Part shown: piece after piece, positions 1-64,000 of the stretch
Layout: each line of letters starts with the position of its first letter
How positions within the stretch are numbered: position 1 is the stretch's first letter
NCBI GenBank assembly: GCA_037042915.1
Contig: CM073199.1
Location: forward strand, 1,674,001-1,738,000
From: Auricularia sp. M13
Lineage: Eukaryota; Basidiomycota; Agaricomycetes; Auriculariales; Auriculariaceae
Reading direction: 5' to 3'
DNA length: 64,000 nt
Translations under genes and position numbers: made by a program
Notes under the pieces: generated by a model
Told to the model about the DNA's origin: nothing
Seen by the model: the letters and a program-made list of their open reading frames with translations, nothing else
Database searches by the model: none

Positions 1-216
1 GCGGACGCCGGTCTCAAGAGAAATGCGCGCGTAGCACTCATCGACGGTGATGCGTCCGCGTTCGAGTTCTTGCCACGGCGCGGACTTGGTGGCGGCGCGA
101 AGAACGTCGGGAGGAACATCGCTCGTTGTCGGGGCCGACCAGTGGAGAAGGACGTCGCCGAGGTCGCAAATGAGCGCGTTGTAAGGGCTGGGCTCGGCGA
201 AGGTTTGGGGCTTCAT
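1..216 (-). CDS. HAD-superfamily hydrolase, N-terminal part (runs off window)
   Basis: Seen: an open frame of 72 codons starts at an ATG at 214-216 and continues off the window edge without a stop. Residues 16-27 read ICDLGDVLLHWS, which fits HAD motif I (DxGxV form, as in YihX/epoxide-hydrolase-N-like HAD proteins) with the first Asp as nucleophile. A cap-like helical stretch follows (WQELERGRITVDECYARIS), a pattern typical of this subgroup. Known: such proteins hydrolyse phosphate esters or haloacids in the cytosol. The true substrate cannot be inferred from 72 residues. Later HAD motifs (Lys, second Asp) lie outside the window. Confidence 0.7.
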   Translation of the reverse strand, partial: MKPQTFAEPSPYNALICDLGDVLLHWSAPTTSDVPPDVLRAATKSAPWQELERGRITVDECYARISLETGVR

Positions 217-3200
217 GAGTATAGAAGTATAGGGTAGATAGGATATTAGAGAGGTAGGGGACTTGGGGGGGTGGGAGTGCTGAGAATCAAGTCGCGTGCG
301 CCTTTTTATCGCTGCGCGGATGTTCACACGCGTGAGATCACTGACACCGGAAAGTCAATTGTGACAAAATAGTTCGTTGCACTGCTGATCGGCTCGCTTA
401 TTCTCTCCGGCTCTCACCGGTTGTCAGTCATTTTGTTGTGGGCTTGTGGGCGCAGCAGAGTCCCGGGACGGGTTCATTTCATTCAGGAAAAAGCGTCTGC
501 CGTGCTTGGCTTCTCCGGGGCCTTCTCGCGCAACTGTCTTCGGGATTCGAAGAACCCATACATATCCTTTTGACCATATATAGCGCATGCTTGCGATTCC
601 CGAGCTCGCTGATGCATCAGCCGAGAGGGCCCCGACAAGGAGGTTCCTATCGGTGCGCACCAAAGAGTCCGTGCTTGCTCCTGACGCAGATCAAACGGTC
701 GATGACCGTCCTCGGCGAGGGCCTGCGAACCAACTGCGAACCGGAGGAAGGCGGCGGGAGCTCTCGTGCAGGGCGCTAACCGCGAGCTACATCTTCAATG
801 CATCCCTGTGCGAAAAATCCACCAGCCACAGTGTCCAGGTCGCAGGCTTGGTCACTCGGCCAACATCATGGCTGTACATGCTCATGAGGGCTTATGCTCG
901 CGTAAAATACCGTACAATATTTGCCGAGAACCTACTCCAACTACATCAGGGGCTCCAGCGCTCCAAGGAATCATCGCCCACGCATCCAGATACGGTACTG
1001 CTGCGCCTGCCATCTTGCCACAGCTACAAATCTGCACGATGACGCAGGGCAGACACAAGAACATACTCGAATCGTTGGTGCACAGTGGGGCTTTCTCATG
1101 AAAATTCTGGAGCGTGCCAGCCATCATCCGGGTTTTGCGGCCGCTACTGCGTGTGAGTATGATCGGATAAATTTCACACGCTCTGGGCCACACATTCGAA
1201 TCTCGGCAAAAACAATACATACTACGGCTAGCAGATCCAATTCAGTAATACTAATACTAACCTGTCGATGTCGCCTCGACGTCGAGGACCCTGCAATACG
1301 CTAATGATGTCTTACACCGTGTCACGTGACGTGCGTTGGGCAGCTGTGTCAACCAATTGTATAGTCAAAAGTCTAATCATCTCAATTACGGAAGTTTCTA
1401 AACATTGTCTGTATGTGTATGTACATGTCAAACTGATGGTTGCGAAACGGCTGTCACTGGATACGGTTGACTTTTTGACCGACATGGCTCGCATCTCAAT
1501 TTGAATATTGGCCGCAGAAGTAGCTGAATGCTTTGAAACTTGGATATTAGCGAGGTAGTCAGGAGCTGAGAGATGCTCTCCGCAGTGAGAAAATCCGTGG
1601 GACGCGGTGGGAGTGCACGCCTTCGGTATCTCAGAAGCTTTTTGCGGGCCTGAGATCAGCCTGAAATTGTCCGAATGCCGTCGCATACTGATACTCAAGA
1701 CGCAGCTTGCCTCCTCCTCCGCCGTCCAAGAGTCTCCTTTGCAGACTTTACGGAGGAAAATAATCGTTCCAAAGTAATGATCTTGCTATGGATGCAGCTT
1801 GGAAATTGGTATCACACGGGAGCGACCTCCAAATATCTCACCCACTTTAGCGCGAAGAAAACTCTGTTATGGAATTCGCAGACGATAAGTATGATAACGT
1901 GCAAACTCGCCGACGACGCTGTACCTTGGGGCCGCAGAGATGAATGAGCTCCGGCGTGAGGTCCTCTCAAACAAGTGCGCTGGTCGATGACAATATGCAG
2001 AGCGCCCGGGGGACCGTCCGATTCACGCGCGCGGCTATTGTGAGCTTGCTACCAAGATTCTAGTTTGGCGCGCAATACTGCAAGAACTTTCCCGGCCCTA
2101 TCTCAGCTCTTTCGCCCAACAACCGCACTTCGAGAGTGCGATACGAGTCTGAGTCACACAAATCCAGGTCACATTTGCAGATTGGACACAATTGCTAGGC
2201 TGGACTTTATGGGTTTGATAAACAGAGGGGAATCCCGCCCTGGAAATGGCACCAAGGACTGCCATCAGAAAGGAAGATGCAGGTACAAGAGGGTTCACAT
2301 GGCTCGAGCCGATTGCGCAGTCATGCTGAGACCATAACGAACAACATTTGAGGCGCACAAACGCCAGGAAAGCAGGACATACGCACCCTGAGCCACTAGT
2401 TCCGTGGCAAGTGTCACCCAGTGCCCCGTTTGTCCGCGGACACGGGCTGCCAAATCCGGGCGCGCGGTTTTGATCTTCCTGATAACAAGAGAAGAAAAGC
2501 GCCGATGCAGACTGCTGGTTGTTGTCTTGCCTCAATAAAGTATCTTGAAAAGGTCACCCGAGAGTTCCATAACAGAGGGAGCGAGCAAGACGATCGTAAA
2601 AATTGGACTTCCAGCGCACCAAGGTCGGCGGGCCTCCTCAATTCCATCCTATACGGCCTGGACGTGCAACCTTGGCAATGCGTTCTACATATCGTCGCCA
2701 TCAACAATTTCTGTTGTAGCCCCGTGCGTACTCCACGCGATTCTGCGTTCCCAAGCTCAGCAGCAATTCGAACGATGTCGCATTACCGGGGGGGAAGTGC
2801 TACGCGCTGGCCGCAAAGCATTTCTGTCCCGACGCGGCGGCAGTACGGGAGGCAGTCAACGCCGCCGCCGAGTCCGCGCGGCCCAACACCAAGGAAACCC
2901 GAGCGCGCGTTCTTTGCGCATGTCCTGCCCAGACTGGCATAGAATGGCGTAGATATGGAGAAACTTTACAGCCTCCAAAGGCGTGATGGCAGCTGGAGTG
3001 GGTGAATATTTGCGATGCCGGCGAAGAATAGTAAGGTTGGGAACGATTGGGCTTGCGACCGCTCTTGCCAGAGTATACGAATGCCCAGCCATGGCTTTGG
3101 TGAGCCATCAGATGTTCACTAGAGAGATGATTGTATAGTATGTGCACAATGCGAAAGCGGAGACGACGCAGAGCAAAACGAGCCAAGAAAGTGAGTAAGA

Positions 3201-3553
3201 ACATGGCAGACGCAGAGCGGCGCAGGGGAGCGGCCAAGTATAGAGGACCGAAGACCCGCAGCACACCACGGGGAAAACGCAGGAACGATGTGGAACAGTG
3301 ACGATTGGACGTTCCAGACCAATGGCGAGGCAGAGCACAGGAGGTTGAGCGGAGTTCGGTCCGTCTCGGACGTAGCGGCTGTACAGCCCAGAACTCTGGG
3401 CGAGATGTGGCGGCCTCGACCGGTGCCGGGCTGCAATGTCTCGACCCCGACTCCACAAACGCACAAAAGGCGGGGCCTGCTGGGCGAGTTGTCTCACAAC
3501 CCCCAAGCACTCAAACTGCAATCTCCACTCAGAACCACTCTCCACTCAGCACA
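217..3553. other. Gene-poor stretch, no convincing gene
   Basis: About 3.3 kb upstream of the HAD gene and the B12D-like gene. Open frames are short, poorly biased and not joined by good splice signals. The part next to 216 should hold the HAD promoter and the last few hundred bases the promoter of the gene at 3554. One patch (about 2545-3000) has protein-like composition and is listed separately. No tRNA, rRNA or clear repeat was recognised. Confidence 0.5.
2545..3000 (+). pseudogene. Possible degraded coding relic, unknown protein
   Basis: Seen: a frame around 2796-2990 reads as a plausible protein with regularly placed Cys and helical Ala-rich segments (KCYALAAKHFCPDAAAVREA, then TRARVLCACPAQTG). 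The preceding bases 2700-2790 read similarly well in a different frame (VVAPCVLHAILRSQAQQQF). No start codon or convincing splice pair links the two. Inference: a decayed gene or an exon of an unresolved gene. Chance is a real alternative because the region is GC-rich. Confidence 0.2.
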
Positions 3554-3920
3554 ATGTCGAGCCTCATCCGCGCACGCACGGCAAGCTTCATCCGCCACTG
3601 GTATGCGCCTGAGGCCCTTCCTCTCGTCGCGATTATTAGCTTTGCCGTCTCTGGCGGCACTTGGTTTCTGTATCGCGGCATCTCGCGCCCCGACGGTGAG
3701 CCCCATCCATCCCCGCCCGTCTCTATACCGCTGTCTCACAGAGCTGGCATAGTTATTTGGACGCGTGCCAACCCTCAGCCGTGGAATGATATCAAGGAGG
3801 GCGAGACAACCAAGCTCCTCGACGGGCACCACAAGTTTGACCACGCGTTAGTACTCATGTCTATCTCATGCGCAAATGAATGCTGACAGCGCTTGCAGTT
3901 GGAGGCGTCCTCGGCTCTAA
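3554..3920 (+). CDS. B12D / NDUFA4 (MLRQ)-like mitochondrial inner-membrane protein
   Basis: Three exons, 3554-3695, 3753-3846 and 3899-3920, give 85 residues ending HAWRRPRL. The nearest upstream acceptor at 3741 would create an immediate stop, so the AG at 3752 is chosen. Residues about 20-43 form one membrane helix (ALPLVAIISFAVSGGTWFLY). The C-terminal half (PWNDIKEGETTKLLDGHHKF) is the conserved tail of the fungal B12D/NDUFA4 family. Known: this small family is associated with respiratory complex I or IV in the inner mitochondrial membrane. Length fits the family. It converges on the GH51 gene, with 290 bases between the two stops. Confidence 0.85.
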
Positions 3921-4210
3921 GCTGCTTCGCATCTCGCGCGCCAACGACACGGGCGCGTTTCTCATTGCTCGCGACGTTCTCTTGCCTGCTCTCTAATCTC
4001 GTCATCCACTGTATAATTATTCTGCATCATGTTAAATGAAGAAGTGCTCATCATGAATCTTGTTGGTGCTGGTCGTTTGAGAAAGTAAATCCACTTGCAA
4101 TTCGCTGTAAGGTTGTTGAGATCTCGCTACGTCACAAAGTTCAGCGGAGGTACAGTATGTCTAGATCTCGAACCTGTCCGCGGTTTGGAAACTACGCGTA
4201 GGGGATGTCC

Positions 4211-7200
4211 TCAAGCGTAGCTCAGGGTGAGCACCGAGAAAGCCTGTCCGGGAATGGTGAAGTTGAAGGTTCTGCTGGCCTTGAACGTCTTGGTCGACGG
4301 CGCAACGCTACTCGGCGCAGCGGCCGTGTTGGAGATGTCGAAATCAGTATGCGAGAGCGTCTCAACAGTCGCTCTGCGTTGTATGGCGAGGTCTGGGAAA
4401 ATAAGGTTGACGGACTGAGAGCTCGCGCCGTTATTGACGAGCTGAGATGAATGTCAGAAAGAGAGGATCTTGCCAGGGTGGAGCAAGATTACCTTCACAA
4501 AGATCTTCTTGGACTTGGTGTTCTGCGACGCAACCCAGAAGAGCGGGTCCTTCGGCGTTGTAGAGTCGACAGAGAGGATCCTGTTGCCCCGGTTCACAGA
4601 GAACATCTAGAACTTCGGTAAGCAGCGGTTCAGATGACTGTAGCACGAGTGCGGACCCTTTGGACGTGGTACGAGGTGCTCAGAATGACACGCGTAGCGT
4701 CGAACGAGACGAGATCAGGCGTCCACTGCGTCGAGTTGATGTGCTGCAGGAGCGGTGCATCTAGAAGCCCGATAAGTCATGAGCAAAAATATTCAGCATA
4801 TGACAGGAGGGAAATTCACAAGAGGCCGCGAAGACAAGGTCGGAGTCGCGCTCCAAGCCCGCCATGAAGACCGCCTCGCCAATCGAACCGCGAAGCGTAG
4901 GGAACGGCAGCCGCCCACACGACACAGAGCCGAAGAGGCAGCTGGCGTTCGTCGACGTCGCCGCGTACTCGCCTGCCAGTGATTGCGCTTGCGGTTAGCA
5001 CGAAGCTCGCTTAGCAAGAATGGAAGAATTTTCGAATCACCCTCGAAGCTGCGGAATGGATGAGTTGCAACCGAAACGGTCGTGCGAATTTTCAATGCCG
5101 TACATGTGTGCGCCGCTTAGCGGAAACGACGAACGGTTCTTGTATGCCTCGTTCTGACCGGCGAAATAAGCTGATCGCAACGAGTTCAGGCTGCAATCAT
5201 CAACGAAGCAGCGTGCAAGACGAACATGGCGTCTGGTACACGTGAGCATCCACTGAGAGCAGTCATATTTGAGAAATCCTGTCTTGGGAGAGCATAGAGC
5301 ACGCACCGAACTTCGCAGGAGGGTTCAAAGCAGTCTGATACGTAGTAGCGGCGATGATACCGATATCGGGGAACGCCTTGGAGATGGCGTCGTGGAACGC
5401 CGCCCAGCGGTAGCCTGTGTACGTCCCCGGCGCAGAGTTCAAGTTGTCCTGCAGCAGGTCAGAGTCAGACCATCCCTGCACGGATCGCCGCCATATCGTA
5501 CCTCGTTTCCGATCTCAATGTACTGCACGTTGAACGGCTTAGGGTGTCCGAGCTTTGCTCGCAGGGCCGCTGAATTCAGAGTTTAGTGCTGGATTGGTGT
5601 GTTTGGAATTATTGTCGAGACGCACCCCAAGAGTTCTTCGCGGGATCGCCAATGGCGAACTGAACCTGGGCTAGCGTCAGCCACAGCACGGTGTCGACAA
5701 ACAAACACAATTGGGAGATGTGGCGAAGCTCGATTATTAAGGGACATACGTACCTGGTTGACGGCGAGGTCGACGTATTGCTGCAGCTCGGCCTGTGGCA
5801 CGGACTGGCCATTCAAGCTGTAGCCTAAATGCGAATAATAAGATTAAGTACTGATGGCAGGGTTATCCCAGACGTGCCTGCGTAGACAGCCATGATGCCG
5901 ACCATGTCGAGGTCCTCGCACCATTGCAGGTACTCGAGCAGGCCGAGGCCGTCCGTGTTGAAGTAGCCTGCCAACAGACGACGACAATTATCAAATGCGC
6001 GTGGCGTCGAGCCGGAAGGAATATTGCGGCCTACCCCAGTCGCCCAGACGGCCGGGGCGGTTCACCAATCTGAAAAGAAAGTGGGTTGGCGACGGCATGT
6101 GCGACATGCAGCGCGACGTACGGTCCGACAGTCGCGGTCCAGTTCCAAAACTGCGGGATGGTCTGTCCCCTAGGAGTGCCTCAACATGCCAGCACCTGTT
6201 GCCAAGGTCAGGATAGACGCACTCGACGTTGTTCCTTAAAGAACTGGTTCAGCAAGCATGGGAGAACTCGATGCCGCACGCACCCTCCGGGGAACCTCCA
6301 AAACGATGGTTTTACATCGGCGAGCGCCTGCGCGATATCCACGCGCATACCGTTCGGGCTTCCCAGACAGTAACATCAGCACGACAGCCACCATTGACTG
6401 AAGCCGAAGACGCCACACGCACCGGTTCTTGAATGTCGGCGGGAACAGACTGAGCAGCGCAAACGCAACACTCGCGCCCTTGGCCGTAGCACCGTCCACC
6501 GTAACCCTAAAGACATTATTCCCATCGCGCGCGCCCGTCCTCGGGGTAAGTTTAACGGTGAATTGCTTCCAATCCTCCGTCAAGCCCGTAACCTTCGCCT
6601 GAGCGAACATCCTCCCGCCATTCGCACTCGCGAGGGAGACAGTCAGCGTTAGTGGGCCGCGGAAGGACTCGTTGGTGTGTTTCGCAAAGAAGGACGCGGT
6701 GTAGGTCTGCCCGGCGGCGACTTTAATCCCCCAGAAGCCGCTGTTGGCGAAGCCCACGGCGCCGCGCAGGTTGGAGGTGGAGGGCACACTGAGCAGGAGG
6801 CTGTTGGGCAGCTGCGGCGAGACGGGCGCGGTGGTGTTCACCACGCTGATCGAGGCGCTGCCTATGGCGGACCAGCCGGTTAGGGCGTCGGGCGTGCCGG
6901 GTGTCTGCCCTTGGAAGGCGCGGTTTTGCAGCTGGAGAGGGCGTTGGACATTTTTGGTGGGGGGAGGACAGGGGAGTTGGAGGAAGGACGCACGAGTTCG
7001 GCGTATAGGCCGCCGTCGCCTGAGTGGTTGATGTCCTGGAGTGAGAAGTTCAGCTCTCAAAGACCGAATATAGGCCCGCCGAACGCAGAGGTACCTCAAA
7101 CATCATGCCGAATAGCAAGGGACTGGAGGCATAGCTGCCTTGGCTCTTGATCGTCAGCGACCCCGCGGCATACGAGGCGCCGAGCAGCGCAGCAAAAACT

Positions 7201-7214
7201 GGAGAAAGATGCAT
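4211..7214 (-). CDS. GH51 alpha-L-arabinofuranosidase, secreted
   Basis: Start ATG at 7212-7214 opens a signal peptide (MHLSPVFAALLGASYAAG) followed by SLTIKSQGSYASS and LLFGMMFE, the usual GH51 N-terminus. Exons read: 7095-7214, 6994-7035, 6423-6931, 6284-6358, then many more short exons to the stop at 4211. Conserved pieces appear in order: GGLYAELLQNRAFQGQ, a carbohydrate-binding beta-sandwich (about residues 70-220), VKPSFWRFPGGNNVEGQ, NRPGRLGDWG, YFNTDGLGLLEYLQWCEDLD, and the acid/base motif YIEIGNE near 5510-5530. The C-terminal beta domain ends TIPGQAFSVLTLSYA. Known: GH51 enzymes remove arabinose side chains from arabinoxylan and pectin. Inference: extracellular plant cell-wall breakdown. 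Some middle exon joins are unresolved by eye, but no obvious break was seen. Confidence 0.88.
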
Positions 7215-7592
7215 AGTGCTGCTGGTACGATGTCCAATTCTCGTGCGCCATTATGAGGTGGCTGGCCCCTGCTGGAGCGTGGGTTTCCGTTAGAAGTACG
7301 ATGCACAAGCTGCAGGGAGGGCCATCTGCTTGATCATTGCTTCCTGCCAGGAATACACGGTGCCACAGGACCCATGCAAGAACCCAGCGGCCCGCCTGTA
7401 AAGTGGCATATACGGACCGACACTGTTCAGTGAATAATGAAGGCGCCCGAGGGAAGTCTCTTCGTGAATGTTCGCTCCAGTCAGCTGGTGCGTTCAAGGG
7501 TCCAACTCTTTGCACGGGCCGCCGGAAATGCGGTGGGTCATGGAGATGCGTACAGATTAGTGGGTGGGTTAGAATATGCATACACGTGTTGC
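7215..7592. promoter_or_regulatory. Intergenic: GH51 promoter and 3' flank of CCDC90-like gene
   Basis: 378 bases between the GH51 start and the stop of the upstream minus-strand gene, so it must hold the GH51 promoter. No unambiguous TATA box or activator site was recognised. Confidence 0.4.
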
Positions 7593-8425
7593 TCATGTCC
7601 GGAAGCGTAAATATGCAAGTAAGAGCGCGAGGCAGCCAGATACTGCATGTCTGTCAGCGGCCGATTTTGCGAACATGAGAAGACGGGAGACATACCAATG
7701 GTGACGAGATATTGAAGTGTGGTAGCCTGGCAGCGGTAAAGTCAGAAGCACTGTGATGATACGAGGAGGGAGGAGGCTCACCTTGGAGGCTTCTATGGCA
7801 GTGCGGAGGGCGGCGATCTCTGTCTCGATGCGCGTGTCGGCTTCCTTCAGCTTGACCTCTTGGACGCTCGACTCCTCGCGCATTCGTCCTGCACCGGAAC
7901 GTTTAAGACACTGGTTCTATGCCGCGCGAGGACACACCTTTTTCTAGGTTGAGGTCGAGACGGACGCCAGCCTGTGTGCGCGTAATTTCCTCGCGCAGGC
8001 GCGACTTGAGCTTCTCGATGTCGGCGAGCAGCCGGTCGTTCTCTGCGCGCAGCTGGGCGACGTCGTTCTTCTCGAGCAGCTGCAGCTCGGACTTGAGCTG
8101 GGCAAAATCGACTTTCTGTGTGTAGTGTTGCTGCGACGGGTTCAGCTGGGGGTCGTCGGCGTCGACGTCGGCGGCATACCTTCTCGTGGTCGGCCTTGGT
8201 GACCATGTTGGCCGTCATGTTGCGTGCTGCCTCCTCGATGACGGACGCCAGCGCAGACATGACGCCCTCGGCCTGCTCGCGCGACAGGCCCTCGCGCTCC
8301 AGCCGCTGCACGAAATGGTGCGTGTCGAACTGGTACTGCCCGCGGCGCAGCGACGTCGACAACGAGCGCGCGAGCACGAACGCATCGTGCGCCAGGCGGG
8401 CTGAGGAACGGACGGACGAGAGCAT
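7593..8425 (-). CDS. CCDC90/FMP32-like mitochondrial coiled-coil protein (DUF1640, MCUR1 family)
   Basis: The first in-frame ATG is at 8423-8425. An in-frame stop lies upstream with no earlier ATG. Exon 1 is 8180-8425. Four short introns follow (one is about 8118-8179) and the stop is at 7593. The N-terminus is an arginine- and serine-rich presequence (MLSSVRSSARLAHDAF). Then comes the family core: QYQFDTHHFVQRLEREGLSR, EQAEGVMSALASVI and MTANMVTKADHEK. A long coiled coil follows (LKSELQLLEKNDVAQLRAEN, IEKLKSRLREEITRTQAGVR) and a final membrane helix (VSGCLALLLAYLRF). Known: family members are inner-membrane proteins linked to the calcium uniporter or respiratory complex assembly. The exact yeast or animal counterpart is uncertain. 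Confidence 0.85.
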
Positions 8426-8894
8426 GGCGTGGGGCCCAGGGACGGGCGGCACGGGCTGGGCGACGCGCTGCTGGGTGGTGGTGACGGCTTCGGACGAGAT
8501 CGGTTCGGAGACGGACTTCGGACCCGAAATCCGAGCATCGACGCCACTCCGACCGCATTAAACGGTTATAATAAACGACTCTGTGACGCGTCTTAGGAGC
8601 TCACTGGCGTATTCTCCTTTTCCGGAAGGGGGACTGCCGGAAAGGGACAAGTTATGTAAGCCCTCCTGTGGCGACTACATAAAGGAGGACGACGCGTTTC
8701 GGGTCCCGCATCGACTCTTGTCCTCTCCCCCTCAGGTCCGTGCTTCCCCTCTCAGCTCACTCAGACCCACCGCTGACTCAGTCTCTCTCAGGTACGTCCT
8801 CCTCGACGACTAACCCGCCCCAGCGCCTGCCTCGGCATCACCTTCATTTGTCCTCGCTCCGAACTCTCTCTCGCACTCTCCAACCTCAGCCGAC
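8426..8894. promoter_or_regulatory. Divergent promoter, conserved in the inverted duplicate
   Basis: Lies between the minus-strand CCDC90-like gene and the plus-strand secreted-protein gene. The part from about 8600 is closely matched by 26369-26660 on the other strand. Shared elements are paired CCGGAA-type sites (near 8624 and 8637), a TATA-like TACATAAAGG at 8676-8685, GACGACGCGTTTCG, and a CT-rich leader just before the ATG. A GT...AG pair near 8790-8822 could be a 5' UTR intron. The CT-rich leader is typical of strongly expressed fungal genes (inference). Confidence 0.55.
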
Positions 8895-10742
8895 ATGCGC
8901 GCCTCTCTCTCCGTCCTCGTCCTCTCTCTTCCCCTCGCCCTCGCGCGCCCCATCGTCGAAAACACCAACGATAACGTCCATGTGAGTCTGCCTTTGGCTG
9001 TACCGCCAAAGACTCCCCTGACGCGCGTTCTAGGACAAGGAATCGACCAATGCGCTCGCATCCCTCGCCGCACGCGCAACTGTCAGTGAATGAGCGGTGC
9101 ACGCATACCAACCCCTAACTTCTATGCGCAGTCTGGCTTCGTGGACGCTGAGACGGTCATGAACATCTGCGCGAAGGTCCGCGCCGTCACGCAGACCGTG
9201 AGCGTCGGCATGGACCTCCTCTCGGAGTGCGACAAGGTCGTTTTTCAACATCCATGCGGCAGCAACAACGGCTCCACGGGGCCTGCGTCTCAGCCAGGTA
9301 CGCATAGGGTCCTGTCGGTGATCTCAGTGCTTAGCCGTCTCGCAGCCTCTGGCGGCGCAACTTCCGCGTCGGGATCCACTGGCAACGGCGCCTCGTCGTC
9401 TACTGGCTCGACTGCGTCATCGTCGGGCAGCTCTTCGTCCGCTGGCACGCCATCGTCGGGCACCGATGGGGACTACTCCTCGTCCCCCAGCTCGCACCAG
9501 GTTCACGCTGTACAAGGATCCCCGTCCGACTCGTCCGAGGAGCAGACCTCTGGCTCGGCCGCCGCCTCCGGCTCCGAGTCCGCGGGTACTGACGAGCCCG
9601 CTCCGTGCCCCACCGACGAGGGTGATTCGAACGGCAACTCGTCTTCCAACAGCATCTCCCCTGGAGGAATCGTTGGCGGTGTCGTCCACCTCGGCGGCGC
9701 CGCGTTCCCTGGTGTTGCGGGTGTCGCTGGGTCCGCCACGTCGGCTACGTCCGCAACCTCAGGCGTGATGGCCACCGCCCTTCCCATTGGCCAGACGGCA
9801 ACTGGCGCAGCAGGAAAGCTCCCCGGTACTGCCATCCACGTCGCAGTCGGCCAGACGGCGCAAGTCGGCAACGCGCTCAACGTCGCTGGTGGAGCCGGAA
9901 ACGCCGCCACTGGCCTTGCCTCGTCTGCCCCAGGAACCGCCACCGGCGCTGTCGGCATGACCAACGGTGTCCCCGGTCAGCTCGCTAAGGTCGCTGTTGG
10001 CGGCGCTGGCAAGTCCGCGACTGGTCTTGTTTCGTCTGCCCCCAACGCCGCCGGCGATGCTGCCGGATCGCTCCCCAAGCACGTTCTTCATGCCGCCGTC
10101 GGTGCCGGTGTAACGCAGGCTGCTGATGTTGCCGCCAACGGCATCGTCCCCGACTGCGACGACGTCTCCTCAACTGCGACTGGCGTCACGGGTGTTGTGC
10201 CCACCGCAATGGCCACCGGCGCTGCTCTCCGTGTTGCAGGCTCCGTCCTCGGCGTTCCCTCCAGCGCGACGAACCTGGTCCCTGTCCCGGGAGTGACTGG
10301 TACTGCTATGGGCGCTGCTGGTGTCGCGCAGAGTGCCGCGTTCCGCGCCCCGTCAGCCGTCCTCCACGCCGCAGTTAAAGCCACCAAGTTCGTCCCTGCC
10401 GCTGCTCTCACTCAAACTGCTACTGGCGCTGTCGGCACTGCGCAGAGCCTTGTTGTCGGTGCCCCGTCCCACGTCGTCCACGTTGCTGCAGGTGCGACCC
10501 ATTTGAGCAATTGGGTTCCCGTTGCGTCTGCGACTGGCGCCGTGGAGGGTGTGCCGTCCGACGTCACGTCTGTCGCTGCGCACGCCACGAAGGTGACCTC
10601 GTCCGTCCCGGTTTCCGCGGCTACTCAGACGGCGTCTGGCGTCGCCTCGACCGCTGAGGGAGCGTTGAAGCTGGTTCATATTGGGGCTCAGGAAGGCTCT
10701 AGCGCGTCTGCGGCGAACTCGGATAACGCTCGTGTAAACTAG
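8895..10742 (+). CDS. Secreted Ser/Ala/Gly/Val-rich repeat protein (copy 1)
   Basis: Four exons, 8895-8981, 9034-9081, 9132-9297 and 9346-10742, give 565 residues. The signal peptide is MRASLSVLVLSLPLALA. A small helical domain with three Cys follows (SGFVDAETVMNICAKVRAVT, VGMDLLSECDKVV, then PCG), then a Ser/Thr/Gly linker (about residues 105-190). The last 350 residues are degenerate repeats of about 35-40 residues built on TATGAVG...P..VVHVAVGATQ. No GPI signal or transmembrane tail is visible, and the protein ends NSDNARVN. Function unknown; a cell-wall, matrix or surface-coating role is inference from composition. A near-identical paralog in inverted orientation lies at 24523-26368, and a C-terminal relic at about 21934-22230. 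Confidence 0.8.
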
Positions 10743-11072
10743 GTCGATATCCTGTCCTGAAGTTGTTACTGTCTTTCAAATCGATGGGTTTCATTGCGCG
10801 AAATTATCTGCTGTGCATCGTGTTTGACACTACATATTCCTAGCACTCTCTTTCACCTGATCGCAGTAGTGTTCACCATGACCCTCGTACTTACATTTGC
10901 GTCTCTTCTCTCCGATCTTTTGGACAGTGCGGCAGGATTCCATTTAATTTATCATCGTCGCCGTCCGTTCCAGTTCTGTTTCTTCAGCGACGACAAACTG
11001 CTCTGACGTGCCTGGGACTTGTAAGCAGCTTCACAACGGTGTCCACTCAGTACTCAGTCCTCAGTGCCCACC
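10743..11072. other. 3' flank of secreted-protein gene
   Basis: 330 bases holding the 3' UTR and the former promoter of the AKR relic that follows. No gene seen. Confidence 0.4.
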
Positions 11073-11532
11073 ATGTCTGTCCTCCTCGCCAACTCCGTCG
11101 CTGCCTGAGGGCGACATGCGCCACCATCACCCCACGTTCCACTGAGGATGAGGTCCGCCGCTTAGTCTCAGCGTGCACCGAATATTAACCCGCGACGGTT
11201 TCTTTAGAACCAGAAAAAGATTCGTCTCGTCCTGGATGCATTGACCAAGTTCGCCAACAAGCGTGGAATCACCGTCACGCAGGTGAGTCTGGCTGCTCGC
11301 TGCCGTTCGAGATTCCTCACGAGAACTCGAGGCTGCCATCGCGTGGGTCACCGCCCCTGCCGGACTCATCGTAAGACCCTGTTTTATCCTTGGAGACATG
11401 CGCATGACTGAGGGGCTGGATAGGCATGTCAACATGACCCAAGACAATCGAGCTGCCAGGCGGGTGAGATCGCGATTTCACCAGAAGATTTGGGATTAAG
11501 ACGCCTTTATCGGAGATTTCGAAGTCCATAGA
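11073..11532 (+). pseudogene. Aldo/keto reductase relic (internal deletion)
   Basis: The ATG at 11073 opens MSVLLANSV, identical to the start of the intact AKR at 22678-24210. It then jumps straight into sequence matching that gene's last third: CTGCCTGAGGGCGACATG, ALTKFANKRGITVTQ, and a tail like the intact EIVIPPEDLK end. The middle of the enzyme is missing, including the Tyr and Lys motifs and the barrel core, about 1 kb in all. The remaining frame is also disturbed. It sits between the secreted-protein gene and TGS1, exactly where the intact AKR sits in the inverted block. Nonfunctional host gene copy. Confidence 0.8.
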
Positions 11533-11703
11533 CCATGTTTAGAGACAACAACGCGTAGACAGTCTGGACTCTTAGAAGTTAGCCATATGAGACTGGCAGA
11601 AATATGTGAGGAAGAGAGGCGGACTTTGCCGTGCGCGACCTTGGGCTCGCTTCTTCACGCTCAGCGTCACATTCAGCCGTCTACCAGCTCCGATTCTTTC
11701 ATT

Positions 11704-12830
<1,127 letters not shown>

Positions 12831-12896
12831 GCACTTGTGATATACAATCTAATACAGCACGGATTCTGGTTACTACACTCTACTCGAACATGGTTC

Positions 12897-13959
12897 CTAC
12901 TTGCGACAAGATCTCTTCCGTTTTAGCCTTAGGCTTGGCTCTTCGGTACCGGAGGTTTTGTTCTCCGAGTCGTTCACTTGGTCGGGCTCAGGTGTCGTCA
13001 CCGCGGTGTCGTGGGTGGAGGCGCGTGATGAGGACGCGGATGCAGCGGAGCCTGTTGTTCCCACGCGTCTCCTCTTTGCAGGTCTCCGGGTCTCTTCCAC
13101 TGTCGAAGGAGACTCTTTCTGAAGCTCTGTGGCGTTCGCCCGCGTCGATAGTGGACCGTAATGGTCCCTGTCCAGCTTGCGCTCCTCGTCGCGAATGCGT
13201 CGGTGCATACCCCATCCATGCGTCAGAGTCGATGATTTGACCACTGAACCCCAGCGAGTGAGCTCGGCGTCAATGTCGTTCAGCCTCCTCCCGGTACGCT
13301 GGACGCGAGGGTCAAGTTTGGCACGCGCCATGTCCTCCGCAGTCGGTTTCTCCTCACGGCTACGAGGTTGATTATACCACCATGCGTAAACAGCGTCGTG
13401 GTATGCTGTACGTGCCTCCTTGAAGGCGGCGACAAGTTCCGGAGGGGCGCGCAGAAATTCGTAATGTTGCTTCCGCGGCGCTTGATTCCTGACAGGTTCT
13501 GGCGCATTTACAGTCGGTGCAACATCTTTGCCTCGAGTAGATCTACGAGTGTTATTCTGGATGGGTTGATTTTGATCACCTATGCCCGATTATCAGAGGC
13601 GTGTGATGATTGTTCGGATGGTGCTTACTCTGGTGGTTGTGCAGCGGCGCGCCCGCTGGTGCACTCTCCTCTGGCTGCACATTCTGAAATTCTACCGCAA
13701 TTGGTGCAGGAACTAGAAGTATATCATCTTAGTATAGGCTTATGGCGCCAGATGAGGGTGTTTGTTGAGAATCATACTCACTATTGTGTTGTTGGGGCGA
13801 ACTCCAGAATGGGACGATAGGAGCGAAGGCACCCGTGGAACCATTGGGAGAGTTCATGTCTTTGTAGGAGGGTAAGGGTGGTAGAGGGGGTATTGTAGAA
13901 TGGAGATGTCTTGTGGGGGAAGAGAAGATGGCGGGCGGAGTTGCGAAGTGTGGACCCAT
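12897..13959 (-). CDS. Unknown nuclear-type protein, tandem paralog 1
   Basis: Start ATG at 13957-13959. Introns begin GTGAGT near 13783 and GTAAGC near 13631, and the stop is at 12897. The N-terminus is Pro/Ser-rich and disordered. A conserved helical core follows: LRAPPELVAAFKEARTAYHD, AVYAWWYNQPRSREEKP, then KLDPRVQRTGRRLNDIDAEL and RRIRDEERKLDRDHYG. The tail is basic and Ser/Thr-rich with KRRRVG and RLKRKRS signals. No family was recognised. The core is clearly shared with 14729-15762, so the two are a tandem pair on one strand. Its 3' end faces TGS1, 66 bases away. A nuclear place is inferred only from the basic clusters. Confidence 0.7.
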
Positions 13960-14728
13960 TTATTCGGAAATGCCCGCCACGCCTCCACTCCTGCACAGCG
14001 CAGCAAGTCCAAATATACCATAGTATGAGTCCTTTTTTGCTCGAGCTGCACGGCTGACTCTGACGACGTGAAATCAACGTGGTAGTTAACTGTCCCTTTC
14101 GATCGCGAATGGCGAAACCTCTCTGCGCCTATGACTGACTTGACGAGCGCTATGACAGACAAGTAAAAGCCCCGTTGATTCAGCTAGACTTACATCTCTT
14201 CGATTATGCGCTCTCGCAGTTGCAAAGTCTTGGCCTTGAGTCAGTGCTCATTTTGATTCGATAGGTCCCGAGAGCAGGCGCATAGCTCAGAGGATATCAA
14301 TTGTAGCGGAATTGAACCTCTTTAATACTTTTGAACCACTCGTTTGCGTATGAGACGACATTCATTGAGGATTTGTCCGGAACCTGATCGCGACAGTGGC
14401 GGTGCATCGGATGTATGGTTGCCGATCTCCGTCAAAGCTTGAAATACGTGGCTGTCGCAGTCGCAGCTGGAAATCTACTACACTTAACGCTCCAGACCGG
14501 CGAGCAAATCAACCGCGCACGGCCCATTACACCGGATTAGTAGAAGCGTCCTGGCGCAAGTCGGAAGGTCGGGTCCCATCCTGCCATGGAGTTTGGGCTG
14601 CCGGGACGCGTAAAACAGCACCACCGACTGTAACGCAAGATGTATCAAAACGAACGGCAACCCAAAGATAGGAGCAAGCGGTTGATTGTATCTAATAACA
14701 GGAGTTCAAAGTCCACCCTGACGGAGCA
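13960..14728. other. Intergenic, nothing recognised
   Basis: 770 bases between the tandem paralogs, holding the promoter of paralog 1 and the 3' flank of paralog 2. A weak tRNA-like patch at about 14280-14335 is rejected because its A- and B-box-like pieces are on opposite strands. Confidence 0.4.
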
Positions 14729-15762
14729 TCATCCGCGACCAGAAGTAGACGCCCTCGTGGACCGACGCACGCCGCCTTCCTTTGCCGACGATGCGATAGA
14801 AGGAGCTGGAGACTGAGTCGTTCGAGTGTCAGATGGGTTGCGAAGAGCAGACATTCTCGTCGACTGTCGTGGAGGCGGGGTAGGTTTTGCGACGCTGGCT
14901 GAGGTGGAATCATCGAGCTCGTCCATTGCTTTTCTTTTCTTCAGATGACGTTCTGGCTCCTCGGTTTCCTCGGCCATTCGAGCATAGAACTCTTTGTCGA
15001 GGAGTCTCTCCTCGGTGCGAATCTGCCTCTGCGCGGTTCGATCGTTTTTGAGTGTGCTGACGCGAACAACCTTGCCAGCCTTAGAGAGTTCTTCGTCGAG
15101 AGCGTCGAGCACTTTCCCTGCACGTTGGACGTTCGGGTCGAGCTTGACCCTTTCCCAATCATCCTCGGTTGGCGCTTCGCCGCGCCGCCGCGGTTTGCTA
15201 TGCCACCACGTATAAATGGCCTCGTGGTAGTTAGCCCGGGCCTCCTTGAAAGCAAGCACGAGTTGAGGAGGTGCTTGTACGATTTCGTACGTGAGTTCCC
15301 GCGGCGCGCGACGAATGCGGGTCTGTTGGCCTGAAGCAGCCATATCGTTTGCTTGATTTTGGGGAGCTTCGATTTCGCCGGCCACTCCGCTCCTGTTAGC
15401 GCCAAGCGCTACATTGAAGTTGTGAGCTGAGTGATGACTGGCGGCGAAGGATAATAGCTCACGCGTGCTGTGGCCTTGGATAGCGGCACTCAATTGTGAG
15501 TTTGTCCGAGTCAATACTGCAGGCGTTTTTGCCAAGCCTTGATCCTCAATATGGCGCGAGAGTAGAGTTGAGACCCCTTCCTCTTATTCCATACAGTGAG
15601 CCTGTATATTAGACGCGTAGACACCTGCTCACCGAAGTGCTGTGCGGACGGTGATGGTCGAGAGCTGGCTTTGCCGGCCTCCGCAAACAATGGCGGTAGA
15701 CTTGCGGGAGTTCTCATGTCTACGTATCTTACGTGGTCAGATGCGGCGCGGGTCGCGGGCAT
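14729..15762 (-). CDS. Unknown nuclear-type protein, tandem paralog 2
   Basis: The stop at 14729 and the core are clear; the 5' end is not. A likely first exon starts at the ATG at 15760-15762 (MPATRAASDHVRYVDMRTP), with an alternative ATG at 15715-15717, and is joined by short introns to the long exon ending at 14729. The core matches paralog 1: QAPPQLVLAFKEARANYHEA, IYTWWHSKPRRRGEAP, KLDPNVQRAGKVLDALDEEL, and RQIRTEERLLDKEFYARM. The tail carries HLKKRKAM and a Ser/Thr/Arg-rich end. The TWWHSKP/AWWYNQP block is the most conserved part and probably the functional core. Function unknown. Confidence 0.65.
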
Positions 15763-16543
15763 GTGCACGATCTCTACCTTTCGTCGAGCAATGTGAAAGG
15801 GATGAGGAGCTGTGTACTCGTGTTTGTCGCGGGCCGTTCTCACAAAATCCGAGTCCGACGTCGCAGCGCTTTTTCCAGCTCACGGTCACCGATACCTGCA
15901 CGCGCTACCTCTCTGGCGACGTTACGCCTGTCAACCTACAGTCTCCGCGTTTTTCTCCTCCCAAAGGCTGCCCCGCGAGCCCTCTGTCGTACAAAAAGCT
16001 CTCAACTCCTAGCTCCAAAACCTTGTGGCCTACCTCGGGCGCCAAGGTGTGCTTCAAAAGCTTCGAGAGACGATCCCCAAACCCTCGCACTTAAGCTACA
16101 TCAGCACTGTCGGCTACATGGCACTGTATCATCTTGCTGGTTTCGATTCATGTTCGCTCAGCCTATTTTTATTCGTATTCTTGGCCGTGCGCGGACTACT
16201 ATGGCTATTTTTCCTTGGATATTGCTATCGTATCACGAATCCTAATCCTAGGTTGGCTGCTGCTGAATGTGACTAGGACTCGGGCGCGCTCGATCGGAAT
16301 TCAACATTATTGCAACACCAGGCGCCCCACCTGTTCCGTAAACCGCTGCATCTGTCTAGTTTCTGTACAGAGTCTTATAGTTTGCCTCTAGAGCGCTTAT
16401 CGTGTGTTACACTGGCGGGAGCTATTGGCAACTTTATTTACGTACCTGCCTTCTTCGACACTGAGCCTGGCCCTGACCAGCAGATTTCATGCGCTGATTC
16501 TAGCTAAAATTTCAGCGATGTGTCGATATCTACATCTATACAA
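15763..16543. other. Intergenic, nothing recognised
   Basis: 780 bases between the start of paralog 2 and the stop of the minus-strand AKR. Open frames are short and unlike the neighbours in codon use. No repeat or RNA gene seen. Confidence 0.35.
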
Positions 16544-18005
16544 TCACTCGAACGAAATGCTAGCCACTGCTGCGTCTAACTCCTTGAGGTCCTCCGCATT
16601 GAATACGTATTCGCCGGCGACTCTGTTCTCCTCCGTCCTCTTGACTTGCCTGGCACCGTTTCTCAGAAAATCGCAATGGCCAATGATCAAAGGCTTACGA
16701 TGAACCAGGCAGAGGCATGACGTGGTCGCCCCGCGCAGCGACCCATGCGATAGCGGCCTCCATTTCACTAGTTGTCAGGCCTTCTCGAACATGCTATACG
16801 TGCGTCCTTACCTGAGAGATTGATATCCCATTCTTTGCCGCAACCGCACCAAACGCATCGATGGCGGGTTTGAACCTCTTCTGGCTCTGTGGATCAGAAT
16901 CAATCTCAACGATCCTTATCCCTCTAGGGCTACATATGGATTCCATACCTCTTCCTGCAGTATGGGAAAGCGCCTGCGGATATCATTCGCTGGGAGATCG
17001 TTCACGTTGATTCCACCAGGCGTGAGGAGTCCGCGGCCCATTGGTCTATGGCCGGCCTCTCCAGTGAGTCATGCAATGCTTGAGCACACGAAGGAGAAGG
17101 TGCTTACGAATATGCCACCACAACAACGCCGAGTTCTTTCGCGGTCTTGATGACTGTCCTACCCGTTAGCACTCGTGCCACGGAAATTGAATGGAGAAAC
17201 GCACCGGCCTGGATCTCCGCGGGATAGTGCACCGGGGAAACCTGAATCTCAACAGCTGCAATCGGGTGGACCTAGGGTAAATCACTAAGTCTGCCACTCG
17301 GAGATGCTGAAGGCTCGTGGATTACCGCATGAGCACGACGCAGCTGATCCGCGGTCACCTCGGACAAGCCGATGTGGTCGAATTTGCCTTCCTTGACGAG
17401 CTGCGCGAGAACCTTGACTTGTTCCTGCCAGTGAATGGACGAATTAAGATCCTCTCTTTGTAGACTGTGATGATCTCACCTCGATGGGGATTTTGGCATC
17501 AACGCGAGCATTTTCATAAAGATCGACGCGCTTCTTGCCACCAAGCTTTTCGATGATGTTGTTCACGCTGCGCCTGATATTCTCCTCCCTGTAAGGGTAC
17601 GATTAGCATGCGGCCCTGAGCACCTAAAGCCGCAACGTACGATCCGTCGGGTACGAGTTGGCCGGGAATGAGACCCCCCTTAACCGATAAGAACGATTTA
17701 TCCGCAAGCTCAGGGTACCTGCGCAAACCGTTTAGTAAGTAGGTCTACAGTAATAGCATCGAGAACTGTGGTACGCACTTGCTAAAGAAGCGCGCAACGA
17801 GTTCGAGATTCTGCGGGCCCAGCTTGTCGCCGTAGAACTCCCCGGCGTTCAGGAAGGCCTTGACGCCTGCGGGCTGGGCGTCGATGGTATTCTTGATGGC
17901 AGCGAAGCACTGTTCGTCTGGGACCGGCGTGGGCTGGATCGTCATGAGCATCAGCCCATGGCCGACTTTGCTGACGGGAACAGTGCGTGCGAGCAAAACA
18001 GACAT
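16544..18005 (-). CDS. Aldo/keto reductase, pyridoxal-reductase-like (copy A)
   Basis: Start ATG at 18003-18005 (MSVLLARTVPVSKVGHGLML), stop at 16544 (VAGEYVFNAEDLKELDAAVA near the end), with about six short introns. Seen in order: PDEQCFAAIKNTIDAQPAGV, AFLNAGEFYGDKLGPQNLEL with the catalytic-type Tyr, FLSVKGGLIPGQLVPDGS with the catalytic-type Lys, RRSVNNIIEKLGGKKRVDLY, NARVDAKIPIE, KVLAQLVKEGKFDHIGLSEV and HPIAAVEIQVSPVHYP. This order fits the S. pombe Plr1/YakC group, NADPH-dependent enzymes that reduce pyridoxal to pyridoxine in the cytosol. The substrate is not proven by sequence. Close paralog of 22678-24210. Confidence 0.87.
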
Positions 18006-18394
18006 GGATGTTTGGGAGGGGATGTTTGAACTCGGCGCCTTCAGCACTTGCTTATCAATGGATGAAGTAGGTCAGCACGGTGTGTCAACAGCGGAAGATG
18101 TACGGCGGTACTGAAAATGGCTAAGATTAGTCAGAAGTCTGCGTTGCTATTTCGATCTGCTCCCAGGGTGAAATTTGTAAATTCGATGATAAAGGCGGGC
18201 ACCAGCACGCCTGAGCCTCCATCCAAAAATTTCACAAAGACTAATTTATATGTAGTATTTCGTCACAGCGATTAAATTCGTACACAATCTGGCTTCGAGA
18301 AGAGAAACATACCCATGATCCAAAGTACACAGAGCATCGTCACCTAGGAACAAATCCAAATTACCGTACAGTAAAGGGTGCCAGAAGACTGAGT
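18006..18394. promoter_or_regulatory. AKR copy A promoter and GH55 3' flank
   Basis: 389 bases between the AKR start and the GH55 stop. AT-richer than the neighbours. No specific site recognised. Confidence 0.35.
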
Positions 18395-21327
18395 TCAGTG
18401 CGACCACTTCATAACGGTCGCCTGCGTGCCGAATCGGTTCGCATTCTGGTTGATGACCGGGGACCCGTTCACGTTAAGCATCTGCGTAACGCCCACGGTG
18501 GACAACCCGAGAAGCACGACGTTCGAGCTTCCGTCGACGCTCGCGATCTGGTTCTGGCACGTCGCGTCCAGCGTGCACGCGTCCGCATTGAAATTCTGCA
18601 AGAGAAAAACGCGAGGGGGGTAGTCAGCACCGCGCCACCGCAAAACTCGAAACCGAACGCACCTTGAAGAAGCTATACAATCCCGCGCCGTAAATGAAGA
18701 TGTTGCTGGAGTTGGTGACGCGCAGCGCCCACGCCGCGCCGTCCGCGCCGTACGACGGCGGATCGGCGTACTTGCTGTTCAGCGTGAACGGCTGCGGCGC
18801 GGGCGGCGAGGGCTGGAAGTACGGCGACTCGGACTGTATGACGCCGGCGAAATGGTTCTTCGCGTGCGCGAAGTTGTACTGCACGAGGACGTTGTGCTCC
18901 GAGCCCGTGCCGACGAGCCACACCGGGCCCTGGCTCTCGGAGAGCACGCCGCGCGCGGAGTAGACGTTGAGCTGTGGGCCGTTGTCGATGTCCTGTAAAG
19001 TGACGCAGTTCATCAAACCCAGTCAGTCCAAGACGGCGACCGAGAGAGCGCGAGACAAAACGTACGTGATCCGCTGTCCAGACCCAAAGCCCTTCAAGAT
19101 ATGCACTCGAATGCGTCGTCAGGTGCAGCCCGAGGAATGCCGCCATGCATGCCGCGTTGCGGCTGCCCTGCGCACAACCGTCATTCTGCAGGTCCGTCCC
19201 CAGCGCGCCGCCGAGCCGGATCACGGTCTCCCACGCGCCCGCCACGCCCTGCCGACCGGCAGGATCGTGCACGTTCCACTCCACGACAATCGCGCCGCCC
19301 GCTGCAGCGAACATTAAGACCGCGTATTGCGAAAGCGAAGCCAACGCAGACGTACCGGGCCCGCGCGTGGTGAAGATCATATCTGAGATCTCGAGGATGC
19401 CTGTCGAGCCCGGCGTGCCGACGCGCACAACGACCTGCGGGTTGGAGGGGTCCGCGAACTTGGGGCCGACGCCGATGATAGTCGACCACGCCTCGCCGAT
19501 GACCTGCGCACCAGCGGGGATGGTGAGCGTCGAGCGCACGACGTACGTCCCCTGGTCGAAGAAGATAATCTTGCAGCCCGCGTACTAGTAGTAGTTGCAC
19601 ACATCGCAGTCAGCTCTGGAACGATGCCGCAGATGAGAAGAGGCATGTACTTGCCTTGGCGAAAATGGTGGTAAGCACAGCGGTGTCATCCGTCGTCCCA
19701 TCGCCCTTCGCGCCGAGCGCCTTGACGCTGACGAACTCGCTAACATCGTAGTTCTCGTACTGCGGGCGTGGGCGCGAGACCCACTTGCCGCCCTCCAGCA
19801 GGACGCCGGGCTTGTGCGCCGCGGCGACGGCGTCGCGGAGGTACCTGAAGCTCGAGTTGCTGCCGGAATAGACGTTGCCCTGGACCCACTGCGCGACGGG
19901 GCCTGACGCGCCGGACAAAACGACGGCGGCGCCATTGACGTCGGCGACGCCGTTAGTGACGCCGGAAAAGACGACATTATCGAGCACAAAGCCGCTCGCG
20001 TAGGATACCGCCTGGTCCGTCGTCGTCTGAATCGCCGTGTGTACGTTCGTGAAGGTCGAGTCGGCGATGATGCTCGCGCCCGTCGCCTGCCGCGAGAGCG
20101 TGCTGCCCGTGCTGAGCCGGAAGCCGACGGGACAGTTGACGATATTGATGTGATAGAATAGCCACACTGCGCATGTCAGTTGAGAGGGAGAGAGAGCAGG
20201 CAGAGTAAAGGACGTACCCCAGCTCCATCCGAGCTGTATAGCAGTCTGGGCGCCATTCACAGTGACATTCCGGACGGTAAACTGCTGGTTGCCAAGGTTG
20301 AGGCCGATCGCGCCACCGTTGATGACCATGTCGCCCATGAAGCCGCCCGAGCCGTTTTCCATGAACATGCCCACCTGGCCCGTCGTCGGGTCGCGCGACA
20401 TCTCGATGCGCAGGTTCGAGATGGACGTCGACTGCGAGACCTGCCAATGCAGCCCGTTCACCGTCGACGACACCGGCAGCTGGCGCATGTCGATCACCAG
20501 GTTGCGAAGCGACTGGTTTACGGGGTTAGGACAATGGAATGGGACAATGGCACGGTATGGCTGGCGTACCCGGTAAAAGTTGTTCTGGTTCTGGTAGTAT
20601 TGTTGATTTTCACCTGGAAAAAGCGTCAATATTGAGAGGAGTCGGAATGCGCGAGCGTAACGAACCCGTGTAGGGGTCAGCATCTGCAATTTAATTCCTT
20701 CGTCAACGCCAATCCGAAGGTGGAGAACAATACCACACACCGATTAATCCAATACCACTGAAATTGGCGGAGGCGAGCAGAGTCGGGGGGTTGCGCGCAT
20801 CACCGATCATGGCCGTGTACCAGTACAGAATGACGGGTGAGGAGACCACATATTTGCTAGAAGTCATAGAAAACATGAGAGAATTGAGTATACGGACTGA
20901 GATGAGAATCACAGTCACATACCCAGGTGGGAAATAGACGACAGCTGGTGTACGCGTCGACTGGCCACAGGCTTGGCCGCAGCGCCCGCCGCTGGAGATG
21001 GCGTTGCTGCAAGTGCACACGTTCAGTGAGCGTGTGTTGCATGAGAGCAAAAGGGAGAAGGCATACGACGCACTTGATAGCAATGGTATCGTCCGTGAAG
21101 CCGTCACCGCGTGCGCCAAAGTCGCGCACGTTGCGCCGCACAGTATACGACGACGGATTGACGTTGTAGGCGGACGCGCCGCGCGTCGGCATGTTCTCCA
21201 GCCAGTACGGCGCGCCAGGAGCAGCATTCCCTCCGCCAAGCGGCGCAGAGCATGCCGAGCCGAGTGCGAGAGCACTGTCGACGGCGGCGAGGAGCGCAAG
21301 GGCCACGCTGGGGAATAAGACGACCAT
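18395..21327 (-). CDS. GH55 exo-beta-1,3-glucanase, secreted
   Basis: Start ATG at 21325-21327 with signal peptide MVVLFPSVALALLAAVDSAL. About seven short introns, stop at 18395 after TQATVMKWSH. Two beta-helix halves are visible, each opening with the pectate-lyase-3 signature: VRDFGARGDGFTDDTIAI near residue 65 and VKALGAKGDGTTDDTAVL near mid-protein. Between and after them lie FYRVRQ, NLVIDMRQLPVSSTVNGLHW, MFMENGSGGFMGDMVINGGA and ILEISDMIFTTRGPG. The length (about 770 residues) and double-helix layout are those of fungal GH55. Known: these exo-acting enzymes release glucose or gentiobiose from beta-1,3-glucans. Likely role is turnover of fungal wall glucan or feeding on it (inference). 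Confidence 0.9.
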
Positions 21328-21933
21328 GAAGAAGCTACGAGTCGGGCTTGGTGAGTCTTTGCTGCTGGGTCCGTTCGCGCTTTATACTGGCGGTGTGCAG
21401 ATCGTCGTAAAGTGTGTCCGCGCGAGGCCATCTGGGCGCAGACGAATGGCGGGCAGAGCACTGAGCGTCCGGAGGCCGGTTTAGGGCCTCCCGCCGCCCG
21501 CGACGAGCTCATGTGAGCGGGCGAGCATCCCAACTGCATGCAACATATGGAACGGCGCCCCACAAATGGGGACGGACGAGGCCGCGCATCGGTCACACCC
21601 CAACGCCGTCCAACGCCTGAATGGAACGCTGACGCCAAGCCAGCGCATGGGCCGTCCACTGACGCACAGACGACGTCCAGTGGTCTGCGGCCAGCAGGAC
21701 CCGGCCGCGACATGAATGCAGCGTAGATCGGTGTCAAGTCGAGCGGAGTTTGCACGTGCCCATGCTCCGTTTCCTCTCTGGGAGCATCGCAGCGTAATCA
21801 TTGACGCTTGGTGACCTGCTGATACGTTAGCAACGTGTCGTCCTTCTGGCCGGTACCCCAGACTGCGGGGCACCGGTGATGGAAAGGTTGCAGCGCTGGC
21901 ATGGTATACTGGATAAGGTAGAAGGTCGTTCAG
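21328..21933. promoter_or_regulatory. GH55 promoter region
   Basis: About 600 bases upstream of the GH55 start, ending at the relic of the secreted-protein gene. Open frames here are not supported. No site identified beyond general promoter position. Confidence 0.4.
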
Positions 21934-22230
21934 TTAACAACAGAGACGCCGTAAGCTTGTCCTGCTCCCAAAGAGATCATGCAGCATATCGCGCACAGGA
22001 AGCCCATCGATTGCCACAACTTCAGAAGGAAATATCGTATGAGCGCTATCCAAGCTCGTACCAGACGCGCTGGAGCCTTCGTGAGCGCGGACATGAACGG
22101 CCTTGAGTAGCCGCTTCCTCAATGTTCGATGCGACGCCAGATGAGCCGCAGAAACCGGCACTGACGACATCGCCTTCGTGGCGTGCACGGCGACCAACGC
22201 AACATGGGAAGGGACACTATCCACGGCGCC
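21934..22230 (-). pseudogene. C-terminal relic of the secreted repeat protein (third copy)
   Basis: On the minus strand the translation VPSHVALVAVHATKAMSSVP, then VSAAH and KAVHVRAHEGSSAS, aligns with the last about 75 residues of the two full-length proteins (VPSDVTSVAAHATKVTSSVP, KLVHVGAQEGSSAS). It is more diverged than the full copies are from each other and lacks everything upstream. It is joined directly to a TGS1 5' fragment at its 5' side, marking a recombination junction near 22230-22270. Confidence 0.75.
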
Positions 22231-22269
22231 AGCAACGGGAACCTTTTCAGATGCATCAGAGTCCTGGTG

Positions 22270-22600
22270 GGAACAACTCGATCGTCCGACTGCAAGTCTC
22301 CCAAGCGAGGTCGTTTAGCCGGACTCGCAAAAGACGGTGGATCGAGCTCTGGGTCGGCGCAGCCATAATCCTCTACGACAGATGATTCCTTGCCATCCTT
22401 GGGCGACGCGGGCGAACTCGACGGAAGCAGTAGTTGTCACAGAAGTCGAACGCAGCGCCTGCTTTCTCTCGGGCGAAGCCAAGCAAATGTTGACATACTT
22501 CTGCGCATACGACCCATAACGATAGTATCAGCGCTGGCAGACGGCGGACCGGGAATGTGACGCTGAGGGGAAAGAGGCGCGCACGGCAAAGTCCGCCTCT
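22270..22600 (-). pseudogene. TGS1 5' fragment
   Basis: Minus-strand sequence from about 22600 down to 22270 matches the TGS1 first-exon region (11587-12000): the shared upstream leader GAGGAAGAGAGGCGGACTTT, MGRMRKSMSTFAW, KESSVVED and AKRPRLGDLQSDD. The matching stretch stops before the methyltransferase core, so no catalytic motif is present. It follows the intact AKR as TGS1 follows the AKR relic in the plus-strand block. Confidence 0.75.
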
Positions 22601-22677
22601 CTTCCTCGCAAATTTTCATCAGTCTCAGGCGTCTACGCGTTGTTGCTTTATAATACGGTCTATGAACTTTGGTACAA

Positions 22678-24210
22678 TCACTGGATCTTGATATCTCCAA
22701 TAACGGCGTCTAATTCCTTCAAATCTTCTGGCGGAATCACGATCTCGCCCGCAGCTCGATTCTCTTGCGTCCTGTTGACGTGCCTATCGCCAGCCCTCAG
22801 TCATGCGCATGTCTTTAAGGATAAACGCTGTTCTTACGATGAACCCGGCAGGGGCATGACGTGGTCTCCACGGGCAGCGACCCAAGCGATGGCAGCCTGG
22901 AGTTCTCGTGAGGCATCTCGAAAGGTAGCCAGCAACCAGACTCACCTGCGCGACGGTGATCCCACGCTTGTTCGCGAACTTGGTCAAGGCATCCAGTACT
23001 GGCTGAATCTTTTCCTTGTTCTAAAAACACGGACGGTTAGCCGAGCGAGTATTCGGTGCATGCTCAGACTCAGTGGCGGACATCTTCCAGGAACTTGGGG
23101 ATCTGGTGGCGCATGTCGCCCTCAGGCAGCGCCTTAAGATCGATTCCCTTGCCGGTGACGAGGCCGTGTCCTATCGGTCTGTGGTCGAAAAGGGGTCAGC
23201 ATTCTGAAGCGCGAGTCTGCACTAGCAGGGAGTCGATGCCTACGAGTACGCAACCACCGCAACGCCCAGCTCCTTGGCCGCCTTGATCACTGCCAGATTC
23301 AAGCGCGATATAAGCGCTATGACAGTCTACAGTAGGAAACCAGACGACGAACCGTCCTTGATTTCCTGCGGGTAGTGCACAGGCGAGACCTGAACCTCAA
23401 TGGCCGCGATCGGATGGACCTGTATGATATCGCACACCCGGCGTCAGCACCCGTCTGTATATTTACAATTGTGGAGAAGAAAGAAAAAACTCACCGCATG
23501 CGCACGGCGGAGGTCTTCTTCGGTCACCTCAGACAAGCCGATGTAATCGAACTTGCCCTCCTTGACAAGCTGCGCCAGGACCTTGACTTGGTCCTGCCAG
23601 ACTGTGAATTTCCGCTCGTAAGATCACTCGTCAGTGTTCGTACCTCGATTGGGATGCTGCGGTCCACGCGCGCCTGCTGGTAGAGATCAAGGTGCTTCTT
23701 GCCATCCAGTTTTGCGAGCGTAGTATCCACGCTGCGCCTGATATTCTCCTCCCTGGACATCATGATGATACAGTATCGTAAGCCTGCAACGCCGACGAGT
23801 ATCGCAATACAGAAGAACGCACGAGCCATCGGGGACCAGCTGGCCGTCCTTAAGGCCACCCTTGACCGAGATGAACGCCTTCGAAGCGAGCTCCGGATAT
23901 CTATTGAGAGCAGCCAGCACAAGTGCAATCAGCGTTCGATAGTCACCCGTGCGCAGTGGCGTAGCACGAATGCGGATGCTTACTTGGTGAAGAAGCGCGC
24001 AACAAGCTCGAGGTTTTGCGGCCCGAGCTTGTCTCCATAGAACAGTCCCGCATTGAGGAATGCCTTCACGCCTTCTGGCTGGGCATCGATGGTGTCCTTG
24101 ATAGCGGCGAAGCATTGCTCGTCGGGTACCGGCTTTGGCGTCCAGGTCATGAACATCAGCCCATGGCCGATCTTGCTGACGGGGACGGAGTTGGCGAGGA
24201 GGACAGACAT
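22678..24210 (-). CDS. Aldo/keto reductase, pyridoxal-reductase-like (copy B)
   Basis: Start ATG at 24208-24210 (MSVLLANSVPVSKIGHGLMF), stop at 22678-22680 after LDAVIGDIKIQ, with about seven short introns. Motifs in order: PDEQCFAAIKDTIDAQPEGV, AFLNAGLFYGDKLGPQNLEL (Tyr), KAFISVKGGLKDGQLVPDGS (Lys), IRRSVDTTLAKLDGKKHLDL, YQQARVDRSIPIEVQVKVLA, KEGKFDYIGLSEVTEEDLRR, HPIAAIEVQVSPVHYPQEIK, GVAVVAYSPIGHGLVTGKG and KFANKRGITVAQVSL. Complete by eye. Same enzyme type as copy A. It is the intact counterpart of the relic at 11073-11532 and sits between the inverted secreted-protein copy and the TGS1 fragment. Confidence 0.87.
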
Positions 24211-24522
24211 GGCACTGGTGTGGCGGAGTGATCTGAAGGGGTGCTTATAAATCTTAGCGGGAACTTTATACCAGCGAGAGTCTGCTTATAAATCTTCCCG
24301 GGCATCCGAGGACGGAGTGTTTGTAAAGCACTGCCTTCCGTCAGAGCAATGTGTCATTGCCAAGACTGACACCGGCTGACAGAGATTCATACATATGCAA
24401 CCTTACTGCTCAATGCTGTTGTGAACACAATTGGCAAAAAAAATTGATCCAATGTGTCAAGAATATCCAATGCGATGCTCAGCAGGTGATCTCGCGCAAT
24501 GATTTCAGGACAGGATATCGAC

Positions 24523-26368
24523 CTAGTTTACACGAGCGCTATCCGAGTTCGCCGCAGACGCGCTAGAGCCTTCCTGAGCACCAACATGAACCAGCTTCAA
24601 CGCTCCCTCAGCGGTCGACGCGACGCCAGACGCCGTCTGGGTAGCCGCGGAAACCGGGACGGACGAGGTCACCTTCGTGGCGTGCGCAGCGACAGATGCA
24701 ACGTTGGAAGGCACACCGTCCACGGCGCCAGTCGCAGACGCAACGGGAACCCAGTTGCTCAAATGGGTCGCACCGGCTGCAACGTGCACGACGTGGGAGG
24801 GGGCACCGACAACAAGGCTCTGCGCAGTGCCGACAGCGCCAGTAGCAGTTTGAGTGAGAGCCGCGGCGGGGACGAGCTTAGTGGCCTTAACTGCGGCGTG
24901 GAGGACGGCCGACGGGGCGCGGAATGCAGCACTCTGCGCGACACCAGCAGCGCCCATAGCAGTACCAGTCACTCCCGGGACGGGGACCAGGTTCGTCGCG
25001 CTGGAGGGAACGCCGAGGACGGAGCCCGCAACACGCAGAGCAGCGCCGGTTGCCATTGCGGTGGGCACAACACCCGTGACGCCAGTCGCAGTCGAGGAGA
25101 CGTCGTCGCAGTCGGGGACGATGCCGTTGCCGGCAACATCAGCAGCCTGCGTTACACCGGCGCCGACGGCGGCATGAAGAACATGCTTGGGGAGCGATCC
25201 GGCAGCTTCACCAGCAGTGTTGGGAGCGGACGAACCAAGACCGGTCACAGACTTGCCAGCGCCACCAACAGCGACCTTAGCGAGCTGACCCGGGACACCG
25301 TTGGTCATGCCGACAGCGGCGGTGGCGGTTCCTGGGGCAGAGGAGGCAAGGCCAGTGGCGGCGTTTCCGGCTCCACCAGCGACGTTCAGCGCGTTGCCGA
25401 CTTGCGCCGTTTGGCCGACTGCGACGTGGATGGCAGTACCGGGGAGCTTTCCTGCTGCGCCAGTTGCTGTCTGGCCAATGGGAAGGGCGGTGGCCATCAC
25501 GCCTGAGGTCGCGGACGTAGCCGACGTGGCGGACCCAGCGACACCCGCAACACCAGGGAACGCGGCGCCGCCGAGGTGGACGACACCGCCAACGATTCCT
25601 CCAGGGGAGATGCCGTTGGAAGACGAGTTGCCGTTCGAATCACCCTCGTCGGTGGGGCACGGAGCGGGCTCGTCAGTACCCGCGGACTCGGAGCCGGAGG
25701 CGGCGGCCGAGCCAGAGGTCTGCTCCTCGGACGAGTCGGACGGGGATCCTTGTACAGCGTGAACCTGGTGCGAGCTGGGGGACGAGGAGTAGTCTCCATC
25801 GCTGCCAGACGACGGCTCGGTCGAACTAGCAGACGATTCGCCGATACTCGACGACGACGGCGCGGTTGAGCCAGCAGAAGACGAAGCGCTGTCACTGGAA
25901 GCCGACCCCGAGCCCGAGCCTGCCAGACGGCCAGGTAAGTACGCAATTGAGTATCCTATGCGCGCTACATACCAGACTGGCCGCAGGGATCGACGATCTT
26001 CATATCGTCGCAGACAGACAGGAGATCCATGCCAATGTTCAAGCTTTGCGTGGCCTTGAGCATGTCGCAGAGTTTCATCACGGCGTCTGCGCGCACGAAG
26101 CCGGACTGCACATCGTCAGAGTTTGGTACGCGTCCTGCGGCAGCCTGCTCACAGTCTCGCGTTCGTGGATTGGGACGGTCATGGCGATCGTAATGGGAAT
26201 GTAGTCCTTGAAGGAGCGTCAGGGGCTGACCCGGCGGACGCCCGAGGCAGCGGAACAACGCACAAAGCCAAAGTCTCGTTCATTGTTGTTGTTATTGTTG
26301 TTTTCGACGATGGGACGCGCGAGGACGAGAGGAAGAGAGAGAGCGAGGACGGAGAGAGAGGCGCGCAT
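24523..26368 (-). CDS. Secreted Ser/Ala/Gly/Val-rich repeat protein (copy 2)
   Basis: Start ATG at 26366-26368 (MRASLSVLALSLPLVLA signal peptide, then an Asn-rich run), stop at 24523. The small helical domain reads SGFVRADAVMKLCDMLKATQ, IGMDLLSVCDDMKIVDPCGQ, keeping the three Cys of copy 1. From about residue 155 to the end the protein is almost identical to copy 1: about 12 differences in the last 325 residues. The first 120 residues after the signal peptide are only about half identical. The promoter is also shared. Exon 2 of copy 1 has no clear counterpart, so the exact N-terminal splicing is uncertain. Same unknown surface or wall role inferred. Confidence 0.78.
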
Positions 26369-26784
26369 GTCGGCTGAGGTTGGAGAGTGCGAGAGAGAGG
26401 ACAAATGAAGGTGATGCCGAGGCAGGCGCTTGGGGCTGGTTAGTCTTCGAGGAGGACGTACCTGCGAGAGATTCAGAGACGGCGTCAGCGCTCTCTCTGA
26501 GTGAGCTGAGAGGGGATGCACTGACCTAAGCGGGAGAGGACAAGAGTCGATGCGGGACTCGAAACGCGTCGTCCCCATTTATCTCCTGTGCTTGCCATAG
26601 GAGGCCTTACATAACGAGTCCCTCCCGTTCCGGTAGTCTCCTTTCCAGGAAAGGAGAAGATACGAGATACGAGCTGAATGGCGGAAAACCTCAGTACACG
26701 CGACTCTGCCGCAGTTATTGAAGTTAAAATTCCATTATCACAGCGTCTATCCTTGACTTGACATGCGAGTGCGGAGATCCCGTA
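26369..26784. promoter_or_regulatory. Promoter of secreted-protein copy 2, duplicated with the gene
   Basis: On the minus strand this carries the same ordered elements as 8600-8894: paired GGAA-type sites near 26620-26640, GACGACGCGTTTCG, the block up to TTGTCCTCTCCC, a CTCACTCAGA stretch, GGTACGTCCTCCTCGA and a CT-rich leader. The part beyond about 26660 belongs to the 3' flank of the acyl-CoA synthetase gene. Confidence 0.55.
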
Positions 26785-28706
26785 TCAGAGCTTGGCTTTG
26801 GCGGGCTGCTCCTTTTTGACCTGCGCGACAAAGGCGTCTCTGACATGCCGTCTCTGAATCTTCCCCGTGGCAGTCTTCGGGATCGCCTTCGTGAAGATAA
26901 TCCTAGCCATAATCCCGATTCAGCGATAGGTCAGCAGAGGATGTGGGAAATAGCGCACCGCTCCGGGATCTTGAATTTAGCCAGCTTCGCCTGCAAATCT
27001 TTCTTCAACCGCTCCTCCTCCTTGGCACTACCCAACGACCCGTCTTTCAGGACGACACCGGCCCAGACAATCTACAATGCCTCAGCTCTCGCCCGCAGGA
27101 AGTAACACAGCGGCAAAAGCGTACCTCGCCGTACTTGGCGTCCTGCACGCCAAAGCAGACCGCCTCCGCCACGCCCTCGCACGCGAGCAGCGCAGCGTCA
27201 ATCTCCAGCGGGCTGATTTTCTCGCCGCCGCGATTGATGAGCTCCTTCAACCGTCCGGTGAGCTGCAAGTTTCCGGATTCGTGTATGCGGCCCTGGTCGC
27301 CCGTTCTACAGTAAAAAGTCAATAAAGGCCCAGCGACGCGCAGACTAAGTGAGTGGTGTGCAACGCACCTGAACCAGCGGCCCGGCCAGAAGCTCTCCTT
27401 GTTGGCCTTCTCATTCGCCCAGTATCCCTTGGTGACGTTCTCGCCGCGCACGCACACCTCGCCCGTCGCGCCGCGCGGGACCTCCTCGCCCGTCTCGGTG
27501 TCGCGCACGGATATCTCCACGCCGACGCCCGTGCCGACTGTCCCCGGGTGGCGGTTGGACACGACATTCGAGGTCATCTGGTGCGCGGCCTTGCGAAGAG
27601 TCAGAAACAGCACGCAAGAGAGTGAGAGCGCGCGGACCTCGGTCATGGCGTATGCCTCGAGCACCGGCGCCTTAAACGTCTGCTCGAGCTTCTCGAATGT
27701 GCTCGGTGCGAGGGAGCTCGAGCAGCTGCGGATGAAGCGTATTTTGGGCATAGGATTGGGAAGCGGCGTGTTCAGCAGGATGGAATGGATGGTCGGTACT
27801 GCAGGCGAGAACAAGTGAGACTTCCTCATATCATTTCATGCTGAGGACGCACCGGCCGTGTACCAATTACACCCATACTGCGTGAAATCCTTCCAAAAGC
27901 GCGCCGCGGAGAACTTCTGAGGCACGACGACGCTCCCCTTGCTCCTGAACGGCGCGAGGAGGCCAGCAAGCAGCCCATGGACGTGGAAGAGCGGCATGAC
28001 GAGGTAGGTGCGGTCGTTCTTATCGAGATTGTAGGTCTGGACAATATTGCGGGTCGTCGTGAGCAGGTTGTGGTGGGTCAGCGGGACGCTCTTCGGGCGG
28101 CCGGTCGTGCCGCTGGTGTGCAGCACGAGCGTCACATCGTCCGGCCGCGGGTCGCCGCCCGTCTTGCCTGGCGCGCGCGGCTTGCCGTCGAGCACCGGCT
28201 GCAGGTGAATGCCGCTGTCGTCGACCCAGACGGTCACGACGCGCACACCCTCGGAGCGCGCAGCTTGAAGCGCAGGGTGGTCGCTGGCGACGCGCGGGAG
28301 TAGCAGCACGACGGGCTTGGTGTCCTCGAGGTAGAACCGGTACTCCTGCGCGGTGTATGCGGGGTTCAGCGGCGCCGCGATCGCTCTACAATTGCTCAGA
28401 ATTACGGTCCGCAATGATCAATACGACGGACGCACCGCGCAGCGCCGGTGCCCAGGAAGCTCACGACGAACTCGACGCCTGCAATGCACGCTCCAGCCGC
28501 TGCGGCGCGCAGCAACGACGCGTGGGCGTACCGTTCAGAAAGCTGCTGGCGACGACGTCGGCCGTGCCCACGCCGAGCTGGGTCCTCAACAGATCCCTGA
28601 AGTCGAGCACGAGCGCGCGCAGGGCGGGGTAGTCGTAGCTCTTGCCGGTCTCGGCGACGACGAGCGCAGTGCCCTCGCCGTCCAGCAGCGTCAGCAGCGT
28701 CGCCAT
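26785..28706 (-). CDS. PCS60: Peroxisomal acyl-CoA/oxalyl-CoA synthetase-like (Pcs60 type)
   Basis: Start ATG at 28704-28706 (MATLLTLLDGEGTALV), stop at 26785. Exons are split by about six short introns. Adenylating-enzyme signatures: LVLHTSGTTGRPKSVPLTHH (P-loop/A3), MPLFHVHGLLAGLLAPF, AYAMTE (A5), RWFRTGDQGRI (A7), GRLKELINRGGEKISPLEID (A8) and PKTATGKIQRR with the catalytic Lys (A10). The protein ends AKAKL; the final AKL is a peroxisomal PTS1 signal. Known: yeast Pcs60 and plant AAE3 activate oxalate or fatty acids with CoA in peroxisome or cytosol. Substrate here is inference from overall similarity to that group. About 510 residues, normal for the family. Confidence 0.88.
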
Positions 28707-29089
28707 CGAGTGCGTGTGCAAAATTAGAGTGAGGGTCGCTGCCGAGCCACACTGCCGAGTGTTTGGCGTCCCCGGCGCTCCGCATCTCCGTCCTCATCAC
28801 CGCGTGCCTGGAATAGCCACCATCTGAACCTCGAGCTGCACGTCGACTCCGGCGTCCACAACGCCTGGCTCAGCGCCGCGGAGACGAAGCGTGCTCACTT
28901 CCAGCTCCGGACGCTGTCAACCTCGCCGGTTGCATTCGGAAGCACCCAACACTGCGTGCCAAGCCTGCTACTAGTAGAACACATTCATCGGATGCCTTTG
29001 GTTTCGAGAGTATGTAAGTACAGATATAATACAGTCCAGCAAAGCATAAAAAGAGAATAAGCTAGTCAAAATCAGCAGGAGGAACGACG
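28707..29089. promoter_or_regulatory. Intergenic: synthetase promoter and TFIIIC gene 3' flank
   Basis: 383 bases. AT-rich part with AATACAGTCC and AATAAG-like stretches near 29030-29060 lies just past the TFIIIC stop and may hold its polyadenylation signal. No other feature. Confidence 0.35.
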
Positions 29090-32000
29090 TTAATCTCGCG
29101 CGCTCTCCGCTGCAGCCCAATACCATCCCTTCCCCTTTCCTTCAGCAGTAAACCAGAACACAAGCTTCTCATCGCAAACGTCCACCTCCCACACACTGTC
29201 AGCAATATCCACGTCACTGGCAGTTTCTCGACGTAGCACGCCGCTCTGGACGAGATGATCGAGGACAGCATTCACCTCCTGCCGGTCGTAGAACGTAGCC
29301 AGCTTGGCCCTGATGTCCGCCTAGGTGCAAAAAGGAGAATAAGAAAAGGAAACAACAGAGAATATGAAGAAGAAGGGACGAACCTGCGTAATCCCAGGAC
29401 GCAGCTGCACCAGCCCAGTGACCGATCTCACCGCCGCGTTCCAGACATCGTCAATAATCCCACCGCGGATGTCCACCCAGCGTCTGGGAAGAACCTTCCT
29501 CACGGGCTCTTCCTCGCTCTTGCGCCCCAGTCTGATAGTCCAATGTCGTGCCAAGCTGGCATGGACGAGACGTGCATTGTCATAGCCAGTCCACAGGAGT
29601 AGCGGGACGGGACCAGAGGTGAGACGCCGCACAACGTCCCAGAATACGGTTTCAGGCCGCTGAGGAGTGTGCTTCTGTATACGAATCAGCATAGGGTGGG
29701 GAGAGGAGAGGACGCAAAAAAACTCACAACCAGTTCCGCACGTGTCAGGCCTTTCCATCCCGCAATCTCCACAGCAGCAGCCACGCTCTTCATCTCGTCC
29801 ACCATCTCAGCCGGTGCAGCAAGTAAGCGGCTCTTGGACGACGCCGTCAAGCATTTCGCACAGTCGACCACCACACTATCCTGCGTTGCAACATAACAAC
29901 ACGCGGGGGCGTTCGCCGCGGTGAGGCCGTGCTCTTCCGAGGAGGGCTCCAAGTCCAGGTCCAGCGCCGGTGCATCGTCGCCGGCCACCGTCTCTTCGGC
30001 TTGCACGGGACATCGCTTACAGCGCCACGAGATGATGCCCTCGATCTGCCCGTCGTCGACTTTGCGACTGTTCCAGTCCAGCGTCTCGCGCGCCGCGGCA
30101 TAGTACGCGAGGTCGATGTCGACTTCCACCTGCGAGGCAAATGTTCAGCTTTGGGCTTGAGGGACGCATGATACCGGAACATCCTACCTCGTCGTTGACG
30201 ACCATGCGCAGGAACGCGGCGGTATCGCCATCCGTAGCTTGCGTGCTCCACTCGCGCCATTCGTCCGCATCGCGCGCAACAGCGTCGTCCAACGCCACCG
30301 CATCCAGCGCCATCTCCGCGCTCAGCCACCCACCAAGCGCCGCTTCGTGTCTGCGCCAGATAAATCCTCAGTGCACACGCATCGACCGTTGGAGCGAGAC
30401 GTACGGTTCAGCAATTTTGAGCGTCCGCCCAGGATTTAACTTGTCCTTGTCGTACATGGTATGCGAGACGACGTTGCGCTCAAGCAGCGCGATGGCCGCC
30501 TGCTCCGTCGCCTCGTCGCCCAAGGCCTTAAGCATGTCGACGCCGAGGTTTTCCTCGTATATCTCCTCCGGCGTGGACAGCATCATCTATCCATCCAATC
30601 CAATCGGACTCAGCAGACACCAGGCTAACGAGGAGAAGACGCACCTTCAGCGCAGCCTCGACGACTTCATCCGGCATGTCCTGCTGTCGCGCGGGTGCGT
30701 AAGTCGGAGTGGAGGCGAAGTCCAGGGTGTAGGGCTCGCGCAGGCTCTCGCGCTCGCGCTGCTCGTCGCTCAAGCCGGCCCACATGAACTCGCGCATGGC
30801 CGGCGCAGCGCGCGGCTTCTCCTCGATATTCCATATGCGCATGTACTCCGCGACGTCGCGAAGCAGCGGCTGCTGGTGCGCCAACGCTGCGTCGCGCTCC
30901 TTGTCCGGCGCCGACGCCGCCGCCGCGGCGAGGTTCACGCCCATGCGCCTGCAATAACAGCGCTCAGTCGCATATCGAAAAAAACAGACGGAAAAATCGC
31001 ACGCACAAAGCCTGCTTGTCCAAATACTTCCTCAGAAACTCAATATGCGCAATAACCGGGAAGTCGCCAGTGCTGTTGGGGTTTGGGTCGGGCAGCTCCT
31101 GCGAACCGCGGTGTGCGAGCCACAGCGCGCGCCACGCCTCGTCGAGCCGGGTGAAGTACGACTCGCCGCCGGGCGCGTCGCGCAGGTTCATGATGCGCGT
31201 GCGCACCGCGACGCGCGAGAGGCCGGGAAAGACCTGCTCGGCCGCGGACCAGTCCATGCGCGTGCCGTGGCAGCGCACGCGCACGATCGCGCCCACGTCG
31301 CGCGCGAGCTCGTCGAACTGCGCGTTCCACGCGAAGCGCCGCCGGCGCTGGCGCCCGTCGTCGCCGATGGGGCCTACACGATGCAGCTACTTGAGACTGC
31401 GCGGTGCGAGATATTGCAGGGAACAGACGCACCTTCGGCTGCCTCTTCCTTGCCGGCTTTCTGTAGCTTCTTCTTTTTTGACGGTGGGAGGGGTTTCTTC
31501 CTGCTCAGCCCGAGCGCCTCCGCCTTCGACTTGATGATGTCTACGAGCTCCTGCACCGGCGTAGTGTCGCCTGAAGACGCCAGTGGGACGAGTGACATTG
31601 CGTGCCCATCTCCCGCGGGCAGGGCGGCCTGTGCGACCTTTTGGTTGTGCTTGTCGATGGTCAGGCGCATCTCGATCTGCAGCTTGCGCTTCGTCAGGCC
31701 GGCGTTCTCCAGATAATGGTCCTTGAGCAGCTGCATCGCCTCCGCGAGGGACTCGTCCATCGGCTCGGGGTGAACGGTCTTTAGAACTTCGTCCCAGTCG
31801 GCTTCACGTCGCATGCGCGCCTTCGTCGCCGGGTCCATGCGCCTCGCCTTCTTGACTTTCGCAACTGGCTGACCAGCTGTAGGCGATCCGTCCTCGGCAG
31901 CAGCAGGAGCATCTCCACTCGTATCGGTCGCACCAGTCAAGACCTGCGTGACGCGTCTGCGCGACTGCGCCTTGCGCTTCTCCATGCGCATCCGCGCCTT

Positions 32001-35000
32001 CAGGTAATCGTCCTTCTCGCGCGCATAGAACGCCTGGGCGACCTGGATCGGCACGCACGAGATATGGCAGAGCTGGAGGAACCGCGCCTTCTGCGGGTCG
32101 GGGTCGTCGAGCGGCGTCTCGCCCGTCGCCGGGTTCACGTGGTTGCGCAGGTACTCCTTCTGGTACCAGGTCATCACGTAGTAGTCGACCCATGATCCCG
32201 GGCCCTTCAACCGCTTGAACTCTTCGAGTGTGCATTTCAGCGGGCGCGACGTCTCGACGTGGTCGATCATTGGAGGGTTCAGAGCCATAGTCTTCAGCTC
32301 GCGCCAGAAGGCCAAGCTGACATCCGCGTTGAGCACCGAGCGCTCGTCGAGGAATGGCGGTGGGAAGTCCTTGTTGCCGTAGTGGTACATTGGCGCAGAG
32401 GTGTTGAACTGGTAATACAGCGGCGTGCAGAGCTTTGCGTCCTTGGCCTGGGCATAACGCTTGTAGTAAACAGGATGTATGCTCTCCGGAGTAGGCTCGC
32501 ACACGATTTCCGCGGTATCTTCCGTTGCAGAGGACAGCGGAATAACCAAGTCGAGCCCGATGAGCATGTTGAACAGGTTCGTCATCTGACCCCGAGCTCG
32601 ATGCCTGCCTGTCTCCAGAAAGGCACTGAGTTCGCGGGGGATACACCACATGGGCGTATTGACTCCCTCGACGGTGCGCAGAGCAAGTTCCAGAGCCTCA
32701 TTGTATGCCGGAACCGATACGAGGGAACAGTAGGTGCCGAGCGGCAGGTCGTTGAAGAAGTATGCGAGCGCAACAATTCTGTCTTTGCGAGACACGAAAT
32801 GTCGGGAAGGCGCCCCGTCCTCAGCTGCTAACTGGCTGAGAGTAAAGAGGTGTAACTCGCGCGCGCGAGCGTAGCGACCCATGAGGTAGCCATAGATCTG
32901 CCAGTACGTCGACTTCTCCGTGAGGAACGATCCACGCGCTGCTTCACTGTCTGCCGTGACGAGCTCGGTGAGCACTGCCTTGCTGTTTGTGCTGCCTCTA
33001 AGGTCCATGAGCTGAGTGGGAGTCTGTTCAGCCTGGGGTGCCGGCATCTCGTCCGCACCGAGCCCGTGAATGGGTGCCACAAGCGTAGCACTAAGAGCAG
33101 CCAGCTCCCTATTGACGCGGTCCTCAGGAAGGTCGGGGAGATGGTACACCTTCGCCTTGATCTGGACGCCGGACGAGGTCGCCATAAACGTCTCGAGCAC
33201 CTTCACGCGTCCCTTAGCCTGCAGCGCATCCAGCGTCTTCTGCGTCGTCTTCGAGTCCGGGGCGACACCACGCGCGCCGCTGATGGCCTCGCCGCGCGCG
33301 AGCATGTCGTCGATCATTATCATGTAGTTTTGCTTGAACACCTTGGTGGCCGAAACGCAGACGAATCCGCCGTGTCCTTCTGCGAGCTTGACGAACTCGT
33401 TCTCGCGCCGGAGACGTGACATCTCGACCATATTGCGCGGGCGCTCCTCAGCTCGCTGGCGCTTGCGCTTCGGCTCCGCCGCCTCGACGTCAGGCGGCAA
33501 TGGGCGCTTGGAAGTGCTCGGAGACATCGTGGTCGTATCTATCAGCACCATTTCCTGGTTCCTCGAGTCAGAAATAAGCTCCATGAGTTGCAGCAAACAT
33601 GCCTTTGGTGTCTCAGGAATGATAGTGATCCCACCGTCAACCGGCGCCTCTGCTACCTTCAGAGAGGTCAGATGCATTGTTAGACGACACAACAAAGAAC
33701 GGACCTTTGCATTAGCATCCTCACCGCGCGGGGTAGACACTGAGACGTTGGCCGGATCGGTCGCAGGAGCGGGTGGGCCCTCGATAACTTGGATCGCCTG
33801 GTCGTCTGTGGAGGGCGCATCGACTGGGGCTGCCGTACTATCGGCTGGTTCAGCAGTTCTCTCCTCCAGCTCGATTTCCTCGGTGGTTGCGCCCCCATCC
33901 ACGACAGGTTCTGGAACCTCGTCCGTTTTCTCGACGTCCTCGGTAGGCATCGCCGCCTTTCTAGGTGGTCTACCTCGCCTCTTCGGTTTCGGTTTCTCAA
34001 CAGCGCCGATGTCCACGGTGTTATCGTGAATCTCGTCGGTCTTCTCGAGGTCTGCAGCTGTCTGTTCAGCACTGGCGGCGGCCACAGCGTTCGCCGCCTT
34101 CCTCGGCAGCCGAACACGTCGTGTGGGCCTGGCTTCCTCGTCGTCAGCGTCCACCTGAACCGGTGCATCCTTCTTCTTCGCAGGCCGCCCGCGTTTCTTG
34201 GGGCGGAACTCCTCGGCGTCGGCGTCAGGATCCTCATCCACCTCCTCGCGTTTCCTCTTCCTCCCCCTCGCCTTCTTCGCTGGGACCTTCTCCTCCCCGC
34301 CCTCCTCACTCTTCACATCCATATCCGCCGCCAACTTCGGCTTGGGCGGTTTCGGCGCGGCCCACTCCTTCCTCGGGCGACCCTTAATCTTCACGCCATT
34401 CGCATCGCGCGGGTTCTCGCTCTTGCCGGGCGGCAGCGGCTTCGTCCTCGGCCTCCACACACTCGCGCTCGCATGCTCCCGGACGAACGCTTCATACGCC
34501 CGTTCGTCGCGATAGAAATCCTCCGCGGCGAGCGGCGCGAGCTCCGGCATGTGCTGCGCGTGCGCGAGCGTGAAGTCGTCCGGCGCCGGCGGGAGCTGCT
34601 CGCGGTCGAGGATGCGCGCGTACGCCATGCGCGTGTAGTACCGGTACCGCCGCTCGCGCTTGAAGTTCTCGATCACCGTCTTCACGCCGATGTCTGCCAG
34701 GTGGGGAGGGGGTGGCATGCTTGATAGTCGGCTGAGCATTAGCTCCAGCGTGCGTCGGTCGTAATCCGCCAGGCGCGCCTTCATCTCCTGCACAATACAC
34801 AGTAGTAAGCAAGGCGGGCAGGTGAAGTGTGGGGGAACGTGACATACAGTCAGCGTCATGCCCTTCGTCCCCGCCTCCTCGAGCAAGTCGATCATCTGCT
34901 TCTGCAGCGTCACGTTTCCCGCAATGGTCTTGTCGAGCGGCAGCGGCGCGTAGACGTCCTCGGCATCGGCAGTTTGTTCTACTCCTTGCTCTGCTGCTCG

Positions 35001-36322
35001 TGGACTAGCGGGCTGGACATCTTCGTCTTCGGCGGTGTTGACGAGACGATAGTACGCCCGCGTGGCGTGCGCCTTCTTCGGGTGAGGGTTGTTGACAGGC
35101 TCGATGATGCCTTCATCGATCAAGGCCTGCACCCGTGGCATGAAGAACCGCCGTAGCGTCTTGTCGCGTCTCACACCCTATAAGCGGGCGGGATTCAGCA
35201 AAAAAAAAAAAATGAATGTAGAAGGGAGAAAACTGACACAAGCAAGCAGCAGCTGACTCTGCAAGATCTCCTGGTGCGGCACGGCCTTAAGCAGCGCGAC
35301 GACGCGCGCGCGAAAGAGCCGCTCGCTGCTGTAATCAATCTCGTTCATGACGCGGAACGTCCAACCGACGCCCTCAACGCCGCCCGCATCGGACATGGAC
35401 GCGTCCAGCTCGCCGTCGTCCGCGGGGTCGCCGTGGCCAGTGGGCACGGCACCGAGCATCGGGTCCGCCTCCTCCGCGTGCATGCGCTGCCAGACGGGAG
35501 AGTGCTGCACGAAGTACTTGTGCACGCAGAAATGCGAGCCGACGCCCGGTTTGGGCACTTTGACGCTGCGAGGGATGAACGCGCTGCAAGGGGTGTCAGG
35601 GAGAAACATACATCAGGTCGAGCGAGAGAAGTTGCGAGGCGATGTAGTGGCATGTTTTCGAGTCGTAGCCGGTCGTTCTGGCGAGTATATGCAGGCTCAT
35701 GCCGTACTCGCGGCCGCGACAGATGAGCTGCAGGGAGCAGTAGACCATTGCAGACAGTTTCGGTGGCTATAGCAATGCATGAGAGTGTGGAAAGGCGAGC
35801 CTAGAGACGCATACGCGGATGTGGGAGCCCGTAATGGCCTTGAAGCTGGTCATCTCGTCGACGGCAATGCGGAGATTATTGCCGTGCGCCGCAATGAGCT
35901 GCGGCAGGCCCATCGTCTTCGCCTCCTCGACAATCTGCAGGGACGGCAGTTCTTCAGGGGCGGCAGCCTCCTTCTTGTTGCGCTTGTCCGCGAAGCGCGG
36001 GGGGATGGCGACCTCGGTCGTCACGCCCTCCGGCACCAGGCCCACGCGCACGTTGGGCTGGGCGGTGACGAGCGTCCAGACATACGCGCGGAAGGCGTCG
36101 TCGACGGTCTGCTTCTGGCTCTGCTGCTGCCTGGCGTAGAATTCGTCGATGAAGGAGCTGAGGCGCGAGACATCGCATCCTGCGAAATGCAAAGCGCGGA
36201 GAAAAATGCGGCGGATGAGCGAGAGTCGAACGCGCGAAGACGCGCTCGGACCCAGCGCGTTACGCACCAAAGTCGCCGTCGAAGGCGATTTCGCGCAGAC
36301 AGTGGCTCAGGAGCTCGTCCAT
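29090..36322 (-). CDS. TFC3: TFIIIC B-block-binding subunit (Tfc3/Sfc3/GTF3C1)
   Basis: Start ATG at 36320-36322 (MDELLSHCLREIAFDGDFG), stop at 29090-29092 (WYWAAAESARD). Many short introns flank one large exon block (about 31430-34790). N-terminal winged-helix region: VSRLSSFIDEFYARQQQSQK, a B-block domain with YGMSLHILARTTGYDSKTCH, AFIPRSVKVPKPGVGSHFCV and HQEILQSQLLLACGVRRDKT. Residues about 450-700 form a charged linker with three AT-hook cores (KGRPRKEW, KKRGRPAKKK, KRRGRPPRKA). Later winged-helix segments include RLRRENEFVKLAEGHGGFVC and QKTLDALQAKGRVKVLETF. Known: this subunit binds the B box of tRNA genes to start RNA polymerase III preinitiation. Its length, over 2,000 residues, fits. 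A head-to-head promoter is shared with the HAD gene. Confidence 0.88.
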
Positions 36323-36776
36323 GGTCGCCCGCGACGGCCGCTGGGTGCGCACGGGCGGTGATGACGCTGATAAGCCTTAGCAGCGCCGAGTTATGGGGGT
36401 TCTGTGCTCGACAACGATCTGGGTGACAGTAAGGGCACGCAGCGCGGCAGCACAGTGCGCAGGGTCGTGTGTGCGCTCGCAGTCGTCGATGCTGGCCACG
36501 CGATTATCGTGAGTCAAGCAGCGGACCTGCAAAATTCGGACCGGACGTTCCTGCCGACGTTTTGCACGACGATTGCCCTGTCCCAGTGACACACACTCAA
36601 CTTGCCTATATGCAGTCATTTGGCTGCTCAGCGGCTGGCGCAGACGATCGTTATATGCGTTTTAGCGCCAGCATTCAAGCACTCAGCGCGTGCCTACTAG
36701 CAGGGCTATCATAAATCAGTGCCGTCAATCACCGCATGCCCAGCTTTGCCCTCCTGCTCTCGTCTCGGTCTGCACG
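36323..36776. promoter_or_regulatory. Divergent promoter TFIIIC / HAD phosphatase
   Basis: 454 bases between two divergently read starts. CT-rich patches near the HAD start (CCCTCCTGCTCTCGTC) are typical of fungal core promoters. No TATA box is clear on either side. Confidence 0.45.
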
Positions 36777-37768
36777 ATGGGCGTAGCGTCTTTCGTTCTC
36801 GTTCTTTCGCTTGCGCCGTCGCTCTTTTACGCGCATACACACAAGCCCGTCGTCCCGCGCGTCGCCCACATCTACATCGACTTTGACGGCACCATCGCCG
36901 TCACAGAGGCCTTTGAGAATCTCGCCGCGGCGGCCTACGCATCCGTAAAGCCGGGCGACCCGTACCCGCCCTGGGCGTATGCAGCGTCCCCGTTATCATG
37001 TTGTAATCGCACGCTCACATGCCACTCAGATATTTTTCGGACACATACAACGACGAGTACGATGCATTCGCAGACGCGTTCGGCCCGCGGACGACGCTGC
37101 AGCGCGAGCTCGAATTCCAAACGTCGGCGGGCGAGCGCAAAGTCGAGTCGGACTCGTTCGCGCGCGTCGCAGCATCGCACGTCTTCAACCAGACACAACT
37201 CCCAAACCTCGTCGCGGCGGCCAAGACAGTCGAACTGCGCCCGGGCTTCTTCGACCTGCTAGCCTACGCCTTCAGCGAGGGCGTGCAGCCCGCAGTCGTC
37301 TCGCTCAACTGGTCGCCCTCGTGGATCCGCCTCGTATTGCGCCTGCACGCGCAGACGCCGCGCGACCGCGCGCTGCTGGAGCTCGTGCCGATCTACTGCT
37401 CGGAGATCCTCCCGCCCGCGCTCGTGCGCCCGCCCAACGTGCTGAACAACCGCCCGGCGAGCCTGTTCACCGGCGGGGACAAGGTCGCGCTGATCGGGCG
37501 GCTCGCGAAGGCCGCGGCCGCGGCTGGCGACGTCGTATTTATCGGCGACTCCAAGGCGGATCTCCCGCCGCTGCTTCTGCCGCCTACTACCATCGGCATT
37601 GTCGCGGCCGGCTCGTCGAGCATGAGCACCGCGCTGAAGACGTTTGGCGTTACAGTCATCGAGGCGAATGCGACGGATGTGCTCGCGAGGACCGGGAAGG
37701 ACCAGCTGCTGACGCTGTACAGTTTCGCAGATGTCGTGGGCAAATTCCGCGGTCCTCTGTCGATATGA
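36777..37768 (+). CDS. HAD-like phosphatase with N-terminal hydrophobic segment
   Basis: Exons 36777-36976 and 37030-37768 give 312 residues. Residues 1-20 (MGVASFVLVLSLAPSLFYAH) look like a signal peptide or anchor. HAD motif I is IYIDFDGTIAVTEAF (nucleophile and acid/base Asp), motif II is probably AVVSLNWSPSW (Ser), and motif III/IV is VVFIGDSKADLP with its metal-binding acid. VELRPGFFDLLAYAFSEGVQ and VPIYCSEILPP fit the cap/core boundary of phosphoserine-phosphatase-like HAD members found in fungi. Known: HAD enzymes with DFDGT act as Mg-dependent phosphatases. Substrate unknown. If the N-terminus is cleaved it may be secretory-pathway resident (inference). Confidence 0.8.
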
Positions 37769-40005
37769 CCTGCGGAGATCTTCGTAACACTTAGAGGGCG
37801 GCCTTGTAACACTCTCAGTACATTACATTCGTTGGTTTATCACTGAACTCCCACTTCTCGCGTGAGACCAGCTCCAATCTTTGAGCATTGCGCAGAATCG
37901 CGCGCAGATACTGTCCGTTGACGACTTCAACTCGCCCGGTGAACGCGCTCGATGGTCTAGCGGTCACTCCGCGGCATCATTGCGCAATGCGGACTCGAAC
38001 TGTCGACTCGTGATGACGGTAATCTACTGCTAGTATGCTCTCGAGCTCGTCTTCACTGAGGACAGATTCCCCGGCGTTATACTCAGACTACTTACTGCAC
38101 ATTAGGTACCCGGGCTTTGGTACCTAGAAGTTCTCGATCCTTCTCGCAGGCACGACGCCGACACAGCTCCCGCCACGCCGGCCCATTCGCGAACATTCTA
38201 TGTACCTCAGTCCATTCCAATGACTCCAGTTCCCTCCCACGCAGCCGCAACGGTACAGCCTGGGGGAGATGGCAGAGCGAATGCTGTCGATCGTCGCGGA
38301 ACTGACAGTGACACGTTTGCCAGGCAGTTCTCATCCCGCGAGCCTGACTGCTTAAAAGGATCGCTCTTCCTCCTCCTAGAAATCCCACATCTCTTGCCGC
38401 TCGTCTATTTTAGCAGCCAGAGACCTCCTTTCTACCTATTCTTCGCCCTTCGTTCTTCTCTCTCAATCTTCACTTGACGATGCTCTTTGAGTCGACGACC
38501 ACCGTGCACTCTCGCCACGTCGCCGCGCCTCGCGACGTCGTGCACCGTGCGCCGTTATGACATTGGCGCGCGCGCTCGGGGGAAGCGCGCATGGGGGCGG
38601 TCGTTTTCGACCCAGGATGACGCCACAGTGACGGCGGGGTGAGAGACGAGTAAGAGAGATTCAGCCTGGAGTTACATACCGCCACTGCTGCCAGCCGCGT
38701 CAGGGTCGGCCAAGCATTGTACGCATGGAGTCTGTGGATGTCCTGGAGATGAGAGGAGTGCGGAGAGACGTGGCCCGTGGTGGGGCCAGGGTCGGTGTGG
38801 AGAGGTTCCCAGTGAATATGCCAGTTTTTCTTTTATCTTTGAAATAGTTCAATGCAGTTGTACTTGTAGTACCTGTATTATCGGCCGAGCTCGAACCAAG
38901 AACACCAGATTGTAATGCTCCTGTACCGTTCTCTCGTCTTGAGAGTCGCTGTGTACTGTAGTGCCAGTAGCCAGAGAAATCCAACTGGGCCAAATCCACA
39001 AAGACCTTGGACAAGATCCACGCAGACCAAGTGTTCTAAACCACCGGTTGCGAATGTCGATGATCGCCACCGGAAAAGAGACGCGCACGAGAGGCCACAA
39101 GACCGCGGAAACTGTTGTCGGTGACGCAAGTAGCGAGGATAGCACGGAAGAGGAGAGCGTTTTCAACAGAGCATGAGTTGGTATCTGGTAGACATAGCAA
39201 GAGCTGGGATTACCGTAGTCCCCCGGGTAATGAACACTTTTGCGCTATCTCACGAACGACGTCTTCCCTTCCCTTCGGACCTTCACCATCGCTCTCGCAG
39301 GCATTGATTACCCCCGGTTTGACATGAATCTTAGCCAAGCTTGCTTGCCGTTGGTGTCCGATGCTGACCACCACGTAGTGAACACTTTGGCCGAATACCT
39401 TCTTTTGGCCGCTACAACACTTCCCTTCCCCTAAAATGTCCTCTGAGGGCATCTATGTGTTCAATCCATCCTTTCTATGAAGTTACATGGAAAGGGAAAG
39501 AGTTTACTGGTGTCCAACGGACGGTCACATTTACATCCGCTCTTAAGCGCCGTTTCCGACGATGTTTTGTCTACCGCGACCGTCCAACGTGGCATTTCCC
39601 ACTATAAAACACACAGATCTATGGGGAATAGCATATGGCATTGGGCTCTAACGTCACATTGGCCTAGGATGGCCTTGTAGCGACGGGGAAACAGAAAAAG
39701 CAAAAACGTTCACTACGTGGGGGACCGCTCATTACCGGGTGGAGTACGGTATCCATTGGGAGGCTCCGCGAGGCCCGGGTTGCTACAAGCGCACAATGAC
39801 CAAGCCCCCGCTCGCGATAGGAAAAGCTCCGGACAACTACGAGCAGTCAGAGACCGTCACTGCGAGTAAGATTCGCCATTGAGATGATTCTGAAAGAGCA
39901 GAGTTGGGCCAGCCGACCGTGGGGGTAAATGTAGAAGGGAGGGCAGAGCCGGAACGGGCCGCAGTACCCTGAGCCGTCTCTTGACCTGCATCCACAACCA
40001 TCGCC
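37769..40005. other. Gene-poor stretch, 2.2 kb
   Basis: Between the HAD phosphatase and the E2 gene. Open frames are short and none shows recognisable domains or good splice continuity. A tRNA-like patch at about 37940-38010 is rejected. A minus-strand hydrophobic frame near 38850-39166 has no start context or homology I recognise. The last few hundred bases hold the E2 promoter. Confidence 0.45.
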
Positions 40006-40830
40006 ATGTCGAACCGACCGTCTACGACGTCGAACAGCAACAACCACCTCATTCTGCGCCGCCAGCTGCAGGAGCTCAACAGGCATCCCGTCGAGGGCTT
40101 CTCCGCGGGTGCGTCCGCCGGAGGCCCGGGAGGCGCTGGCGCCGTTGACTTGGACGCTGACGGCCGCGCGCAGGGCTCATCGACGACAACAACCTGCTCG
40201 AGTGGGAGGTCATGATCATCGGGTGCGTCCATCGCCGCCATCCCCCGCGCCGCGCCCGCCCGCTCATCGCTGCCCATCAGTCCGCCGGACACGCTCTAGT
40301 AAGCACCGACGCTCGCTGTGCGGCCACAGCAGACTGACGCCCCCCGGCAGCGAGGGCGGCGTCTTCAAGGCCACGCTGTCGTTCCCGCCAGAGTACCCGC
40401 TGCAGCCGCCCAAGATGCGCTTTATCACGCCCATGTGGCACCCGAACATCTACGCGGACGGCCTCGTGTGCATCTCCATTCTCGTACGCGCGCGGCGTTG
40501 AGCCTTTGTTTCTGCAATGCTGACGCTGACGGTGCCCTCGCAGCACGCGCCCGGCGACGACCAGTACGGCTACGAGGACGCCGGCGAGCGCTGGATGCCC
40601 GTGCACTCGGTCGAGTCGATTGTGCGTTGCCCGTCGTTACCATTTAACACGCGCTGACACCGTCGCCACCGCAGCTGATGAGCGTCATCTCGCTGCTCTC
40701 GTCCGACAAGCCCAACCTCGACAGCCCGGCCAACGTCGACGCCGCCAAGGAGGTCCGCACGGACTTCGCGGCGTACAAGAAGAAGGTCCGCCGACTCGTC
40801 CGCCGGTCGGTCGAGGACGCATACGACTAA
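40006..40830 (+). CDS. Ubiquitin-conjugating enzyme E2, UBE2G1/Ubc7 type
   Basis: Six exons, 40006-40108, 40174-40222, 40281-40298, 40351-40483, 40544-40621 and 40675-40830, give 178 residues; exon 3 is only 18 bases. The reading is [40 protein letters not shown], the HPN triad in [13 protein letters not shown], the active-site Cys in GLVCISIL, then [20 protein letters not shown], the acidic-loop insertion that marks the UBE2G/Ubc7 group. [10 protein letters not shown] follows. Start and length match human UBE2G1 and S. pombe Ubc15. Known: these E2s build ubiquitin chains with RING E3s, including in protein quality control. It acts in the cytosol or at the ER surface. Confidence 0.93.
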
Positions 40831-41440
40831 GCGTCGTCTGACCGTCCGCCTTCACTCCGGCCCCCGGCTTCCCAGGATCTCGCGCACTCTTCGCTGTGTC
40901 TATCGTGTAACCACACTTCTCTGTATCGTTCCCTATCCTCACGCCGTAGCCTTGCATCCTCGCCCATGTCCCTTACCCCCCCTTCACACACACAATAGCA
41001 GGTTTCAAATCCCAGTATTAATTCCACAGTCTCGTTCTTCTTTGCGTTCTTTGGCTGGAGCGGAACTCGAACTTGAGCAGCCGACTTTGACTACTGACTT
41101 CCATGGTTGGCAGACGCCGTGTGTTCTGGAGTCTTCGACGCCACTGTGATCTTCCAACACGTCGACGCACGAACACTCGTAACAGGCCAACGTTCGCATG
41201 ACTCCTCGCGGCGCAGACGCGAGGCTCGCGCTGTCTGCAACGCAGTCTCTCAGCGGCAATTCATCTGCCTACACCCCAGGATTCAAGCTTCAAGCTTCAA
41301 GCTTCAAGCGCCGGCTGGTGCTCCGCTGAAGACGCGCATAGCTTTGCTGTGCAGAGCCCACATCCTGAACATGGCAACGGTGACAGCGCTGGGGTCGGCC
41401 ACTCAATTGCACCTTGCCCAGCTTCAACGTTCATAGTTCA
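40831..41440. other. Intergenic between E2 and F-box genes
   Basis: 610 bases with the E2 3' flank and the F-box promoter. A short perfect tandem repeat of CAAGCTT units (AAGCTTCAAGCTTCAAGC) lies at about 41283-41310. No gene seen. Confidence 0.45.
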
Positions 41441-42670
41441 ATGATGGCCCACATACCTGAGGACATCCTGATCCTCATTTTCGACGCAATTTCGCCAGGC
41501 CCGTCATCTACGACAGACCCCACCCACTTCCCCGCCAGCGCCGAAAGAGCGCACAATTCCACTCTGGCGGCATGCGCACTGGTCTGCAGGTCCTGGGCGC
41601 CGCACGCGCAGGCTGCGCTCTTCCGGCACATCTACCTCACACGGACCACGGACGTGCTGTACACCGCGAATTTCTGGCCTGTGGTGCAACGCTCGACCAA
41701 CGCGCTGCTGAGTCTGATTTCGGCGCTTGAGAGAGACCAACCGACAGTTAAAACGCTGCATGTTGGGCTCGGGGAAATCTGGGAGCCGGGCGGGCGGGGG
41801 GAAGTCGACTTGTGGCGGGACGACGATGACGATGTGGATTCGGAGGACGCGGACGACGGTCCGCTCGTCGCTGCCCATCTTTCTCTCGTCGCGCGCGCGA
41901 TTTCGCTGTGCGCGCCGGGCTTGGTGCGCCTGAGTCTCTATATCGGCACGCCCTTTGACCGGCCCGACGTGCTCTTCACGCCGGCCAACCTCGCGAGCAT
42001 AACTTCGAATTCCGAATCGCTGCGCGAGCTCGCGTTCTACAACCTCGCCGAGGAGGTGCACGCCGATTGGCACGTTGTCTACCGCGGCCACCATCCCCTG
42101 CCGCATTTCGCGCTGGGCTGCCAGTTGATCACGGCGGTCCAGGCGCAGCTCACCGCGCTCACCATCAACTTTGCTGCCGAATCCCGCCACTGTATGCTCG
42201 TGCTCCCGAATTTGAGCTCATTCCGCATGGGCGCCATGCCCTCCCACCTGGAGATTTCGGAAGAGCATCCTAGAGCCATGAAAGTCTGCATGAAAGTCTG
42301 CCTCAGCGCCTCGTCGGGCTGGTGGGAAGATATCCCCATCACCACCCGCCATCTCTGTCTGCACTCGCTCCTCACTGGCGGCGCGCAGAACAGAGACCTC
42401 AAGCGGTTCGCCTTGCTCGAGACGCTGGAGATCGACGACGCGAGGGAGGCCGTGATGGTGCGCGTCGTGAGGACTGCCGCGGGCATGAGGGCGTTGCACA
42501 CGGTGACTTTGCGCGCGGCGTTGATCAGCAGCCAGGACACCGTCTCTCAGCTACGGTATATTTTCGCCGCGCTTCCTGCTCTTGAACAGGTCGTGCTGGT
42601 GGGCCGTCGCGTGGAAGACGTGGATTACAGCGAGATTGCGTCTGTGCCTATCACCGTTACTTATGCTTGA
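41441..42670 (+). CDS. F-box protein
   Basis: Single exon of 409 codons. The first in-frame ATG (41441) is followed at once by MMAHIPEDILILIFDAI, the F-box opening helix, then CALVCRSWAPHAQAALFRHI, the second F-box half (residues about 40-62). The rest resembles the leucine-rich, WHV-type ligand half common in mushroom F-box families (LLSLISALERDQPTVKTLHV, LASITSNSESLRELAFYNLA). Known: F-box proteins bind Skp1 and choose targets for SCF ubiquitin ligases. This family is hugely expanded in Agaricomycetes and targets are mostly unknown. Its place next to an E2 gene is probably chance. Confidence 0.8.
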   Translation: MMAHIPEDILILIFDAISPGPSSTTDPTHFPASAERAHNSTLAACALVCRSWAPHAQAALFRHIYLTRTTDVLYTANFWPVVQRSTNALLSLISALERDQPTVKTLHVGLGEIWEPGGRGEVDLWRDDDDDVDSEDADDGPLVAAHLSLVARAISLCAPGLVRLSLYIGTPFDRPDVLFTPANLASITSNSESLRELAFYNLAEEVHADWHVVYRGHHPLPHFALGCQLITAVQAQLTALTINFAAESRHCMLVLPNLSSFRMGAMPSHLEISEEHPRAMKVCMKVCLSASSGWWEDIPITTRHLCLHSLLTGGAQNRDLKRFALLETLEIDDAREAVMVRVVRTAAGMRALHTVTLRAALISSQDTVSQLRYIFAALPALEQVVLVGRRVEDVDYSEIASVPITVTYA

Positions 42671-43126
42671 TTGAGAAATGCAAAATTTGCAGTAAATCTT
42701 ACTCTAAGTTTTGCAAACTTGACACAGCGTCCTTTGACATGCGATGAATCACTTTCTATCTTCTGAAATATCCTGCGACAGTGGCAGCTGTCAACAGGAC
42801 TGTCAGCGCGGGCGTGGACAGCCCTAGTGGTCACCGCTGTATTTATTCCTGAAGCCGTAAAGGGTTCAGGTCTTACAAGAGACAAACCGCTCCTACGCAC
42901 GGCTCTCTCCGATAGGGAATTCCCAAAATGGTTGTTCGTCCCCCCGTGGGAAATTTTTGCATCATCTGACAGCATCCCCTTGGTTTTTTCGAGAATGTTG
43001 TGGCCGTAATGCTTGCTTTCGAGGCGCTTCCGGAATGTTCCAGAGTATTCCAAGTCCGTCATTGTACTCTTTCAATCGCGCAGCCCTCGAGCTGGCGCTC
43101 AATCCACTCTTCCTCCACCTTGCTCC
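42671..43126. other. F-box 3' flank and Helitron 5' region
   Basis: 456 bases. The 5' end of the Helitron should lie here, but the TC terminus is too short to place by eye. The last 100 bases are CT-rich and act as leader for the RepHel gene. Confidence 0.35.
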
Positions 43127-46100
43127 ATGTCAACTTTCTCGGTATTCGAAGCGTCTCCAGACCAGAAGGAAGCCGCGCGTCGTGCGCGCGCTCGCCTCAA
43201 AAAACAGAATCAGCGTCTTCGCCGCGCGCAGTCAGCAGCAAGCGACGTAGGCATCGAAGCATCACGCTCACAGGCGCGCGCCCGTATGAATGACATTCGC
43301 GCCCGTAGGAGCGCGATGGATGAAGAAGATTTCACGCTGTCGGCTGATCTGCAGCCCCAGTTTGGCGCCTTTTCTGTGGACACTGGTCCCTCTTCGTCAT
43401 CAGGCCGACCCGCTGAGTCTTCAGTTGATGCTATGGACACTGGGCACGATCATGAATACGCCGCGGACGTTGGACACGGACTTGATGAACTGGACGCGGG
43501 CTCTCGTACGCGCGTGACGAATGCTGGTTTTACGGCTCGCGGTGAACTGCACGCTTCGGGTGCTGGGGCTGTAGCTTCCTTTTCCTTGACTGTGGATCGC
43601 TCTGGCAACGGGGTTCTATTCCAGGATCTTCCACTTGCATTGTTGGACGTGAACGATATCCGTATCGCTCTCATCGCGCATAGCGTTTCTCGCCAACGGG
43701 AGCAGAAAGTTGATGCACTGCGTCGCATTGCTACGCTGCATAAGTGCAATCCCGCGTGCAGACGGATTACGTTCTCGTTACAGCATAGTCTGAATGCTCT
43801 TGCAGAGGATGACCCGGAAATCTGCCGCCAGCGGTACGAAGCGTTGTTGAATTCTCGTGTTCTATCGGCTTTCCCTCCAACGGTCTCACAAGATGCCAGA
43901 GACGACATCGTTAGACGTTGGTTGGACAGAATGTGCGATTCTCGGTTCCGCGAAGCGACATGCGCCGTTTGTTCTGAATCCGTAAACGATGTATTAAGTG
44001 ATATTCAGACTTTGACTGACGAGCAGTTGGCTGTGCTGACAAACTACGACCTCCCTTCTGAGGTATTTCCTCGCGGATACGATCGACAATCCTATTGTCA
44101 CGCCGTATTGGACCAACGTGGACTGTTACCCGACGTTGGACCTCGCGCTGCCCGCGTATGCCATAGCTGCTGGAGTAAGTTGTCTATTCTAAAGCTACCG
44201 GCCCTTTCTCTTGCTAATGACAATTATAGTGGTTTTGACTGTTTACCAGGTCATATTCGACAGTTGTTCCTACGCGCGACACCCGTGGAACTCTCTCTCA
44301 TTGCTCGCTATCGCGTGAAATGTACAATTTATAAGTTTTCTCGTAAGAAGAACTCGCCTCAGTATGGAACATCTGATCTGACATCTCAGAAATATTCGCA
44401 GGGAAATGTGATCACTTTCGCGAATGGAAATTCAAAGTTGCTATCCGTACTGCCGCCAGCTCCGGAAGACGTTCGCGACGCCATCGCGGTTATATTTGTG
44501 GGCTCTGCGTTACCTCCTCCCGAGGAAATCCAAAAGATGACCCCGTTACTGGTCCGTCGAAATGTAGTCGTGACTCTGCTCAGCTGGTTGAAGGCTCATA
44601 ACCCTTACTATTCCGATGTGATCATCAGCTCGGAAAACATGGATGCTTTACTTGCAGAGGGTTCGGACGGTGTACCGTCTGTCCTGGACTTACAGCTTGT
44701 ACGCTCGGACGCTACGGAAGTTCCGTCTGCAACATACGTCCCGACTGAGACGGCAAGCGGCGACGACGATCCCAGCTCTATTCCGCTCTTTTCCAACGGA
44801 GTCGTCGGTACTTCCATAGATGGGATGCCTCTGAGGGACATCAAAGTTCTGGCCATGAAGCACTGGAAGTCTGGCGGAGCTGCGTATGCTATACCGCATG
44901 GCTCAGAACCTATAGTTGAGTGGAAGAACCCGGCTCTATTTCCCTGTATGTTCCCGCATCTATTCCCTTGGGGTATCGCCTCCATGGACTGCGGACAACG
45001 TCGGGAATCCGTTTCTATGCAGTCTCTCGTGCGGCACTTGTTAAATCTAGCTGATAAGCGCTTTCAGATAGATCAGACCTTTATGTATGTTGCTATGAAC
45101 ATTATCCAGAAAATGACAGTCTACAAGTCTTCGAGATGGAGGGTAAAAAGGTCATCGCAGGCTCGTGTTCTTGCGTATCTATCAAGCGCCGAAGTTTCCG
45201 CGTGTCAAGCTCTGCAAATGCGAAGCGCCCGAGATCCGCACGCAAAACCAGTGCCTGAGACAGACGAGGAACGAGCAGTGTTGAATCTCGCTCGCGAAGT
45301 AAAAATGGTACAGTTACCCATACCGGGAAGCGAATCATCCAAGTTGAGTATGCGTAACCAAATTCGCTCGCTTTGCGCTTACCTCGGCATGCCAACTTTT
45401 TTTTTCACACTGAATCCTGCGGATATATACCATCCGCTGTTTTGCAAGTTCGCTGGCGTCGATGTAAACATTGATGAACGCGTTCCGGCCGATTTACCTT
45501 CTCATCACGAGCGTGAGGTACTCGTTGCACGCAATCCAGTGGCTGGTGCAAAGTTCTTCCATGCGATGATGACATGCTTCATTGAGGTTCTACTGGGTGC
45601 TGACAGTCCCAACGGGACCGGGATTTTCGGGCCGCTTCGGGCGTATTATGGTACAATAGAAGCTCAGGGACGCGGTTCTCTGCATTGCCATATGTTTATA
45701 TGGATCGACGGTGGCCTGTCGCCGAAACAGCTTCGAAAACGTATGCAGACTGACCCGACCTTTAAATCCCAACTGTTTCAGTATCTAGACGATACGGTGC
45801 ATACTTGTTTACCTAGCAACACTGGTGTGGTTTCTCCACACGATGCTGCCTTCGTGGAACGAGATCCCGACGAGCCCCACCCTTGTACTATGCGTTGTCC
45901 CCATCCGGACGATGCTGATTTCGAGGATGAACTCGCTCGTCAGCTTCAACGTCTAGTATACGAATGTCATTTTCATGCCCATACAGACACGTGCTGGAAA
46001 AACTTACGCGTGGGGGAACCTCGTGATGATGCTCATTGTCGTATGCGTATGGACGGTTCTACTCGTGCTAAGACCGAATTGGATCCAGAGACGGGATCTA

Positions 46101-48142
46101 TACTACATCAACGATGGCATCCCTGGGTGAATCAGCATAATCGGACTGTGACTGCCTGTACGCGATGTAATTCTGATTGCAAGTTCATTGGTTCAGGTCC
46201 AGGAGCACAGGCGTTGATACATTATGCTACTGATTACATCACCAAAAACAACTTACCGACTCACACCGTGTTTGCTGCTTTACAGCGTGTACTCGAAATC
46301 ATTCAAGGCGTGGAAGATGACGACCAGTTAGATGCTGACGAACAGCTTGCAGCTAAAGCCAGTGCAGAACGAGCGCGCAAGTTTCTCAATAGAGCTTGTA
46401 ATGCCCTCATGTCTGAAATGGAACTTAGTGGCCAGCAAAGTGCTTTATATTTGTTGTCGCAGTCGTCGTTCCACCATTATGCATCCCATTCGTTCCAGAC
46501 GTTATATTGGGGCAGTTTCAATGCGTGGATAAAGCGACAAGAGTATAACGAGTGTCAATCGGTCCGCTCTAATATTCCGGATGACGGTTTTGAGGACGAG
46601 GTTAACGGTGGAGACGACGACGTTCTGATAGACATGAAACCTGGACGTCGCACATTGCAAGTCTCTAGCCAAGTCGATGATTACATTTATCGTAGTGCTG
46701 GTTACGCAGACGTGCCCCTATATTGGTTTGTTAACATAATGAACAAGCTTCCACTTGAGCGTGAGAAGATAAGACTGGGCAAGCGGGCGCGAAAAACGGC
46801 ACGTACCAGCCCGCGCTCGTTGCTGTTGGATCCACATCCTCAGGCGAAAACGCATCTGCTGTGCATTCGTGAGAAACCCGTTGTTCCTGTTCTACTTGGA
46901 CCTACTTTGCCCCGCGGAGATCGCGCCGACGAGTACGAAGAATACTGTCGCGCCATGTTAATCCTATTCAAGCCTTGGAGAACATTGGTTGACTTACGGA
47001 GACCGACAGAGTCTTGGGCAACCGCGTTCGAGCAGTTCCGATTTCATGCGCGGTCGCAGGAGGTTATGGCAAACATCGCGGCCATGTTTGAATGCAAGGA
47101 CGCGCGCGATGCGTACAGCGAACTGCGGAAAAGAGGTGTAATCAGCCACGATCTGATTAGCGAGCATCAGGTTATGCGTTCCATTGCGCGCCTCAATACC
47201 GGAGACCAGGCAGACGAGACACAATGGGATTGGTTGCACGCATCTATGCCTGAAGTCGCTGATGAGCTGGCGGTGAACGGGCGAGATGCTTCCGACGACT
47301 CACCTGAACAAGCCATGGGCGTATCACAAGCAGTTAATGCAACCATCGCCCGTCGCGTTGTCGGAAATGCGTTCGAATCAAGTTTATTTAATGTGCAGCG
47401 TCCGTCGACGGTCCACGACTTCGCAATGTTATCAGATGCGACGACGAAAGCTCAACACAAATCGATGGAGAAACTCACGGACAAGTTCAGGAGGGCGCAA
47501 CGGTTAGAATGGTCTTCCGCGGACCAGCACGCGGAAGTCCCTGGCATCGACGGGCATGTTGCGGACGTGGATCCTAACGCGCGCGTGGTACACGAAGCTG
47601 ATATGGGTGTCGGAGATCGTGAAGCGTACGAAGTTCGATACGACCAAGCTGAGCAGCATCCCGAGCGATATCGCGACGAGCTTAGGCATGTAGTGCGGGA
47701 CTTCCGTCTCAACCGGGAGCAGACTGCCGCTGTCGGTACTGTAGCTGAACATTGGATTTCAGGTGACACGGAACAACTCTTGATGCTCGTGACTGGGGGA
47801 GGTGGAACTGGGAAAAGTTATGTCATACAGGGTATCGAAGAATTTTTCAAACGCGTCGGTTGTAAAGGTTTGGTGAGAAAGGGAGGGCCAACGGGTTGCT
47901 CGGCGCACCTGATTAGTGCGGAGACGCTCCACTACATGCTTCGCCTTCATTATAACACCAAGACCAGTGTCAACACGCTATCGGATTTGCAGTCTGAATG
48001 GAGCGGAGTCAAGTACCTCGTTATAGACGAAGTGTCCATGATCGGGGCCAAGTTGCTGTCACGTATCAGTGAGCGACTGGGTCAGATAATGCAGGTCAGG
48101 CTGTCTCTAAAACAGACCAGTAAGGTCTATCCCATCCTTTGA
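43127..48142 (+). mobile_element. Helitron RepHel transposase, 3'-truncated helicase
   Basis: One uninterrupted frame of 1,671 codons from the ATG at 43127. Order of parts: a basic helical N-terminus (KEAARRARARLKKQNQRLRR), a CxxC pair domain (CAVCSESV near residue 278, CHSCWSKL near 345), the Helitron Rep region (PTFFFTLNPADIYHPLF near 755), the HUH motif GRGSLHCHMFIW near 848, the two-tyrosine motif HYATDYITK near 1030, and a Pif1-type helicase with Walker A GGGGTGKS near 1557 and Walker B VIDEVSM near 1630. The frame ends soon after Walker B, so helicase motifs III-VI are absent and the last residues (VRLSLKQTSKVYPIL) are unrelated. Known: Helitrons move by rolling-circle replication. This copy cannot encode a full helicase unless a distal exon was missed. 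The long open frame suggests fairly recent activity. Confidence 0.9.
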
Positions 48143-48587
48143 TGCATTGTACCCTGTGGGTCCTCTATATTGTGGGGCCCCTGGTCCCTCCTGAGGATCG
48201 CCCGAGCTTATGTGTTGATGATGGTGCGTACGCGCTGGCCCCCCAGCTGCACGCATTTCTGAGCCTGGGGCTCCAGCATTTAGCTCTCTGTCTTCCCAGC
48301 GCCTCATATCCCAGGGCCATCTGGGGCCCCTGCTAACACCTCATATATCACGGACTTAGGCGGTCTATTGGGTGTCGAAATGTCCAGACTCCAAAATACT
48401 GTCTAAAGCTTTTAGGAGCTGTAGACTTGGACCATATCCCGTGTCGGTACTTAGTTACTTATTTGCTATCCACTTTCTGACAACTATATACTGTTCCCAT
48501 CCATTCAGCACGTTAGGTCTATTCTGGCACTACAACCCGAACGGTACGACATTGAGCTCTAGAAGGACATCGATTCAGTTTTCGCTT
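48143..48587. repeat. Palindromic-motif DNA replacing the Helitron 3' part
   Basis: No gene. Carries at least four variants of the GGGGCCCC/GCTGGSGCCCCAGC motif: near 48172-48185, 48233-48248, 48263-48277 and 48320-48334. Expected Helitron 3' hairpin and CTRR end not recognised. Confidence 0.55.
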
Positions 48588-48986
48588 CTAATCATGGAGA
48601 ATGAGATATATCAACCTGCGGAAAAGAGACTGCACGTACGATGCGGCGCGCACAAACGCGGCAATGGCTGACAGATCAGCCGCCCTCATCCAGCTCTCAA
48701 TCCGCGAGAGCTGGCCATTCATGGCCGCGCGCCGGTCAGCGAGCTCTGCCTCCAGTGCTGCGCATCTCCTCAACAAGTCGTCCCTCTCTTCGCGCAGCCG
48801 ATCGCGCTCGTTGAGGATGGGCAGCAAAGCCGACATCGCGACTTTCCCATCATCGGCGGTGGCCTCGGCGAGTTGCGGGCCGCGTGCGTGGACACGCAGA
48901 GTCGCGATGGCGGCCTCAATGCGCTGCGTGTCGCCGAACGCGTCAGCCATATCCGTCTCGACGGCAGGAGTGTGCGAGGTTGCCAT
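48588..48986 (-). CDS. Small coiled-coil protein, unknown
   Basis: ATG at 48984-48986, stop at 48588, 132 residues. It opens MATSHTPAVETDMADAFGDT and has a strong heptad segment: LNERDRLREERDDLLRRCAA, LEAELADRRAAMNGQLSRIE. The C-terminus is hydrophobic (VQSLFRRLIYLILHD). Divergently arranged with the gene at 49369, whose coiled coil carries the similar run LLDERDALLRGEKRLLKEIS. No family recognised. Lies in the accessory island next to the Helitron and may be a captured or island-specific gene. Confidence 0.55.
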   Translation of the reverse strand: MATSHTPAVETDMADAFGDTQRIEAAIATLRVHARGPQLAEATADDGKVAMSALLPILNERDRLREERDDLLRRCAALEAELADRRAAMNGQLSRIESWMRAADLSAIAAFVRAASYVQSLFRRLIYLILHD

Positions 48987-49368
48987 GACCAAGCTAGCGC
49001 GAACAAAGGTATTCTCCGCGGTTTCTCCCGGACTGGCTCCCCAGCTTCATATGTTCATGATAATACCGTGATCCCTCGATCCTGGGCTGTCACGACAGCC
49101 GCCAGCCGCGGCAATAGCTGTCGCCCCAGTCGACTTGTTCGAGCTATGATTCCCGCTGAGTGCAGCCCCAGCTTCAAGTCCCATCGACTCAGATCATCGA
49201 CTACTGTCTCCCCCGGGGGGCCCAGCTTCATGCTCTGCATCATACCTGTCGCCCCTGTACTGCAATATCAGTGCAGGGCTGACGCGTCCACTCACTCAGC
49301 ATAAGAATGTGCGATTGCCAACCTCGCTGCTACTTTTCCTTCTCTTCAACCTCCCCGCGCCAGCATCC
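48987..49368. promoter_or_regulatory. Divergent promoter with palindromic motifs
   Basis: 382 bases between two divergent coiled-coil genes. Contains about four variants of the motif: ACTGGCTCCCCAGCTT near 49032, CGCCCCAGT near 49119, GCAGCCCCAGCTT near 49162 and GGGGGGCCCAGCTT near 49215. Confidence 0.5.
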
Positions 49369-49863
49369 ATGGATTCTGTATCGGCGGACTCGCAGTGCAC
49401 TACGTCCTCAGAGCTACATACTCCCACGGACGCCTCTAAACGCGCGGACACCTCTGATCTGCGCGCTGCTGCGCCCACCTCATCCGCTCCACCCGCTACT
49501 CCCCGCCCGAGCAAGCGCGCCGCGGATGAGTCTCCCATCGCAACTCCTCAGCAAGCGTACAAAAGGCTTCGCCGCTCGCGTGACGAGGAGCTCAAACGGC
49601 AGGCCGAAGGACGCGATTATAAGTTGGCAGAGCTCAAAAGAGAGATGTGGGAGTGGATGCGCGACATGTGCGACGACATCGTCGAAGGACGTGCCGAGCC
49701 CAGCTTGCTCGACAGCTGGGACGGTGGCCTCGAGGAGATGAGCGACCTTTTGGATGAGCGCGACGCATTGCTCAGGGGCGAGAAAAGGCTGCTCAAGGAG
49801 ATTAGCCGTCTTGAGGCGCGTTGTGAGAAGCTCGCGGCTGAGCTGAAGGAGGCGCGCATGTGA
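49369..49863 (+). CDS. Small basic coiled-coil protein, unknown
   Basis: The first in-frame ATG is at 49369 (MDSVSADSQCTTSSELH); stop at 49863; 164 residues. The Ser/Thr/Pro-rich N-terminus includes RPSKRAADE and a basic run YKRLRRSRDEELKRQ (possible nuclear signal). A helical stretch with Trp pairs (KREMWEWMRDMCDDIVEG) follows, then a C-terminal coiled coil (SDLLDERDALLRGEKRLLKE, ISRLEARCEKLAAELKEARM). Resembles in layout the divergent neighbour at 48588-48986. Function unknown; dimerising nuclear protein is an inference. Confidence 0.6.
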   Translation: MDSVSADSQCTTSSELHTPTDASKRADTSDLRAAAPTSSAPPATPRPSKRAADESPIATPQQAYKRLRRSRDEELKRQAEGRDYKLAELKREMWEWMRDMCDDIVEGRAEPSLLDSWDGGLEEMSDLLDERDALLRGEKRLLKEISRLEARCEKLAAELKEARM

Positions 49864-50389
49864 GGTATGTATGCTTTACCATGCTCGTTCGTATGTAGCC
49901 CTTCTAAACTCCCATCTCAGTTGCTGTGTGATTCGAGGCGCCGCATGTATGCTAGCTCCATACTCTCGCTGGGATAGCTCGTAGTGTATCTCTCTGAACC
50001 CTGGGCACCCCAAGCGCCCCAGCTGTGCAATTCCAATTTGGTGCTTTCCTCGACTCATTTCTCACTGACCTGGCGCCCCAGAGCCACGCAATTCCAACTT
50101 GATGAAATTATCCGACCGCTGGCGCCCCAGGATATTGCAAATCGCTGCTGGCGGTCCAGCCTATCAACTGAAGTTGTTTCTGGCGCCCCAGCACATCAGG
50201 ATGATCTTCTGCTGGCGCCCCAGCTTGCTATGATGCTGGCGCCCCAGCGCATCAGGGTGATCGTGCGCTGGCGCCCCAGCTTACTATGATGCTGGCGCCC
50301 CAGAACCTATATTGGCACCCCAGCTTGTTCCCCTCACTTATTGGCGCCGTTATCATGAGCAAGCGAATAGAATTACTATGAGTCCCACG
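49864..50389. repeat. Array of CTGGCGCCCCAG palindromes
   Basis: Convergent intergenic space. From 50001 to 50330 about ten copies of CTGGCGCCCCAG or close variants occur: 50069-50083, 50118-50131, 50147-50160, 50180-50192, 50211-50224, 50235-50248, 50267-50280, 50291-50303 and others. Between about 50180 and 50290 they sit in two 56-base tandem units (second spacer CATCAGGGTGATCGTGCG). No open frame spans it. Confidence 0.85.
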
Positions 50390-53300
50390 TCAGACAATGT
50401 CTTCCAAATTACCTGAAGGCGTCTCTAGCGGTCCCGATCCCAGCACCTCCAACCAATCATATCCCCCCCCGCCGCCGATCTGAGCTTCGGTTTGCCAAGG
50501 AAATCCGCCGCTGAGAGCCCTGAGATCTGAAGATGAATCCGCCAGTGCGCGCGTGAAGGATGCATTGCCCAGCTCTCCCGGATCTGCGCGTGCATCTGCT
50601 AGTGCCTGCCCGTGGTTCGCGAGGCTTGGTGTTGCTCCTCCGGTGGCGATACTGCTCCCACCGATGGGAGAGGTCATGCCGGTCCCATTGACCGCAGGCG
50701 GCTGCCACATCGTCGGCATCCATCCCTGCCTTATAAGGCTGTTCACGCGTGCGAGCTCGACAGCGCTGGGAGGCGCCGAGCTTTGACCCGGCAGTATCGT
50801 GCTTGCAGCTTGGGCATCTGATGCAGTCGGCGTCGGCGCGGCGAGTGTGAAAGCCGGATTAACGACAGATAAAACGGGAGGGGGGGCGGACGCGGCACGA
50901 GCACCCAGCAATGGCGACGCGCCAGGCGGCATAGCATCGAACATGGGAGGCACCGTCAGCGTTTCCGACGAATCGACCGCAATGATCGGTGCAGCCGCAT
51001 GCGGTGCATTCTGACGCGGAATGGAGAACTCGCGCGGGGGTGCAGGAACAAGAGGATCGACGTTCTACCGATGTGTGTCAGACTCGCGCGGGACAACAGG
51101 ATCAGCGACTCACTGTCATTTGGCTCGGTCCTTCGACTTCCATCATCCCTTGCGTCGCTTCCTGCAGTGAACGTGAGCTGTGTTGCAATTGGCAGCGACT
51201 TGAAGTGGTATACCTCGGTCATGAACCAGTCAACGTTGCCACCGCCGATGGCATTCTTGTGAACCGCGGCGACGCCGGCGGCATGCAAACTTTGAGTCTT
51301 AGGCGGCGGCTTCGTTTTCGCCGGGCGCACGTCTGGCTTGTCTTCTTCCTCGCTCTCGAAGCCCTCGACGATGCGTTTTTCTGGCCTTTTCATCTCCCGC
51401 GGAATCTTCAAGTTGTTGTAGCGGTTCTTGACGTCGACGAAATCCTTGACGCGAAGTCGCACGACCCCGCGGTTGGTTGTCCAGATGGGAGTGTTGTACC
51501 ACTCATCCCAGTTCGTGCCAATATGATCGAGTTCAGCTGTGAGCAAGGCGAGCGGATGAGCAATGTGTACGCGACCCGAACGAATTCGTCATGAGCTCAC
51601 TAGTAGAGATCTCCTCGAACCGGAGAACATCCTCCTCGTTGAACTGCGCGCGTTCCTTCGTCGTGAGCTGGGTGATCTTGCGGCTGCCGTCTGCCTTCGT
51701 CAACATGTCAACGTCCTCGACGTCTTCGAGAGCGTTGTTATAGAGACGGTGGGCCTGGAAGAGCGCCCGGGCGAGTCTGAGTACGTCTGCTGTCACCCAT
51801 TTGCCCGCCTTTTCGCTCGGCAGCGCGATACCGTCAGGCCAGTTGACCACCCGTTTGCGACCCTTAAGAACCAGGAGCTCGAATTCGGACCATTTTACTT
51901 CGTTAACCCGTTCGTGAGGCCCGACCAGACACTCTACGACACCTGTCAGCAACCCGTACAAGAACCGTCGCATGGACTCACCCTGCCAGAAGAGAAATGC
52001 ATCCTTCAGTACGGCACGGCGTTCATCGGGCTTGAGCATTGTGAATTTACTGTATGCCTCGCGGCTCCAGTCCCGCTTATCAGCCTCATTCATAAGATGG
52101 ACGCTGCGGCAATATGAGATATCTCAAACAGCGCGGGATGTCACACAGTTACGCACTTGAAGAGGCTCGCAAAGTCGCCGGTCAGATTGCGGATGTTGAG
52201 GCGCATCGAGTGCATGAATTTGCGGGCCATGTCGGTGTTAGAGAAGCAGCCGTTCATCGCACAGCCTTCAAGGTCGCCCTGGTTTACGCACACCATGAAG
52301 CCGAAGATCGCAATCTTATAGTTCGTGAAGTACGGGCGCGACTGCACCATATATTAGCGAGACGGAGCGAGCTACAGGAGTTGCGCGATCACCATGCCCT
52401 CGAGTTCATGGCTGAGCCGCGCCATGACCTTGAACGTTTCGCCAGCCTCGAGGACATCCTTTGCGACCTCCTCCTCGTACTTGTCCGCCCATTCGAGAAG
52501 CTTCTTCCTCTCGATGATCCTCTCCTCCTTCGGGAGGCTGCGGAACTCGTCTTCGTACGCGCGCGAGCGGCGCTCGCGGTATTCATCCAGCGTCTCGCCT
52601 GCAAGGGTCATCGCATTAGTCAAAGCTCGCCAGCCTGATGGGTAACACACCTCCTTCGACGTTGCGCTTGTTGTGCAGGCTCCAGCGTTCCTGGAACAAG
52701 TTCCACGAGGAGCGGTCGCGCTGCAACTTGAGCTTGATGCGCGTGCGGTCCCACAGGTACTTCGCCGACTTGCCCGTCTCCGCAGCAAAGTCCATGATGA
52801 ACTGCTCGAATTCGCGGATCTTGTCGTCAAGCAGTCTCTTCTGTTCGGCGGTGAGTGGACCCGGCTTCGTGTCCTTCGTGATGCGGTCCAACTCGGCCAG
52901 CTCCTCCTCGGGCATATCGTCCACCGATTCCAAGACGCTGTCGTTGATCGCCGACGTCTTCCCCGCGACGACAGGCTTCCTCGGCGCCCGCGCCTTGGCA
53001 TCCTTCCCCTTCGTCTTGGGCGGCACGACGGGACGAGTGGCGCGCGCATCGGGCTCGTCATCGTCGTCCTCGACGAAGTCTTCGACCGCCGCCTTCCGGG
53101 ACCCCTGCTGGGCCTTGGACACCTGTGGCGCGTTGGGCTTGACGGGTGCCTGCTCGGTTGTGGGAGTGGGCGCGGCACGGCGCGAGTCGTGGACCGCCGC
53201 AGACTGCGCTGACGCGCTGTTCTCCGATGACCAGGTCGTCGGAGTCGTACCCGCGGGAGCGGCATTTGATGCTGGTTCTTGCGGCCAGACTCCGGGCGTC

Positions 53301-54958
53301 GCATCTGAGTCCTCGTTAGACGAGGTGGGAGATTCTGCATAGGTGAATACCGTCAGCTCTATACACACCAGCTCGAAGGAAATAACAGACCTTTCCACGC
53401 GTTTTCATTGGACTGCGCGTTGACTACTGCAGGAGCGCCGCCTCGTCCTCGCCCGCCTCGCGCGCGAGCAGGCACCGTGGCTTGTGTACGACCACGGCCG
53501 CGAGTACTTGACTGCCGCTTCGCCGGCCGGCCCTCGGCCTAATGCGCGACCAGAACGTAAGTCACACGCGCCGTTGTGAGTGAATAAACTCACCTTCGTC
53601 TCGTCCTCGGCATCAGAGGCCGGCTGCTTCCTCTTGGAGGCTACCTTGGACTATGAACACCCAGTCAGCCTGTAAATTACAAAAGACAACGAGCGGACGC
53701 GTACCTTGAGCACAGTGGAGGGCTCAGGCTCGTCCATTGACTCGTCTGAGTCGTCTGCGGCGGCAGCGGATGCCAATTGTTTCTTGTTCTTCGTGGGCGC
53801 CTTTGCCTGCGTGGAGTCAGCCTCGGCATGAGCGTCGACAGCGCCAAGTCGATAGACGCACCTTATGCACCGGCGTGGGCTCGGCGTCAGCATCATCTTC
53901 GTCCATAGATACGTCGCCGTCAGCGACGGGAACGTATGCGACGGGTTTCTTGTTCTTCGTGAGCGCCTTTGCCTGCGAGGAGCGAGTCAGCCTCGGCATG
54001 AGCGTCGACAACGGCAAGTCGACGCGTACCTTGGACACCAGCGCGGGCTCGGCGTCGGCCCCGCCCCTCCCTGCTTCGCCTTCGTCGGCAGCAGCGGCGG
54101 CGGGTTTCTTGTTCTTCGTGGATGTCTTTGCCTGCGAAGTGCGGGTCACAATCATCATATGCGCGACTGTGATAAACGGATGCATACCTTGGTGGCAGGT
54201 GCGCGCTCGGCCTCATCCAGCGAGGCGTCGCCATTGGCTTCGTCGTCGTCCTTGTCTTCGTCGTCGTCCTCGTCGTCCTCGTCGTCCTCGTCGTCCTCGT
54301 CATCGGCGGCGGCAGCGGCGGCGGCGGCGGCGGCGGCGGCTGCAGCTGCAGCTGCAGCTGCCGCTTTCTTCTTCTTCGCGGCGGCGCGGGAGGCCTGCAA
54401 CGGCAGCGTCAGCCTCTGCACAATGACGAACAACAATGACCCGGACCTTCGTCGAAGGCGCGGGCTCGGCCTCGTCCGTCGCTGGATCGCCGTCTGTTGC
54501 TTTCTTCTTCTTCGCGGCGGCGCGGGCGGCCTGTAGTAGTAGTGTCAGCCTGTGCGCAGTGTCTAACTGCAATAACCCGACCCGTACCTTCGTCAAAGGC
54601 GCGGGCTGGGCTTCGTTCGTCTGTGCATCGCCGTCTGCGGCGCCAGCGGCCGTTTTCTTGTTCGCGGCCGGTTTCCTTTTCGCGACCTGCTTGCGCTGGG
54701 AAAACATCAGAATCGTTGCGGGCGCCAGCTTGAAAAACGTACTGGAGCCGCAGACTGGGCCTCGTTCGCGCCTGACGGGTCCTCTGCGTTGGTATCGACC
54801 GCCGAATCCGCATTGGCGACGGAGCCTGCGTCACCCACGCCTGCAGACGCGTCTGCGAAGCTACCGACGGTGTCCTGAGCGGTGGCTTGGCCTGCAGTGG
54901 CGACGATGCTGGTTCGCGTAGCCTTGGTGTTCTGGCGCGTGGAGCGCCGGGTGGCCAT
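50390..54958 (-). CDS. Large nuclear-type protein with amplified Lys/acidic exons, unknown family
   Basis: ATG at 54956-54958 (MATRRSTRQNTKATRTSIVA), stop at 50390, about 15 exons, roughly 1,200 residues. Exon 1 is 54743-54958. Exons 2-8 (54588-54695, 54447-54530, 54188-54394, 54030-54131, 53862-53972, 53705-53806, 53594-53650) are all phase 0. Each opens with a short basic run such as AARAAAKKKK or AKALTKNKK, passes through an acidic or Ala-rich part, and ends in Lys. Exon 9 is RGRGR/RGGRGRGG-rich. The C-terminal two thirds is helical and well kept across introns: DDKIREFEQFIMDFAAETGK, SAKYLWDRTRIKLKLQ, WNLFQERWSLHNKR, AIFGFMVCVNQGDLEGCAMN, FLFWQGESMRRFLYGLLTGV. A Pro/Ala/Ser-rich tail ends it. 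I do not recognise the family; chromatin or DNA binding is suggested only by the basic and RGG parts. Confidence 0.75.
53594..54695 (-). repeat. Seven tandemly duplicated mini-exons with their introns
   Basis: Exons of 36, 28, 69, 34, 37, 34 and 19 codons, separated by introns of 57, 52, 56, 57, 55 and 54 bases, all in phase 0. Introns after the fourth and fifth units share CGACGCTCATGCCGAGGCT, and others share GAGGCTGAC, so exon and intron were copied together. The 69-codon unit contains expanded GCN (Ala) and GAC/GAG (Asp/Glu) triplet tracts at about 54240-54370. Confidence 0.85.
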
Positions 54959-56174
54959 GGCTGGTGAGCTGGGGGGACAACTTTTCGCTCTGGGGAGACA
55001 GACTGACTTTATGGCGAGCTAGAGCGCGATCTTGGCCGATATTGCGCAGCACGCATGATCACTGGTATCTGTGTGCAGCATGGTCGTGCCGCGGCTGTCG
55101 CGCCAGCTCTGGAGAACGTGACGGCATCGCGGAGAAAGCTGACCCGGGATTGCCCGGAATCTTCCCCAGTGATGCACCAGGAACATCACTTGGTACTGAT
55201 TACCTGTAAGTATCAAGTAACATTCCACGGCATTTGCGTATCTGATCTAAGCGAGAGTTGTGAATGCTCTCGTTGCTCACACCAGGGTCAACCTCTCTGC
55301 GACTTTGCGACCTCGTACAGCTCTGCGCAACGCTCCCGGCCGTGATATCTAGATCATGATCAAGCCCTTGCCTTGCTGATTCAGGGTGAAGGCGCCTTGA
55401 TGGGATTTGCGTGGTCATATTCCCTGGGGCCCCAGCTTTCTGCCGACCGCGTTTCCCCGCTGCCGATTTCTCGTCTTACCGAGCAAGGACATGCGCTCGC
55501 TGCTCTGGCTGTGATTTATTGGTGCTACTGTCTACCAGCTTGCTGTCTCGTTGAACGGGATCGGAGACTACCTTTGTGTGCTATGCTTCAACCCGACGGA
55601 AAAGCTGGCTCCCCAGCTGCAATCTGACCGCGTGCTCGCGTTTCAAATTGGTCATTTCCTCCTCGAACTTCCATGAGATGACTCCTCACGCATCGCATCT
55701 CGAGGGAAATCTGTTCGGCCGTGAACGCACGGCCGTGGTGCATCCGTAATTTCTGCAGCTTCGAATCCTTGGTACTGTCCGGACTACGCTACGCCCCGGG
55801 ACGCATGTACATGCTTTCTGCGACTCCATGTCGCTATTCAAAGATGTACCGAGCTGGGTTCGGCGCAGCAGAGCTGGGTGCCCAGGCACTGCACGGAACA
55901 ACATCTGTATCCCGAGCTGGGGCCCCAGCTCTGCTGCACGGAACAACACCTGATTACCAGTTTCTCTGCGCAGCAAGGCTGGCGCCCCAGCTCTACGCGG
56001 TGGGAGATCTACATTTGGCCTGTCTCCCCAGCGAATTGTCCCATGGAACCCGATCCGAATGCCACGTCTGAGGATCTTCATGTCCGCCCGATGAACCCGA
56101 TAATCAGAGATTATTGCAGCTTCTACAGACTGCCTTAAATGGTCTCTGCGGCTTGCCTCGCGCTCTCTCGCGTC
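54959..56174. repeat. Intergenic with palindromic motifs and short direct repeats
   Basis: 1.2 kb divergent promoter region between the large nuclear-type gene and the acidic-protein gene. Motif copies: near 54968, 55428-55442 (CCTGGGGCCCCAGCTTT), 55601-55614, 55871-55886, 55914-55931 (GAGCTGGGGCCCCAGCTC, a perfect 18-base palindrome), 55977-55992 and 56020. TGCACGGAACAACA occurs twice around the perfect palindrome. No gene supported. Confidence 0.7.
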
Positions 56175-57728
56175 ATGGATTCCCCCCCTGCCTCTGACAA
56201 GTACGGCTCGCCCTCTGTACCGTTTTCCGCAGCTAACTAACGCCTTTGCAGAGACCAAAGCTCCGAGGGAGTTCACGCCTCGTGAGTCGTACATTTGACT
56301 GCCTGCATGACTTGCTGAGCTCATGTGCACAGCACGGCTCACCCGTTCGCGTCTGGCCGCGACTCGCCCTGGAACGGCTCGGCGCCCTGCCCTGAAGTCG
56401 ACCCCAGTCGGATTCACTCCGGCTGGGGCGAGCATGAGTGGTTGCCGGCGCCGAATATGGGGTCGCCGGGCTGGACGCGCGAGGACAACGAGGAGGAAGA
56501 CAGGAAAGACCTCGTGAAGATGTACGACGACCTCGTCGTGGAGATCCATCGGCGCATCGCGCAGGCCACTGCTGGCGACCAGGCGAGCCACAGCGACGGC
56601 GATAGCAGCAACGGCAGCGTCATTTCCACCGACAGTCTCAGCGAGGTCATGCTCGGCGCGCCCGACTACCTCGAGTTTATTCTGTTCCAGCGCACATGCG
56701 ACACCCCCGGCTGCACCAGGCATGATCCCTGTCGCCGCTGTCTGCGTCAGGACGGCGCCTTCATGCCATCGACATTTTGGCATTGCCTCAGCGACGCCCG
56801 CATCGAATGCCACCTCGAGCAGTACCTTCGCGTGCGTGATCGCCTTCCTCCCTGGGTGACCAAGCTGCCCGATGGCCTCGAACCCCCGCGCATCGTCTTT
56901 GGTCCCGCGCCCGTCGTCTATTTCTCCCCCGCCGCAGACCCTGCCGCCGCTCCCGCCGCCGCCCCCGCCAGTGACTCTGACGTGGACTCCAGCGTCGACT
57001 CCAACGTCGATTCCAACGTCGATTCCGACACTCCCGTCGTCAATGCGGTCGTTTCTCCAGTCGTCAACGCGGACATCAACCCCGCCGCCGCCGCTCCCGC
57101 CTCCACTCCCGACATCAACGCGGACGTCGCTCCCGCCGGCGCTCCCGGCATCAACGCAGACGTCGAGTCCGCCGCCGATGCCGCCGTCGCTCCCGTCGTC
57201 CCTCCCACCATCAACCCCGCCACTTCGCTCACTCCGGAATTCCTCGCGAAGCTGACAGACACGCTCGGCGAGTTCGTCACGACCGATAGCCCGCGCAGGG
57301 GCATGTGGTTCGAGCTGAGGGACATCCTCCGCCGGTCAAGCGCCATGGTGGCGAACTGGCCTTCAGACTCGGCATCCGCGGCAGCCGTCGCGGCAGCGAC
57401 CTCGTGGATCGATGCCGCCGGCGAGGATGGTCAGGCGGAACGGACGCAGCGGGCATTCGCCATGATGCGTCAGCTGCATTGGCAGTTGGAGGAGGTTGCG
57501 AGCGCCAGCATCAACCCCGCAATCGGCCTGCAGTCCGGCGATGACGACGACATGCCCCCGCTCGCAGCTGTGTCAGACTCGTCCCCGGACGTGTCTGAGC
57601 GCGGAGACGTCGACGTGCCCGAGCTTGCGGACGTCTCGGACTCATCCCCGGACGTGTCACAGCACGGCGACGACTCCGGCGACTCACATGCCGCGTCTGC
57701 GAACGGCGACGCCGCCGAACAGAACTGA
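56175..57728 (+). CDS. Acidic Asp/Ser/Ala-rich protein with Cys cluster, unknown
   Basis: Exons 56175-56200, 56252-56281 and 56333-57728 give 483 residues. The two tiny first exons restore MDSPPASDKDQSSEGVHAS before TAHPFASGRDSPWNG. Seen: WTREDNEEEDRKDLVKMYDD and LVVEIHRRIAQAT (helical), a Cys/His cluster CDTPGCTRHDPCRRCLRQDG that could bind zinc, then FWHCLSDARIECHLEQYLRV. The middle is low complexity, with Ala/Pro/Asp/Val repeats around INADVAPAGAPGINADV. The C-terminus has a duplicated acidic Ser segment (VSDSSPDVSERGD, VSDSSPDVSQHGD). No family recognised. The composition and place suggest another island-specific nuclear protein (inference). Confidence 0.65.
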
Positions 57729-57840
57729 GCGTCTGCCCTGGGTTCGCGGTAAACGTTCCTCCAGGTTCTGTGTTCATGTTGCGCTTGGAGGCCGATGCGA
57801 GCGTCCGGCCATTGGCATTGTACGAGTAGATTAGAAACTT

Positions 57841-58561
57841 CTATGTACATTGCCAAATCAGAGTGCCTGCGTCGTACGCGTCATTGAGACCGCTCCCTTC
57901 CGTTGAAAGATCCAGCAACTCTGTCAATCCGTGAGAAATACGTGCGGCATCGTGGGAAACCTTCTCCAAGGCCGCCTGGTGGCGTCTTTCTCCCCGCAGC
58001 CAAGCCTCCCGGCTTGCAGATTCCGCCAGGTCCAGGGCCTCACTTGCGAGGTGAGACTTCTGCGAAATGATATCGAGGACGCGCTTGGATGCCCTCTTTT
58101 TCCCACGGGCAGCAATCAACCGTGTGGTGAGCTCGTCCCACATGGCTGACTCCGTGAGGTCAGAGTCGATCCAGGTGTGCAGATCTCCTGCGAGGACTGT
58201 CGCAAAGACCTTCAAACTTGACACCCGGGACAAATCACAGGGCAAACCAAAGGCCTACGGATTGCGGGTTGTTATTAGAGAAAGAACTGGTAAATCGGTG
58301 GTGGCGCACCGCCGCAACCCCGTGAAGCACAGGGAGAACGAAGGTCTTGTTGCCTCTGGGAGTGCGCAACTTGCGAGCGAGGATCTTCTGCGCGTGATAG
58401 CGCTTTAGAGCGCTTTGGCGTTCGCGATCTTTGTTTCTGGGGAATGTCAAGCGAGAATGAAAGGAGGACAACCTGACGCGCCTTTCATAATACTTGCGCT
58501 GCGACTGCCTACGGGCTTCGGCACGCTCTTGAGGAGTCTTGTATTTAACGGGGCGCCCCAT
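57841..58561 (-). CDS. Small GRPxxYxT-type basic protein of mushrooms, unknown function
   Basis: ATG at 58559-58561 reads MGRPVKYKTPQERAEARRQS then QRKYYER. This N-terminal basic motif recurs in many short uncharacterised Agaricomycete proteins (general recollection). The best continuation, NKDRERQSALKRYHAQKIL, needs a 45-base GC-AG intron, but the same 45 bases are also open, so retention keeps the frame. A second intron (GTGCGC...CCGTAG, 55 bases, about 58255-58309) joins LPVLHGVAA to AFGLPCDLSRV. The C-terminal half is helical (LLDLSTEGSGLNDAYDAG near the end), stop at 57841. Possible DNA-binding role inferred from the basic helix only. Confidence 0.6.
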
Positions 58562-58830
58562 AACTTGCCGGCACTCGTGGCGCGAGCGTGCGAGCAGTGG
58601 CTTTATTGACGTTGTGTGGTTGCAGCAAGAACGGGCAAAGGCAGAGTTGTATGCTTGTCGCGCAATCCCGGTTTCGTCGCTCAGCGAGCCGCACATAACG
58701 TTCTGAGGTATAGATATATATTTACGCCAAATAATTGCTGTGGGAAGTCTTTTGCTGCTCAACTGAAGTCCAAATAGACCAATTCTAGGGCTACTGGGGC
58801 GGAATTGCTAGTGGGGGAACGGAGATTATG
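58562..58830. promoter_or_regulatory. Promoter of GRPxxYxT gene
   Basis: 270 bases upstream of the ATG up to the first tandem repeat. TATAGATATATATT near 58708 is a TATA-like stretch. Otherwise nothing recognised. Confidence 0.35.
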
Positions 58831-59225
58831 ACTTTGTGACCGAAATCGCGGTCACCGCGCACCAAGACCGCGCTTCGTCGCCTGCGCACCAGCGATTAAT
58901 GCTCGCTTTTCTCCCGCAACATAAGCCTTACACGTAGAGGGTGGACTAGGCCTGGCTCATCTTGCAAATATGGGCGGAATAATCATACAAAAAGGCCAAA
59001 CTGAGACTTCGTGACCGAAATCGCGGTCACCGCGCACCAAGAGTCCAAGACCGCGCTTCGTCGCCCGCGCACCAGCAATTAATGCTCGCATTTATCTTGT
59101 GACATTAGCCTTACACGCAGAGAGTGGATTACCACGGCTTTATTGTGTCGATGTGAGTGGAATAATTGCAAGACACGCCAGACTCGGACTTCGTGACCGT
59201 AATCAACCGCGCCATGTCGCGCGTT
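58831..59225. repeat. Tandem repeat, about 175-182 base unit, 2+ copies
   Basis: Units start at 58831, 59006 and 59188, each with ACTT(T/C)GTGACCG. The first two share GAAATCGCGGTCACCGCGCA, a GACCGCGCTTCGTCG block, an ATTAATGCTCGC stretch and a TTACACG(T/C)AGAG block. The third is partial and more diverged. GACCGAAATCGCGGTC is an internal inverted repeat. No open frame crosses it. Confidence 0.8.
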
Positions 59226-59920
59226 CCGTTGCGCTTCGCCGTCTGATGCAAGCAGCCTCGTGTTCTGTTCTAAGTAAAGGCGGTAGATGCCACTAGCACC
59301 TTCTTCGAAATAAAAATTTGAGATCTATGTTGATTATCGTAGTGACGGACGGCCTTTGCACACACTTCACACGGCAAGGATATCCTGGAGTAATGCATCG
59401 TCTATTGCGAATGTACAGCTGAAGGACAGCGTCCTTAGCATCAAGGAGCAGGGTCTACCATCGAAGCAAGGCCCGCAACCGTTTGACGCGTGGCATTGGT
59501 CTTGCGCGGGCAGGGCGTAACCAGCGCACACCTGGATGCCATTCAGCGGAACCAGAGAGCAGAAGCAGGGCTATTACGCACGCGCGGGTAGCCATACTCT
59601 TGGAGTCGTGCACGCGCTTGACGCCGATGTCGTTGCCTGGCACGATGTGAGCAGGATGTCGGCGCAGCCCAGCTGTCCAGTCTGGCGTGGGCGGTTATGA
59701 GTGGCGCATACCCCTCTGCGCGGCGTGTCGTCCGTAGGACGGTGGCGGGAGGATTGAGCAAATTCGCCGCAAGCTGGGCGACGTAGTCAGTCTAGGCAGG
59801 CGGGGAGGTCGGAGGAGAGATGGACCTTGCGCACGAAGCCATAGACGCAGAGTAACATGAGCAACATGGCACGGATTTTCCGCAGTAAATAGCTGCAAGG
59901 ATCACATATGTAAGCCTCCC
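59226..59920. other. Repeat-flanking DNA, no gene seen
   Basis: 700 bases with only short unbiased open frames. No motif or RNA gene recognised. Confidence 0.35.
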
Positions 59921-60090
59921 TTCCTCTGGTATACTGGTCCCAAGTCCTCCAGTACTGAGAGTTGGGACCCAAATCCCAGCTTTCATTGGGACATAGGTCC
60001 TAACTTCTACTAGAGGTCCCAACCGCTGGAGGTCCCAAGTTCCAGAGTCCCAGATTCAGTAGTCCCAACTTTCAGGGGGCTCACATGCGA
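59921..60090. repeat. GTCCCAA-rich patch
   Basis: At least eight occurrences of GGTCCCAA, TTGGGAC or one-base variants on both strands in 170 bases (for example near 59936, 59962, 59985, 60020, 60036, 60062). Looks like a decayed minisatellite with inverted units. Confidence 0.6.
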
Positions 60091-60129
60091 CTTAGGAGTG
60101 GATTCATCTCAATGCGCAAGTCAAAATGA

Positions 60130-60216
60130 ATTGTGACCTGCACAAGATTTGAACCCTCAACCAGCCGCCAGTGCCAAACCCGTCCATGCTTTAACCACTA
60201 GACCAGGGAGGAGATG
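60130..60216 (-). repeat. tRNA-derived SINE-like head
   Basis: On the minus strand an A box TGGTCTAGTGG (60195-60205) and a B box GGGTTCAAATC (60146-60156) stand 38 bases apart, as in RNA polymerase III promoters. The flanking stems do not close into a proper cloverleaf (acceptor and T stems mispair), so a functional tRNA gene is unlikely. A SINE or tRNA pseudogene is the better reading. The 3' body of the SINE, if any, would extend to lower coordinates. Confidence 0.55.
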
Positions 60217-60575
60217 ATGGTGAGGTCCATTGATGGCAATATATGGTAAGACTCAAGCACCTCTGTTCAAAAGAATCCAAATAACATTGAAACTAAGAGG
60301 CCAAAAATTATGAAGTATATATGGTTATTGTAGCTCTCAATGGGTTCTATAATATTATGTCTTAGTGGAGATAATATATCCAAGCCAGAGAGGAATAATG
60401 GATGTCCAAACATGATTTGGTATGCAACTGTCACAGCAAAGCACTTCACTCGTGCTCAGACAGGTTCAGGAGGATTCTGGAAGGAAAATATGAGCAGTTC
60501 AACTGATTATATCAAATTAAGTACACTGAACACAATTCCAAGCAGATACATGTCACAGTACATGGCGATCATGCC
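60217..60575. other. AT-rich repeat DNA
   Basis: No gene. The segment about 60300-60360 (TATATATGG...TTGTAGCTCTCAA...GTTCTATAA) resembles part of the palindrome arms at 63275-63320, so it is probably a diverged copy of that repeat. Confidence 0.45.
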
Positions 60576-61075
60576 CATATGCCTGTAAGTGACTGTGCCC
60601 CCCAATTCCAGGTGGATTCCAGGTGGAAAAATGCAACTATGCAAGAAAAGTGTCAGAATGTCAAATCCATCATATTTTGATGGTATACCCCCTCAGGTGG
60701 AATTTGGGTGGAATTCCACTGGACCGTTGGATCGGATGGGCCAGAATGGCCGAATTCCGGTGGAATTCCACTGGAAACAATGTGGAAATTCATCAAAAAC
60801 TGTGATTAAGTGTTGGGTTAGGTTAGGTTAGGTTAGGTTAGGTTAGGAGTTAGGTTAGGTTAGGTTAGGTTAGGGGTTAGGTTAGGTTAGGTTAGGTTAG
60901 GTTACTAGAACGTTTTCATGTTTCCTGGGGCGGCTGTGCATCTCTGAACCTTATTTGTGATGTCTAACATATTTTCTCACCCCTTAGAAAATATTTTGTC
61001 TGGAGCAGGTTTTCCACCGGAATTCCACCTGGAATCCTCCTGGAACCAGGGGGCAGTTTCAGGTTCTCCCATATG
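60576..61075. repeat. Inverted-repeat (MITE-like) element with internal (TTAGG)n
   Basis: The ends are inverted copies of each other over about 55-60 bases with mismatches. Both have CATATG near the outer edge (60576-60581 and 61070-61075), then GCCCCC, then TTCCAGG(T/A)GGATTCCAGGTGG. No open frame; non-autonomous. Internal copies of GGTGGAATTCCACTGG recur at 60700-60775. A (TTAGG)n tract sits in the middle at 60815-60904. Confidence 0.7.
60815..60904 (+). repeat. (TTAGG)n interstitial tract
   Basis: About 17 units of GGTTA/TTAGG in 90 bases, broken twice (AGGAGTTAGG near 60847 and AGGGGTTAGG near 60873). Most basidiomycete telomeres are TTAGGG, so this five-base form is not the expected host telomere unit. 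Confidence 0.9.
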
Positions 61076-61105
61076 CTCCCACTGAATCTGTTTTGCCGCT
61101 GTCTT

Positions 61106-61260
61106 GTCATGGCAGAGCGCTTGTCACTCGACAAGACTGATGCCCAAGAGAGGAGGTTGGCGCACTGTTTCCCCTTGGACTGAGACTTGGCCAAAGTTGC
61201 ATGCCTCTGTCACGGCAGAGCGCTCGTCACTCGCTGAGACCGACGCCCAAAGGAGGAGAG
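61106..61260 (+). repeat. Direct repeat TGTCAYGGCAGAGCGCT
   Basis: TGTCATGGCAGAGCGCTTG at 61106 and TGTCACGGCAGAGCGCTCG at about 61207 open two similar stretches of 50 or more bases, 101 bases apart. A third copy is inverted near 63104. Confidence 0.75.
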
Positions 61261-63105
61261 AGGGACGAGGAAGAACGGACAAGCGGTACAATTGACCAGA
61301 CCAAACCTAGGGTACACGCATCTACACCCCACAACCTATATACCCATCTCCAGAGACCGATGATCCGATCCAGGGTGATCCCGGGGATAGTGAACGCATC
61401 CCCCATCATCTCCTAGGGTGCCGACGCCCCTCCAGACCTCCGGTCGAGCACGGTCCGAGGCGGGGCTAAGGTGTTGAGATATACCATACACACCGAGGAC
61501 ACGGACCGAGGAGGAGGGCGTCACACGGGCGCATAGGGATGGCGTCAAGCCACGTCCGAGAGATAGCGCGCCCGTGGGAGGCCCAATAGAGGCGTCTCCG
61601 AGCCTCCGGGGCTGCACAGGATGACCAGCCAAGCCCGTCTGAGGTCCGAAGGGGGGCCTAGAGTCTGTCCCGAGCGTCCCAGCGCACGTACCCGACGCAT
61701 ACAGCGAGGTGAGAGCAGCTGAACCAGGGTCCGAGGGTAGGAAACCTCCCCCGAGCCGAATTGGGGTATGCGCCGAGGTCGTCTCACCTCATAGACCGAT
61801 AGAGAGCGGCGCGTAGATCATATCCCGAACCGTTCAGCCCGAAGTCTACAACCCTGGCCGAGTCTCAGTCCGAGGGTAAACAGTACGCCGACTGTATGCA
61901 GCAGCGACCGAACGCTCAGCGAAGCGTCGTAAAATCCGCGGACGAACGGACAGAGCTTGCGGAGACCATGAAGACCGCAACAGCCTCAGGCTGTTTGTCA
62001 CGGTGTGCTGCATACACTACCGACCAGGAGGTATAGCCGACCAGGAAGGGTACTCAGGAGGGGAAGGTTGAACACATAATGGACCAGATCCAACCTAGGG
62101 TACATCCGAAGGCAATTGCCAGTACATATAGTCCGATCAGAGGCCGACCGGATCCCAGCGCCACAGATGACAGAGGAAGTCAACCAACACCAAAGGGAGG
62201 TCCGGAAGCAATGGAGAAAGACATCAGGGAAGTCACCGAGGGTAATCGGGAGCCAGTGAAAGTAATGGGGGGTAAAGGGAGGCAAGGGAGGGTCAAGAAA
62301 AAGTGAAGCGTTGTGCCGAAAGCGCAGAACAACACCAGACGAAGGTGATAAAGGATGTCCGTGCCTATGGAGGGTATCAGGTGGGTATCTGAGACAGACC
62401 GAGGTGTCCTTGCATGTATGCACACACCGACACGGGAGAAAGGGGGCCGACGCAATGGCGAGCGCAGCAGTGAGTGCAACGCGTCAGCAAGCACGGTACA
62501 AGCGCACCACCCAACAATCAAGACTCCCAATGTGTCCAGACATCCTCCGGACCATGGACAGTGCTGAGCGCGGACCGAGGAGAGTGTGGCAGCCGAGGTC
62601 CGAGGTACCGGAGCGGTTGAGCGTCCATGGGACAGAGGGTGAAGGATGGACGTCGGCAAGATCGTTGCAGCTTTGCCTGTACTCCCAGCGCGCACCGGCA
62701 ATGCAGGGCAATGCCTGAGGTGTGATGTGCTGCATATCCGAAGGTGTAGGCCGTAATGTGACACCAAGGAGACGGACCGACGAGCGGCTACATGCTGGTT
62801 GAAAACCAACGCAGCAGTGGTCGACGACAATGGCAATGGCGTGTCGCATCCAAGGACCAAGGATGACAACGGTCCGGTGACGCCGAGAGAAGGTATCCGA
62901 GGTGCCAGCAGTCCGGAGAGGCATGTGGGACGGGGTCAGATGGAGCGTGCAAAGCAGCAAAAGAGATCCAACAGAAGCGGCGTATGGGCGCGATTGCCGC
63001 ACACCGTAACAGTCTGGTCAATTGTACTGCTTGTCTGTTCTTCATTGTCCCTCTTTCCTCTCTCAGGCATCAGTGTCAGCAAGTGATGAGCACTCTGCCA
63101 TGACA
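61205..63105. mobile_element. Old element with about 95-base inverted terminal repeats, family unknown
   Basis: The left end (TGTCACGGCAGAGCGCTCG ... GGTACAATTGACCAGAC, about 61205-61303) returns inverted at about 63010-63105 with moderate divergence. The interior, about 1.7 kb, is purine-rich, with CCGAGGTCCGAGG-like runs, and has no recognised transposase or other domain. A segment with AACCTAGGGTACA occurs directly at about 61305-61390 and 62081-62160. The whole looks non-autonomous and aged. Confidence 0.55.
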
Positions 63106-63209
63106 CTATCACCCCCTAGTCGGATAGAGAACAGCAAGTAAATCATATTGAGAGCTGACCAGCCCAGGATGCACCCCTGGCACATGGTCTGAGGCAGGGA
63201 GATACGGTA
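63106..63209. other. Spacer between inverted-end element and palindrome
   Basis: About 100 bases, no feature recognised. Confidence 0.3.
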
Positions 63210-64000
63210 GGGAAACTTGAGAATGCTGGTCCATAAATTGCATATACCACGTAATCTACTGCAGGGAGAACTACGGTGTATATATGGAACTTGTAGCTCT
63301 AAAGGAGCTCTATCAGGTGGTATATAGGTACTGGCAAAGGGGTGCAATCCGGGGGTGAGAGAGAGGATCCGATGAAGAGGTGGAAAATCACATTGCCAGA
63401 ATCAGGTCCTCCGGATAATTTGAGGTTTCTCTCTCAATCTATACGTAATTCTGAGGTGAGTTTACTATTTGAGCCAAAGTGGTTGGATGTCCGATTCTGG
63501 AGCCAGTGGACCCACAATTTCTGCTTGCTCAACCTCTCAACGAGGCAATGGCCTACCTAACTGCATACCCCTGGACTGAGACATGGTCTAGAGTACATGA
63601 TATGTAGTCTTATGCTCTGAGAAGGATTCTCTGACCCTTGGTTGGCCCTCAAGGTCATTCAATTCCCGGATATAGAAAGCATGGAATCCAGGTTAATTGA
63701 GAAATTGCTCCAGAACGGGACATCCAACCACTTTGGCTCAAATAGTAAACTCACCTCAGAATTACGTATAGATTGAGAGAGAAACCTCAAATTATCCGGA
63801 GGACCTGATTCTGGCAATGTGATTTTCCACCTCTTCATCGGATCCTCTCTCTCACCCCCGGATTGCACCCCTTTGCCAGTACCTATATACCACCTGATAG
63901 AGCTCCTTGAGAGCTACAAGTTCCATATATACACCGTAGTTCTCCCTGCAGTAGATTACGTGGTATATGCAATTTATGGACCAGCATTCTCAAGTTTCCC
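63210..64000. repeat. Large palindrome, 283-base arms, reaches window end
   Basis: The left arm 63210-63492 and right arm 63718-64000 are reverse complements with one difference noticed (near 63303) and no length change. The spacer is 225 bases (63493-63717). The window ends inside the right arm, so the true arm is probably longer, matching sequence left of 63210 or ending beyond the edge. Open frames in the arms mirror each other and are not taken as genes. Confidence 0.85.

Follow-up and report, generated by a model that had tools for sequence, protein, structure and literature searches.

The window analysed here, a 64,000-nucleotide stretch (G000:C7:1674001-1738000) of a fungal genome of 52 Mb on 14 contigs, contains a minus-strand gene, gene A, in which a long row of short exons precedes a conserved region. 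The presence of histone-fold genes, KDZ transposases, a Helitron-like gene and short introns of the spliceosome type marks the source as a eukaryote, and most likely as a mushroom-type basidiomycete. The gene A model begins at a presumed ATG (54958) and extends to conserved exons reaching about 51114, and its 3′-end is uncertain, all of it below 51114. Two further open frames, genes B and C, and a repeat-derived stretch follow on the upstream side, and the coordinates of all these features are collected below.

Features of gene A and its surroundings in the window
Feature	Positions	Strand	Basis
E0, first coding exon, 72 codons, ATG 54958 assumed	54743..54958	-	gene model
E1, mini-exon, 36 codons, sub-array 1	54588..54695	-	gene model, unit comparison
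I1, 57 nt, homologous to I2	54531..54587	-	intron and block alignment
E2, mini-exon, 28 codons	54447..54530	-	gene model, unit comparison
I2, 52 nt	54395..54446	-	intron and block alignment
E3, exon, 69 codons	54188..54394	-	gene model, unit comparison
I3, 56 nt, weakly similar to I4	54132..54187	-	intron comparison
E4, mini-exon, 34 codons, sub-array 2	54030..54131	-	gene model, unit comparison
I4, 57 nt, homologous to I5	53973..54029	-	intron comparison, genome DNA search
E5, mini-exon, 37 codons	53862..53972	-	gene model, unit comparison
I5, 55 nt	53807..53861	-	intron and block alignment
E6, mini-exon, 34 codons	53705..53806	-	gene model, unit comparison
I6, 54 nt, similarity weak	53651..53704	-	intron comparison
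E7, mini-exon, 19 codons, basic then acidic	53594..53650	-	gene model, unit comparison, charge
Remainder of gene A, E8-E13, including conserved family segments (~53210 to 51230)	50859..53538	-	gene model and homologues
Gene B, open frame lying between A and KDZ, divergent from its partner gene A	56319..57728	+	open frames, homologues
Gene C, open frame	57841..58254	-	relative comparison
Repeat-derived stretch between gene C and KDZ transposase	59903..64000 (would continue to 64538)	.	genome matches

Several other features of the window were recorded in passing. The Helitron-like gene is a 1,710-residue open frame at 43010-48142 (+) with Helitron_like_N, DUF6570 and PIF1-like helicase matches, and it neighbours the KDZ-linked gene A. 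A short palindrome-like motif around GCTGGCGCCCCAGC is repeated on either side of gene A (48234-50329 and 55424-56002), and the 49900-50330 stretch as a whole matched only itself in the genome DNA search. By eye, two Ser/Thr/Ala/Gly-rich open frames about 14 kb apart (9090-10742, + and 24523-26115, -) are much alike, and two neighbouring open frames (12897-13589, - and 14729-15583, -) are apparent mutual paralogues.

Anatomy of the mini-exon array

The array spans 53594-54695 on the minus strand from the start of E1 to the end of E7. A reading made from the sequence alone had proposed seven consecutive phase-0 exons here, and the gene model reproduces their coordinates and codon counts exactly, together with the six alternating introns of 52–57 nt (I1–I6), all of which are phase 0 and have GT-AG ends. 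The exons measure 108, 84, 207, 102, 111, 102 and 57 nt, each divisible by 3. The flanking introns, I0 before the array and I7 after it, are likewise phase 0, making eight phase-0 introns in a row with GT/AG ends, and the following five are of phase 1, 1, 0, 2 and 1. A branch-like motif is present in I0, I1, I2, I4, I5 and I6 in the intron pattern scan, which missed I3 and I7. The reading frame is unbroken from the ATG, through the array and into the conserved exons. The lengths of the introns differ by non-multiples of 3, exon lengths never do, and the four best lags in a self-repeat scan (141, 136, 166 and 159) are not all multiples of 3, a combination that fits coding exons parted by real introns. 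The array stands as a gene model, with splicing predicted from these signals.

At the protein level, each of the seven units has a basic, Lys-rich head followed by an acidic, Asp/Glu-rich rest, in keeping with the Lys-rich openings described earlier. Lysine is also the last residue of all seven mini-exons, as had been claimed, though AAG|GT at a phase-0 splice site makes this likely in any case. E3 is laid out as an E2-like head, then an Ala run, then an Asp/Glu run built of triplet and 9-nt repeats. The earlier description of the array as a Lys/acidic tail was mistaken: it occupies residues 73–329 of the modelled protein, N-terminal to the conserved region. In line with the proposal that repeats could be added or removed without frame damage, the phase-0 symmetry of the predicted units makes their gain, loss or skipping neutral for the frame.

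Homology between units and the position of the joints

Units were compared as exons, as introns and as composite blocks. The exon pairs E1-E2, E2-E3, E4-E5, E4-E6 and E5-E6 score z 7.9 to 19.9 over codon shuffles, and exon similarity between these two groups is weaker (E1-E4 z 4.6; E1-E6 z 4.8). E7 showed no clear kinship to another unit, the best of its six pairs reaching p 0.012. For the introns, the control was a pool of 36 intron-like sequences picked by pattern (630 distinct pairs), from which 4,000 pairs were sampled with repetition; these sequences share splice signals with I1–I6 and are pattern matches rather than verified introns. Two of the 15 pairs among I1–I6, I1-I2 and I4-I5, outscore all 4,000 control draws; a further seven reach p<0.05 uncorrected, and the other six are not significant. 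The claim that the introns share sequence is thus strongly borne out for I1-I2 and I4-I5 and fails for six of 15 pairs; by eye, the weaker similarity falls mostly in the AGGCTGAC branch-site region.

The unit-to-unit DNA alignment suggested as a check relates E1–E3 to one another and E4–E6 to one another, leaving the kinship of E7 unproven and the two groups weakly similar. The array consists mainly of two sub-arrays, E1–E3 and E4–E6, rather than seven copies of one unit, and E7, I3 and I6 do not convincingly belong to the repeat.

To place the joints we compared T blocks, in which an intron is flanked by the closing 36 nt of the exon before it and the opening 36 nt of the exon after it. T1 and T2 are 78% identical, against 64% for the corresponding exon-plus-intron units, and T4 and T5 are 80% identical, against 74%. 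In local alignment these two pairs score 128 and 141, against a best score per block of 27–31 among 3,000 segments taken at random from the window; T3 scores 66 with T4 and 51 with T5, and T6 at most 34. In sub-array 1, the tails of E1 and E2 agree at 30 of 36 positions and the heads of E2 and E3 at 33, against 14 for the heads of E1 and E2. In sub-array 2, the tails of E4 and E5 agree at 26 of 36 positions, the heads of E5 and E6 at 31 and the heads of E4 and E5 at 30; the last two values are nearly the same, which makes an intron-centred reading less clear there. The tails of E5 and E6 (19/36) and the introns I5 and I6 are unalike, which places a joint inside E6. The clearest copied blocks thus comprise an exon tail, an intron and the next exon head, with joints within exons, a pattern that is clear in sub-array 1 and weaker in sub-array 2. 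The proposal that exon and intron were copied together as a unit holds insofar as introns were duplicated with coding sequence; the clearest blocks are centred on the intron, and seven copies of one unit were not confirmed.

Across six chosen 36-nt head and tail comparisons, codon changes comprise 7 synonymous and 21 non-synonymous codons, and the differences are spread evenly over codon positions 1, 2 and 3 (13, 12 and 14). These counts reveal no residue-level constraint between units, and frame and composition alone appear to be kept. For that reason, a function of the array is doubtful.

As a genome DNA query, with simple repeats and very common words skipped, I4 matches itself and I5 only, and I1 matches itself only. 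The units as a genome-wide protein query gave just two matches outside the locus (E 0.06-0.07). Among the 20 scored candidates of a DNA search with the whole array, no intron matches were found elsewhere, and the matches elsewhere land on the Ala/Asp repeat runs of E3.

A dispersed gene family beside KDZ transposases

Gene A is not a single-copy gene. As queries, the exon-9 region and a 62-residue exon-11 segment found 14 and 16 loci respectively, the window being included in each, and the two sets merge to at least 20 gene A loci. For the KDZ transposase (PF18758), 149 match rows merge to 95 loci. Nineteen of the 20 gene A loci have a KDZ locus no more than 16 kb away, whereas 2,000 random placements of 20 loci gave 1.2 on average and never more than 6; the exception is the copy at C7:2736195, with no KDZ locus within 16 kb. 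The arrangement is recurrent: at 16 of the 19 linked loci the KDZ gene is upstream on the opposite strand, and at the remaining three (C1:8701334, C4:375290 and C8:1735919) it is downstream on the same strand. For the window copy, the KDZ match (C7:1740456-1741163) is just outside the window; the gene A conserved exon is 14 kb away from it, compared with 6–11 kb at the other 18 linked loci, and the extra distance is partly explained by the repeat-derived stretch of about 4.6 kb that lies between. This stretch matches locus L053 piecewise, and its first 680 nt (59903-60582) have eleven further genome copies. Nested in it is a repeat of about 490 nt (60583-61068) with some 30 similar genome copies, which itself contains a GTTAG array (60812-60904).

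Gene B shares this neighbourhood. It has 17 genome loci, of which 15 are beside a gene A locus, 15 are beside a KDZ locus and 14 have both, and in all 14 loci holding the three genes it sits between A and KDZ. Stretches homologous to gene B occur in eight of 13 fetched gene A relatives, and stretches homologous to gene C in five. Two pairs of relatives on different contigs (L043/L044 and L045/L046) are near-identical, their main pieces being 95–100% identical, which indicates recent spread. The linkage makes it most likely that gene A accompanies KDZ elements as a companion gene, in which case it would be located inside the element ends. The description of the array as part of an otherwise conserved protein is apt as regards the conserved region, but the protein belongs to a multicopy family whose dispersed members stand in physical pairing with KDZ transposases.

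Domain searches gave gene A no name. Over 1,045 residues of gene A, no Pfam family matched at E 0.1 or better. A treacle family exists in Pfam, and by this domain measure gene A is not a member of the treacle/Nopp140 group. Pfam searches with parts of gene A, with gene B and with gene C returned no more than two matches, at E 0.32 and 0.022, neither of which reaches the curated cut-off, and a profile of the conserved 74-residue segment gave four matches to solved structures (E 0.19-0.70) that are not meaningful. The genome holds 19 TET/JBP-type matches, four of them above the curated cut-off, and none of the 19 is on the window contig.

The array region was also compared in the 13 fetched relatives, a set that excludes the six family loci found solely by the exon-11 segment. 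All 13 have the conserved segment within an open frame of 168–546 codons, and none has a match to the window array units. By eye, several contain low-complexity repeats of their own at this position, lying within one open frame. In five, chosen by hand, the stretch ahead of the conserved segment passes from a basic to an acidic block, though in L050 the basic one is weak. A self-repeat score (60-nt match) upstream of the conserved segment is non-discriminating, at 51 for the window gene against a control with 95% at 57 and a maximum of 60; in the highest-scoring relatives (L045, L046, L049, L054 and L055) the repeat lags are multiples of 3. L045 and L046 carry long Gln/Pro/Ala repeats in one open frame upstream of the conserved segment, and these frames differ in length (517 and 533 codons) despite the near-identity of the two loci.

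Origin of the array and known parallels

Four things can be read from the sequence itself: the exon-intron anatomy, that most units are homologous, that the family is multicopy and that it is linked to KDZ. We give a probability of about 62% to the joint reading that combines this anatomy with an origin by tandem duplication of intron-containing blocks and with the status of gene A as a KDZ companion. The starting point would have been a low-complexity, basic-then-acidic N-terminal segment of this companion gene, which successive tandem duplications would have lengthened, presumably by unequal crossing-over or replication slippage. In the clearest events, the copy would have run from the last part of one exon across a complete short intron into the first part of the following exon, the joints falling inside exons. 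Since a copied phase-0 intron would bring both of its splice sites, each event would add one intron and one symmetric, in-frame exon, and the outcome would be a predicted protein with a chain of seven charge blocks. It is possible, though doubtful, that this chain acts as a flexible extension aiding the association of a transposon protein with nuclear structures or nucleic acid. A more elaborate version, which we consider unlikely, is that KDZ elements here come with a conserved module of companion genes (A and B, with C in some), and that in one gene A copy the seven symmetric charge-block exons form a combinatorial locus, each open to gain, loss or skipping with the frame intact, that tunes how a transposon protein binds chromatin or nuclear condensates.

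The same origin with no function attached is a serious contender, at somewhat less than even odds: slippage and unequal crossing-over would have lengthened, as a neutral by-product, a disordered linker for which staying hydrophilic and in frame is enough, the number of units being functionless. It differs from the reading above on function alone. The excess of non-synonymous over synonymous changes between units, the absence of the units from the 13 fetched relatives and the plain triplet and 9-nt runs inside E3 all argue for it. The frame and the basic-then-acidic order are nevertheless kept in all seven exons, where unconstrained sequence would, given time, lose them. That the segments are not exons at all, their frame and splice pattern having arisen by chance in GC-rich low-complexity sequence, is very improbable. 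The junctions are predicted ones and the pattern scan skipped I3 and I7, but chance would have to supply eight consecutive phase-0 GT/AG introns, six with a branch-like motif, and a frame running from the ATG into conserved exons, and the homology between units far exceeds the controls.

Other routes to a row of similar introns can be weighed against the same comparisons. If an intronless coding minisatellite had existed first and part of each unit had later been recruited as an intron, it would make sense that I1 and I4, the first introns of each sub-array, both lack in-frame stops and have a length divisible by 3 (57 nt), and that several relatives carry repeats in a single open frame in this region (by eye). 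Two such introns among six are close to chance by a rough estimate, however, and I3, I5 and I6 contain in-frame stops while I2, I3 and I5 are not multiples of 3, so that we regard intronisation as improbable. Repeated insertion of a mobile intron could also place short, similar introns within a single gene, but the similarity extends into the flanking exons, and in the genome search that skipped simple repeats and common words I4 recovered only itself and I5, and I1 only itself. These two queries found no near-identical introns dispersed in many genes, and we dropped an introner-like origin as scarcely credible. We likewise rejected the view of gene A as a conserved host gene for chromatin or RNA binding with a variable tail. 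The Lys-rich and acidic composition and the nuclear type of the introns would suit it, but with 20 dispersed loci, 19 of them beside KDZ transposases, two near-identical pairs on different contigs, no Pfam match above the cut-off and an array that is N-terminal, family size and KDZ linkage leave it very little probability.

Duplication of intron-containing blocks has been documented, though seldom, as a means by which genes extend flexible protein segments in frame, and the two sub-arrays and their joints indicate its route here, through intron-centred blocks with breakpoints inside exons. The locus is a convincing DNA-level example of this known process in an unexpected gene, a member of a fungal family without known domains that is tied to KDZ transposases in a recurrent gene order. 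Should strains differ in copy number, the locus would offer a ready natural experiment on intron gain and on the length of a transposon-borne protein.

The nearest parallels to the elements themselves are the fungal KDZ DNA transposons, which the cited accounts describe as a transposase with a partner gene (PMC12730594, PMC12810828, PMC8290104), the partner being a TET/JBP dioxygenase (PMC12730594) and Cryptococcus KDZ1-3 measuring about 9–11 kb (PMC12810828). The partners here differ, being genes A and B, which lack Pfam domains, on a contig without a TET/JBP match; in an open-literature search, genes A and B were not found described in the portions of the KDZ literature cited.

For the array, we rejected the SP7-like effectors of Rhizophagus as a parallel, for as described in the cited section they have hydrophilic repeats with one conserved intron before the first repeat, and not an intron per repeat (PMC11333574). 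Treacle (TCOF1) has a central domain of 11 repetitive motifs from exons 6A-16, and treacle and Nopp140 share with gene A, whose seven units are all basic then acidic, repetitive low-complexity regions of both charges; the treacle repeats differ in being, as the cited part reports, serine clusters with many CK2 sites (PMC7957619). The PEVK region of titin is alike in devoting many exons to a charged repetitive region shaped by exon duplication and loss, and differs as a vertebrate muscle spring with known alternative splicing; no homology is claimed (PMC6469411).

The closest parallel is Cryptococcus CNN00420, which also has alike introns in one gene and extra introns gained by repeat expansion. 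Its repeats, according to the sections cited, consist of exon ends plus a full-length intron and vary in copy number among strains, its three introns are identical with EST-supported splicing, and just one other case of intron gain by repeat duplication was known at the time (Sharpton et al. 2008, PMC2395259). In gene A, the repeat likewise comprises a whole intron and the adjoining exon ends (T1-T2, T4-T5), and shared intron descent is seen for I1-I2 and I4-I5, the other 13 of 15 pairs being within the control range. Compared with CNN00420, the gene A copies are diverged and KDZ-linked; judged by its repeat structure, the gene A array is the same kind of event.
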